DNA of 64,000 nt, from assembly GCA_030248225.1 (NCBI GenBank), contig JASANE010011690.1:1-64000 (forward strand), given 5' to 3'. How positions within the stretch are numbered: the stretch's first letter is position 1; every line of letters begins with the position of its first letter. The translations under genes and the position numbers were made by a program. The notes beneath the pieces were generated by a model. The model did no database searches. It was not told the origin of the DNA and saw nothing but the letters and a program-made list of their open reading frames with translations. Origin of the DNA: Trileptium ribeirensis (lineage: Eukaryota > Nematoda > Enoplea > Enoplida > Thoracostomopsidae). Below are positions 1 through 64,000 of this stretch, piece by piece.

Positions 1-203
1 TCCTCTTCATTCCCTCCTCTAGCACAAGTTTCTAACAGTTTATCTATCTTTAGGTTTCACCAAGCTCTTAAGGCCTAGAGCTGGGGTTTCACATTCAGAG
101 CTGAGTTGCAGCACTTACCAGATCCTCCCAGCTAACAGTGAGCCCCACCCACAGATTTCTACAAGTAAGCAGGAACATGGAGTTTAAATCTTCACTTTTT
201 CAC

Positions 204-1141
204 AAAAACCTTATTATTTTCAGCCTAGACGTGAGAAAGCCACAGCCTCCATTTTTCAGCCTTTTCTAGTCTAACTGATATCAAAACTAACCTTAGCTAG
301 TGTTGTCCCACCCCACTTTTCGAAATGGATCTGCCTTCTTGCACATTGGGCAATTTTATAGTAACCCTCAATGGGTATCCTATAGTGTAGGATATGGCGT
401 TTTCGATGTACAAAACATAGGGAAGCCCTACGGTGAATAAAAACATTATTATTTTCAGTCTAGACGTGTGAAGGCCGCAGCCTCCATTTTTCAGCCTTTT
501 CTAGTCTAACTGATATCAAAACAAACCTTAGTTAGTGTTGTCCACCCCACTTTTCGAAATGGATCTGCCTTCTTGCACATTGGGCAATTTTATAGTAACC
601 CTCAATGGGTATCCTATAGTGTAGGATATGGCGTTTTCGATGTACAAAACATAGGGAAGCCCTACGGTGAATAAAAACATTATTATTTTCAGTCTAGACG
701 TGTGAAGGCCGCAGCCTCCATTTTTCAGCCTTTTCTAGTCTAACTGATATCAAAACTAACCTTAGCTAGTGTTGTCCCACCCCACTTTTCGAAACGGATC
801 TGCCTCCTTGCACATTGGGCAATTTTATGGTAACCCTCAGTGGGTATCCTATAGTGTAGTATATGGCGTTTTCGATGTACAAAACATAGGGAAGCCCTAC
901 GGTGAATAAAAACATTATTATTTTCAGTCTAGACGTGTGAAGGCCGCAGCCTCCATTTTTCAGCCTTTTCTAGTCTAAATGATATCAAAACTAACCTTAG
1001 CTAGTGTTGTCCACCCCACTTTTCGAAATGGATCTGCCTCCTTGCACATTGGGCAATTTTATAGTATCCCAAAGTAGTCCTTAGTGGGTATCCTATAGTG
1101 TAGAATATGGTATTTTCGATGCATAAAAACATGGGGAAGCC
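204..1141. repeat. 234-bp satellite, about four tandem units
   Basis: Four head-to-tail units of about 234-235 bp, recognisable by the junction CCTACGGTGAATAAAAACAT at about 428, 662 and 897, with a degenerate first unit from about 204. Units 2 and 3 are nearly identical and unit 4 is more diverged. The end of unit 4 (about 1105-1141) runs without a break into the terminal sequence of the neighbouring foldback element. Bases 1-203 hold nothing I recognise. No coding potential is seen. Confidence 0.9.
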
Positions 1142-1221
1142 CTAAGCTGAATTTCGATTGTTGTATTTATTTTGGAAGCTAAAATGATAAAAGAAACAAA
1201 TATAGATTAGAGAAATTGTTG

Positions 1222-1285
1222 ATGCGGGTGGGTTTCAGACCCTTGATCTTAGGATGTGGACACCTTCACTCTAGCCGCTAAACGT
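1222..1285 (-). other. tRNA-like relic in the left foldback stem
   Basis: On the minus strand the sequence has TAGCGGCTAGAGTGAAGG resembling an A-box/D-arm, then an anticodon-like CCTAAG, then GGGTCTGAAACCCACCCG where a T-arm and B-box are expected. It resembles a decayed tRNA-Arg(CCT)-type gene or the head of a tRNA-derived SINE. The B-box is imperfect (consensus GGTTCGANTCC) and no acceptor stem closes, so this is not a functional tRNA. Confidence 0.35.
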
Positions 1286-2182
1286 TTTACCGAAGCTTAA
1301 AAACATTCCGGCAGCTACACTACGCACTAGTCGTTTCAATTTCTTAATAGCAATCCCACATCAGGTTTATTTGCGTCCAATGATACATTAAGAACCCTTA
1401 GACCCATCGTAGAATATGCCTCGGTATAACCTTAATGATGATGTCGTGTTTGTATTATTTATTAATTTTTTTTTGTGAAACTATGCCAAATATTAGCGGC
1501 ATTATTGAAGTTTTGTGCTTGTTTATAACCAAATTATACGTAATTTGATATACATATCAGAATTTACCAGGTTTAACAAGCTATAATAATCCGTAATTTG
1601 TATTGTTACATTTTTTTATACTCACTCATAGGTGATTGCAAACATTAAAAATGTTTCAGACCTAGTTCTATAGTGACAGGAAATAGAGAGCTAGATAGCT
1701 TCGCCGCGTACTTTTTTGAAACCAATAAGGGCCAAAACATAGAAATCTAAGCCAAAAATTGTTAGCCGCCAGGATCAGTGATCAGGCAGTATATATTTAT
1801 ATCAGGTAATAATTTATATTAAAATAATATAATAATAATAACAATTTATAAGTGTCTCGTTTTTGGCATAATATATAGATCATCCCAGTTGCCGAGGCTA
1901 CAATATCTAAAATATAATTTAAAATTTTACATTAGTTATGCTGTAGTTCATAAGCGGATTTACGGATGTCTCTGAAAATTTTTACAACTAAAATTCATTA
2001 AATACTCGGCATATAGTATTCGGATTTTAATGCGTTACTTGTATACCTACAATTGATTTCAGTACGGCTGTTTCACTGTTTCACACGCCAGTGTTATTAC
2101 GTTTTTCGGGTCAAGTCGTTTTAATTCTTTCTCTGACAAAGTTTTTACTATAGATATCAAGTTCAAATTCCAATGGAGCTAA

Positions 2183-2620
2183 TTGTTGAGCGGAGCGAAG
2201 CGAAGCGTTTTTATTTTCTGTCTGGGATTAAAAAGGTCGATGTCCGTCCGTTCGTTAGTTCGTTCGTTCGGTCCGACGGATCTCAAGAACCACTGAACCG
2301 ATTTAAAAAAACTTTTTTGTTTGAAAGCCTATCATGTCAGAGTGTGCACCTGATATTTGGGATTAAAAAATTTTGAGTGGTTAATTAGTAATTAGCTAAT
2401 TAGTTAAGCTTATGCAGCTAAAATAGAGAATTTTGCAATATTTGTGTTATTTATTGAAATAGAATCGTTTCGATCAAACCATTATAGGGTTTTTTGGGTC
2501 GAAGAATTCAAATATAATATTTTTACCAATGATAAAGTCCTATGCCCTATGCAATGTAGTTATTTGAAGAACATAAAATTGAGTACATTCGTAATGCCAC
2601 AGCCCAAGCTCCGCTCACAA
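2183..2620. mobile_element. Nested short element with GAGCGGAGC inverted ends, left stem
   Basis: The sequence starts TTGTTGAGCGGAGC and ends with the complement of TTGTGAGCGGAGC, giving imperfect inverted ends of about 13 bp around 438 bp. A TCCG/TTCG-rich stretch at 2238-2275 is followed by a GAACCACTGAACCGATTT block. A 36-bp motif ending in CCAATGGAGCTAATTGT occurs just before it and again at about 2690-2706, so a duplicated segment flanks or overlaps it. No clean target duplication is seen. A 67-codon frame (2173-2376) spans the left end and is not recognised. Confidence 0.45.
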
Positions 2621-3590
2621 ATGTAGTTCCACTACCGACTAGTCATACGTGTACATCTCTTCTTTACTATAGATATCTAAATCAAATTCCAATGGAGCTA
2701 ATTGTCACACGTGTACGAGTCGTGTGTAAAATGTTTTAATATCAATTGAATATCCTTTCCCGTAAAATTGCCGAAAAAAATCCCCAATTTGTGTCTGAAA
2801 TGTCTAAAATCCGGAAGTTAGCAGCTCGCATTATATATAACTTGGCATTGGAACAAGGGATGTTTCCTAAACTTCACACAGCTGTTCTACCTATTCCGCA
2901 CTTATTTCTTTATAAAATTTGCATTGAATAAAACAAAGTCCCAAGATTGACTCAACGATATCAGGGAAAAGCATCTAGATTAAAAAAATTGTTTAGGGCT
3001 TAACGAAACGTATAAATATGAAAATCATAGTGCTTCCAAGGTGACAAGAACCATGGTTTGAACCATGGTTTGAATTGCCACTAAACTGAGATCGTAGGAA
3101 ATTCAAATTAACAAATTTGTGGCAAGCTCATTATACCAGGAGAGGTTTGTTACGGAAAGATTGTTTTATGGAGTGTTATAAAGAGTGTTTGTTAAGTAAT
3201 TTGTAGTGATAGCATTGGGGTATTAACGAAGCCCTTGATATACATATGTAGGAAGCCCTAGGGTACATACATGGGGTTTGTTATGGCACCACAATTGTCA
3301 TATTTCAAAATTAATCTCTCAAAATTTCAGCAGTTTGGTGTTAATTTATATAGTTGTTACATTGAATAAGTTTGTATTTACTGGCTTACTTAGCTTAATC
3401 CTAAATTACTGGAAAATTTAAGCTAAAATCTCCTCCTGTAAACGAATAGGTATAGCTGTCAAAGAATCCGGTTAAATTGTTTTAGCTAATACTAAAATTT
3501 TTTGACGTATTATTTTGCAGAGTATATTTACATTACGAAGAATCCCATCATGTGAAAGTCTTGTACATTCACCGTTTGCGTAACATTAAC

Positions 3591-3795
3591 ATCCCCATGA
3601 CCAATTTGAAAGCTATTTTATAGTGGGTCCTATCCCCATGACCAATTTGAAAGCTATTTTATAGTGGGTCCTATCCCCATGACCAATTTGAAAGCTATTT
3701 TATAGTGGGTCCTATCCCCATGACCAATTTGAAAGCTATTTTATAGTGGGTCCTATCCCCATGACCAATTTGAAAGCTATTTTATAGTAGGTCCT
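3591..3795 (+). repeat. 41-bp direct repeat x5, left stem
   Basis: Five near-identical 41-bp units begin ATCCCCATGACCAATTTGAA at 3591, 3632, 3673, 3714 and 3755. The last unit has GTAGGTCC in place of GTGGGTCC. Confidence 0.95.
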
Positions 3796-3917
3796 AGAGA
3801 CAATCGAATTTCCAGTATTAGTTTTCGACACCGTACAATGAGTGAATGCTAACGTTTGTGAATACTGTGGCTATGATCGTGTCAGCGACATCAAAATTGA
3901 GTACGCACAAGATTCCG

Positions 3918-4430
3918 CACATTCTATCACTACGCGTCATGACACATTTTCAAAACTAATTCGCGCTTTCTCATCCATCCTACCATTAGGCGTCATGACA
4001 CTTTTTCAAAACTAATTCGCGCTTTCTCATCCATTCTATCACTACGCGTCATGACACTTTGTCAAAACTAATTCGCGCTTTCTCATCCATTCTATCACTA
4101 CGCGTCATGACACTTTGTCAAAACTAATTCGCGCTTTCTCATCCATTCTATCATTACGCGTCATGACACTTTTTCAAAACTAATTCGCGCTTTCTCATCC
4201 ATTCTATCATTACGCGTCATGACACTTTTTCAAAACTAATTCGCGCTTTCTCATCCATCCTACCATTAGGCGTCATGACACTTTTTCAAAACTAATTCGC
4301 GCTTTCTCATCCATTCTATCACTACGCGTCATGACACTTTTTCAAAACTAATTCGCGCTTTCTCATCCATTCTATCACTACGCGTCATGACACTTTGTCA
4401 AAACTAATTCGCGCTTTCTCATCCATTTAT
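3918..4430 (+). repeat. 56-bp tandem repeat x9 in the foldback loop
   Basis: Nine units of 56 bp with GCGTCATGACA at 3934, 3990, 4046, 4102, 4158, 4214, 4270, 4326 and 4382. Units 2 and 7 share the variant TACCATTAGGCG, and units 3, 4 and 9 share CTTTGTC. This five-unit spacing hints at a higher-order repeat. The array is in one orientation only, so it is the true loop rather than stem. Confidence 0.95.
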
Positions 4431-4481
4431 AAAAAATTCGATAATGTCTCAAAAACTAATACTGGAAATTCGATTGTCTCT

Positions 4482-4686
4482 AGGACCTACTATAAAATAG
4501 CTTTCAAATTGGTCATGGGGATAGGACCCACTATAAAATAGCTTTCAAATTGGTCATGGGGATAGGACCCACTATAAAATAGCTTTCAAATTGGTCATGG
4601 GGATAGGACCCACTATAAAATAGCTTTCAAATTGGTCATGGGGATAGGACCCACTATAAAATAGCTTTCAAATTGGTCATGGGGAT
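4482..4686 (-). repeat. 41-bp direct repeat x5, right stem, inverted
   Basis: Five inverted copies of the 41-bp unit of 3591-3795, ending at GGTCATGGGGAT (4686). The innermost unit carries the same variant as in the left stem. Equal copy number and a shared variant unit show that the two stems are copies of one another, not independently expanded arrays. Confidence 0.95.
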
Positions 4687-5658
4687 GTTAATGTTACGCA
4701 AACGGTGAATGTACAAGACTTTCACATGATGGGATTCTTCGTAATGTAAATATACTCTGCAAAATAATACGTCAAAAAATTTTAGTATTAGCTAAAACAA
4801 TTTAACCGGATTCTTTGACAGCTATACCTATTCGTTTACAGGAGGAGATTTTAGCTTAAATTTTCCAGTAATTTAGGATTAAGCTAAGTAAGCCAGTAAA
4901 TACAAACTTATTCAATGTAACAACTATATAAATTAACACCAAACTGCTGAAATTTTGAGAGATTAATTTTGAAATATGACAATTGTGGTGCCATAACAAA
5001 CCCCATGTATGTACCCTAGGGCTTCCTACATATGTATATCAAGGGCTTCGTTAATACCCCAATGCTATCACTACAAATTACTTAACAAACACTCTTTATA
5101 ACACTCCATAAAACAATCTTTCGTAACAAACCTCTCCTGGTATAATGAGTTGCCACGAATTTGTTAATTTGAATTTCCTAACTCAGTTTAGTGACAATTC
5201 AAACCATGGTTCAAACCATGGTCTGTCACCTCTGGAAGCACCAATGATTTCAATATTTATACGTTTTGTTAAGCCGTAAAACAATTTTTTTAATCTAGAT
5301 GCTTTTCCCTGATATCGTTGAGTCAATCTTGGGAATTTGTGTTTATTCAATGCAAATTTTATAAAGAAATAAAAGTGCGGAATAGGTAGAACAGCTGTGT
5401 GAAGTTTAGGAAACATCCCTTGTTCCAATGCCAAGTTATATATAATGCGAGCTGCTAACTTCAGTATTTGAACAGTTCAGACACAATTGGGGATTTTTAG
5501 GCAATTTTCACTGGGAAAGGATATTCCAATTGATATTAAAACATTTTTACACACGACTCGTACACGTGTGACAATCCAGCTCCATTTGGAATTTGATTTA
5601 GATATCTATAGTAAAGAAGAGATGTACACGTAATGACTAGTCAGTAGTGGAACTACAT

Positions 5659-6102
5659 TTGTGAGCGGAGCTTGGGCTGTGGCATTGCGAATGTACTCAA
5701 TTTTATGTTCTTCAAATAACTACATTGCATAGGGCATCCAGGAATTGCTATCATTGGTAAAAAAATTATATTTGAATTCTTCGACCCAAAAACCCTATAA
5801 CGGTTTGATCGAAACGATTCTATTTCAATAAATAACACAAATATTGCAAAATTCTCTATTTTAGCTGCATAAGCTTAACTAATTAGCTAATTACTAACTA
5901 ACTCAAAATTTTTTAATCCCAAATATTAGGTGCACTCTCTGACATGATAGGCTTTAAAACAAGAAAAGTTTTTTTAAAATCGGTTCAGTGGTTCTTCAGA
6001 TCCGTAGGACCGAACGCAACTAATCCAACGAACGGACGGACATTCGACCTTTTTAGATCCCAGACAGAAAATAAAAACGCGTCGCTTCGCTCCGCTCAAC
6101 AA
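5659..6102. mobile_element. Nested short element, right foldback stem
   Basis: Inverted counterpart of 2183-2620 within the right stem, bounded by TTGTGAGCGGAGC at 5659 and the complement of TTGTTGAGCGGAGC ending at 6102. Internal frames differ from the left copy because of indels, which argues against protein coding. Confidence 0.45.
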
Positions 6103-7000
6103 TTAGCTCCATTGGAATTTGAACTTGATATCTATAGTAAAAACTTTGTCAGAGAAAGAATTAAAACGACTTGACCCGAAAAACGTAATAACACTGCGTG
6201 TGAAACAGTGAAACAGCCGTACTGAAATCAATTGTAGGTATACAAGTAACGCATTAAATTCCGAATACTATATGCCCTTGAGTATTTAATGAATTTTTAG
6301 TTGTAAAAATTTTCAAGACATCCGTAAATCCGCTTATGAACTACAGCATAACTAATGTAAAATTTTAAATTATATTTAAGATATTGTAGCCTGGGCAACT
6401 GGGATGATCTATATATTATGCCAAAAACGAGACACTTATAAATTGTTATTATTATTATATTATTTTAATATAAATTATTACCTGATATAAATATATACTG
6501 CCTGATCACTGATCCTGGCGGCTAACAATTTTTGGCTTAGATTTCTATGTTTTGGCCCTTATTGGTTTCAAAAAGACGCGGCGAAGCTATTTCTAGCTCT
6601 CTATTTCCTGTCACTATAGAACTAGGTCTGAAACATTTTTAACGTTTCCAATCACCTATGAGTGAGTATAAAAAAATGTAACAATACAAATTACGGATTA
6701 TTATAGCTTGTTAAACCTGGTAAATTCTGATATGTATATCAAATTACGTATAATTTGGTTATAAACAAGCACAAAACTTCCAATAATGCCGCTAATCTTT
6801 CGCATAGTTTCACAAAAAAAAAATTAATCAATAATACAAACACGACATCATCATTAAGGTTATACCGAGGCATATTCTACGATGGGTCTAAGGGTTCTTA
6901 ATGTATCATTGGACGCAAATAATCCTGATGTGGGATTGCTATTAAGAAATTGAAACGACTAGTGCGTAGTGTAGCTGCCGGAATGTTTTTAAGCTTCGGT

Positions 7001-7067
7001 AAAACGTTTAGCGGCTAGAGTGAAGGTGTCCACATCCTAAGATCAAGGGTCTGAAACCCACCCGCAT
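7001..7067 (+). other. tRNA-like relic, mirror copy
   Basis: Plus-strand counterpart of the sequence at 1222-1285, with the same A-box-like, CCTAAG and T-arm-like blocks. It lies about 120 bp inside the right end of the foldback element. The copy is essentially unchanged, as expected for a stem of an inverted repeat. The same caution about the degenerate B-box applies. Confidence 0.35.
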
Positions 7068-7856
7068 CAACAATTTCTCTAATCTACATTTGTTTCTTTT
7101 ATCATTTTAGCTTCCAAAATAAATACAACAATCGAAATTCAGCTTAGGGCTTCCCCATGTTTTTATGCATCGAAAATACCATATAGCAATAAGTTGTCTA
7201 TGTAGTGTACTTCGTTCAGTTACATTACTATTCGTATTTTTAAATCTTTTATGTCCAGAAATGAACACTCCGAGCGGAACGAAATAACAAAAAGATGAAA
7301 TTAATTAATAACCATTTAACCGTTTTTAGCTCGAGTTCTACGATAAACCATTTCGTATACAGTATGAATCTTGTTATTTTTAATTATTACTACTTATTTG
7401 CACTGTATAAAAAATCACTAAAGCAGAATTAATATGTATTGGAGTGCGCGCAAAAAGAAAAAGGCTTCAGTGGAATAAAAACATGCTAGCAAAAATTATT
7501 GCTTTCACAAATAGATAAAATGCTGCAAAAATCCATGATATCATGAACGGAATTTCAATTATATTTACAATATTTTCAATTATTAGAACCTCGTGTTAAT
7601 TAGTCAATTTTAATTTTTCTTAAAAATAATATTTAACGAATATACAATAATATATACGATATATACAGTCTTAATTATTTATAACGAAAAGGATATGTTG
7701 GGCTACTACAATGATCGAAGTAAATTGAGTTTTATCTATTTCTATACTTCATATTGCCTACCGTTCATATTTTTGAACACTCCAATTTGTCAAATAAGTA
7801 CACAGTTTAATTTTAAAAGCACTAAATTTTCTGGATCGTTAAAAATATATATTGGT

Positions 7857-8245
7857 TTTGAGTTCAGGTTTCTTAGCAATAAAATTACCGATTTTGATTT
7901 CAGGTTTCTTAGGAATAAAAGATATAGATTTGAGTTCAGATTTTTAGCAATAAAAGACACCGATTTTGAGTTCAGTTTTCTTAGCAATAAAAGATATCGA
8001 TTTTGAGCTCAGGTTTCTTAGCAATAAAAGATACTGATTTTGAGTTCAGGTTTCTCAGATACCGATTTTGAGTTCAGGTTTCTTACCAATAAAAGATATG
8101 GATTTTGCGTTCAGGTATCTTAGCAATAAAAATGCCGATTTTAAGCTCATCTTTCTTAGTAATAATAGATACTGATTTTGAGTTCATGTTTCTTAGCAAT
8201 AGAAGATACCGATTGTGAGTTCAGGTTTCTTAACAATACAAGATG
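7857..8245 (+). repeat. About 40-bp minisatellite, about 10 units, left arm
   Basis: Roughly ten imperfect units built on GAGTTCAGGTTTCTTAGCAA followed by TAAAAGATACCGATTTT. Some units are truncated (for example near 8055). A 103-codon frame at 7695-8006 consists largely of this repeat translated, so I do not treat it as a gene. Confidence 0.85.
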
Positions 8246-8515
8246 CAGTGTTTATGTAATACTGGGTAACTGTTACAATCGTCACAGAGTGAAATTCTTT
8301 TCTATCTGCTACTGTCACTCTACACTGCACGTGGTGCCAGGAATAACTGTCGAGCGATATAACCTTAGTTCCTTGAGCAAGATAACCTTAGCCAAACTTC
8401 ATATAACCAGTGAGCCATTTTAATCCAATTGCATTCAGGTCTAAGTGCAAGGATCAAGGTTAATGCATTTCTGGTTTGTTACACCAGACTTAATTAACTA
8501 CACTCAGTATCAAAT

Positions 8516-8986
8516 TTAAATCAATTCTTCGGAGCATAATTTCATCAATTTTTTCGCAATACGATTCGAACAAATTACAAATATGTCCAGCAATAGCTCT
8601 TCCTGAATAGAAATCAAGCAAGTGAACAAAGTCAGAGCAAAGGACTCGCAAAATGTCAATCTACAGAAAAAATCAAGCAGTGATATCCGACATAAACGAA
8701 GTTGCACAGTCGCCGAAATATTTATTTCAATAAATGCAGCACAGATGGCGGTGACGACTGCTTTACCAGCGGTCGGTATAATAACTGGATTCACTTTTAG
8801 TGAGTTGGTGTTCCTCGAGAAGTCGTGGTTGCCATTCAAGGCAACGAGTGCGTACAAATCCTTTGTTCGCAATTTCGGATGGCCGCAGCTGCAGCAAATC
8901 AAAGCTTGACTCCGGCAGCAAAAAAATCGAGCCATCGATACAATTTCACGTTGGCTTGTTGGCGCTTGCTGTCCGAGAACAAACAT
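8516..8986 (-). CDS. Unidentified 156-codon open frame, left arm
   Basis: An ATG-initiated frame of 156 codons. It begins MFVLGQQAPTSQREIV, has a cysteine-rich stretch (FFCCRSQALICCSCG, residues about 21-35) and a hydrophobic, LINE-neighbouring C-terminal half with LLDFFCRL and EELLLDIFVICSNRIAKKL. I do not recognise the family. The other strand also has open frames here. The mirror copy at 48414-48884 is open for the same length, although two compensating indels change about 25 residues in the middle. It lies next to the LINE remnant at 9130-9290. It may be a fortuitous frame or a fragment of a mobile element. Confidence 0.25.
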   Translation of the reverse strand: MFVLGQQAPTSQREIVSMARFFCCRSQALICCSCGHPKLRTKDLYALVALNGNHDFSRNTNSLKVNPVIIPTAGKAVVTAICAAFIEINISATVQLRLCRISLLDFFCRLTFCESFALTLFTCLISIQEELLLDIFVICSNRIAKKLMKLCSEELI

Positions 8987-9129
8987 CAGCTACCGAAATT
9001 AAGAAATCTACCTTCACCGAAGTAGTAGCGAAGCAGGTAACTATTGCCACAATATGCCATGCAAAATGACGGAACCTGGTGATGATCCTCCCAGTTGACG
9101 CATCGTAATTTCTGCATTTTCGGAATTGC

Positions 9130-9290
9130 GTTCTGCATACGACCTGGGAACGGCATTTATCAATGCATACTTTCAGTGTTAGAATAGTGGACGCCTGGAA
9201 CTCACTTAAATCCTATTGTGGAATCGCGAACCTATCCATCTTTAAGGAACCACTTCAAAAAATAGACTTTAGGCAGATATCTTTTCAATC
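9130..9290 (+). pseudogene. Non-LTR retrotransposon (CR1/RTE-like) ORF2 C-terminus, left arm
   Basis: The frame around 9163-9280 reads FSVRIVDAWNSL. This matches the conserved tail of LINE ORF2 proteins, where an F-S-x-R-V-V-x-x-W-N-x-L-P motif is followed by a block ending FK-x-x-L-D near the stop. In this arm the motif then shifts frame (FKEPLQKIDF is out of register). The upstream reverse transcriptase and endonuclease are absent, so only the 3' end of a LINE is left, as expected for 5'-truncated insertions. Assignment to CR1 rather than RTE or Jockey is uncertain. Confidence 0.6.
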
Positions 9291-9629
9291 GCAATATGGG
9301 CCAGATGTGAGTAGGACATGTCTCTTTGTAACCTTATTCTTGTTGGGATCAATGACTCGTTACATGATAACATGTGTTATTAACTTCATGCATTTAAATT
9401 TAATAATAGTTTTTTCTCTGATGCTGCCTTTTCTAACCCCTCTTCGAATATTGTGACCAACGGTTGAATTGATGCTATGGGTGTATTCCGTTGGCTACAC
9501 TATTTAACACAGCGAAATGTTTTCGTAAATAAAACGTTTAAAAAGAATTAAGCGTATGCAGGCTTATGGCACTGTGCTTCCTTCGTTCATGTGTTGCCCT
9601 CCTTGAGGGCACTGTTATTTTCGTATTAA

Positions 9630-10107
9630 TGCGGCGTTCACGTTATAATGTCCCCAACGTTTGGAACCCATGTACACCACACAGTGTCAAGCACACTGTT
9701 GGCAATAAATTTTTTCAAAGGTAGCTAGTTATGCGTATTACCACTTCTCGATAGTGTCAGGCACACCATGTCTTCTGGCAGTTTTATTGACAGCGTTCGG
9801 AATTATTTGAGCAATGTTCATATGGGCTAGATACAAATATCGTAAATTTAGAAAAAAAACTACACAGGACAGTTGACTAATAAACCGCATTAGCTATAGA
9901 CGGTGTTCGTTATAGTTAAATCGCGCCAACTTGGTAGATAAGGGTGTGTACGACACGTGAAAAAATATAGTAGCTAGGGGTGTGTGGTGCACCCTCATGC
10001 AATTTATTTACAGTATGGATGTCACCCTAACTGTCTATACGGTAGGGTCGCGACTAGAGGGGGACAAAAATTCCAAATAGAGGGTACATTATAACGTGAA
10101 CGCCGCA
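9630..10107. mobile_element. PIF/Harbinger-like MITE, 478 bp, left arm
   Basis: Terminal inverted repeats begin TGCGGCGTTCACGTTATAAT at 9630, with the complement ending at 10107. The flanking trinucleotide is TAA on both sides (9627-9629 and 10108-10110), the TWA-type target duplication characteristic of PIF/Harbinger. Internally there are diverged GTGTCAAGCACACTG-like motifs and no transposase, so it is a non-autonomous MITE. Confidence 0.7.
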
Positions 10108-10110
10108 TAA

Positions 10111-12913
10111 CCAGTAAGATTGCATAACTGCTGTAACCCATTTCGTTTCAAAAAACCAACACTCAAATCTTGCCTGGAAGTGTCACTCAACGATGTTCCA
10201 AGCTTGTTCGGTTAATATTTTCCAATGCAGTTTTATACTAACGTCTGAAAGTATCACCAAACCAACATATCAACCGCCATAAGATATAATTCAGAAACTA
10301 GTATTTCCATTACGCAGGTTCAGTTTTAATGATTTTATTTTCTTCTGAGTGTTCAAATGAATAACAATAACGATCAACAAATAATTGGTATATAATGTCG
10401 ACTTGTTATTGTTCTTTACATCATTCGTTTTAATAATGATACTCATTTGCTAGCCAGCCATTTGCTATTTATGCATACGAAATTAATCAATAACTGAGAG
10501 AACAAAGTTCTAAGCATTCCAAAATGTTTTGGGCTCTTGAGGTTTAGAAGCAAAATGTTAAAATTAGTCACTTTACAGTATTTATTTTGAAAGAGGAGCG
10601 AGAATGTATATGTAACGGACTAACGGGAAATATAGAGTTGATAGATCTGTTTGATATTTTGTTGATATTGTTTTCATAAATTGCATTTTTAAAACTTTAG
10701 AGCTGAGGCTCCTATTATAATTTGTCAAACAATAACTTACTGTTGTTTGTCTAAGACAGACCACAGTAATGTTATAAAGGAAATCTTATGGAGATGTGTA
10801 CTAGTAGCAAATAGTACGTGTCCGTCCGTAATACTCTTAGAATAGGCCCACCCTAGGCCTTATTTATTCCATGTGCCCCTACACTTGCCAAAGTGTCAGA
10901 GAAAATTTTAGCTATTACGTGGCAAAATTTCCAAAACATGAAGAAAATATGAGGAACTTGGGGATATATACGACAGTTACATTGGGATCATGGCCAACTG
11001 CACACACATGACACGTTATATATATCTACAGCATACCACTGTGCAATTAATATCGGTCCATTAATTCGGTCTGTGAATAAACGTGTAAATTTGTTTTATT
11101 TTAAGTGTTTTCACGAGAACAGCTTTGACGTAAACTGAGTTCTTGAGGACAACAAACAATCCAGTTAAAGGTAAACAAAATACTCTTGTCAATTTGTTTA
11201 TTGTAAGCCTGGCTTGGTTATTGGTTGTTGCCCATGTCATCTTTAGGTAATATCATTAGAAAAATAAACAAATTATAGATTGTCTACCTAAAAACTGAAT
11301 GGGGGAATAAAATTTGAACCACAAAAAATAAAATTACTGGGTATTGATTTTACCTGGAGAATGAAATGAATGCGTCCAATTTATCAGTACTCACAAAATT
11401 TTCAAATTACTGTGCTATTTTTGATCCACCCACAGTTTTGCAATTGCTGGGTGTATCCAATTTATTGATGCCCAGTAATTGTCTGGGTCGTGTTTAAAAT
11501 GGTATCTATCGCAATAAATGTAAAGCATCTATTTGCATTTCACTGTATAAAAACATTCTCAATACTTTCACTGTTGTAACGCTTTGGAAATGCTGAATCA
11601 TTTGTAATATTATCTGTTTCTTTAATTAATGACAAATTTAAACATACGTCGGTTGCACTAGGATAAATTATTTAGTACATTTAAAATTAAAGTAATTAAT
11701 GTTTGTCAACAGTGCGACATATAGCATTGCATATAGAAACTTCTAAAATGATTTTCAGAACAGCACGATTGGTTGACAATATCGTTTGCAAGCAGGAATG
11801 TCAATGCTAATGGCAGACATTTAACGTAACCAACTCATTGATCCTCGACACGGGAATTTAACTATAATTGTAGTTGCTTAGAAACCAAGTCAAAGCAACA
11901 CGACTATATCCCGAATACAAACAAGGGTGATCAGCTCTAAAGGCAGATTTAGGAATTACCAGTTACACAGTTTCAGTAGCCACTTAGTGACCGGAGCACT
12001 AAATAAAGTTAATATATGTAGTCTAATATCTCCCAAGTGCTATACGCTTTTTTATCGGACTAATATCTACAACTGTTTGGCAATATGGGTATTGTAGAGT
12101 CGAATTTGGAACCGTACTGATGCTGTTAGAAGGATCGTTGAAACAATTACAAAACAAATTAATTTAGAAAATGTCTTAGAACCTACTTAGCTTAGTTTGA
12201 AACTAATTCAGCAAATAGATTTGCATGTAGAGTAGCTAAGATGTGCTATCCTATATAAGCATCATGGTTGAGGTTCAGCCAGTTCAATCTTGTTGGCTTT
12301 GTGTAACCATGCCATTGTCATTCTTGCATGGTTGTGCTTAAATAAACTTTTGTTGTGTCAAGCAAGGCACGATTTCTTTCCAATGAACTGAATTAGCTTT
12401 GGCTTCATAAATTTATGGATTTTTAACGGCACGCAAAACTTACAATAGTCACTAATCGCATATATGTGCAATGTTTTCATTTCCCCTTGTTGCGCGAATG
12501 AGTAATTTCGGTCGCTCGAGACAAAATAAGCGTAACCATCACTAAACGCTCAGTAGTCATCGCATAACTTACTGCGATCTGTGCACATATTTTGGATTTC
12601 TTTACTCTTTCCGCAAAGGATTACGACAGAATAATGTAACCACCGTTAGGGTAACAATGACGGAGTGCAATATTCTCAGTTCTTTTTACCCAGTCGTGCA
12701 GCTACTATGATTCTTGATGCAACTGCCGTTCAAAGATATTACTCATCATTACAGAATCGTGTAGCAAATTTGGTTACCGTTACAAACAACGTGCAAGATC
12801 TAGCTTTGTTTTTACAAGCCGTGTAACACTATAGGCACTGTGCAAAACATAAGTTGTCGAACAAAGATTGTAGTGTCTCATAAAGTCTAATCGTCACAGT
12901 GTAACAAAGAAAT
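10111..12913. other. AT-rich arm sequence, no gene seen, left arm
   Basis: About 2.8 kb between the MITE and the LTR retrotransposon. Short frames only (for example 10582-10764 minus). A pair of AATTACTGGG motifs in opposite orientation at about 11333 and 11480 is too weak to call an element. GTAAC-containing words are frequent at 12600-12910. The mirror is 44482-47291. Confidence 0.6.
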
Positions 12914-13336
12914 TGTAAAAGATCCATTTATGCAACTGAACACTCGCGGTACTACTAAAGCAATGATGACAAACAAATTAGTTTATTGGTAAACTACGTG
13001 GTATCATGCGAACAGAAAACTAAATATTGGTCTTCCAGAATGTGGACATTCCCTTATATAGTCTCAGATCTCCGTATTCGTTTTCATTCATTTTCGGGAT
13101 TGTTCTTGTTTCGAACGAAGTATACTGTATCCACAATCTCTATAATATATTCTCAGAGAAAGAACAACGGCTAGTATAATAGTCGCAAAGATTATCAAAG
13201 GTTGCTTCGAATCCAGATAAAACAGCAAAACGTTTTATTTCTCATCTGGGACTGATCAATACTATTCCAATAGAGAAAACTTGAGCGACATGTGAGTGTT
13301 TTCCGCTTCCGCTATTCTTAGCCAGAAGTCGCTACA
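12914..13336 (-). repeat. 3' LTR of the left-arm Gypsy element
   Basis: About 423 bp with TGTA...TACA ends (read on the minus strand it begins TGTAGCGACTTCTGGC and ends AATCTTTTACA-like). It contains the 3'-specific variant CTATATAAGGGAATGTCC around the TATA box, shared with the 3' LTR of the right arm. The purine-rich tract ACCGGGGGAGTTC lies immediately before it (13337-13349) as the likely polypurine primer. Confidence 0.85.
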
Positions 13337-13782
13337 GAACTCCCCCGGTTTAAGCGGAGCGCTGACCACAAACGGAGAAGGAATCGCACCGCCTTATTGG
13401 CTGTTGCAGCACTTGCGAGCGTCTTGAAGTTCCGGGCTATCTTGTATGCTTTGAGAAGATACTGACGATTTGCAGTTGTAGTCGGGCGGAATGATTGAGT
13501 AGCCGACTGAGAAACGAATGCCAAATGGTTAGTTCCGAAGAACTTCACAGCAATCGATTCTTGTGGACGCTTGAGTGTTGCAAGCTCCGTCCCGTCTGGC
13601 GCAATGACCTGTGCAGGCCAATACGGCCAATTTCGAACCTTCGCTATGATGACCGTCCTTTTTCTCGGAGGGTTGTGGTTTGGATTCGTTGCATCAATTC
13701 GAGCCGGCACGTCTTTATTGCTGTGTTGCAGGAACGAAGATTTCACACGATCAAGACTGACCCGGTCCTCGCCGTCTCGCAT
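13318..13782 (-). CDS. Integrase tail with fused PWWP domain, left arm
   Basis: An open frame of 154 codons that is the uninterrupted 3' end of pol. Residues 1-17 finish the GPY/F-like integrase C-terminal module (VSLDRVK). Residues 18-40 are a basic, proline/asparagine-rich linker. Residues about 41-125 form a PWWP domain: IIAKVRNWPYWPAQV corresponds to the F-A-K-x-x-x-x-P-x-W-P-A-x-V signature of HDGF/LEDGF-type PWWP domains, VKFFGTNHLAFV to their V-x-F-F-G-T-x-x-x-A-F strand, and LLKAYKIARNF to the C-terminal helix. The aromatic-cage candidates are W52, W55 and F81 (numbering from the ATG). PWWP domains bind H3K36-methylated nucleosomes and DNA. The last six codons run through the polypurine tract into the 3' LTR. 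The ATG is internal; in a live element this would be part of the polyprotein. Confidence 0.85.
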   Translation of the reverse strand: MRDGEDRVSLDRVKSSFLQHSNKDVPARIDATNPNHNPPRKRTVIIAKVRNWPYWPAQVIAPDGTELATLKRPQESIAVKFFGTNHLAFVSQSATQSFRPTTTANRQYLLKAYKIARNFKTLASAATANKAVRFLLRLWSALRLNRGSSVATSG

Positions 13783-14278
13783 CTGAACGACGACAGATTT
13801 GTCGTCTCGATCTTTGACATCGAAAGGTCTAACGTATCGAGGTTGAAGAGTCGATTTTACAGAATCGTCTCGAATTCACACATGACGGGCAGCCGCCAGA
13901 TCAGGAGGGATACACCATGGTGCTGAATGACAGCACTCGGGTGTATTGATTTGGCGGATCCTAGCAAACAATCTTGTCATGAAGTTGTGTTCAGAAATGT
14001 TCGCTGCAGGTTGGAGTGTGAAATAATGATGCGGCAACTCGATGCTTGAACCAAACACCATTTGACAAGGAGTAAATAAAGCCTTTGTCATTGAACTCTG
14101 ATCGGATAGCTAGAAGGACCAGCGGAAGTGACGTTTTCCATGATTTGGTGGCGCCATGTGAACGAAGGCCCGCCTTGAGCGTCCGGTGGAATCGTTCAAC
14201 AGCTCCGTTGCATGCGGGATGGTACTCGGTGGTTCGGCGACGGTCGATTCCCAATTGTTCCATTAAGGACGACCACAA
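13783..14278 (-). pseudogene. pol: Integrase core C-terminal part, left arm
   Basis: Begins just after the deletion. The minus strand reads SLMEQLGIDRRRTTEYHP and then NGAVERFHRTLKAGL. The glutamate at 14192-14194 is the E of the integrase D,D-35-E triad. A frameshift near 14090 passes to a frame with FTPCQMVFGSSIELPHHYF, the standard Gypsy integrase segment equivalent to L-V-Y-G-x-x-L-R-L-P. A further shift leads into the GPY/F-like module QPRYVRPFDVKDRDDK at about 13783-13840. The HHCC zinc finger and both catalytic aspartates are absent. Confidence 0.82.
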
Positions 14279-15060
14279 TGCTTATTCGAATTGGCCACGC
14301 GATAGGAAATTAGAACGCGGGTAAGACCGAATCGACTTATCCAGTAAACTCGAGAAATGGATACAGAAATCGACTTATCCAGTAAACTCTGGAGCCACGA
14401 GAAATGTTTCAAGGCCTTGAATATAGCCAGTAGTTCTCTGTCGAATGTCGATTTCCTCAACTCGAGTTCGGTGAGCTTCTCCGAATAGAACGCGAGCGGC
14501 TGACTGTTTCCATCGATAATTTGACTCAACGCTCCACCAACGGTAGTCCCTGAGGCGTCGGTAGGTAGTTGAATTTTAGCTGCTGGATGAGGAAAAGCCA
14601 GAGTGACAGCACTGACGAGAGCAGCTTTCAAATCCTGGAAGGCTTTGTCGGTTTCAGTTGTCCAATTGAGTTTGAAATTGCCTTTGTTAACTCTGCCGCG
14701 AGTTAGGTCTGTCAGCGGGGCAGCGACCTTTGAAAACGCCTGGACGAATCGATGATAGAATCCGGCCACTCCTAGAAAACGTCGCAATTCCTTGAACGTT
14801 TCCGGACGGCTAAACTCGGTTATCGCCTTTATTTTGATCGGTATTAGGCGAACACCGTCGGCATCCACTTCGACCCCGACAAAATTGACCTTCGAGGCGA
14901 AAAGGACGCACTTATTCGGCCATAGGCGAAGTCCGTGTTTGTCGAGGCGACGGAAAACTTCATCAAGATGCAGCAGATGATGTTCCGGATCGTTACTTGC
15001 TACCAGGATGTCGTCCAAATATACTTTGACGGATGGGACGTCTGTAAATATCGAATCCAT
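14263..15060 (-). pseudogene. pol: Reverse transcriptase palm, RNase H and deletion junction, left arm
   Basis: Open for 265 codons from ATG 15060. The catalytic motif VYLDDILVAS (YLDD at 15010-15021) is intact, followed by the thumb and connection ([13 protein letters not shown]) and RNase H motifs DASGTTVGGAL (about 14530-14560) and STFDRELLAIFKALKHF. After this the frame jumps into a short repeat and then unrelated residues, where the end of RNase H and the integrase zinc finger plus the first two catalytic acidic residues should be. The deletion is shared with the right arm. This is the longest undamaged part of pol. Confidence 0.88.
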
Positions 15061-16085
15061 TAGGCGCTGAAAATTTTGCGCGGGATTTCGAAACCGAAGA
15101 ACATCCGTCGAAATAGGAAAAGTTCGAACGGATTAGCAATCGCCGTTTTCGGTTGATCTTGCTTAGCGACAGGGATTTGAGTTTAGGCACACACTAGATC
15201 CAGATTCGAGAAAACTGACGTGCCGTAGATATCTCTAGGTAGATCTTTGAGATTTGGCATGGGGTAGCGAGCCGGAACCGTTTGTTGGTTGAGGTTGCTG
15301 TAGTCACCGGTTGGACGCCATGGTGTTTCTGAGTCGGACTTCGGCACCATGTGTACAGCGGAGGCATAACGGGAATCCCCGCGATAGACGACGCCATGTT
15401 GCTCCCGCTCGGCGAACACCTTTTTTGCGTCTTCTAGTTTTTGTCCGATTAAACGTCGCGGGCGCTCGAAACACGGAGGCCCTCTTGTAACAATTTGATA
15501 CTCGATGCCGTGGACTGGGCGGGTGAATGCATCTACCGGTTTGAAAATGTTGGGGAATTGCCCTAAGCGCTTATTGACCGGCTCGGAAAATCTAGGCATA
15601 TCTACCCGAAATCCCAGATTTGACTGCGCGGAAGTTATCGCTGAGCTACACGCGGTTGGACGGGATCGTTCGAGGGCCGGAATTAGGCAGTTGTTGACGC
15701 ATTCAACTGCGAAACCGTAGTGGCAGAGAAAATCACGCCCGAGTATTGGGTTTCCAAACTCGGTGACATAGAACACCCACGAGAATTTGTTCGAGAAACC
15801 ATCAAGTTGAAACGACAGCGCGCATGTGCTTTTGATATCGACTGGGGTACCGTTGACAGCATGGACATCTATGCGTTCGGAGCGGATGGGCATGTAGTTC
15901 GGCGCACTAGACGGGGGAAGGAATGATATTGAGCTTCCAATGAAACGACCGAACGGTTAAACGCCGATAAACACAGCATGGATGCCCCCCCACAGCCTGC
16001 TGTTCTAGCAATGGGGTTACCAATTTTCCGGACCCAGAGTGGAATGTCGTTGTCCGTCTGCGTCAGATTGTCGCTTAAACGAACA
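14993..16085 (-). pseudogene. pol: Protease and reverse transcriptase N-terminal part, left arm (frameshifted)
   Basis: Downstream of the knuckle the frame reads TAGCGGASMLCLSAF, aligning with the aspartic protease active site, but CGGAS stands where DTGAS or DSGAS is expected. The next frame (15183-15893) has the protease flap-to-C-terminal region (NPILGRDFL, a normal Gypsy protease motif) and the start of reverse transcriptase (HGVVYRGDSRYASAVHMVPK, then VFSNLDL). A frameshift at about 15185 moves the fingers/palm segment into another frame (15190-14993). Several lesions, so no protein is made. Confidence 0.8.
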
Positions 16086-17241
16086 GAATTCGGCATCAAG
16101 CAACGTTGCACTTTATCGTCAAACTTGTTGTGATACCAACACAGGCCGGTTGAACGGTTGCGTGATTGCGGCCTTGACCTGAATCTTTTCGATTCGCGAC
16201 GACCTTTGTCGAAGTAGGCGTCGGCTTGTCCACGATACCGTCGGCGATCGCTTGACTTGCTTCGATTTGAGAGCTGACGAACGGCTGCGCTTAGCTCAGC
16301 TATTTATCCCTCGATCGACGATTGCCATTGATCGACCTTTTTGTGACTTGATTGCACCGAGCGCACTTGATTGACCAAGCTTGGATCGGCCATCTGTGTC
16401 AGCGATGCGGGCCAGCTATTCAAGCTTGACGTGTCCATCTCTATAAGCGTGAGGCGACTTCGCTCGGGTAGAATCTTGAGGAACTGCAGACGAACCAACT
16501 CAAAGAGTTCCCGGAGTGCGCTTGAGGGCTTGCGGCTTTTGAAGTCCTTTTCGGCTAGCAGCTTGCGTAGGCGGCGGTTGTCGCTGTCAGCGTAGTGCTT
16601 GATCTGCGTGCATTTCAGGTCACCGTAGGACGCATTGAGGTTGCCGCCCGATTCGTGTATCATCGAATTGTCAACCACACGGAGGATGTTGCGATTCTGC
16701 ACGTCGTCACTGACGTTGCCAAGAATTTGATTGATCTGGTTGAATCTCGATTGCAGGGTCTTTGGATTGAACTGTGGCAGCGTATGGAATTGTAACGATT
16801 GGGTACCCACGTGTTGATTGGCTTCGACCGCAGCGGCACCTCGAAACCTTGCGATCGTTAATTGGCTGTGAGCTAGCGCGATGACATCCGGTTCGAAAGG
16901 GGTCAGTCGTGCAATAATGTCCTCCTTAGTCGGGCAAGACAAATGGTTCGTCACTCGACTTGAGGAGTTGCAACATGCCCCAATGTATCTTTGTTCTGTT
17001 GCGAGCAAATTGATAGGTCAGAGGATTTTGTTCGATGTACCAGATCACCAGGAGGACGCGGAGGAATGTCGCTTGTAGGCTGTTGAGGCATTGACCAGTT
17101 AACTGTGACACTCCGATTGAAACGATTCCCACAATGGGCTTTGGTCTGGCTGACCGCGTTTGCGGCGGACGAGGTCATTTGAGGTGACTTGGCACCAGGC
17201 CCACGGAAATTCGTATCGTGACGATTAGGCTTGAACACCAT
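16060..17241 (-). pseudogene. gag: Gag of the Gypsy element, left arm (broken)
   Basis: The likely start is the ATG at 17241 (MVFKPNRHDT). The frame shifts near 16990, and the main Gag body lies in the frame at 16304-17008, including IKHYADSDNRRLRKLLAE and ALRELFELV, a block typical of CsRn1-clade Gag. A stop or frameshift at about 16304 separates it from the knuckle. At 16087-16143 the minus strand reads CWYHNKFDDKVQRC, a C-x2-H-x9-C motif. The fourth cysteine is lost here because a single base is missing relative to the right arm. Gag would package the RNA and form the particle; this copy cannot. Confidence 0.8.
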
Positions 17242-17359
17242 CGAATATTGTAGCTGAACGAACGGCGGTGCCCAAGAACTAGTAATAAGAGCGGCAACAC
17301 CGCAAAAAAACACCTGGAATAAAAAAAGCGGCTAGACGTGCCATGACAGGTTCACCCAT

Positions 17360-17796
17360 TGTAAAAGATTTATTTATGCGACTGGAAACACTTGCAGTCT
17401 TACTTAAAGCCAATGATGACAAACGAATTAGTTTTATTGGTAAACAAGTGGTATCGCGGTTTAAGAAACTGGACATTGCTTACTTGCAGAATGTGGACAT
17501 CACCTTATATAGGCTCAGATCTCCGTATTCGTGTTCTCATCTCATTTTCAGGATTATTCTTGCTTTGAACAAATTATACTGTATCCACAGTATTTATAAT
17601 ATATTCTCAGAGAAAGAACAACGGCTAGTATAATCATCGCAAAGATTATCAAAGGTTGCTTCGAATCCAGATATCGAAGACGGCAAAACAATTTATTCTT
17701 CATCGGGGACTGATCAATACTATTCCAATGGGGAATTTTTGAGCGACATGTGCGTGTTTTCCGCTTCCGCTTATTATTTAGCCAGAAGTCGCTACG
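17360..17796 (-). repeat. 5' LTR of the left-arm Gypsy element
   Basis: About 437 bp, roughly 10% diverged from the 3' LTR. On the minus strand it carries the TATA variant CCTATATAAGGTGATGTCC, shared with the 5' LTR of the right arm. The first base has mutated (CGTAG in place of TGTAG). Just inside it, on the minus strand, is TGGGTGAACC, a corrupted primer-binding site. The right arm has TGGTGAACCCG, weakly like the TGGTGA start complementary to tRNA-Trp used by CsRn1 elements. Confidence 0.85.
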
Positions 17797-17899
17797 GCGC
17801 TATCGCATCCCAAGCATCGTGGCCCTTTGCCTAGCAGTGCGCAGTACGTGCACATACTAAAAGATGGGTCAAGATTTACTACCAGTGAGCAGCGAACAT

Positions 17900-18310
17900 T
17901 ATAACTGCGGAATATCACTTCATGTTTTCAGCAACTTCAACAACTTTTAAAATCACAGAATGCCACACAAGCATGCATGTATAAGGGGGTTGATTCCGCG
18001 TTGATACAGCGCCATTCCAGAAGAGGACGCGTTCATTAGAAGATGCCCGTTCAATCAGTAACTGCATCGTTTTCGGCGTTGTTGAAAACCTATGTAATCG
18101 CACAACCGCAGATGCAACAAAATTCGACACTAAGTTCGGAAACCACGAAATTATGCGGTGTTAGTGGGAGAGGGGATCCGAACTGATGCAGTGCCGTTAT
18201 CAAAATGTCACATCAGTAACATATATATTCCAATCAATTATGTCATCGTTTTCAGCAGCCTCGACAACCTTAGTAATCACAGGTGCAACAAATTACCGAT
18301 ACAATAGCAT
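17900..18310. repeat. Degenerate direct repeats of about 150-180 bp beside the 5' LTR, left arm
   Basis: Three diverged copies of a block with CATCGTTTTCAGC, a CAACxxxTxTAATCACA core and GATGCAACAAA start near 17919, 18066 and 18244; a fourth lies at about 19543. It looks like an eroded tandem repeat interrupted by unique DNA. Frames across it (17915-18130 minus) are not recognised. Confidence 0.5.
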
Positions 18311-20039
18311 AAGTTTGCTGTAAAATATAATGGTATATTTTAAATGCAACAGCAGTGTGATAGAAAGCTAAAGAAGCAGCAACTGTTTTAATGGGAACAA
18401 TTGCAAAAATTGTGGTAATCATATGAAAGTAACTCTAGAAACAATTGAACAGTATATGTACCAGGTAGTCCAGGCAGAAATATAGGGGCAAGCTCTTCCC
18501 TCTTATGTCTGTCTTAGAGGTTTCTGTTATCACTCCGAAAAATGATTTAGGAGTTAATTTCGTTTAGCAGTTCTACTTCAGCACAGTGCGAGGTTTAAGC
18601 GTGGATCAACGGCTGCTTATTTATCTTTCTCATGAAGCTTATTCTATATATTGATGTTAAAGCATAACTAATTGAGTTAGACCTAGATTTTTGTCTTATG
18701 CATCCTTTATTGAATAACCACATGAAATGTACTTTCAACTAATTGGAATAGTTCTCTTGTCTTAATTTCAATTTCACCATGCAAACTCTTGCCATACTAT
18801 TGCTAAATCAAAGCGCAGTCGCCTTAAATTTTGCATATATTTTAGCTGAAGCGTTGCAATCGGTTGCAATAAGTCTTTTGATATTAAGTTGTAACATTAG
18901 CTTCAAGTCGTAAGATATCGTTACACTTACCAATAATGGAAAGGGGGAACAACAGAAATTTATTGTCTACCTAGGTAAACACAGCCTTTTGCATTCACTG
19001 GCCTTGTTTATATGGCGCGCTTTGGGCACCTTGTTGCTGTCATATTTCGCTGCCACGCTAGTGTCCAGTTTTTAAACGTATTTTGCAGCAGTTTGGGTAC
19101 AAGAACAACAGCTTGTGGATAAATCAACTTTGTAACTTCTTCAATCATTTTTAATGTCGTCGGCAAAAATATAAAAGTTTCCAGTTATTAATGTATTTTA
19201 CAAAATAGATCATTTATATACAATATCAATTTTGGCTGGTTGAAACTCTTGTCTTTGATGCAAGACCGATATAACTCGGTACGAGTTCGAAGTAGCTAAA
19301 ATGATTTTAAGAACGAAATTCGCGCTAAACTTTTGGTCGAGTTCAATAGGTGACCGGTATTGCCTAAACCCGACAACCAGTGTCCTAACTTGTTCAGAGG
19401 AACTGCATCAAAGGCTTTGATAAACTATTAGATTTATATTGAATACCAAAAAATAATTCACAGTTCTTTTCGGTCCCGGGGATACTGTACCGTTCTGACA
19501 AATCAACACAACCCAGACAAAAAATAAGTTCAAATAAATCACACCATCGTATCAGCATACTTGAGAATTTTTATAATCTCAAATGCAACAAAATATAGTA
19601 TTTAACTGCAAGCCACAAAATTCTACACTGCTGGAAGCAGGGTTCCCAGAAGGAACCATGCGGTTTAAACAGGAACACCAGTCACATAATTTGCCTCACC
19701 GCTATCAACAGTTTCGAAATCCAAAACTTTTCTAATAACCATATACTGTGTTTAGAAACTTGTAGTCATAAAATGTTATATATAAAGGGTTTAAATGGGC
19801 ACGTTTCGGACTCCCGTGTTTTGAAAAATATCTACAAATATTTTCTTTCAGTCGAAAGTTGAGGGGTGCCACTTTAACAGGAATTCTACCATATCTCATA
19901 GATAAATTGCCATAATAAAAGCTATATCATCTGGTGGGAATAAAAACCACAGTATCGGCTCTAATATGCTAAACAGCCCGCAGGGGAATATCTTTGTTCA
20001 TTCGATCGAAATACTTTGAGAAACTTTGCCAAGCAAAAG
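18311..20039. other. AT-rich arm sequence, no gene seen, left arm
   Basis: No coding region supported. This is among the most diverged stretches between the arms (the mirror at about 37440-39119 differs at roughly one base in ten, with indels). Confidence 0.55.
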
Positions 20040-20760
20040 GACACGGCAAAATTCATCGGTGCAAATACCGATCATTCCTTGAGTAGATCAGACCGCTGTG
20101 TAATTAATGTGATTAATCACGTTAGGTAAGATGTGCGGTAAGGAACTGCCCAAAACGGACACGGCAAAATTCATAGGTGCAGATACAATAATACTTGATA
20201 CGCTTTCGATCGCTGTGCGAATTAATGTGAATGAATCACGTAAGGCGTACGATGTGCGGTACAACCTGCCCAAACAGAAGGACATGGCAAAATTCATAAG
20301 TGCAGATACAAATAAAATATTTATCGCTTTCGATCGCTGTGCAATTAATGTGAATGAATCACGTTAGGTTAGATGTGGGTAAGAAAACTGCCCAAACGGA
20401 AGGACACAGCGAAATCCATCAGTGCAGATACAAATAAATACTTGATCGCTTTCGATCGCTATTTTACAATTAATGTGAATGAATCACGTTAGGTACGATG
20501 TGCTGTAAGATACCTACCAAACAGAAGGACGGCAAAATTCATCAGTGCAGATACTGATAAAAGTACTTGATCGCTTTCGATCGCTGTGCAGAATGTGAAT
20601 GAATCAGGCTAGGTACGCACGTGCGCAAGTAAAACTGGTCCAAACGGAAGGACACGGCAAAATTTATAATAAATACTTGATCGCTTTTAATCGCTGTGCA
20701 ATTAATGTGAATGAAATCATGTTAGGTACGATGTGCTGTAAGAAAACTGCCCAAACACAT
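20040..20760 (+). repeat. About 120-bp tandem repeat, about 6 units, left arm
   Basis: Units of about 118-124 bp contain GGACACGGCAAAATTCAT at about 20039, 20157, 20279 (GGACATGG), 20403, 20530 and 20650, the near-palindrome GATCGCTTTCGATCGC, and AATGTGAATGAATCACGTTAGG. Units differ by indels. Frames of 60-85 codons across the array are repeat translations. Confidence 0.88.
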
Positions 20761-21453
20761 AATTATAGTTTCGTTCAAGTAATTGAACGAACTTATAATT
20801 ATTCGGCTAATCTTTATGTAATTGAAAGCGAGGTTGTTAGTTTTGTAAATAATTAATGATATTTTAGTTACATATATTATGCACCAGTATCCGACGCACA
20901 CAAGGTTGTTATACCACATATTGTTGTATCAAAAAATTTGCCAAATTTTAACTTTTTACGTGCTGAATTAATTTGCACTTCAAACAATGATGAACAATTA
21001 GTAGTATCGAAAAATATCGAAACTGAAAGCTACCTTCGCTAGTAATTTAGTTATTTTTAGCGTTATTGCTCAAGATTTAAGATTTCGTCGCAAACAGAGC
21101 GAACAACAACACGCATACTATCATGCAGTACATTCGACGAATTTAGATTAGGAGAACACTTTGAAATATTATTGGTTGTTGTCGAACAACTGCAGGTGTT
21201 AAAAAGTTAAACATGATGCGTTGTTATATGTATGTATTGGAGCTGATTTAGATGTCAAAGATTTCCGTGTGAAACATTGTATCTTTTAAGCTGAAAAATA
21301 TGAATCTTCATAACTCAAACCCTTAAAATATATACTCATTCATAACGTTATGTGTAACAATTAAGAAATTACTAATTCATGTTTATCATAAGATTTGGCA
21401 ATATTTTGGGGGCATAGAACTGATTTAACGCATAGGTGCGCTAAGCGGGTTTA

Positions 21454-21720
21454 AGGTAGGACTCGAACCTCCTCAATCCACATCAACCCCTCTTCGCCAA
21501 AGGAAATTTTGGGAAATTTGGCAAAATTTGGGCAAAATGTGGCAAACATTAATGCAAATGGCAAAATTTTGACAAAATATCCAAAAGTAACAAAAATACA
21601 GTAAATTGGCGAAAATTTAGCAAAATTGGGTAAAATATGAGCTCCTAAAAATCTAAAAAATTCCCCTCCCCCGAGATACCCAAACCCCATATACACCTGA
21701 GAATTTTTCCGCGGCTATAA
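21454..21720 (-). repeat. GCAAAATT-rich tract with a tRNA B-box-like motif, left arm
   Basis: A run of loosely repeated words (TTGGCAAAATTTGG, GGCAAAATG) at about 21500-21640. Just beside it on the minus strand, GGTTCGAGTCC (21459-21469) matches the RNA polymerase III B-box consensus exactly. No A-box at the correct distance and no closed cloverleaf was found, so this may be a decayed tRNA-derived SINE end or chance. Confidence 0.35.
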
Positions 21721-21801
21721 AATTCATAATGTTTTGGGTTCATAAAATTCACACTTTAATTTTGGCTTTCATTTATCCTAAAATATCGTTGTTAGTAATA
21801 T

Positions 21802-22255
21802 CAAGACTGCATTAGGGAAGATTATGACTCTTCCCTGCACTCGCACGTAAACCCGTGTTTGATGACGCGGGCGTTTTATCGTGACCCCCGCCTAGTTTTT
21901 TTGGAGGGAAGGGGGGTTGAGATGCACTGATCCCGTCCTCCCAGATTTTGCGGGAGTTAGCTAGGACCCCCGCTCCTCAGTCTTTGGGAGTAGGTCGGGC
22001 TCCCCGATTTATGGGGGGTCGGGTTATAAGCAGCTGCTGGTTCAACCGACCCCCCTAAAATGGGGGGTCTGACCTATTCCCCTTCCTCCCAAAAAACTGG
22101 GGGGGGGGAGGGTTCGAGCTACCCTCCCCCAAAATCTGGGAGGTCAGTGCATCTCGATTCCCCCCAAAAACCTGGGGGGGTCATGCCGAAAGTCATCAAA
22201 CACGGGTTTACGTGTGAGCGTAGGAAGTGTCATTCTCTCCCCTAATGCACTCTTG
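21802..22255. mobile_element. GC-rich hairpin MITE, 454 bp, 7-bp target duplication, left arm
   Basis: Inverted ends CAAGACTGCATTAGGG (21802) and the complement of CAAGAGTGCATTAGGG (ending 22255) are flanked by perfect GTAATAT copies (21795-21801 and 22256-22262). The interior is a long imperfect hairpin: CGTAAACCCGTGTTTGATGA near the left end pairs with its complement near the right end, and runs of G and C (for example 22100-22110) pair inward. It is strikingly GC-rich in an AT-rich setting. The superfamily is undetermined (7-bp duplication). No transposase. Confidence 0.75.
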
Positions 22256-22670
22256 GTAATATGAAAATGCTTATTTATTTTTTGTTAGAAGAACGACAAA
22301 ATGTACACTAGAAGGTATAGTAACCAAAATTAGTCGGTAATATCTACCGTCGAAGCCAACCTTAAGCTTGACCTTTCTTAGCTCTCAGTACAAAGGTATC
22401 CGTGTGGGCCGCTCTTATGTAGGGCCATGTCACATATAATTTATGTAGATCCACGAAATGCGGCAGACAACGGCGTATAAATAAGTACTATCTTAAAATT
22501 TATATAATGGTAATTTCAGACAGTTATTGGGTGACAGATATTATTTTGCAACACTTTGTATGAAAATTTGCACAAATACGGGCAATTGTGTGACGAACAA
22601 ATCCAAGAAATGAAACTGTGTTCCATTTTTACATTAATGCATAACTATGTCATCATAATTTGTATTAAAT

Positions 22671-22886
22671 TTACATGTAATTAAATGTAACAAATTGCAC
22701 GAATTGCGCCACGTAATGTGTATGATTATTCACGCATCCTTTGTAAAAATTTAGACACAAGAATTGCATGATTTTCAACACGTAACCTTGTGTGATGTTA
22801 CATTCAGCACATGTATTATAAATTACACACATGAGAGTAATTTTGTGCAGCATGTACGACCATTTGCACAATTTGCACAAACGCAT
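22671..22886 (-). CDS. Unidentified 71-codon frame, identical in both arms, left arm
   Basis: Reads MRLCKLCKWSYMLHKITL at its start and is rich in C, N, Y and H. The translated product is identical to that at 34564-34779. The DNA is built from loosely repeated TTGCACAATT-type words (more such words lie at 22540-22620), and the whole neighbourhood is nearly identical between the arms, so identity alone does not prove coding. No family recognised. Confidence 0.15.
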   Translation of the reverse strand: MRLCKLCKWSYMLHKITLMCVIYNTCAECNITQGYVLKIMQFLCLNFYKGCVNNHTHYVAQFVQFVTFNYM

Positions 22887-23021
22887 AAATAATTTGTGTA
22901 AAATTTTAGATTCAAACTTTAGGTGAATTTTATTTCATACCAATATTTATAAAAAATCAGGCAATAAATATATATGATATAAAATATATAGAAATACATA
23001 TAATATAAGATATGTTTAATT

Positions 23022-23027
<6 letters not shown>

Positions 23028-23090
<63 letters not shown>
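23028..23090. repeat. (TA)n microsatellite, left arm
   Basis: About 30 uninterrupted TA dinucleotides. Confidence 0.95.
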
Positions 23091-23093
<3 letters not shown>

Positions 23094-23371
23094 GCAATAT
23101 ATACATACATTGCAGTTCAGGTTTTATTCATCGCTCGGCAAAAGCTTATTCAACATTGGACGTTAATAAGCAATACATTAAATTGTTCTCCAAAATTTAG
23201 TTCATTTCTCACGCGAATATTCGATACCGAAATTGTTTTTTTGTAATTTTAGGTGCAAAATTATTGATGCTTATCGAATCTTCAGTGTATGTACGTATGT
23301 TTTGCTTGTATTGCTAGGATCGTTAAGTTCACATAGCTCTAACTATAGTTTTAAAAAGCGCTTGCTGCATG

Positions 23372-23677
23372 TTAGTGTCCATGACTAGCAGAAAAGAAGC
23401 CACACGCATAGGCAGTGTGACAACCAGGGCCTAAACCCCACCTAATGCAGCTGGAGTTCGTCCTTGTGCAATGGATTAGAACTGTTCCGTTCGTTTTGAT
23501 ATTCACATTCCAGTTACGTTTTGAAGCATTATTGAAATTTATGTACAAAGATTCCCCGGTGTAGCTACACCGGATAGAAGTCTTAAAAGCATTAAGGGTT
23601 TCATTTACCGCTGCGACAATAGATTGTATTTGGTCCTCTTTCCAATAAGAAATAGACAATAAACAATTGCGCACCAA
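23372..23677 (-). CDS. Unidentified 101-codon frame with several cysteines, left arm
   Basis: The product includes SIVAAVNETLNAFKTSIRCS, then NASKRNWNVNIKTNGTV and a Cys/Gly/Ser-rich end. Possible N-glycosylation sites (NET, NAS, NGT) and cysteines would suit a small secreted or extracellular fragment, but no signal peptide or family is recognised. In the right arm one TAG interrupts it, and the remainder is identical. It overlaps a second frame (23605-23802) in another register. Confidence 0.2.
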   Translation of the reverse strand: MVRNCLLSISYWKEDQIQSIVAAVNETLNAFKTSIRCSYTGESLYINFNNASKRNWNVNIKTNGTVLIHCTRTNSSCIRWGLGPGCHTAYACGFFSASHGH

Positions 23678-23802
23678 AGTGTAACTGTATAGCAGTTAAT
23701 GATATTTTCATATAGGTAATTCGTAAAATTGAAATATACTGTTCTAGCCTTAGTGCAAAATTGTATTTTTGCGTTTTGGCCTAGTGTATCTGCGCATGTC
23801 AA

Positions 23803-26640
23803 CGTATTTCATATTCGAGCGGTTCAGATTTGAATTTGGCTGAAATACATCACCTAAAGTAATTTAATTCATGTGAAACAGCGTTAAACTTATTCTTTTA
23901 AGTCGAACAGCATTTCCTTTGTTTATGTATACGACTGCTGGGTTGAATTTACGCCTCGGTGAATAGATACAATCAGTAAATTGTGATAAATAGATTTTGA
24001 AGTTGAGCACCAGTGTTGATCAAGCAACAAATATTTTTTGTTGCGTTGTTGAGACATATGTGATATGTAATGCGTTTAATAGGTATAAAAATGCTAAACA
24101 ACTCTTGCTTTTACAGCACCTGATTCAATGTGTATAATATGGCATAGTTTACTATTACTGACAAATTATTCTGTTACTTAATTATGATATTGCTCTCAGA
24201 CACAAAAATTAAAATGTTACAAACATTTATTCTAAGCAATGTAACCTTTAAAGGCGAAAATCGAAGTACTTGTTATAACGTTTTTGATGTAAATAAGCCT
24301 TAGTATTAACTTCCCGTCCTGTGTAAAAACTTAAACTAAGATCTCGGCCCGACCCTCTGCACGCCCGCACTAAGGTGTTCTTTTTCTAGGCATAGGATAC
24401 CTAAAGGTGATATGGATCCGTATTGTTATGTATGCGATTGTATTTAAATGAAAAATGAAAGGTACAGCCGTACAATGCAGTTGCTCCGTACTGATATTGT
24501 AATACATGATAACATCAGAGAGGATAACTAATATATGGTACTCTTTTGTTATGCCCACTTTTAAATAAACGTAGAGCAAGAGGTTTTTTGCTTCTTAATT
24601 TTATTGCTGCTGTTTGAAGTTTCACTTTTTTAAAAACGAGTCCTTTTATAAACGAGTCCTTAGTCGCAGGCCTTAGTTTTAGTCCTACCTACGACAGTAC
24701 CATAGCGAATATCCTGTCCATGGTAACGTAAACTTATTCGACTAATTATTACAAGATTAACGTCTAAAGTTACGAGAGGCTGTGTTCTTCAGCAAATGTC
24801 TTTCGTAGTGTTTTAAGAAATAATAACTTAAAAATTTTAAGCTATGTAGTGAATCAGCAGCGATTAAGAATTTGGAGCTTACAAAAAGACAACCTGTGAA
24901 TCTGGGGATTCAAAGATTGTCTTGATTTCGAACTTCTAACACATTAATGTGCTATATGAATGGGAAAATTGCCATTTATCATATACATATTGAGCAAATT
25001 ATGAGCAGATTATGATACAAATTGTAGCAAAGATGACAATGTTTACAAAATTATGAGCAATTGCGACATTTGCAAAATTCACCCACCCTCGCTCCATTGC
25101 GCTCCTTCGCTGCTATACAGAAACCATCTACCATTCAATACGCCGAAGGAACTTGAACACCTATGATTATACAATTCTAATCGATTAAGTTATTTATTAA
25201 AGAATACCGTTGATTTTGTGGCCCTGCCATCGATTACACATTTAAAATAGCCATAATTCGCAGAAAATCAACTTTAGCTGAAACCTAGCTGAAAACATGG
25301 GAAAATCTAAAATTATGTACTTCTTTGACCTTAGTTTTGTAATTCATTATCATCATTTGGAAATGGCTACATGATCTGCGGATATGTGTGTCGGTCTAGC
25401 TTCATCGGAAAAATGTGGTGATCAAAATCCCGCTTCTCAATAATACATTAATAACCGTTGGGTAGGAAACTATAACTCGAGTCAAACAATTGCTTCACTA
25501 CTACCGCGTTAATTTAAACATTTGAAAGACATGTGGTAGCACCAGATTTGATTCCGCTCAGAATATCTAACAATGGGTATTTAAAGAATACTAAATTTCT
25601 ACACAATGTGGATTCACCAGATGGTATGTACAGCGTAAAAAATTCAACCTGCTCAGCGACTATTTTTGTGGAAATATGCTGGTACATGGCTAAGATACTA
25701 CACAGCTAGGTTCTATACACGTATAACTGGCATCCTAGCAAATGGTTGTAATCTTGAATGAACGGGGCTTTAGGATCGGCGAACACAATTACTAATTCAT
25801 TTCTATCCTCGATCTAATTTAAGGATATTTTGCCTAGGATTTTACATGTTCTGTCTATAAACACTTCTAAAGAGTTTATTAATCCACATGTTGCCTTGGC
25901 TAATGAGGTAACGTCCCGTCATACTTATTTCAAATCTTTTGTCAGGGAATTTCTGTTTTGTCGTTTTTCTGGATCACCCATGTTTTAATATTACTGACCC
26001 CAGAACCATTCGCTGTCTGTGAACGACGATTTTTAGAAGAATCGAACAGCCACTTATAATTCTAGCAGGAATCCAGATGTCAAAAATCCGAAACAAGAAA
26101 AATTTTCTTGTAAAATGGGCCGGGGGCACCAATATAAAGCAGAGGTACAGCCTACCAGTTCCACCCCCTGGCCACGGCTCTGCCTGTCAACCGCAATTAT
26201 CTCGTTTATATTACCGCTCATTTCACCTTTATCACTGCATGGTCACACTTAAATTTTTGTGCTGTAAACATCTGGCCTACTTTTATCACATATAATGAAA
26301 ATGAAATAGTTGTGTTTTCGTATTTGCTAGCTTACGTTTGCAGGTAATAAAATAATTGACGCGTGTTTGATTAAATGACTTAAACTTTTTATCGGTCAGA
26401 CGGCGTTGCATATTTTTTCATGTTTTCCACGTTGCATTTATATAATCTTGTTTTTTTTTCAGAATTATTTTTGGCATACTTTCATAGTAGTTTTCACAAT
26501 ACGTATATTACTCAGCTTTCATAAATATTTTGAAATATAGTTTTTAATTATCAATACTGAAGAGTTTTCTTTTCACTTACTTTTGGACGTAATTGCTAAT
26601 CCATTACATGTATATTCATTTTGGCATGATTCTACGAGCC
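23803..26640. other. AT-rich inner arm, no gene seen, left arm
   Basis: About 2.8 kb, nearly identical to the mirror (30815-33640). It contains a 17-bp perfect palindrome CAAGAAAAATTTTCTTG at about 26095 and a short word-repetitive tract at 24980-25080. No recognisable protein or RNA. Confidence 0.6.
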
Positions 26641-29600
26641 CTCGGACCCCTTTTGATTTATGCAATAGGTTTTGTGGGTTTTAGTCTAATGTTGTTAATT
26701 GGTCATATTTCCAGGTATAAAAGTTTTAGACATTTGCAAAACTGATAAGTTGATTCGTTCGCAAGGTCTACTATGACCACAATTGTCGCTTGCTTGCAGG
26801 GCAACCGCTGGCTGTGCAATCGTGGGTTGACCCACCTTCTAACTATTTTTTGTTTGGAGTGCTAATTTTATATAATTCTGTTTCACGTTTTTCAATTCAT
26901 AAAATTTCCGAAAACTTACGTGGAAAAAGCACCATATATATTTTATCTTCCACACTTTCGAAGCTTCTGCGGATTCCAGGAAGAAGGGCCTCAAATTAGG
27001 CCAGTTGCGACACCGAAAACGGGTTAGGCCCAAAAATCGGGAAAATCGCAGGTGACAGTATTTTTGAAATATATACTTTATTTTATTAAAAACAGCATTT
27101 TACATCGTTGAAAACAGCTTGAAGTTAAAATTTACGTAATTGATGCGCCACCAGCGCTGAATTTTATTACAATTAGATGTCCCGTGATTATTAATCTTCC
27201 ATTGTCAAAATTGCATTTTCGGTTTCGACCAAAATATATCGGGCTTGGAATTGACTAGTGAAAGGTGCACTTTAGCGGGTGAGGTTCCCGATAGTGGCTG
27301 CATTTGGCCAAATAGTGACAGAACATCTTTTCGTCTATATCGAAAGCCCGGCAATTTTGCCGTGTTTAGAAAACGTTCATATTATTGCGTAAATTATGAA
27401 ATAATATGATAAGATCCAAAACTGTAATGCTGTTAAAATTCAGCGGAATTAAAATTTCTCAGTAGAATAATTCGGACTCTTTTAAAATTTGAGCCAGCAA
27501 CAGTTTCTTAGTTTGCAGAAACATTATGTTACGAGGTCTGAAGGATGAACCAAGTATTCATAACAAACATTCAGCTCTGATTTATATATACGTTCTTATA
27601 TTATACAGCCAAGAGTGAAATTTGCATGTGAAGAACTAACTTTGTGCCCAACCAAAATTTTTATATATATAGAGTGCAGGCATATAATCCATTCTATCGG
27701 CATAACCAATAGTTTCATCGATGCAAGGCAACCGAAAACAATTCTAATTAACCAAATATTGCGGCTAAATATAGCCATATAGAGATGAAACGATGAGCAG
27801 ACTAATACATTTTTAATATGACTGCCGTTTGTTGACCTATTTCATAGCTGGCGCGGGTATATAAACTTGTTCTTTGTACGTCCAATACCAAGTACGCAGC
27901 CAGACTTCTATGCCCTGGGTGAGGAAGCCAAAATCAGGTGATTAAAAAATTTTTATCGCTAAAATATTTTATTAGGTGATATCTAAACAGCGTTTGCAAA
28001 AAGCCAAAAATCAGAGAAAACATCTGCATATGTATAAAGACGACTGATAAGTAGAGATAAAAATTTTGGAATGTTTTTATCTTTTAAAATGCCTTTCAAT
28101 AATTTTCTCAGGACCCAATGTAATCTCAGGCGAGGGCCATTGCCCTTCCTGGCCCGCCCGGCCACGTGCTTGTGCACTACTTCATCATGTTCCAACTAAA
28201 ATGATTCAAACGTTTGGCTGGTTCTATTTGAAGTGAATTTTTAAATTATTTTACATTTATCTCGATACTTCTATAAGGATGGTCAGTTAATTCCAGGACT
28301 TATAGGTTTTATTAAACACGAGCGTGATTGAGTTTTGTAGGCCATGTTAAAACAATTTAAATTTTAACCTCTGCCTACACACTTAGCATTAGTGCCCACA
28401 ATTATGAGGGGTTAGTTGGGGTAACGAACTGTTATTTCAACTATAATGTAAGATCGACAATTTCGGTAAAAGTTGCTAAAATTGCGGACATTGTTATTTT
28501 TACTTCAAAACGTTGGTTTTGCGGCAAATATTACATACAATATACATAAACCTCCCCTAATTCGGATAGATTTCGACAAACACGTTGGCCATATAAGATA
28601 TACATGCCCAATTTGAAGTGTAGTTAAAATTAAGGACCTGGAGTATTATGAACCAAAATTTTTTCCATATAAATATCTACTAGTATTTTAATGACCTAAT
28701 ATACAATGTTCTACGCATTGGAGACACGATTGTCGTACAATTAAACCATAAATTTTTCTTATAATTTGAAGTTTTTGAAAATAGTGCTTAAGTAAAGTCG
28801 CTTCCTTTATTCGAAATATAAAACCAAGACGCAAAATAAAAGGTTCAAACAGCCGTCATGTCTTCCTGACTTTTTTTTCATGTTTCATGACGGGCGGGAT
28901 ATGAATACGAATCAAAATACATAGTATTCGGTTCTCCTTTGTAGATTCGTTCGCTTTGATTTTAGCATTGAAATACGGCACCTTTCGCCGATAATCATTA
29001 TAATACTGCTCATTTGTGCGAAATCTGATGAAATTCAATCGCATGAAAAAATTTAGCTCAGAAAACAGCAGTGGGGCGTTGGACTGAATATAGGAAACGA
29101 AAAACAAATACACGAAGCAAAGCGAAAGCTAGCATATGTCAAATTATGTCAAAACAAATAAGGTATTATGTCAGCGGCCAATACTGCTGATTGACAACAA
29201 AATGTTGTAGGCAAAGCGAATGCCGCCGAACAATATTAGATGCTACGCTGGGATCGCTTGGATTGATGTCTGTAAATTATAAGGAATGCATAATACATGT
29301 AAAAAATTTTATTATTCGATGTGGATCTTGTTAAATAAACCGTCATTCTTACATTTTAATTCGGACAATGACATTTTTTTGTCAATTTATAAAACTCATT
29401 AGACTCATTTCGGTCTTTATACTAAAATTTACTCAAATATATCATTTTAAGATATTGTACGCTGTTTAAGTATTGTGATAATACGCTGGTCCATCGTGTG
29501 TTATTGTTTATGTTATCGATTTGTTAGAAAAGCACAATATTTGCTACAAATTTTCGAAACACATTCAATTTTTACATGTTCTTTTTAGTATAGGAGCCAA

Positions 29601-30814
29601 TGTATCGACACGGGCTTAACATGTTGCAATCACAAAAATAAAATTTCAGAGCTGGCATAATATACATTTATTTTAGCGTTTAATAGCAATGACCCGAATT
29701 GATTGCTACATATCTAATGTTTGTCCACGTGGCAGTAGTGTTGTTTTAATAATCCCCATGTAATATTTATTGTTGCTGTATGACTTGGTGTAATTACTCC
29801 ATGTAATATGACATTTGCGTACTTCAAGCTATTACTACGGCAGCAGCACAGGACGACTACTGCCCATTGCAGTTAGCGAAATGCAGTCTATGAAATTAAG
29901 TATTAAATCGTAAAGGTAATTTCAGTATGAAATTAAGGGTTAATGTTTCAATTCAAATAATGTCGTCCACGAAGTTGCACTACATACAAATTACAATTCC
30001 AATAGTACGGAAGACCATCGGTTCAACCAAAAATGTATTTGTGTCGTTATGACAAAAGACAAACTATTTAATAGTGTTCTCATTTTTTCGGGTTTCCGAA
30101 TTGGTGCAACAGTATCAGAGTTAAAAAGGCACCCAGTCATAATACGATGCTCTCAATTTTAACGCACAAAACCTGGAAGGAAAGAAATTTTCGTTATCCT
30201 TCCTGTATATGTATGCAATATTAATTTAATATCCGACATGGAAATGTGACAAATAATATGGTGTGTTGAAGAATGCATTCGGTTTTATTAACATTCTTCT
30301 AAATTAGTAAAATGTTTAGCTAAAAGAATTTATGTATGCCTCATCATCACAGTCTACTTTAGTTTATATCGTTGGTCATGCCATAAACCGCGACAGAAAA
30401 TATGGCGTTTTGAAGAGTGCATTCAGTTTTTCTAGCATTCTTTTAAACTAGTAAAAAGTTACACTAAAACGATTTAGGTATGCCTTAGCCTCACTGTCTA
30501 CTTTAGGCTATATTACTCCTTGGTCATGCCATAAATTGTGGGTGACATTATGATACATTTGACGTAGACATCACCAATTTTATGGGCGTTATTGTGCATA
30601 ATTCTACTCTCATAATGAGTATATATAGGTTATATGGTTTATATAACATAAAACGGAAAATATATAAAACGATCTCTGGCAACGCGCATAGGTTTTACGT
30701 TTCACATGTATTTCATGTATGTACGCTGAAATTTGCGCTAACGCAAGAGATATGTTGTGGTTATAGCTTAGCCAGTAGGCACTATATCGGTATGGTTAAA
30801 TCAAATAAAATCGG
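26641..30814. other. Unique spacer between the giant arms
   Basis: 4.2 kb with no counterpart elsewhere in the window. Matching between the arms fades at about 26610-26660 and 30800-30850. Only short frames occur (26839-27033 minus, 27983-28195 minus, 28856-29113 minus, 30582-30881 plus). None is recognised, and no transposase or recombinase is seen. Confidence 0.7.
30255..30539 (+). repeat. 144-bp imperfect direct duplication in the spacer
   Basis: Copy 1 at 30255-30392 and copy 2 at 30399-30539 both run from AATATGG through a GAATGCATTC-like block to TTGGTCATGCCATAAA. Identity is roughly 75-80% by eye. Confidence 0.8.
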
Positions 30815-33640
30815 GTTCCTCATCCGCGCCCAAAATGGATATACATGTAATGGATTAGCAATTACGTCCAAAAGTAAGTGAAAAGAAAACTCTTCAGTAT
30901 TGATAATTAAAAACTATGTTTAAAAATATTTATGAAAGCTGAGTAATATACGTATTGTGAAAACTACTATGAAAGTATGCCAAAAATAATTCTGAAAAAA
31001 AAACAAGATTATATAAATGCAACGTGGAAAACATGAAAAAATATGCAACGCCGTCTGACCGATAAAAAGTTTAAGTCATTTAATCAAACACGCGTCAATT
31101 ATTTTATTACCTGCAAACGTAAGCTAGCAAATACGAAAACACAACTATTTCATTTTCATTATATGTGATAAAAGTAGGCCAGATGTTTACAGCACAAAAA
31201 TTTAAGTGTGACCATGCAGTGATAAAGGTGAAATGAGCGGTAATATAAACGAGATAATTGCGGTTGTCAGGCAGAGCCTTTGCCAGGGGGGTGGAACTGG
31301 TAGGCTGTACCTCTGCTTTATATTGGTGCCCCGGCCCATTTTACAAGAAAATTTTTCTTGTTTCGGATTTTTGACATCTGGATTCCTGCTAGAATTATAA
31401 GTGGCTGTTCGATTCTTCTAAAAATCGTCGTTCACAGACAGCGAATGGTTCTGGGGTCAGTAATATTAAAACATGGGTGATCCAGAAAAACGACAAAACA
31501 GAAATTCCCTGACAAAAGATTTGAAATAAGTATGACAAAACATTACCTCATTAGCCAAGGCAACATGTGGATTAATAAACTCTTTAGAAGTGTTTATAGA
31601 CAGAACATGTAAAATCCTAGGCAAAATATCCTTAAATTAGATCGAGGATAGAAATGAATTAGTAATTGTGTTCGCCGATCCTAAAGCCCCGTTCATTCAA
31701 GATTACAACCATTTGCTAGGATGCCAGTTATACGTGTATAGAACCTAGCTGTGTAGTATCTTAGCCATGTACCAGCATATTTCCACAAAAATAGTCGCTG
31801 AGCAGGTTGAATTTTTTACGCTGTACATACCATCTGGTGAATCCACATTGTGTAGAAATTTAGTATTCTTTAAATACCCATTGTTAGATATTCTGAGCGG
31901 AATCAAATCTGGTGCTACCACATGTCTTTCAAATGTTTAAATTAACGCGGTAGTAGTGAAGCAATTGTTTGACTCGAGTTATAGTTTCCTACCCAACGGT
32001 TATTAATGTATTATTGAGAAGCGGGATTTTGATCACCACATTTTTCCGATGAAGCTAGACCGACACACATATCCGCAGATCATGTAGCCATTTCCAAATG
32101 ATGATAATGAATTACAAAACTAAGGTCAAAGAAGTACATAATTTTAGATTTTCCCATGTTTTCAGCTAGGTTTCAGCTAAAGTTGATTTTCTGCGAATTA
32201 TGGCTATTTTAAATGTTTAATCGATGGCAAGGCCACCAAATCAACGGTATTCTTTAATAAATAACTTAATCGATTAGAATTGTATAATCATAGGTGTTCA
32301 AGTTCCTTCGGCGTATTGAATGGTAGATGGTTTCTGTATAGCAGCGAAGGAGCGCAATGGAGCGAGGGTGGGTGAATTTTGCAAATGTCGCAATTGCTCA
32401 TAATTTTGTAAACATTGTCATCTTTGCTACAATTTGTATCATAATCTGCTCATAATTTGCTCAATATGTATATGATAAATGGCAATTTTCCCATTCATAT
32501 AGCACATTAATGTGTTAGAAGTTCGAAATCAAGACAATCTTTGAATCCCCAGATTCACAGGTTGTCTTTTTGTAAGCTCCAAATTCTTAATCGCTGCTGA
32601 TTCACTACATAGCTTAAAATTTTTAAGTTATTATTTCTTAAAACACTACGAAAGACATTTGCTGAAGAACACAGCCTCTCGTAACTTTAGACGTTAATCT
32701 TGTAATAATTAGTCGAATAAGTTTACGTTACCATGGACAGGATATTCGCTATGGTACTGTCGTAGGTAGGGACTAAAACTAAGGCCTGCGACTAAGGACT
32801 CGTTTATAAAAGGACTCGTTTTTAAAAAAGTGAAACTTCAAACAGCAGCAATAAAATTAAGAAGCAAAAAACCTCTTGCTCTACGTTTATTTAAAAGTGG
32901 GCATAACAAAAGAGTACCATATATTAGTTATCCTCTCTGATGTTATCATGTATTACAATATCAGTACGGAGCAACTGCATTGTACGGCTGTACCTTCATT
33001 TTTCATTTAAATACAATCGCATACATAACAATACGGATCCATATCACCTTTTAGGTATCCTATGCCTAGAAAAAGAACACCTTAGTGCGGGCGTGCAGAG
33101 GGTGGGCCGAGATATTAGTTTAAGTTTTTACACAGGACGGGAAGTTAATACTAAGGCTTATTTACATCAAAAACGTTATAACAAGTACTTCGATTTTCGC
33201 CTTTAAAGGTTACATTGCTTAGAATAAATGTTTGTAACATTTTAATTTTTGTGTCTGAGAGCAATATCATAATTAAGTAACAGAATAATTTGTCAGTAAT
33301 AGTAAACTATGCCATATTATACACATTGAATCAGGTGCTGTAAAAGCAAGAGTTGTTTAGCATTTTTATACCTATTAAACGCATTACATATCACATATGT
33401 CTCAACAACGCAACAAAAAATATTTGTTGCTTGATCAACACTGGTGCTCAACTTCAAAATCTATTTATCACAATTTACTGATTGTATCTATTCACCGAGG
33501 CGTAAATTCAACCCAGCAGTCGTATACATAAACAAAGGAAATGCTGTTCGACTTAAAAGAATAAGTTTAACGCTGTTTCACATGAATTAAATTACTTTAG
33601 GTGATGTATTTCAGCCAAATTCAAATCTGAACCGCTCGAA
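30815..33640. other. AT-rich inner arm, no gene seen, right arm
   Basis: Mirror of 23803-26640. The frame at 32940-33206 is not shared intact by the left arm and is not recognised. Confidence 0.6.
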
Positions 33641-33829
33641 TATGAAATACGTTGACATGCGCAGATACACTAGGCCAAAACGCAAAAATACAATTTTGCA
33701 CTAAGGCTAGAACAGTATATTTCAATTTTACGAATTACCTATATGAAAATATCATTAACTGCTATACAGTTACACTTTGGTGCGCAATTGTTTATTGTCT
33801 ATTTCTTATTGGAAATAGGACGAAATACA

Positions 33830-34083
33830 ATCTATTGTCGCAGCGGTAAATGAAACCCTTAATGCTTTTTAGACTTCTATCCGGTGTAGCTACACCGGGG
33901 AATCTTTGTACATAAATTTCAATAATGCTTCAAAACGTAACTGGAATGTGAATATCAAAACGAACGGAACAGTTCTAATCCATTGCACAAGGACGAACTC
34001 CAGCTGCATTAGGTGGGGTTTAGGCCCTGGTTGTCACACTGCCTATGCGTGTGGCTTCTTTTCTGCTAGTCATGGACACTAAC
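33830..34083 (+). pseudogene. Mirror of the 101-codon frame, one stop, right arm
   Basis: Reads AAVNETLNAF, then a TAG (33870-33872) where the left arm has an AAG lysine codon, then continues TSIRCSYTGESLYINF to the same end. Apart from this lesion the sequence is unchanged. It supports either a recent loss or no coding role. Confidence 0.2.
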
Positions 34084-34361
34084 ATGCAGCAAGCGCTTTT
34101 TAAAACTATAGTTAGAGCTATGTGAACTTAACGATCCTAGCAATACAAGCAAAACATACGTACATACACTGAAGATTCGATAAGCATCAATAATTTTGCA
34201 CCTAAAATTACAAAAAAACAATTTCGGTATCAAATATGCGCGTGAGAAATGAACTAAATTTTGGAGAACAATTTAATGTATTGCTTATTAACGTCCAATG
34301 TTGAATAAGCTTTTGCCGAACAATGAATAAAACCTGAACTGCAATGTATGTATATATATTC

Positions 34362-34365
<4 letters not shown>

Positions 34366-34428
<63 letters not shown>
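34366..34428. repeat. (TA)n microsatellite, right arm
   Basis: About 31 TA dinucleotides, mirror of 23028-23090. The flanks differ slightly (CATAAATA insert). Confidence 0.95.
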
Positions 34429-34431
<3 letters not shown>

Positions 34432-34563
34432 TAAACATATCTTATATTATATGTATTTCTATATATTTTATATCATATATATTTATTGCCTGATTTTTTA
34501 TAAATATTGGTATGAAATAAAATTCACCTAAAGTTTGAATCTAAAATTTTACACAAATTATTT

Positions 34564-34779
34564 ATGCGTTTGTGCAAATTGTGCAAATGGTCGTACATGC
34601 TGCACAAAATTACTCTCATGTGTGTAATTTATAATACATGTGCTGAATGTAACATCACACAAGGTTACGTGTTGAAAATCATGCAATTCTTGTGTCTAAA
34701 TTTTTACAAAGGATGCGTGAATAATCATACACATTACGTGGCGCAATTCGTGCAATTTGTTACATTTAATTACATGTAA
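34564..34779 (+). CDS. Unidentified 71-codon frame, right arm
   Basis: Mirror of 22671-22886 with the same 71 residues. It may be only a chance frame in word-repetitive DNA. Confidence 0.15.
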   Translation: MRLCKLCKWSYMLHKITLMCVIYNTCAECNITQGYVLKIMQFLCLNFYKGCVNNHTHYVAQFVQFVTFNYM

Positions 34780-35194
34780 ATTTAATACAAATTATGATGA
34801 CATAGTTATGCATTAATGTAAAAAATGGGTACACAGTTTCATTCTGGATTTGTTCGTCACACAATTGCCCGTATTTGTGCAAATTTTCATACAAAGTGTT
34901 GCAAAATAATATCTGTCACCCAATAACTGTCTGAAATTACCATTATATAAATTTTAAGATAGTACTTATTTATACGCCGTTGTCTGCCGCATTTCGTGGA
35001 TCTACATAAATTATATGTGACATGGCCCTACATAAGAGCGGCCCACACGGATACCTTTGTACTGAGAGCTAAGAAAGGTCAAGCTTAAGGTTGGCTTCGA
35101 CGGTAGATATTACCGACTAATTTTGGTTACTATACCTTCTAGTGTACATTTTGTCGTTCTTCTAACAAAAAATAAATAAGCATTTTCATATTAC

Positions 35195-35649
35195 CAAGAG
35201 TGCATTAGGGGAGAGAATGACACTTCCTACGCTCACACGTAAACCCGTGTTTGATGACTTTCGGCATGACCCCCCCAGGTTTTTGGGGGGAATCGAGATG
35301 CACTGACCTCCCAGATTTTGGGGGAGGGTAGCTCGAACCCTCCCCCCCCCCCAGTTTTTTGGGAGGAAGGGGAATAGGTCAGACCCCCCATTTTAGGGGG
35401 GTCGGTTAAACCAGCAGCTGCTTATAACCCGACCCCCCAAAATGGAGAGCCCGACCTATCCTCCCAAAGACTGAGGAGCGGGGGTCCTAGCTAACTCCCG
35501 CAAAATCTGGGAGGACGGGATCAGTGCATCTCAACCCCCCTTCCCTCCAAAAAAACTAGGCGGGGGTCACGATAACACGCCCGCGTCATCAGACACGGGT
35601 TTACGTGTGAGTGCAGGGCAATGTCATAATCTTCCCTAATGCAGTCTTG
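35195..35649. mobile_element. GC-rich hairpin MITE, right arm
   Basis: Inverted counterpart of 21802-22255, with ATATTAC duplications at 35188-35194 and 35650-35656. The interior differs slightly (homopolymer lengths, a few substitutions). Confidence 0.75.
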
Positions 35650-35736
35650 ATATTACTAACAACGATATTTTAGGATAAATGAAAGCCAAAATTAAAGTGT
35701 GAATTTTATGAACCCAAAACATTATGAATTTTATAG

Positions 35737-36000
35737 CCGCGGAAAAATTCTCAGGTGTATATGGGGTTTGGGTATCTCGGGGGAGGGGAATTTTTTAGAT
35801 TTTTAGGAGCTCATATTTTACCCAATTTTGCTAAATTTTCGCCAATTTACTGTATTTTTGTTACTTTTGGATATTTTGTCAAAATTTTGCCATTTTGCAT
35901 TAATGTTTGCCAGATTTTCCCAAATTTTGCCAAATTTCCCAAAATTTCCTTTGGCGAAGAGGGGTTGATGTGGATTGAGGAGGTTCGAGTCCTACCTAAC
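35737..36000 (+). repeat. GCAAAATT-rich tract with a B-box-like motif, right arm
   Basis: Mirror of 21454-21720, with GGTTCGAGTCC at 35982-35992. An 84-codon frame across it (35755-36009) is low-complexity and not recognised. Confidence 0.35.
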
Positions 36001-36699
36001 CCCGCTTAGCGCACCTATGCGTTAAATCAGTTCTATGCCCCCAAAATATTGCCAAATCTTATGATAAACATGAATTAGTAATTTCTTAATTGTTACACAT
36101 AACGTTATGAATGAGTATATATTTTAAGGGTTTGAGTTATGAAGAATTCATATTTTCAGCTTAAAAGATACAATGTTTCACACGGAAATCTTTGACACTC
36201 AAATCAGCTCCAATACATAATATAACAACGCATCATGTTTAACTTTTTAACGCCTGCAGTTGTTCGACAACAACCAATAATATTTCAAAGTGTTGTGCTA
36301 ACTAAATTCGTCGAATGTACTGCATGATAGTATGCGTGTTGTTGTTCGCTCTGTTTGCGACGAGTCTTAAGAATCTGAGCAATAGCTCTAAAACAACTCA
36401 ATGACTAGCGAAGGTAGCTTTCAGATTCGATATTTTTCGATACTACTAATTGTTCATCATTGTTTGAAGTGCAAATTAATTCAGCACGTAAAAAGTTAAA
36501 ATTTGGCAAATTTTTTATACAACAATATGTGGTATAACAACTTTGTGTGCGTCGGATACTGGTGATAATATATGTAACTAAAATATCATTAATTATTTAC
36601 AAAACTAACAACCTCGCTTTCAATTACATAAAGATTAGCCGAATAATTATAAGTTCGTTCAAATAATTGAACGAAACTATAATTATGTGTTTGGGCAGT

Positions 36700-37430
36700 T
36701 TTCTTACAGCACATCGTACCTAACGTGATTCATTCACATTAATTGCACAGCGATCGAAAGCGATCAAGTATTTATTATAAATTTTGCCGTGTCCTTCCGT
36801 TTGGGCAGTTTTCTTACCGCACATCGTACCTAGCCTGATTCATTCACATTAATTGCACAGCGATCGAAAGCGATCAAGTATTTATTAGTATCTGCACTGA
36901 TGAATTTTGCCGTGTCCTTCCGTTTGGGCAGTATCTTACAGCACATCGTACCTAACGTGATTCATTCACATTAATTGTACAGCGATCGAAAGCGATCAAG
37001 TATTTATTTGTATCTGCACTGATGAATTTTGCTGTGTCCTTCCGTTTGGGCAGTTTTCTTACCGCACATCGTACCTAACGTGATTCATTCACATTAATTG
37101 CACAGCGATCGAAAGCGATCAAGTATTTATTTGTATCTGCACTGATGAATTTTGCCATGTCCTTCCGTTTGGGCAGTTTTCTTACCGCACATCGTACCTT
37201 ACGTGATTCATTCACATTAATTGCACAGCGATCGAAAGCGATCAAGTATTTATTTGTATCTGCACTGATGAATTTTGCCGTGTCCTTCCGTTTGGGCAGT
37301 TTTCTTACCGCACATCTTACCTAACGTGATTAATTCACATTAATTACACAGCGGTCGAATCGACCAAGGACTTATTTGTATCTGCACTGATGAATTTTGC
37401 CGTGTCCCTCCGCTTGGGCAGTTTTCTCAA
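36700..37430 (-). repeat. About 120-bp tandem repeat, 6-7 units, right arm
   Basis: Inverted copy of the array at 20040-20760, with more regular units (122 bp). The individual units are more alike here than in the left arm, so the arrays have evolved separately or been homogenised since duplication. Confidence 0.88.
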
Positions 37431-37439
37431 AATATCTCA

Positions 37440-39119
37440 TCGACGAACAAAGATATTCCCGCGGGCTGTTTAGCATATTATAGCCTATACTGTGGTTTTC
37501 ATTCCCACGATACTATATAGCTTTCATCACTGCAATTTATCCATGAGATATGGTAGACCCCGTTAAAGTGGCACCCCTCAATTTTTGACTGAAAGAAAAT
37601 ATTTGTAGATATTTTTCAAAACACGGAGTCCCAAACGTGCCCATTTTAACCCTTTATATATAACATTTTATGATGATAGTTTCTAAACAGTATATGGTTA
37701 TTATAAAGGTTTCTGATTTCGAAACTGTTGATAGCGGTGAGGCAAATTATGTGACTGATGTCCGTTTTTAAACCGCACTGTTCCTTCTGGGAACCCTGCT
37801 TCAGCAGTGTAGAATTTTGTGGCTTGCAGTTAAATACTATATTTTGTTGCATTTGAGATTATAAAAATTTTCAAGTATGCTGATACGATGGTGTGATTTA
37901 TTTGAACTTATTTGTAACCGGTGTTGATTTGTCAGAATGGTACAGTATCCCCTGGGACCCCCTAGAACCGTGAATGATTTCGTGATATTCAATATAATGC
38001 AATAGTTTATCAAAGCCTTTGATGCAGTTCCTCTTAACAAGTTAATACACTAACTCTCTCGTTTAGGCAATACCGGTCACCTATTGAACTCGACCAAAAG
38101 TTTAGCGCGAATTTCGTCTTAAAGTTTATTTAGCTACTTTGAACTGTACCGAGTTATATCGGGCTTGCATCAAAGACAAGTGTTGCAACCAGCCGAATTT
38201 ATATTGTATATAAATGATCTATTTTGTAAAATACATTAATAATGTAAAGTGCAAGATTTTTGCCGGCGACATTAAACTGTATGAAGAAGTTACAAAGTTG
38301 ATTTATCCACAAGCTGTTGTCTTGTATACAAACTGCTCTTAAATACGTTTAAAACTGGACACTCGCGTGGCAGCTAAATATGACAGCAACAAGGTGCCAA
38401 GCGTGTCATATAAACAAGGCCAGTGAATGCAAAGGCCGTGTCTACCCTAGGTAGACAATAAATTTCTGTTGTCCTTTCTTTCCATGATCTAAGTGTAACG
38501 ATATCTTACGACTTGAAGCTAACGTTACAACTTAATATCAAAGACTTATTGCAACCGATTGCAACGCTTCAGCTGAAATATCTAAAATTTAAGGCGACTG
38601 CGCTTTGATCTAGCAATAGTATGCAAAAGTTCGCATGGTGAAATTGAAATTAAGACAAGAGAACTATTCCAATTAGTTGAAAGTACATTTCACGTGGTCA
38701 TTCAATAAGGATGCATAAGACAAAATCTAGGACTAACCTACTAAGCCACGCTTTTACATCAGTATAGAATAAGCTTCATGAGAAGATAAATAAGCAGCCG
38801 TTGATCCACGCTTAAAACTCGCATGTGCTTAGAGAACTGCTAAACCAAATTAACCTAAATCATTTTCTAAATTATAACAGAAACCTCTAAGCAGATGTAA
38901 GAGGGAAGAGCTTGCCCCCAGATTTCTGCTGGACTACTTGGTACATATACTGTCCAACTGTTCTAGAGTTACTTTCATGATTACTTTATACTTTGCACCG
39001 TTTCCTATTAAACAGTTGTCGTTCTTTAGCTTTCTATCACACTGCTGTTGCATTTAAAATATACCATTATATTTTACAGCAAACTTATGGTACTGTATTG
39101 TAATTTGTTGCACCTGTGA
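37440..39119. other. AT-rich arm sequence, no gene seen, right arm
   Basis: Mirror of 18311-20039. It contains only short unrecognised frames (37646-37852 and 37837-38040 minus). Confidence 0.55.
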
Positions 39120-39590
39120 TTACGAAGGTTGTCGAGGCTGCTGAAAACGATGACATAATTGATTTGAATATATATGTTACTGATGTGACATTTTTATAAC
39201 GGCACTGCATCAGTTCGGATCCCCTCTCCCATGAACATCGCATAATTTCGTGGTTTCCGAACTTAGTGTCGAATTTTGTTGCATCTGCGGTTGTGCGATT
39301 ACATAGGTTTTCAAGGATGCTGAAAACGATGCAGTTACTGATTTAACGGCATCTTTGACCAACGCGTCCTTTTTGGAATGGCGCTGTATCAACGCGGAAT
39401 CAACCCCCTGATACATGCATGCTTGTGTGGCATCTGTGATTTTAAAAGTTGTTGAAGTTGCTGAAAACATGAAGTGATATTCCGCAATTATAATGTTCGC
39501 TGCCCACTCGTAGGTTGACCCATCCTCTAGTATGTGCACGTACTGCGCACTGCTAGGCAAAGGGCCACGATGCTCGTTATGCTATAGTGC
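39120..39590. repeat. Degenerate direct repeats beside the 5' LTR, right arm
   Basis: Mirror of 17797-18310. A 116-codon frame on the minus strand (39210-39560) spans two repeat copies. It is not open in the left arm and shows no recognised domain, so I treat it as a chance frame. Confidence 0.5.
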
Positions 39591-40011
39591 TGTAGCGACT
39601 TCTGGCTAAGAATAGCGGAAGCGGAAAACACGCACATGTCGCTCAAGTTTTCTCTATTGGAATAGTATTGATCAGTCCCCGATGAGAAATAAAACGTTTT
39701 GCTGTTTTATCTGGATTCGAAGCAACCTTTGATAATCTTTGCGACTATTATACTAGCCGTTGTTCTTTCTCTGAGAATATATTATAGAGATTGTGGATAC
39801 AGTATACTTCGTTCGAAGCAAGAATAATCCCGAAAATGAATGAACACGAATACGGAGATCTGAGCCTATATAAGGTGACGTCCACATTCTGGAAGAACAA
39901 TGTTTAGTTTTCTGTTCGCTGATACCACTTGTTTACCAATAAACTAATTCGTTTGTCATCATTGCTTTAGTAGTACCGCAAGTGTTCAGTTGCATAAATA
40001 AATCTTTTACA
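39591..40011 (+). repeat. 5' LTR of the right-arm Gypsy element
   Basis: 421 bp, starts TGTAGCGACTTCTGGC and ends AAATCTTTTACA. A TATA box (CTATATAAGG, about 39866) and AATAAA (about 39939) give a plausible U3/R layout. TGGTGAACCCG at 40013 is the candidate primer-binding site. Confidence 0.88.
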
Positions 40012-40123
40012 ATGGTGAACCCGTCACGGGCACGTCAGCCGCTTTTATTCCAGGTGTTTTTTGGTGTTGCTGTCTTTATCACCAGTCTTGGGGCACCCGC
40101 CGTTCGTTCAGCTACAATATTCG

Positions 40124-41375
40124 ATGGTGTTCAAGCCTAATCGTCACGATACGAATTTCCGTGGGCCTGGGTGCCAAGTCACCTCAAACGACCCTCGTCC
40201 CGCCGCAAACGCGGTCGAGCGAAATACCAAAAGCCCATTGTGGGAATCGTTTCAATCGGAGTGTCACAGTTAACTGGTCAATGCCTCAACAGCCGACAAG
40301 CGACATCCCTCCGCGTCCTCCTGGTGATCGGGTACATCGAACAAAATCCTTGACCTATCAATTTGTCGCAACAGAACAAAGATACATTGGGGCATGTTGC
40401 AACTCCTCAAGTCGAGTGACGAACCATTTGTCTTGCCCGACTAAGGAGGACATTATTGCACGACTGACCCCTTTCGAACCGGATGTCATCGCGCTAGCTC
40501 ACAGCCAATTAACGATCGCAAGGTTTCGAGGTGCCGCTGCGGTCGAAGCCAATCAACACGTGGGTACCCAATCGTTACAATTCCATACGCTGCCACAGTT
40601 CAATCCAAAGACCCTGCAATCGAGATTCAACCAGATCAATCAAATTCTTGGCAACGTCAGTGACGACGTGCAGAATCGCAACATCCTCCGTGTGGTTGAC
40701 AATTCGATGATACACGAATCGGGCGGCAACCTCAATGCGTCCTACGGTGACCTGAAATGCACGCAGATCAAGCACTACGCTGACAGCGACAACCGCCGCC
40801 TACGCAAGCTGCTAGCCGAAAAGGACTTAAAGCAGTTAGCCCTCAAGCGCACTCCGGGAACTCTTTCAGTTGTTTCGTCTGCAGTTCCTCAAGGAGTTCT
40901 ACCCGAGCGAATTCGCCTCACGCTTATCAAGATGGACACGTAAGAGTTTGAATAGCTGGCCCGCATCGCTGACACAGATCGCCGATCCAAGCTTGGTCAA
41001 TCGAGTGCGCTCGGTGCAATCGGTATTCGCCAAAAAGGTCGATCAATGGCAATCATTAGATCAAGGAATAAATAGCTGAGCTGAGCTCAAGCCGTTCGTC
41101 AGCTCTCGAATCGAAGCAACGCCAAGCGATCGCCGACAGTATAGTGGACAAGCCGACGCCTACTTCGACAAAGGTCGTCGCAAATCGAAAAGATACAGGT
41201 CAAGGCCGCAATCACGCAACCGTTCAACCGGCCTGTGTTGGTATCACAACAAGTTTGGCGATAAAGCGCAACATTGCTATGGTGCCGAATTCTGTTCGTT
41301 TAAGCGACAATCTGACGCAGACGGACAACGACATTCCACTCTAGGGTCCGGGAAATTGGTAACCCCATTTGCTAG
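40124..41375 (+). pseudogene. gag: Gag of the Gypsy element, right arm (broken)
   Basis: The likely start is the ATG at 40124 (MVFKPNRHDT). A frame of 260 codons (40161-40943) covers most of Gag, including IKHYADSDNRRLRKLLAE, without the shift seen in the left copy near 16990, but it breaks at about 40830-40940. Near 41233 the plus strand reads CWYHNKFGDKAQHC followed by YGAEFC, giving C-x2-H-x9-C-x5-C, the four-residue CHCC-type knuckle of the CsRn1 clade with a somewhat long last spacing. Comparing the two arms shows which lesions arose after duplication. Confidence 0.8.
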
Positions 41376-42700
41376 AACAGCAGGCTGTGGGGGGGCATCC
41401 ATGCTGTGTTTATCGGCGTTTAACCGTTCGGTCGTTTCATTGGAAGCTCAATATCATTCCTTCCCCGTCTAGTGCGCCGAACTTACATGCCCATCCGCTC
41501 CGAACGCATAATATTTCCATGCTGTCAACGGTACCCCAGTCGAAATCGAAAGCACATGCGCGATGTCGTTTCAACTTGATGGTTTCTCGAACAAAGTACT
41601 CGTGGGTCTTCTCTGTCACCAACGTTGGAAACCCAATACTCGGCGTGATTTTCTCTGCCACTACAGGTTTCGCAGTTGAATGCGTCAACAACTGCCTAAT
41701 TCCCGGCCCTCGAACGATCCCGTCCAACCGCGTGTAGCTCAGCGATAACTTCCGCGCAGTCAAATCTGGGATTTCGGGTAGATATGCCTAGATTTTCCGA
41801 GCCGGTCAATAAGCGCTTAGGGCAATTCCCCAACATTTTCAAACCGGTAAATGCATTCACCCGCCCAGTCCACGGCATCGAGTATCGAATTGTTACAAGA
41901 GGGCCTCCGTGTTTCAAGCGCCCGCGACGTTTAATCGGACAAAAACTACAAAACGCAAGAGAGGTGTTCGCCGAGCGGGAGCAACATGGCGTCGTCTATC
42001 GCGGGGATTCCCGTTATGCCTCCGCTGTACACATGGTGCCGAAGTCCGGCACTCAGAAACACCATGCCGTCCGAACCGGTGACTACAGCAACCTCAACCA
42101 ACAAACGGTTCCGGCTCGCTCCCCATGCCAAATTTTTCAAAGATCTACCTCGAGATATGTACGGCACGTCAGTTTTCTCGAATCTGGATCTAGTGTGTGC
42201 CTAAACTCAAATCCCTGTCGCTAAGCAAGATCAACCGAAAACGGCGATTGCTAATCCGTTCGAACTTTTCCTATTTCGACGGATGTTCTTCGGTTTCGAA
42301 ATCCCGCGCAAAATTTTCAGCGCCTAATGGATTCGATATTTACAGACGTCCCATCCGTCAAAGTATATTTGGACGACATCCTGGTAGCAAGTAACGATCC
42401 GGAACATCATCTGCTGCATCTTGATGAAGTTTTCCGTCGCCTCGACAAACACGGACTTCGCCTATGGCCGAATAAGTGCGTCCTTTTCGCCTCGAAAGTC
42501 AATTTTGGCGGGGTCGAAGTCGATGCCGACGATGTTCGCCCAATGTCGATCAAAATAAAAGCGATAACCGATCAGCCTTCCGGAAACGCTCAAGGACTTG
42601 CGACGTTTCCTAGGAGTGGCCGGATTCTATCATCGATTCGTCAAGGCGTTTTCAAAGGTTGTTGCTGCGCTCACGGGCTTAACTCGCGGCAGATCTAACA
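41376..42700 (+). pseudogene. pol: Protease and reverse transcriptase, right arm (frameshifted)
   Basis: Contains the same CGGAS in place of a DTGAS-type protease site (about 41387), then protease (NPILGVIF, where the left arm has NPILGRDFL) and reverse transcriptase in at least four frames: 41784-42224 (fingers), 42197-42394, and 42327-42698 with VYLDDILVAS (YLDD at 42366-42377). A frameshift near 42580 breaks the thumb, which the left arm keeps. Non-functional. Confidence 0.8.
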
Positions 42701-43587
42701 AAGGCAATTTCAAACTCATTTGAACAACTGAAGCCGACAAGGCCTTCCATGATTTGAAGGCTGCTCTCGTCAGCGCTGTCACTCCGGATTTTCCTCATCC
42801 GGCAGCTAAAATTCAACTACCTACCAACGCCTCAGGGACTACCGTTGGTGGAGCGTTTGAGTCAAATTATAAATATGGGAGACAGGTCAGCCGCTCGCGT
42901 TCTATTCGGAGAAGCTCACCGAACTCGAGTTGAGGAAATCGACATTCGACAAGGAACTACTGGCTATATTCAAGGCCTTGAAACATTTCTCGTGGCTCCA
43001 GAGTTTACTGGATAAGTCGATTTCTGTATCCATTTCTCGAGTTTACTGGATAAGTCGATTCGGTCTTACCCGCGTTCTAATTTCCTATCGCGTGGCCAAT
43101 TCGAATAAGCATTGTGGTCGTCCTTAATGGAACAATTGGGAATCGACCGTCGCCGAACCACCGAGTACCATCCCGCATGCAACGGAGCTGTTGAACGATT
43201 CCACCGGACGCTCAAGGCGGGCCTTCGTTCACATGGCGCCACCAAATCATGGAAAACGTCACTTCCGCTGGTCCTTCTAGCTATCCGATCAGAGTTCAAT
43301 GACAAAGGCTTTATTTACTCCTTGTCAAATGGTGTTTGGTTCAAGCATCGAGTTGCCGCATCATTATTTCACACTCCAACCTGCAGCGAACATTTCTGAA
43401 CACAACTTCATGACAAGATTGTTTGCTAGGATCCGCCAAATCAATACACCCGAGTGCTGTCATTCAGCACCATGGTGTATCCCTCCTGATCTGGCGGCTG
43501 CCCGTCATGTGTGAATTCGAGACGATTCTGTAAAATCGACTCTTCAACCTCGATACGTTAGACCTTTCGATGTCAAAGATCGAGACG
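42701..43587 (+). pseudogene. pol: RNase H remnant and integrase core C-terminal part, right arm
   Basis: RNase H is interrupted by stops near 42720 and a changed segment near 42855. LRKSTFDKELLAIFKALKHF is kept at 42927-42985. The deletion junction with two copies of a 21-bp motif follows (about 43011-43069). The integrase segment SLMEQLGIDRRRTTEYHP, then NGAVERFHRTLKAGL, is identical to the left arm (43112-43399). Next come the FTPCQMVFGSS block and the GPY/F-like module. Confidence 0.8.
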
Positions 43588-44009
43588 ACAAATCTGTCGT
43601 CGTTCAGATGCGAGACGGCGAGGACCGGGTCGGTACCGATCGTGTGAAATGTTCGTTTCCTGCCCGACGGCAATAAAGACGTGCCGGCTCGAATTGATGC
43701 AACGAATCCAAACCACAACCCTCCGAGAAAAAGGACGGTCATCATAGCGAAGGTTCGAAATTGGCCGTATTGGCCTGCACAGGTCATTGCGCCAGACGGG
43801 ACGGAGCTTGCAACACTCAAGCATCTCCACAAGAATCGATTGCTGTGAAGTTCTTCGGAACTAACCATTTGGCATTCGTTTCTCAGTCGGCTACTCAATC
43901 ATTCCGCCCGACTACAACTGCAAATCGTCAGTATCTCCTCAAAGCATACGAGATAGCCCGGAACTTCAAGACGCCCGCAAGTGCTGCAAAAGCCGATAGC
44001 GCGGTTTGA
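43588..44009 (+). pseudogene. Integrase tail with PWWP domain, right arm (frameshifted)
   Basis: Mirror of 13318-13782. The PWWP coding sequence is recognisable in two frames: IIAKVRNWPYWPAQV at about 43735-43790 and VKFFGTNHLAFV through LLKAYEIARNF at about 43846-43970. A 2-nt difference at about 43822-43828 (AAGCATCTCC, where the left arm has AAGCGTCC) shifts the frame inside the loop between the first and second strands, and another extra base lies at about 43655. A TGA at 44007-44009 stands where the left arm has an arginine codon. The protein sequence outside these lesions is almost unchanged from the left arm. Confidence 0.82.
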
Positions 44010-44056
44010 TTCCTTCTCCGTTTGTGGTCAGCGCTCCGCTTAAACCGGGGGAGTTC

Positions 44057-44481
44057 TGTAGCGACTTCTGGCTAAGAATAGCGGAAGCGGAAAACACTCA
44101 CATGTCGCTCAAGTTTTCTCTGTTGGAATAGTATTGATCAGTCCCAGATGAGGAATAAAACGTTTTGCTGTTTTATCTGGATTCGAAGCAACCTTTTATA
44201 ATCTTTGCGACTATTATACTAGCCATTATTACTTTTCTCTGAGAATATATTATTACGATTATCAATACAGTCTACTTCATTCGGGACAGGGACAATGCCG
44301 AAAATGAATGAAAACGAATACGGAGATCTGAGACTATATAAGGGAATGTCCACATTCTGGAAGACCAATATTTAGTTTTCTGTTCGCATGATACCACGTA
44401 GTTTACCAATAAACTAATTTGTTTGTCATCATTGCTTTAGTAGTACCGCGAGTGTTCAGTTGCATAAATAAATCTTTTACA
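44057..44481 (+). repeat. 3' LTR of the right-arm Gypsy element
   Basis: 425 bp with TGTA...TACA ends. The polypurine tract CCGGGGGAGTTC lies just upstream (about 44045-44056). It carries the same TATA-region variant (ACTATATAAGGGAATG) as the left arm's 3' LTR. Confidence 0.88.
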
Positions 44482-47291
44482 ATTCTTGTTACACTGTGAC
44501 GATTAGACTTTATGAGACACTACAATCTTTGTTCGACAACTTATGTTTTGCACAGTGCCTATAGTGTTACACGGCTTGTAAAAACAAAGCTAGATCTTGC
44601 ACGTTGTTTGTAACGGTAACCAAATTTGCTACACGATTCTGTAATGATGAGTAATATCTTTGAACGGCAGTTGCATCAAGAATCATAGTAGCTGCACGAC
44701 TGGGTAAAAAGAACTGAGAATATTGCACTCCGTCATTGTTACCCTAACGGTTGTAGTTACACTATTTCTGTCGTAATCCTTTGCGGAAAGAGTAAAGAAA
44801 TCCAAAATATGTGCACAGATCGCAGTAAGTTATGCGATGACTACTGAGCGTTTAGTGATGGTTACACTTTATCTATCTCGAGCGACCGAAATTACTCATT
44901 CGCGCAACAAGGGGAAATGAAAACATTGCACATATATGCGATTAGTGACTATTGTAAGTTTTGCGTGCCGTTAAAAATCCATAAATTTATGAAGCCAAAG
45001 CTAATTCAGTTCATTGGAAAGAAATCGTGCCTTGCTTGACACAACAAAATCTTATTAGAGCGCAACCATACAAGAATGACAATGGCATGGTTTTTACACA
45101 AAGCCAACAAGACTGAAGTCACTGAACCTCAACCATGACGCTGATATAGGACAGCCGATTTTAGGTACTCTACATGCAAATCTATTTGCTGAACTAGCTT
45201 CAAACTAAGCTAAGCAGCTTCTAAACCAGTTTCTAAATTAATTTGTTTTGTAGCTGTTTCAACGATCTTTCGAACAGCGTCAGTACGGTTCCAAATTCAA
45301 CTATTACAATCACCATATTGCCAAACAGTTGTAGATATTAGTCCGATAAAAAAGCGTATAGCACTTGGGAGATATTAGACTACATATATTAACTTTATTA
45401 AGTATTCCGGTCACTAAGTGGCTACTGAAACTGTGTAACTGGTAATTCCTAAATCTGCCTTTAGAGCTGATCACCCTTGTTTGTATTCGGGATATAGTCG
45501 TGTTGCTTTGACTTGGTTTCTAAGCAACTACAATTATAGTTAAATTCCCGTGTCGAGGATCAATGAGTTGGTTACGTTAAATGTCTGCCATTAGCATTGA
45601 CATTCCTGCTTGCAAACGATATTGTCAACCAATCGTGCTGTTCTGAAAATCATTTTAGAAGTTTCTATATGCAATGCTATATGTCGCACTGTTGACAAAC
45701 ATTAATTACTTTAATTTTAAATGTACTAAATAATTTATCCTAGTGCAACCGACGTATGTTTAAATTTGTCATTAATTAAAGAAACAGATAATATTACAAA
45801 TGATTCAGCATTTCCAAAGCGTTACAACAGTGAAAGTATTGAGAATGTTTTTATTCAGTGAAATGCAAATAGATGCTTTACATTTATTGCGATAGATACC
45901 ATTTTAAACACCAACCAGACAATTACTGGGCATCAATAAATTGGATACAACCAGCAATTGCAAAACTGTGGGTGGATCAAAAATAGCACAGTAATTTGAA
46001 AATTTTGTGAGTACTGATAAATTGGACGCATTCATTTCATTCTCCGGGTAAAATCAATACCCAGTAATTTTATTTTTTGTGGTTCAAATTTTATTTACCC
46101 ATTCAGTTTTTAGGTAGACAATCTATAATTTGTTTATTTTTCTAATGATATTACCTAAAGATGACATGGGCAACAACCAATAACCAAGCCAGGCTTACAA
46201 TAAACAAATTGACAAGAGTATTTTGTTTACCTTTAACTGGATTGTTTGTTGTCCTCAAAACTCAGTTTACGTCAAAGCTGTTCTCGTGAAAACACTTAAA
46301 ATAAAACAAATTTACACGTTTATTCACAGACCGAATTAATGGACCAATTATTAATTGCACAGTGGTATGCTGTAGATATATATAACGTGTCATGTGTGTG
46401 CAGTTGGCCATGATCCCAATGTAACTGTCGTATATATCCCCAAGTTCCTCATATCTTCTACATGTTTTGGAAATTTTGCCACGTAATAGCTAAAAATTTT
46501 CTCTGACACTTTGGCGAGTGTAGGGGCACATGGAATAAATAAGGCCTAGGGTGGGCCTTCTAAGAGTATTACGTACTAACACGTGCTATTTGCTACTAGT
46601 ATACATCTCCATAAGATTTCCTTTATAACATTACTGTGGTCTGTCTTAGACAAACAACAGTAAGTTATTGTTTGACAAATGTATAATAGGAGCCTCAGCT
46701 CTAAAGTTTTAAAAATGCAATTTATGAAAACAATATCAACAAAATATCAAACAGATATATCAACTCTATATTTCCCGTTAGTCCGTTACATATACATTCT
46801 CGCTCCTCTTTCAAAATAAATACTGTAAAGTGAATGAATTTTAACATTTTGCTTCTAAACCTCAAGAGCCCAAAACATTTTGGAATGCTGAGAACTTTGT
46901 TCTCTCAGTTATTGATTAATTTCGTATGCATAAATAGCAAATGGCTGGCTAGCAAATGAGTATCATTATTAAAACGAATGATGTAAAGAACAATAACAAG
47001 TCGACATTATATACCAATTATTTGTTGATCGTTATTGTTATTCATTTGAACACTCAGAAGAAAATAAAATCATTAAAACTGAACCTGCGTAATGGAAATA
47101 CTAGTTTCTGAATTATATCTTATGGCGGTTGATATGTTGGTTTGGTGATACTTTCAGACGTTAGTATAAAACTGCATTGGAAAATATTAACCGAACAAGC
47201 TTGGAACATCGTTGAGTGACACTTCCAGGCAAGATTTGAGTGTTGGTTTTTTGAAACGAAATGGGTTACAGCAGTTATGCAATCTTACTGG
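44482..47291. other. AT-rich arm sequence, no gene seen, right arm
   Basis: Mirror of 10111-12913. Similarity is clear throughout, with substitutions and small indels every few tens of bases. No coding region or RNA gene is supported. Confidence 0.6.
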
Positions 47292-47294
47292 TTA

Positions 47295-47775
47295 TGCGGC
47301 GTTCACGTTATAATGTACCCTCTATTTGGAATTTTTGTCCCCCTCTAGTCGCGACCCTACCGTATAGACAGTTAGGGTGACATCCATACTGTAAATAAAT
47401 TGCATGAGGGTGCACCACACACCCCTAGCTACTATATTTTTTCACGTGTCGGACACACCCTTATCTACCAAGTTGGCGCGATTTAACTATAACGGACACC
47501 GTCTGTAGCTAATGCGGTTTATTAGTCAACTATCCTGTGTAGTTTTTTTCTCAATTTACGATATTTGTATCTAGCCCATATGAACATTGCTCAAATAATT
47601 CCGAACGCTGTCAATAAAACAGGCAGAAGACACGGTGTGCCTAACACTGTCGAGAAGTGGTAATACGCGTAACTTTGTGGCTACTTTGAAAAAATTTATT
47701 GCCAACAGTGTGCTTGACACTGTGTGGTGTACATGGGTTCCAAACATTTAGGGACATTATAACGTGAACGCCGCA
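47295..47775. mobile_element. PIF/Harbinger-like MITE, right arm
   Basis: Inverted counterpart of 9630-10107 with the same terminal repeats and TTA flanks (47292-47294 and 47776-47778), the complement of TAA. It was copied with the arm rather than inserted independently, because its neighbours on both sides also match. Confidence 0.7.
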
Positions 47776-48136
47776 TTAATACGAAAATAACAGTGCCCTC
47801 AAGGAGGGCAACACATGAACGAAGGAAGCACAGTGCCATAAGCCTGCATACGCTTAATTCTTTTTAAACGTTTTATTTACGAAAACATTTCGCTGTGTTA
47901 AATAGTGTAGCCAACGGAATACACCCATAGCATCAATTCAACCGTTGGTCACAATATTCGAAGAGGGGTTGCAAAGGCAGCATAGGAGAAAAACTATTAT
48001 TAAATTTAAATGCATGAAGTTAATAACACATGTTATCATGTAACGAGTCATTGATCCCAACAAGAATAAGGTTACCAGAGGATGTCCTACTCACATCTGG
48101 CCCATATTGCGATTGAAAAGATATCTGCCTAAAGTC

Positions 48137-48290
48137 TATTTTTTGAAGTGGTTCCTTAAAGATAGATAGGTTCGCGATTCCACAATAGGATTTAAGTGGT
48201 TCCAGGCATTCACTATACTAACACTGAAAGTATGCATTGATCAATGCCGTTCCCAGGTCGTATGCAGAACGCAATTCCGAAAATGCAGAA
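48137..48290 (-). pseudogene. Non-LTR retrotransposon ORF2 C-terminus, right arm
   Basis: Mirror copy of 9130-9290 and the better preserved of the two. The minus strand reads FSVSIVNAWNHLNPIVES and then ends LSLRNHFKK with a stop at 48137-48139. This is the expected W-N-x-L-x-x-x-I-V-E-S spacing and FK-type ending of LINE ORF2 tails. The single frame here shows that the left copy suffered a frameshift. No other LINE domain is present. Confidence 0.65.
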
Positions 48291-48413
48291 ATTACGATGC
48301 GTCAACTGGGAGGATCATCACCAGGTTCCGTCATTTTGCATGGCATATTGTGGCAATCCTTACCTGCTTCGCTACTACTTCGGTGAAGGTAGATTTCTTA
48401 ATTTCGGTAGCTG

Positions 48414-48884
48414 ATGTTTGTTCTCGGACAGCAAGCGCCAACAAGCCAACGTGAAATTGTATCGATGGCTCGATTTTTTTGCTGCCGGAGTAGAGCTTTG
48501 ATTTGCTGCAGCTCCGGCCATCAAATTACAAACAAAGGATTTGTACGCACTCGTTGCCTTGAATGGCAACCACGACTTCTATGGAGGAACACCAACTCAC
48601 TAAAAGTGAATCCAGTTATTATACCGACCGCTGGTAAAGCAGTCGTCACCGCCATCTGTGCTGCATTTATTGAAATAAATATTTCGGCGACTGTGCAACT
48701 TCGTTTATGTCGGATATCACTGCTTGATTTTTTCTGTAGATTGACATTTTGCGAGTCCTTTGCTCTGACTTTGTTCACTTGCTTGATTTCTATTCAGGAA
48801 GAGCTATTGCTGGACATATTTGTAATTTGTTCGAATCGTATTGCGAAAAAATTGATGAAATTATGCTCCGAAGAATTGATTTAA
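48414..48884 (+). CDS. Unidentified 156-codon open frame, right arm
   Basis: Mirror copy of the frame at 8516-8986, again 156 codons and with identical N- and C-terminal parts. Between about residues 36 and 58 the reading differs from the left copy: a 2-nt loss near 48520 and a 2-nt gain near 48583 shift the frame and then restore it. Such compensated shifts are unlike purifying selection on this segment. Function unknown. Confidence 0.25.
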   Translation: MFVLGQQAPTSQREIVSMARFFCCRSRALICCSSGHQITNKGFVRTRCLEWQPRLLWRNTNSLKVNPVIIPTAGKAVVTAICAAFIEINISATVQLRLCRISLLDFFCRLTFCESFALTLFTCLISIQEELLLDIFVICSNRIAKKLMKLCSEELI

Positions 48885-49139
48885 ATTTGATACTGAGTGT
48901 AGTTAATTAAGTCTGGTGTAACAAACCAGAAATGCATTAACCTTGATCCTTGCACTTAGACCTGAATGCAATTGGATTAAAATGGCTCACTAGTTATATG
49001 AAGTTTGACTAAGGTTATCTTGCTCAAGGAACTAAGGTTATATCGCTCGACAGTTATTCCTGGCACCACGTGCAGTGTAGAGTGACAGTAGCAGATAGAA
49101 AAGAATTTCACTCTGTGACGATTGTAACAGTTACCCAGT

Positions 49140-49547
49140 ATTACATAAACACTGCATCTTTTATTGTTAAGAAACCTGAACTCAAAATCGGTATCTTCTA
49201 TTGCTAAGAAACATGAACTCAAAATCAGTATCTATTATTACTAAGAAAGATGAGCTTAAAATCGGCATTTTTATTGCTAAGATACCTGAACGCAAAATCC
49301 ATATCTTTTATTGGTAAGAAACCTGAACTCAAAATCGGTATCTGAGAAACCTGAACTCAAAATCAGTATCTTTTATTGCTAAGAAACCTGAGCTCAAAAT
49401 CGATATCTTTTATTGCTAAGAAAACTGAACTCAAAATCGGTGTCTTTTATTGCTAAAAATCTGAACTCAAATCTATATCTTTTATTCCTAAGAAACCTGA
49501 AATCAAAATCGGTATTTTTATTGCTAAGAAACCTGAACTCAAAACCA
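49140..49547 (-). repeat. About 40-bp minisatellite, right arm
   Basis: Inverted copy of the array at 7857-8245, with the same truncated unit, confirming that the array existed before the arm duplication. Confidence 0.85.
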
Positions 49548-50173
49548 ATATATATTTTAACGATCCAGAAAATTTAGTGCTTTTAAAATTAAACTGTGTA
49601 CTTATTTGACAAATTGGAGTGTTCAAAAATATGAAATGGTAGGCAATATGAAGTATAGAAATAGATAAAACTCAATTTACTTCGATCATTGTAGTAGCCC
49701 AACATATCCTTTTCGTTATAAATAATTAAGACTGTATATATCGTATATATTATTGTATATTCGTTAAAATATTATTTTTAAGAAAAATTAAAATTGACTA
49801 ATTAACACTAGGTTCTAATAATTGAAATATTGTAAATATAATTGAAATTCCGTTCATGATATCATGGATTTTTGCAGCATTTTATCTATTGTGAAAGCAA
49901 TAATTTTTGCTAGCATGTTTTTATTCCACTGAAGCCTTTTTCTTTTTGCGCGCACTCCAGACATATTAATTCTGCTTTAGTGATTTTTTCTCAATACAGT
50001 GCAAATAAGTAGTAATAATTAAAAATAACAAGATTCATACTGTATACGAAATGGTTTATCGTAGAAACTCGTAGCTAAAAACGGTTAAATGGTTATTTAA
50101 TACGTTCATCTTTTTGTTATTTCGTTCCGCTCGGAGTGTTCATTTCTGGACATAAAAGATTTAAAAATACGAA

Positions 50174-52591
50174 ATAAAATAAATCTTAGACTATTCTATT
50201 ACTTTATGCGACAATAGCTTAATAAACCTAGATCGATACTAACGCGAACTGGCAGAGATTCGAATTTAAGCTCCCGGTTCAGATCGACTCGATGTCTGCC
50301 TATGTCGGCTATGACGTCTTAAGACCCGACTCTTAACATATGTCCGTGAGAGTTGAACCGAGCTTAATTCATCTGGAAAAGCTGTGGTCGGCTCCTAAAA
50401 GCTCGTTTCTAAAACTGCAGATATATTGTACGTGCTCATTATATAGTACTGTAGTTAGCCAACAGCAACAACAGCCGAGATAACTTCGCTATCGGTTAAT
50501 CCGAAAAGCTCCAAATTCAACCGTATATAGTTCGTTTGTATATTATATTCCATTTTAACGCACAATTTTAGTATTAGGAGCCTAAGAGCCGAGCCGCGCC
50601 TGAATTTCAGTAGCAAAAGCCGAGCGGAGCGTACCACAAAATGGTCCACCAATAGCCGGGCTAAGCCGAAAATGGTTCCGAAGATCCGAGATTACCCATA
50701 GGCTGAAAATCTGGCTCTTTGTCACCTCTACGAACCCTCTTATACGAAATTATTGTTGATGGCATAATAGCTTAATATTAGAGAGTGTTTGTTGGGCAAT
50801 AGGTAAATTAACCTTAACCACTGAATTTTTCGGGTAAAATTGTACCTATTTAGTTTTTGCTAAATTTGCTTTCGTCCTACAGGCTCATACGGGGAGAGAT
50901 TGGATTATCGCCCCAGCCGGAGGCTCAGACTCCTCGGGCCGTACGCCGATCCCGCGCATAAATTCCGCACCGGCTCCCCTAGGACCTCTGACCTCATGCA
51001 TGTAAGGCACTAGTAGCTTGTCTCATCGCAAGGGTGGAGAATTCTGAGCATTGAATATGTAATTTAGAGAGACGTACACAGCTTGCGCTGCTTGAATAAT
51101 TGAGGAAATGTAGCCGCTCATTGCGTATTTAGAGACTCACAATGTGCGTCTGCATATAGGATGGATTGTGCAGCGTTTGCGGATAAATGTGCGCGCTCAC
51201 TGCACATTATAGGCTATATGAGCATAATTATTGCTACAAAACGTTTTGAAAACATATAGCAATAATTACATATTTTGCAATATATTACATATTTACATAC
51301 AATAATACATATTTTGTGCACTAGTTGTGCCATTTCCATAATTTTTCCAAGGAAAATGCAGGTTATTGTTACAATTATTAATAGATCTTGTAGCAACATT
51401 TGCTATTATTACTACACAATTTGCGCAATGTGCAACCTCATTGCAAGATTATGGTAGCAGTAATATGAGCTCCTAATACTACTATTCCTGTAAGCAATAT
51501 ATATTATTATTGCTATATATGCCATTTCGGTAGTTATAAACAACAACGTCTATACATATGTAATTCAGCATATTAAAACCATCGAAAATCCGCAAATCGG
51601 AGGACCTCATCGCTTTCCGAAGCCACGCACTAAGTCGTTCTTATGGCTAAAGAAATGACGTCCTGGCACTAAAAACGACTGTGTGGATAACGTTTGCCAA
51701 AGTTATAATATATAATCCAAGTTGCAGAATCCTGAATGGCTGACATCGAAGAATCTGGATGCAGCACCTAGGTGTAGCAAACAGCACGTGTTTCACAAAA
51801 AAGTGAAATTCGCTAAAATTTTGCACAAAATTGAACATGAAATTTGTAATACCAGGTTCAAAAAGATATTTTCATCAGCGCACAGTAGCGGATCCAGCAC
51901 AGGGCGGCACAGATGCATCCACTCACCCCTCCCCTTCCGTCAAAACACAGACATGCAGCATAAACGCGAAATATATATGCAGGAGAGTATTAAGAATACG
52001 TAAATCATAAAGAGTCCCGAAATATCAGCCAAAACCGAACCCGCCCCATCAAAAAAAAATTCCCGCAAACAGCTCATTCCTGTTACATATTTCAGGACCC
52101 GTCTTAGTTGTTGTCTAAAGTGCTATGAGGTAGGGAATAATTTTAAAATTAATGCAATCAAGCTGTTTCAGGGTATGTACCTGCAAATGTTATACAGGTA
52201 TTAGTAAAAATGTTCCTTTAAGCGCTTCAATTAAACGCTAACATATAGTATAGAGAGTCTTGAGCTACTTTAGATGCAACAATTGTTAAATTTAAATATA
52301 TAAGCAAAAGTTCGTTGTAAGTCTGTTTTGGCGCAATCCAATTCAGATATATTCGAAGTCTAGTGACAAATTTAAATTTAGCTTTCTCGATTTGTTTTAA
52401 TTCTGTTTTAGTCGAATCGTTCTCAAACCAAATTCTCTGCACGACTTTGTAACGAAGTTTGAACTCTTTGAATGCTATTACGCGCAAAGTTGCTAGCTAT
52501 AAACAAAATAAGGCATCTGGAATATCCCTTTTGTCAGTTACTTATAGCTAGAACCCAAATTCTTCAGCAGTGAATCAATAAAACTTTTAGC
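50174..52591. other. Right flank, no gene seen
   Basis: Sequence unique to the right side of the giant inverted repeat. A moderately GC-rich part (50870-51010) and a word-repetitive TTGCTA/ATTACATATTT tract (51220-51470) are present. Only short unrecognised frames occur, including two overlapping ones on opposite strands at about 51214-51457. Confidence 0.55.
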
Positions 52592-53105
52592 CCTAAAGTT
52601 AAATCATCCAGATGGTATAATAAGAGAGTAGGTAATATCAAGTATCCAATAAACCTGTATAGCACTTAATACGAATGTTTGAAAGATGTAGTGAATTTAA
52701 ATAATAGTTAAGAACTTCCAAGAGTAACCAAAAGGTTAAAAATGTCTGACACAACAGACCAATACCTCCAGACGCAAGAATAACCACAAGATTAGCTTCG
52801 GCCACAACAGCAGATTCACAAGAGTAACCAAAAGTTGATTCGATAAGGCCTAAAGTTAAATCATCCAGATGGTATAATAAGAGAGTAGGTAATATCAAGT
52901 ATCCAATAAACCTGTATAGCACTTAATACGAATGTTTGAAAGATGTAGTGAATTTAAATAATAGTTAAGAACTTCCAAGAGTAACCAAAAGGTTAAAAAT
53001 GTCTGACACAACAGACCAATACCTCCAGACGCAAGAATAACCACAAGATTAGCTTCGGCCACAACAGCAGATTCACAAGAGTAACCAAAAGTTGATTCGA
53101 TAAGG
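52592..53105 (+). repeat. 257-bp exact tandem duplication
   Basis: Copies at 52592-52848 and 52849-53105 start CCTAAAGTTAAATCATCCAG and appear identical base for base as far as I can read. This suggests a very recent duplication or an assembly duplication. Confidence 0.92.
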
Positions 53106-53317
53106 CTAGTAATTAGTAAAAATATCCAAGAGTTCCCACAAGGGCAAAATTCATACCACCGGAAATCATCGTCTTCAAATAGGTCTTCAAAAAATCCATA
53201 AAGCAGGAAATGGTTTACAACATAAACGCCGTCTAAGCTGCGCCAATGCAACAGAAACACACAATCAACACTTAGTACAAAAGCCAATAAGTAGTATACT
53301 CGATACCCAGGTCACAT
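52895..53317 (-). CDS. Possible hydrophobic exon, unidentified
   Basis: A minus-strand reading stretch without an in-frame ATG start (preceded by TGA). It contains hydrophobic segments (VVNHFLLYGFF, WIFLLITSLI, ANLVVILASGGIGLLC, TFLTFWLLLEVLNYYL) that could be two or three membrane spans. Its 3' half lies in the 257-bp duplication, so a second copy of the same tail is open at 52638-52922 in another register. A TATA/initiator-like motif lies about 110 bp upstream. The composition suggests a small membrane protein or receptor exon, but no family is recognised and it may be chance. Confidence 0.2.
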
Positions 53318-53393
53318 ACAGTTAAGTGGTCTGACAGCTCACAGCGAATTGCTTTCTAGCTGATCGAAAACATAAACTAAACTGAACTGCACA

Positions 53394-53435
53394 CAAAATG
53401 AACTAAACTGCCCGATTGTGCATGGTTTATATACA
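53394..53435 (-). promoter_or_regulatory. TATA plus initiator-like core promoter
   Basis: On the minus strand, TATATAAA (53426-53433) is followed 32 nt later (from the first T of TATAAA to the A of TCATTT) by TTCATTTT at 53396-53401, close to arthropod initiator spacing. A second TTCAGTTTAG lies about 20 nt further on. It would drive transcription toward the open stretch at 53317-52895. Confidence 0.3.
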
Positions 53436-53959
53436 AATTTTATTGCTATTCCAATTTTAAAAGTTAGTTTATAACTTGCTAAGTTTCAGTATTACAATTA
53501 AAAATATAAAACCAAAATGTGTTGTAACAATTCTCAAAAAATCAGGATTAGTCATGCCAATCTTTATAATGTTCTATAATTTAGCTGTTCGGTAGAAATG
53601 TTAATAAAATAGTTTGATCCCAATATATAAAATGAGTTTTGAAATGTACTACATCTACCAACTTGAAATTTTGTAAGCACCACAATTTCAATTGTATAAG
53701 TTTGAGATTTCCAAATTAAATTTACAAAAGTACAACATCATTACAACAGTAGTAAACTTTATATGAACGAAAGGAATTTAAAAATACATTTCTAAGCTGT
53801 GGTTGATTTTAATAAAGATGTTTGATTTGGTGATTTATATACCCACTTTTTTCACCAACAGAATAACTGCGCTTTTGATTCGCCTTAAGTAATCTCAAGT
53901 TTATAAAAAGATACATATTTACAACCAGACATCAGCGATTAAACAACATGAATATATAT

Positions 53960-54062
53960 AGACAAGTTTTCATACATACATATGCGTGCATGCCCCGAGA
54001 TATAAATACCTATTCATCCTATCGTCTACATCAGCTTACATATACATACGTACGTATAGATC
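53960..54062. repeat. CATA/TACG-type simple repeats
   Basis: Short runs of ATACATACATATGCGTGCATG and ACATATACATACGTACGTATAG-like words, typical purine-pyrimidine alternating simple sequence. A shorter CATATA run is at about 56615-56635. Confidence 0.7.
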
Positions 54063-57000
54063 AATACAGTTATTATCACCAAAAATTATAAAAGTCAATT
54101 CGCGTTGTATAGATAGTTGTAATAGTTACACACTGTTAATAATATGATTAAAAGATACATTAAGGTTTATACAGATATTTTTTAGTTATTGTACTAAATA
54201 AATATTTGAGATCTATAACTTAGTATATCTTTGCTATCATTGATTTCGGCGTCTAGCTTCAATCGCTGCTAACTAAGACTTGATCGATCACTGACATACG
54301 GGATTTTATAAGTAAGCGTCAACTCTTTTGGAAGCGTTGATTATATTCACCCGGTATTATAATTGGTATCTTAAAAAAATTTTAATCATTTAACAATAAT
54401 ATACAAAGTTATTTTCACTATTAGAATTTCGGTTGACGCTACTCTTACTAAATTATCAAAAGATGATATCGAGTAAACGGTAATTTTTCTGCATTTGATG
54501 GTTCACATAAGTGCAATTAAGTCATTCGTTCTCTGTTCGACCAACAACCATGGTATGGCAATTCACTAAAGATCCCCGGTCCAACATTAATTTATACAGC
54601 TGGCACGGCGTACCATTAGCATATAGCCAATCTATTCAATCAGACAGAATCTGATGCGGACGCTGTAGGTTCTTGAAATTTTGCCGAATCATATTAAACT
54701 TTCTAGAGACTTACATCACTTTTGTCGAAACACTGCTACACTTAAACATTAATCAACTAGCCAGCAGTATTATCAACAAAATAGTGCTGCATCTCGCTGA
54801 ATCCACTTGATTAGTTCAGTTTACCATTTACCACTTCACAAATATAGCATTTTAGTAGTTTAATATGTGAAAACAAATAGTCAGCACGCAGGATACGTAT
54901 GCTCTGATTTTATTAACCTTGGTTAGCTAATATACAAGTGCCATAAGTGGGACACAAATACAAAAAACTATCATTTTGGCTGCTAGGTGCTTGTAGCCGT
55001 TAGGGGCCTTAGAGTGGCAATGTGTCACCTTCATCTGAATGCTTTTATTGAGGCAATTAGGCCATCAGATGAGATGTGATACTGCCTATCATTACCCACA
55101 TAGAATTAAGTTCTTTGCGTTTGGCTGTTCACCAATTTACGCCTTCTGGTATCCTTATGTACAACAAATTTTGCTCATTGTGCATATGATTGCGATATAC
55201 GGTACCCGTCACAACTATAGCATTTTACAGTGCCAGATAGTTCATAAATAGAAAGATTCTGTAAGTATTTAACTAAATTGATTCATTGATAACAGTCCGT
55301 TAGTGAGATAGATCGGAGACCTATCAAAATGGCTGAATACTTTAGAAACAAAGATGCTAAGAAGCGGTGAAGATAAAAATACAATTCATTACATTTCAAT
55401 AATATGCGCTTAATAGTTTTTTTAATTGTTGGCTGTTAGCTTAATTAATTTTTTTGTACAATACACTTGAAACATGCCAGAAGGCTCAATAACATTATGC
55501 GCTGTTTTCCACAGAAAACAAACAGAAGTCTTAAGCCATATGTACCATCAAAATTTAATAATTTGGTGTTGTCAAGTCATAAACTGTCCCGCTGATATTG
55601 TACTGAGTAAGGATTGCCCACTCGTCAGTCCTGATTGTAAGATTTACGTAAGGAACTAACAAAACAAAAACAGGGCTGCAAACCAGGTAATCCTTCCCAA
55701 AACCTCCGGCCAAGCGGCACACATAATCCAGAAAACTGCAGTATCTCCATTATCATCGCGAAATAGTGACTATTAATGTAGGGTATACACTTGTAATATA
55801 CGCAAACACATGATGCTTGGCTTCTGTGCCTGTATAAATAATAGTTAGTTATTAGTTGTTGTTGTTTTTTTTTAATTAGTTAAATTGGGTACAAATGATT
55901 GTTAAATTTTTAAGAATTCGGATTATTTTTCATACCAAAAAAAATTGGGAGTATATATTGATTATATATTATAGATAACACGGTAAAAATATCCAATAAC
56001 GCCCAATAGGCCTACATCGTATCCTAACTTCCGTGATGCAAGGTATTTACGACACTAAAACCGAGTGGTTGACATCCAATAGTCGACAATCGAAACTATT
56101 CTATAATTTAAACTATATAGCTCGTAATAATTAAAAATTATTATTTGTTGGAAGCAGTGTAAAAACAAAAAGTTTTTACATGTTTTACTATAAAGTTATT
56201 AAATTTTGGAATGGAAAAGCTTGTATAATATAAAGCCGGTTCAAAATGGTACCATATTAAATTCATGAGTCGAAATTAGTTAAGTAAAAAAAGTTTGTTG
56301 AAACAAAATATAACTGAAATATTTTGCGTTTTTGTGAGAAAATATGTATTTAATTAAATCTCAGTCTATCAGGTATTTATAAATACATTAACTAAACGAC
56401 TGAAGATATTAAAAAATAATGGAATGCAGTTCTACGGCGCTGAAACATGTTTAAAAAGCAATTAAAGAGAAATTATAGAAATTCTTTCTACAACTCGATA
56501 ATTTACGGCTTCTAAAATTAGAACTTAGGCATGTAGGAATTAAATTATATACTTATTTTGAAATATAAACTTGCCCAAATGGTCGCCTAAATAAAACAGT
56601 CATAGTGAACAACATATATACATATACATATACTAAAATTATTTAAATTCAAGATATTAGAATTAATAGGTTTGTTACTACTTATACTACTGTGACATTG
56701 CGTGAGTCCTCTTTGTATGCACACACCGGGCTTGTTCTTTTCTTAAGTCAGTTTACGGTTGTAAAAGCGGTGAATTCGAAGAAATCACCATCTTCGTTTA
56801 TGTAAACGCGCACAATTTGCGATGCGGCAATACATAGGCACTGTTCGCGGTCACTATTCTGCGATTTGGCGTCGTATTTTGCAGAAAGCTACGAGTGAAA
56901 ACACGATTACCAATCAAGCTTTTTATCTTATTTTATAACACACAAATAGACCGCTAACATTACTGTCTGATTCAGAATGTCACATGACGAACGTGTGAAA

Positions 57001-57300
57001 TGGGCAAACGCGTGTGAGCGCATATTCCATTCGTACATCGCTGAGCTCATGTTCGCGTTAACAAAAATGTGAATACCAATGGCAAAAACGTGAACTCGAA
57101 TTTCTGCGCGAATCAATTCGTGATTTTGACAAAAAAGAACCTTGACGTACGCACCTAAAGTGGACTAACGCATAAAGCTAAAGTTGATCTACCTGAAACC
57201 AACTGTGAAGAAATTTTATATTTTAGTTGTTTACCGTTCACGATGACCAGGAATTTCTGATTTAGATATATATAACGAAAAACATTTTTTCCTAATATTA
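54063..57300. other. AT-rich flank, no gene seen
   Basis: Short frames only (for example 55039-55251, 55474-55659, 56928-57116 minus), none recognised and none with a neighbouring promoter or splice pattern that I can support. Confidence 0.55.
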
Positions 57301-57307
57301 CACTGTG

Positions 57308-57628
57308 ATGCTGCAGCAGAATGTTTGCTTGCTTCGATGGATTTCAACAAAACTGTTCAGACTATTTTTCACTATGTCCGTCCCCCGTTCCGGACACACA
57401 TATACGACGCCTGATATAACAAATTCTAAAAGTATGGACTTGGGGATTTTGTCATCAGGAAAAGCAAGTAATATAACTCTGCAAAGTGAATCTGATTTGG
57501 CTGAGATATTTCCACGAGTTGTTGAGAAGCAGGCAATGTTATGTTATTTCAGACCCCTCTTTGACCCTACCGGAGCCCCTTCCAACATCATTTACGATCC
57601 GATGACGCTGGAATGCGTTTATGTCTAA
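57308..57628 (+). CDS. Unidentified open frame of about 106 codons
   Basis: ATG-initiated. The product includes SVPRSGHTYTTPDITNSKS and FRPLFDPTGAPSNIIYDP. Composition is mixed rather than AT-biased, which is slightly suggestive of a real exon or an old mobile-element fragment. No domain recognised and no paralogue in the window. Low confidence. Confidence 0.15.
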   Translation: MLQQNVCLLRWISTKLFRLFFTMSVPRSGHTYTTPDITNSKSMDLGILSSGKASNITLQSESDLAEIFPRVVEKQAMLCYFRPLFDPTGAPSNIIYDPMTLECVYV

Positions 57629-57865
57629 CTTAAGGGCGGCAAAACATGATATTTTATGCTCTCTAATGAGCTATCGCGCGTGTTAACTGGCCCAGCTAAA
57701 GTTGAGTTTTTCGTGACAGTATAATAAAAACCCATAAACGGACATTGTCTAAATTTACTACTTTGGCCCGTGAGAATTCTTCCCAACGACCTTTCCATGC
57801 ACTTTTCCGAAATAAATTAGTATTGCCAACTGGCACTGTTAAAATGCCTCGCGCGGTTTCGGAGC

Positions 57866-58162
57866 GTGGTAAGGAATCGGTGTAGAATGGCGCGGTCGGG
57901 CAGAAAGGGGAATCTCACAAAGCCTATACACACCGAACATTTCTGGCGACGTCGGTTAAAGTTAAAGGGTCATCTTCATTCCAATATAAAATTGTTAGTT
58001 TCTAAACCATGTAATCGTGAAATCGATTGCTTTCCATCAATTTGTTCTTGTGCAGCGTTTCTCCAAATTTTTATTGTCAAAAACACGTTTCAAACTGCTC
58101 TTTTTGCAAAATACTGGAATAAGATGACAGATTGGTGGAGCAACCATACTCCAAACTTGTAA
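57866..58162 (+). CDS. Unidentified basic open frame of about 98 codons
   Basis: The product begins with an Arg/Lys-rich stretch (MARSGRKGNLTKP, HFWRRRLKLKGH) and ends in an aromatic-rich tail (KYWNKMTDWW). Not recognised. It lies 240 bp downstream of the frame at 57308-57628 on the same strand, with no evidence that they are linked. Confidence 0.15.
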   Translation: MVRNRCRMARSGRKGNLTKPIHTEHFWRRRLKLKGHLHSNIKLLVSKPCNREIDCFPSICSCAAFLQIFIVKNTFQTALFAKYWNKMTDWWSNHTPNL

Positions 58163-60640
58163 GGGGCATTATTTAAGGAAATTAAAAAACAAACATTATA
58201 ACTTCTTTAGTATTCAATACTGAAGAATTTGCGCTTTGTTAAATCCACAGTTTCGAAGCGGGTAGCTTAATGTTTCAAACAAGGAAATGCCAGGCAAATA
58301 TCAATGTTCACTCATAAGAATATGTAAGACTATAGTATACAGTTTCAAAGTATCTTTAAAATAATGCCAGCCACCAGCTGTCGTTGAACCGAATATTAAA
58401 AAATTAGATTAAACTACGCTTCACCAGTCAAGTTTTTGAATAACCTACTGCGGTGAAGTCTTGAGCTTTCGGCGCTAAACAAGTTTACATTTGCGGTATA
58501 GAAATGACAGGACAGCATACAAGCGACGCACCTCAAAGCACAAGGTCGCGACTACAGTTTAAATTTCGAACTAGATGTCAGAATTGATTTTGCTAGATTT
58601 GTTTTACTATAAACTGCAGAGTAAAATTGTGTGGAGCATTCAAATTGATCGTAGCTGAAACCAATGAATATTGAATTATATCTCCTGAAATATTCATTTC
58701 CCACTATCGCAGAGCTTTTAGAGCACTGAATTCGAGGATAATATTCAATTTTTGCACCAAATGCACAGCTTTATGGAAAAGGAGCATAACCTATTATGCT
58801 ATTTTGCCGTAAAGATACAGTACAAAGTTGTGCCTTTTACTACTTTTGGCTATGTCCAACCTGAAGTTGGCAACGGTAACGGTTCTAACCAATTTATATT
58901 CGTTTCTGTGTTTATAATTTTGTGGCTACTAGTGTAATAACAATGTAATTACGTAGCTGAGCATATAGATTCTGCATCTAGTTTTGCTTGTTGTTATTAT
59001 TTTTGTTTCTCCTTTTTCCAATATCGTTGAAGTCCAACAATTTTTACGGTAGTTGGAAATTCGCGTATCTAAGCACTTAGTATAAAAATCTAATAGGACA
59101 AAAATCATTTATACACAGCATAAACGGTTATTGTACTAGTCATATGATCTTATTTCAAGACGGTAAAGCCCAACTACGGTTGTTGTGAAAAGTGAAAAGG
59201 AAATACTAAGCTTCGCTTCATATATCATAATGGTTTGCCTTGCATATGCTTTGCAGCATAACAGGTTAGTCGTTTAGTGATATGTTTGCTTATAACCATA
59301 ATGTGTTCAATGAGTTCAAACGGTTGTGCATGTGCAGTTTAAGTGCCAATGGCGTCACTTAGTCTCGTCGTCGCTTTCAATCACGAGTGTTAACGTTTGT
59401 AAAGCGGACAACAAGCTTGGTTAGTTTATTACCTTAGTAGCTGAATTAAGTTTTGTAGTGATTTTTTCAAAATACCTAGCCCGGACGTCTTTATGAATAT
59501 TTCGGTATTTCTTTTGATGCCTAGGTAGTTTAATTTAAGCAGTCATGCCATATTTGATATAGAATGCATTAAATGGTCATATTCGACTTTGAAAATATTA
59601 ATAATCATTAAAAATACCCTGAAATGTCGTCATTTGTGGCATCTGACTACGTCATGACCATACATGCTCATGGAGAGGGCTAGGGGATTACCCTACCCTT
59701 GCCGTAGGCCTGTCCCATTGCCAAACCGTTGCGTAACTCGTTCTGTCTACAAAACCTCGTTTTTTGAGACTAGACAATATGGTACCCACACAGAAGAAAC
59801 AGGAATTGCAACTTCTTTTGAAATTTTTCCTATTGGTATTATTTGTATATTTGAGTTGTAGTTTTAGAATTTTGCTAGAGTATGCCGAACATTATACAAT
59901 GTACATTTCTTTAATAACAGTATTTGGATCACGTTCTTAATATTTCCTATGCTAGTCACGACCATTTAATTAAATAATTACGGCGTCACAATAATTTCAG
60001 ATTTCTTTTTTAACAACATTTATTTTCTTTCCAAAGGCGTCCTATTATATATACCTGAGCCGTCAGGTAGCCAGAAGGCTATACAATGTTCTTGAGTCAA
60101 TGTTCAAAGCAAATATCCTTAAAAACCAGATCTTCGCGCAAAAACAATCGGCTATCAGTGATTAGAGTTCATACGCTAATATTATTTACATAATTCTAAG
60201 TATGCAATTGATACAATCCATAAAATGTTGTTTTGAGTACATATAAAAACGATACATGGAATTACCAACGATTTTACAATTACAGCATAAAATAATGGGC
60301 CACATTGTGTGCGAATTTTCGTAGCTTCTTTTACCCCGGATTAGATAGACAAGAATAGAACATGTGACTGGTTTTAAAGGTTAAATTGTCTTTAAATATA
60401 CTACAGAATGAATTGTTCTGCGAAAATATTGGATGCTTTCCAGCCACCGATATTTGTGTCTGTGCTTTATACATAACACATTTTTGTACAACTTAAATAC
60501 TATATATAACATATATACATAACATATATAAATTATTTGTATAACATTATTATATACATACACGAGCGAACTTCGAAGTCCCATGGCGCATAGCGGGTGC
60601 TTCGCAGGGGGTTGGCGAGGGGAGGTCGTCATGATGGGCA
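58163..60640. other. AT-rich flank, no gene seen
   Basis: Short frames at 58752-58937 and 59664-59861 are unrecognised. Confidence 0.55.
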
Positions 60641-60793
60641 TAAATTATTACATATTTTTCGAACTCAAAATTGGTTAAAATTTTTGCTCTTTTTGCCAAG
60701 TTTTTTTACCAATTTGCCTCTAAATATTACTAATTTCGTTCAATTTTTCCTCACTTTTCACCGATTTTTGCCTATATTTTTGTCAAAATTGCC
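60641..60793 (+). repeat. TTTTTGCC/AATTTTTG-rich tract
   Basis: Loosely repeated AATTTTTGC, TTTTTGCC and CAATTTGCC words, resembling the tracts at 21500-21640 and 35810-35950. As there, it adjoins a GC-rich block. Confidence 0.5.
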
Positions 60794-60967
60794 GGCGCCT
60801 ATAATGGGGGATGGTAGGAGGTGCGCAGCCTCAGGGGGATTAGGCTACTCCCGGCAGGAGGCGGTTATGCTCCGGCGGCGCTGGCGCCTATAATGGGGGA
60901 TGGTAGGAGGTGCGCAGCCTCAGGGGGATTAGGCTACTCCCGGCAGGACGCGGTTATGCTCCGGCGG
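60794..60967 (+). repeat. 89-bp GC-rich tandem duplication
   Basis: Two almost identical units begin GGCGCCTATAATGGGGGATG at 60794 and 60883, with GCGCAGCCTCAGGGGGATTA inside. They are GC-rich against AT-rich surroundings. Confidence 0.92.
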
Positions 60968-61750
60968 TAGTCGGAGAATAAGGGTAATTCCATCACCTAT
61001 TAGCATATATGATTATATATAACGTACAACACATTTTTGTAGAACTTAAAGCGACGATAATCACTTTCAAACGCAGCAACAAACAAATCTGTATGTTTTT
61101 ATTGATTTTAAAAACCATCCCTTACATATAACAACCCACAATGTAGATATAAAGTTTTTACAATGTAGTCTTGCTATAACTATCGTTGGGCTGGACAAAG
61201 TTTATGGACTATGAAAAAAAGTATATTATTAAGCAATAAAGTGGTACACAATCGATTGATATTGAAAAGAAAAATATGGAAATGAAACACGGACATACAA
61301 AAGCTGCTGAGCCGCTGGGTAAGAAATGAACTCGTCGGGCCATTACAATATAATAGTCTTCCCTCGTTGTTGTTATCATCTACGGCTTTCGTGATACTAC
61401 TGCTAGTAATGATAATACATAATGATGTGCGTGATTCGTGCTTACTTATTATGTTGTAGACACAAACATTGCACAGTGTCGCCAAAGAATTAAGCACAGT
61501 GCTTTGTGTTATCGACTATTGGTCAAATAATTCGGAAACGTAAATACTGGGCACAAGTGTATAATAGACCTTTGCGAATGACTAGTCGTACAATGAAAAT
61601 TAGACGACATAAGGGAATAACAATGATTGTAAGACCAAATGTACTCAAGGTGTTCTTTTTTAAACTTTAATCAAATAATTTGTGCATGTTCTGCCAAGAA
61701 TTTGGTTTACTCTCATTTGATGTTCTTAGACCAATAATAGATTTCCTGGT
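60968..61750. other. AT-rich, no gene seen
   Basis: A 105-codon minus-strand frame (61180-61497) is serine/leucine-rich and not recognised. Confidence 0.5.
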
Positions 61751-62651
61751 ATAAACGTGGGAAAAATATGTTAAAAGCATTACCATTGTGACTTTTAGGG
61801 GTGGAAGTAAAACGTACGCTGCGTCGTTTCGTGACACGCTAAACATAATCCTAAACCTTAACCTAAACTAAGGTCCTTTTATATATGCTTTATACTAACA
61901 CGAAGTAATCCTTAAACATCACTCCTCCAAGCATAAAGATCATCCTTGAAAACGCTCCATAATGCGAATGTGTATTATAAACGTGGGAAAAATATGTTAA
62001 AAGCATTACCATTGCAACTTTTAGGGGCGGAAGTAAAACGTACGCTGCGTCGTTTCGTGACACGCTAAACATAATCCTAAACCTTAACCTAAACTAAGGT
62101 CCTTTTATATAAGCTTTATACTAACACGAAGTAATCCTTAAACATCACTCCTCCAAGCATAAAGATCATCCTTGAAAACGCTCCATAATGCGAATGTGTA
62201 TTATAAACGTGGGAAAAATATGTTAAAAGCATTACCATTGTAACTTTTAGGGGCGGAAGTAAAACGTACGCTGCGTCGTTTCGTGACACGCTAAACATAA
62301 TCCTAAACCTTAACCTAAACTAAGGTCCTTTTATATAAGCTTTATACTAACACGAAGTAATCCTTAAACATCACTCCTCCAAGCATAAAGATCATCCTTG
62401 AAAACGCTCCATAATGCGAATGTGTATTATAAACGTGGGAAAAATATGTTAAAAGCATTACCATTGTAACTTTTAGGGGCGGAAGTAAAACGTACGCTGC
62501 GTCGTTTCGTGACACGCTAAACATAATCCTAAACCTTAACCTAAACTAAGGTCCTTTTATATAAGCTTTATACTAACACGAAGTAATCCTTAAACATCAC
62601 TCCTCCAAGCATAAAGATCATCCTTGAAAACGCTCCATAATGCGAATGTGC
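61751..62651 (+). repeat. 226-bp tandem repeat, about 4 units
   Basis: Four head-to-tail units of exactly 226 bp begin ATAAACGTGGGAAAAATATG at 61751, 61977, 62203 and 62429. Units differ at only a few positions (for example ATTGTGAC, ATTGCAAC or ATTGTAAC). Each contains CCTAAACCTTAACCTAAAC and a 60-codon minus-strand frame that simply recurs with the repeat. Confidence 0.96.
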
Positions 62652-64000
62652 ATATGCTGCATCTAACCGGATGATTATGCACTATCTGTTGATAAAACGT
62701 TTTTGAAATTGTCTGTCCGTCGTGAAAATGACAATTTTTAAATGAACTGTCTTGGTGCCTGATTTCAAAAATTTCGTTAAGTTTATAGCCAAAATGCCAA
62801 ATGCAATTTAGTTCACCAGTTTGTGTTAGATAAGTACAGCGGCACTGATATGAAAAAAATTATTTGAATAAAATATTAAAAGATTTACAAACTGAGACAA
62901 CAATATTTTGCGAGCGAGATATCGTAAAAATTATGGTGAACAACAGTCCTAATTTTGTAAAAAAAATTGGCGCTGTTTTTAAAAATCAAGTCAGTGAGAA
63001 ACTTTCGTTCACACTTTCCGTTATTAAATAAAACGTGCGTTACGAAGCGTTAGAGATTAAACAACTGGTAGAGCTGTAATGCATAGAATTTTTTCTCTTT
63101 TGTGTATCTCATCCGTGACTGTTGAGATTTGTACAATCATTTGTCGATACATGACTCGATGGTTTGAGTATCATAAAACTTTCAGGAAAAATGTGACATT
63201 GGTGAAAACAATATCACTTATCCTGACGACAGCTGACACTAATACATTTACAGATCTTTCTCTAGAATCCCCACCAGCCACAAATTGATTAATTTCAAAT
63301 ATAGCCTAAAATATTAGTGCCATTCGACTCACCTTGAGAGATAATTTATCGATCAAGCTTGATATATAAAATTTATAGAGAAAAACAATTTTTTCAAAAT
63401 TGTTTAGTACCAAAAGTAACAATCGGGCCTTCCAAAAAATAGAAAAAATGTCTTAAATATTGCCCAAATAAATATTTTATGAGCTGTCTAGCGGTTGAGT
63501 CCAGTTATATCAGAATTCCAACTGTAATTTTAATATTTCAGGCTGGGGGATCCTAGAAAAGTCCCAAAAGTACCGTGAATGATTATATTCAAATTTTAAA
63601 CAGTTTAATTAATATCAAAATGCTGATCTTCATAGCAGTACGTTGTCATGGTTGATAATATCGTCGATGGAGGCAAACTAGTTTAACTCTGCGAAGTTAA
63701 ATGGCATTCGAAATTTCAGATGTTCCAAAATCAATTTTAATATTGCTGGCCTGTTTGGGCCAAAATATTAAAAGAACAATGCTAATGAATTTATACTGTA
63801 TAGAAAACTTGGGACATTAACTATTTCACAGTTGGTTTTTTGATATGACTGTAAAAACCCATGTCAGACTCGAGTTTTTGATGCTTTCACATTTCGGATC
63901 AACAACTCGTTCCGGTTATGAGTAGTGAAATGGGCTAAACATAGTATGCACTAAAATTCGACAGCATTATGCAAATTTATAGATTCTACCCGAATTATCA
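62652..64000. other. AT-rich flank to the window end, no gene seen
   Basis: One 69-codon frame (63079-63288) is unrecognised. No repeats or RNA genes supported. Confidence 0.55.

What the first reader, a model, noticed from the sequence alone, without database searches (positions are those of the whole stretch)
13318..13782. A PWWP chromatin-reader domain is fused to the integrase end of a Ty3/Gypsy element
The minus-strand frame continues straight from the GPY/F-like integrase module (ending VSLDRVK) through a short basic linker into IIAKVRNWPYWPAQV and VKFFGTNHLAFV, clear PWWP-family signatures of the HDGF/LEDGF type. In chromoviruses this position holds a chromodomain that guides integration. 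For lentiviruses, host LEDGF/p75 uses its PWWP to tether integrase to H3K36-methylated chromatin. A PWWP built into the polyprotein would be a self-contained version of that targeting. I know of no described retrotransposon family with this layout; novelty is inferred, not tested.
Basis: partly seen in the sequence, partly recalled or inferred. Interest (0 to 1): 0.92.

Follow-up and report, generated by a model that had tools for sequence, protein, structure and literature searches.

The report
Retrotransposon integrase with built-in PWWP reader
A worn-out jumping gene in this genome belongs to a large, little-noticed group whose DNA-inserting enzyme carries its own histone-reading (PWWP) domain, the kind of domain that HIV borrows from a host protein to choose where to insert.

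Summary
Minus-strand ORF 13318-13875 carries a PWWP domain (Pfam E 7.7e-11; best PDB sequence match LEDGF) behind a GPY/F module, at the 3' LTR of an old, broken Ty3/gypsy element. In this copy the PWWP frame is cut off from the integrase core, but the layout is general. The window ORF and 27 relatives chosen from the same genome all match PWWP (28 of 28); 16 of 16 longer pieces read RNase H, H2C2, DDE core and PWWP in one open frame. Nine of 120 listed public relatives carry it, at ranks 1-8 and 10. On a tree these and four PWWP-less elements form one clade (100/100), simplest as one old gain and two losses. The fold is confident, three of four cage positions are aromatic in 28 of 28, and dN/dS is lower than in the flanking linkers. 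A tRNA-Trp primer and CHCC Gag knuckle make it CsRn1-like, a clade reported without chromodomain. Targeting of H3K36-methylated chromatin is likely but untested. My searches found no description in print.

The parts
12912..13335 (-). 3' LTR of the element (the PWWP ORF ends a few codons inside it)
   Evidence: 85% identical to 17358-17795 by self-BLAST
13381..13395 (-). C-terminal [RK]xVxF-type motif (KAVRF)
   Evidence: read from the translation; V in 27 and F in 27 of 28 aligned rows; motif scan
13402..13656 (-). PWWP domain (residues 74 to about 158), five-strand barrel plus C-terminal helix
13657..13731 (-). variable linker between GPY/F module and PWWP
   Evidence: alignment A1; pooled dN/dS 1.43 among relatives against 0.43 for PWWP
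13732..13848 (-). GPY/F-like C-terminal integrase module, degenerate in this copy
   Evidence: alignment A1; the profile of A1 aligns over this part to PFV integrase
13994..14281 (-). integrase catalytic-core remnant, separate from the PWWP ORF
   Evidence: rve_3 E 4.7e-4, below the curated cut-off
14266..15132 (-). reverse transcriptase (end) and RNase H, followed by an internal deletion that removes much of the integrase
   Evidence: RVT_1 E 2.8e-13, RT_RNaseH_2 E 1.3e-26; deletion read by eye against A2
15186..15956 (-). probable protease end and start of reverse transcriptase, by eye
   Evidence: no Pfam match; motifs read from the translation
15872..17017 (-). probable gag remnant in two ORFs, with a partial CX2HX9C knuckle
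   Evidence: translation; knuckle scan; no Pfam gag match
17340..17359 (-). primer binding site, diverged (approximate)
   Evidence: next to the 5' LTR; in relative L061 the site is an 18/18 complement of this genome's tRNA-Trp 3' end plus CCA
17358..17795 (-). 5' LTR of the element
39586..44483 (+). second copy of the same insertion, inside the inverted duplication, PWWP frame broken
   Evidence: 94.8% identical over 5.8 kb including flanks; LTRs 39586-40013 and 44052-44483, 91.4% identical; stops in the frame

Best explanation
This is a decayed member of an old, diverse and in part recently active clade of CsRn1-like Ty3/gypsy retrotransposons whose integrase ends in its own PWWP domain. The domain was most simply acquired once, between the GPY/F module and a C-terminal [RK]VxF tail that PWWP-less relatives also have, was then kept by selection, and was lost at least twice. 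The most likely job is to dock the intasome on nucleosomes: the cage would hold a methylated lysine, most likely H3K36me2/3, and a basic face nucleosomal DNA, so that cDNA is inserted in transcribed chromatin. That would do within one polypeptide what lentiviral integrase does through host LEDGF/p75. Shown: domain, position, continuity with pol in relatives, conservation, fold model, clade. Inferred: methyl-lysine binding, the mark, DNA contacts and the effect on insertion sites.
For: PF00855 in the window ORF, in 28 of 28 C-terminal pieces (window ORF plus 27 relatives, found with a query that holds the PWWP) and in 16 of 16 RNase H-to-PWWP pieces in one open frame. At least 155 matches in the same genome; among the listed rows 29 distinct frames of at least 1,000 aa, 27 with no stop in the matched stretch. 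LTRs 100% identical over 290 bp for one such copy and 98.3% for another, with 4-bp target duplications read by eye. Public relatives: 9 of 120 listed carry PF00855, at ranks 1-8 and 10. Clade of PWWP elements plus four PWWP-less ones, 100/100 support; the label needs three changes. Positions equivalent to LEDGF Y18, W21, F44: aromatic in 28 of 28; to M15: F 20, M 3, V 2, I 1, L 1, Y 1; LEDGF cage residues from PMC3663649, passages. Pooled dN/dS 0.43 for PWWP, 1.43 for the linker before it, 1.05 for the tail after it. Sequence search of PDB with the window ORF: LEDGF first, then HDGF family. Structure.
Against: No binding or insertion-site data. W21 and F44 may also be needed for folding (PMC3663649 passages), so their conservation partly reflects the fold. 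The M15-equivalent position varies, and the glycine after FF is not kept in 12 of 28. Two inferred losses show the domain is dispensable on an evolutionary scale. The window copy is broken, and some relatives have a stop in, or a frame lost within, the PWWP (L002, L005, L025, L026, L053). dN/dS pairs are few (25 of 703) and not independent; PWWP is less constrained than the integrase core (0.19).
Confidence: 0.62

Rival explanations
1. The PWWP is an integral integrase domain, but works as a general nucleosome or DNA clamp with no real preference for a histone mark; it raises integration efficiency rather than choosing sites.
For: LEDGF PWWP binds H3K36me3 peptide alone only at 17 mM, and its basic DNA-binding surface is needed for stable chromatin association (PMC3663649 passages). 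Two of the four cage positions may also be folding residues. The M15-equivalent position is variable.
Against: The Y18-equivalent position, which in LEDGF affects specificity more than affinity, is aromatic in 28 of 28, and the M15-equivalent position is aromatic in 21 of 28.
Confidence: 0.2
2. The PWWP reads a different mark or serves a different step, such as nuclear retention of the pre-integration complex, escape from silencing, or assembly, with no effect on site choice.
For: PDB neighbours include MSH6, DNMT3, NSD and HDGF types. A C-terminal [RK]VxF motif, in 24 of 28 own pieces and in 90 of 105 PWWP-less public proteins scored, hints at other partners of the tail.
Against: Sequence similarity of the window ORF is highest to the LEDGF/HDGF group, and the integrase C-terminus is a usual place of tethering segments (Ty1, PMC10050235, listing and abstract start only).
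Confidence: 0.15
3. A host PWWP exon was captured by, or fell next to, this one copy by chance.
For: In the window copy the frame is broken between integrase core and PWWP.
Against: 27 relatives from the genome have it in the same place; nine public proteins too; it lies inside the LTRs.
Confidence: 0.01

Closest known systems
CsRn1-like clade of Ty3/gypsy (CsRn1, PwRn1, AgCRs; PMC2582038, passages seen)
   Same: tRNA-Trp primer site, CX2HX9CX3C Gag knuckle, GPY/F module, HHCC and DDE integrase (definition)
   Different: PwRn1 and the AgCRs are reported without a chromodomain, and no paper of the searched library holds both PWWP and CsRn1; here a PWWP sits between GPY/F and the C-terminal tail
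Chromoviruses (Ty3/gypsy with C-terminal integrase chromodomain)
   Same: A Royal-family histone reader fused behind the integrase
   Different: That chromoviruses seek H3K9-methylated heterochromatin is recalled, not from a call
Lentiviral integrase with host LEDGF/p75 (PMC8149907, passages seen)
   Same: Integrase plus an HDGF/LEDGF-type PWWP that would read H3K36me
   Different: One polypeptide instead of a borrowed host protein; no integrase-binding domain needed; that lentiviruses are only distant relatives is recalled
Integrase and tether fusions made for targeted integration (reviewed in PMC8149907, passages seen)
   Same: A chromatin reader coupled to an integrase, directly or through a tether, to steer insertion
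   Different: Natural and old, not engineered

Membership tests
PWWP domain family (PF00855) | Profile match above the curated cut-off | tested here: met
   42.8 bits against 25.6 for the window ORF; 28 of 28 A1 rows, window ORF included, at E up to 0.001
PWWP domain family (PF00855) | Five-strand barrel followed by helix | tested here: met
H3K36me reader of LEDGF type | Cage residues at M15, Y18, W21, F44 positions | tested here: met
   Y18/W21/F44 positions aromatic 28 of 28; M15 position F 20, M 3, Y 1, V/I/L 4 of 28, and V in the window copy; definition from PMC3663649 passages
H3K36me reader of LEDGF type | Binding to H3K36-methylated nucleosomes | not testable with these tools
   needs protein and nucleosomes
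Ty3/gypsy LTR retrotransposons | LTRs and pol order RT, RNase H, integrase | tested here: met
   LTRs; RT/RNase H; RNase H, H2C2, rve present in 16 of 16 relatives, in this order in the one shown in full
CsRn1-like clade | tRNA-Trp primer binding site | tested here: met
   L061 site is an 18/18 complement of the genome's own tRNA-Trp with CCA added; L062 and L063 match less far; window copy diverged
CsRn1-like clade | Gag knuckle CX2HX9CX3C | tested here: met
   exact in L058, same strand and 136 bases before its integrase-PWWP piece, an internally deleted copy; in the window copies CX2HX9C without the last Cys. No other locus showed it; most hold no gag
CsRn1-like clade | Groups with CsRn1 reference elements in a pol tree | not tested
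Chromovirus | C-terminal chromodomain | tested here: not met
   No Chromo match at E up to 0.001 in 28 A1 pieces or 16 A2 pieces; PWWP instead

The most novel reading that the evidence does not exclude
A whole lineage of retrotransposons evolved a self-contained LEDGF: a PWWP fused to integrase that steers insertion into H3K36-methylated bodies of germline-active genes, opposite to heterochromatin-seeking chromoviruses. A further, weaker extension: the same tail also docks protein phosphatase 1 through its RVxF and, in some families, SILK-like motifs (I give that extension about 0.15).
Probability: 0.5. Interest if true: 0.92.

Novelty: new variant of a known kind. Interest (0 to 1): 0.82.

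Why it matters
Retroelements and retroviruses solve one problem, where to insert, with different chromatin readers. Chromoviruses carry a chromodomain; lentiviruses borrow the PWWP of LEDGF. A natural integrase-PWWP fusion, kept by selection across many families, would be an independent evolutionary solution of the second type and makes it testable whether a PWWP on integrase is enough to send insertions into transcribed genes. It also offers natural sister comparisons: PWWP-bearing elements and relatives that seem to have lost the domain.

Tried and rejected
Chance or host-exon capture: rejected by relatives in the same genome and in public data. Second window copy as independent evidence: rejected, it is part of an inverted duplication. 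The first protein search with the 185-aa ORF found nothing, probably because candidates are limited by length; a 684-aa piece found one PWWP-less relative, and an alignment of 16 pieces found the PWWP-bearing ones. Scans of viral contigs and of prokaryote genome contigs gave no relatives. Single-sequence folding was poor (mean pLDDT 38.8) and was not used. Host identity: not established. Genome size resembles the 688-Mb Lamellibrachia luymesi assembly (PMC8220671 passages), but nothing confirms it; a COX1 search found only a frame-broken fragment. Whether the same genome also holds chromodomain elements could not be learnt: the search did not complete. Ratios above 1 in the linker are not claimed as positive selection; its alignment is uncertain. 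In VIA-align the 50 rows shown all hold PWWP domains; absence of other folds there is not evidence.

Rows dropped: the trees used 65 rows and 52 rows out of 87 prepared and 151 usable pieces; near-identical own copies and thinned PWWP-less proteins were left out. In one search, 9 of 121 proteins were not scored; one search splits the rest into 105 PWWP-less and 7 PWWP proteins. The A1 rows (28) were picked by hand for diversity from 60 matched loci, all found with a query that includes the PWWP, so 28 of 28 is not an unbiased rate.

Full report
What is in the window. The minus-strand ORF 13318-13875 (185 aa) matches Pfam PWWP over residues 74-139 at E 7.7e-11, 42.8 bits against a curated cut-off of 25.6. 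It lies at the inner edge of the 3' LTR (12912-13335) of a Ty3/gypsy element on the minus strand, with the 5' LTR at 17358-17795; the LTRs are 85% identical, so this is an old copy. RT and RNase H are recognisable, much of the integrase is deleted, and a core remnant at 13994-14281 is in another ORF. The PWWP frame is closed upstream by a stop at 13876-13878. The second copy at 39586-44483 is part of a 19.5-kb inverted duplication (7231-26624 against 30830-50173, 95.9%).

Relatives in the same genome. A six-frame search of the window's 687-Mb genome gives at least 155 matches; among the listed rows are 29 distinct frames of at least 1,000 aa, 27 without a stop in the matched stretch. A search with the PWWP profile scored 150 candidates of 777, and all 150 pass the cut-off; some may be host genes. 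I held 60 matched loci, two of them the window's own copies. From these I chose 28 diverse C-terminal pieces of up to 330 aa: the window ORF and 27 relatives, 28-46% identical to it. All 28 carry PF00855; as the query held the PWWP, this is not an unbiased rate. Sixteen pieces of about 700 aa all carry RNase H, H2C2, rve core and PWWP, with the DDE residues, both zinc-site Cys and the second zinc-site His invariant and the first His nearly so (roles assigned by eye). Not all copies are sound: L002, L005 and L026 have a stop within the GPY-to-PWWP stretch, L025 and L053 lose the frame inside the PWWP. One copy with a long open frame has LTRs 100% identical over 290 bp and another 98.3%, with 4-bp direct repeats AACT and TATG at their ends, read by eye. 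Of the five 5' pieces fetched, three gave an LTR pair and two did not; the third pair is only 86.9% identical, without a clear target duplication.

Relatives elsewhere. An alignment search of 5.8 billion proteins scored 8,000 candidates; 5,886 pass E 1e-10 and 120 are listed. PF00855 is annotated in 9 of 120, at ranks 1-8 and 10. Eight of the nine have no name and one an evidently automatic one; they lie on contigs of 3.8 to 8.0 kb, so their hosts are unknown. P0010, P0012, P0013 and P0016 are close relatives with no PWWP (Pfam to E 0.1); they run from the GPY/F module into a short tail with an [RK]VxF word.

Tree. On RNase H plus integrase core, without the PWWP columns, all PWWP elements used and these four form one clade (SH-aLRT 100 with 65 rows; 100/100 with 52 rows). 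The PWWP label needs three changes (5-95% range over 200 bootstrap trees 3-3). One gain at the base and two losses is the simplest reading, because the domain sits at the same place in all; I did not test separate gains with a tree of host PWWP domains. PWWP elements without the four as a clade are disfavoured (AU p 0.019).

Selection. Nei-Gojobori ratios over pairs with pS 0.05-0.6, from 38 elements: PWWP pooled 0.43, median 0.32 (25 of 703 pairs); integrase core 0.19 (12 of 666); GPY/F 0.21 (20 of 703); linker 1.43 (71 of 703); tail 1.05 (72 of 553). Pairs are not independent, some are between families and some include broken copies, so these are indications. The contrast between PWWP and both neighbours is the point: the domain is kept, the linkers are not.

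What family it is. PwRn1 and the AgCRs (CsRn1 clade) share a tRNA-Trp primer site and a CX2HX9CX3C Gag knuckle and lack a chromodomain (PMC2582038, passages). The primer site of relative L061 is an 18/18 complement to this genome's tRNA-Trp 3' end plus CCA, and the exact knuckle is in L058, an internally deleted copy with a PWWP.

How it most likely works. Shown: an integrase with a conserved, selected, well-modelled PWWP at its C-terminus in elements with recent copies. Inferred: the domain docks the intasome on H3K36-methylated nucleosomes in transcribed chromatin, as LEDGF does for lentiviral integrase (PMC8149907, passages). A plausible gain for the element is insertion into open, germline-active chromatin. 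The rival that it is a general nucleosome clamp cannot be excluded.

Is it known? Searches for PWWP with retrotransposon, integrase and gypsy, LTR retrotransposon (21 of 22 listed), chromodomain/CsRn1 (15 of 259 listed), Ty3, retrotransposon and polyprotein, gypsy and transposable element and CsRn1 (none) list no paper whose title or abstract start describes such an element; passages of seven papers (PMC12460157, PMC12147562, PMC5906684, PMC8149907, PMC11054761, PMC8220671, PMC8556966) do not either. The library lacks most subscription papers and all bioRxiv preprints, so this is absence from that library only. PMC5906684 reports a chromodomain, not a PWWP, behind a Ty3 polyprotein.

Side result. 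The tail ends in an RVxF-like motif in 24 of 28 own pieces (2.2 expected on shuffling), in 90 of 105 PWWP-less public proteins scored (2.9 expected) and in 5 of 7 PWWP ones scored (0.5 expected) (together 95 of 112). A SILK-like word lies in the linker of 7 of 28 own pieces (0.19 expected) but in only 3 of the 112 public tails (about 1 expected). RVxF and SILK are recalled as docking motifs of protein phosphatase 1; here this is only a lead, and the RVxF tail is not tied to the PWWP.

Noticed in passing
window 7231-26624 and 30830-50173: Inverted duplication of about 19.5 kb at 95.9% identity, with about 4.2 kb between the arms: either a real palindromic segmental duplication or an assembly effect.
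   Followed up: partly
window 13381-13395; tails of own relatives and of P0001-P0121: C-terminal [RK]x(0-1)[VI]x[FW] motif, 24 of 28 own pieces and 95 of 112 public proteins scored, far above shuffles; SILK-like words in the linker of 7 of 28 own pieces. Matches recalled protein phosphatase 1 docking motifs.
   Followed up: partly
P0010, P0012, P0013, P0016: Members of the same clade without PWWP but with an RVxF-like tail: likely losses, and natural controls for targeting tests.
   Followed up: partly
window 7850-8270 and 20022-20756: Tandem repeats with units of about 37 and 122 bases, also present in the other arm of the inverted duplication.
   Followed up: no
L067 (C17193:64554-65603): Frame-broken COX1-like stretch, perhaps a nuclear copy of mitochondrial DNA, with an ND4L-like stretch behind it by eye.
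   Followed up: no
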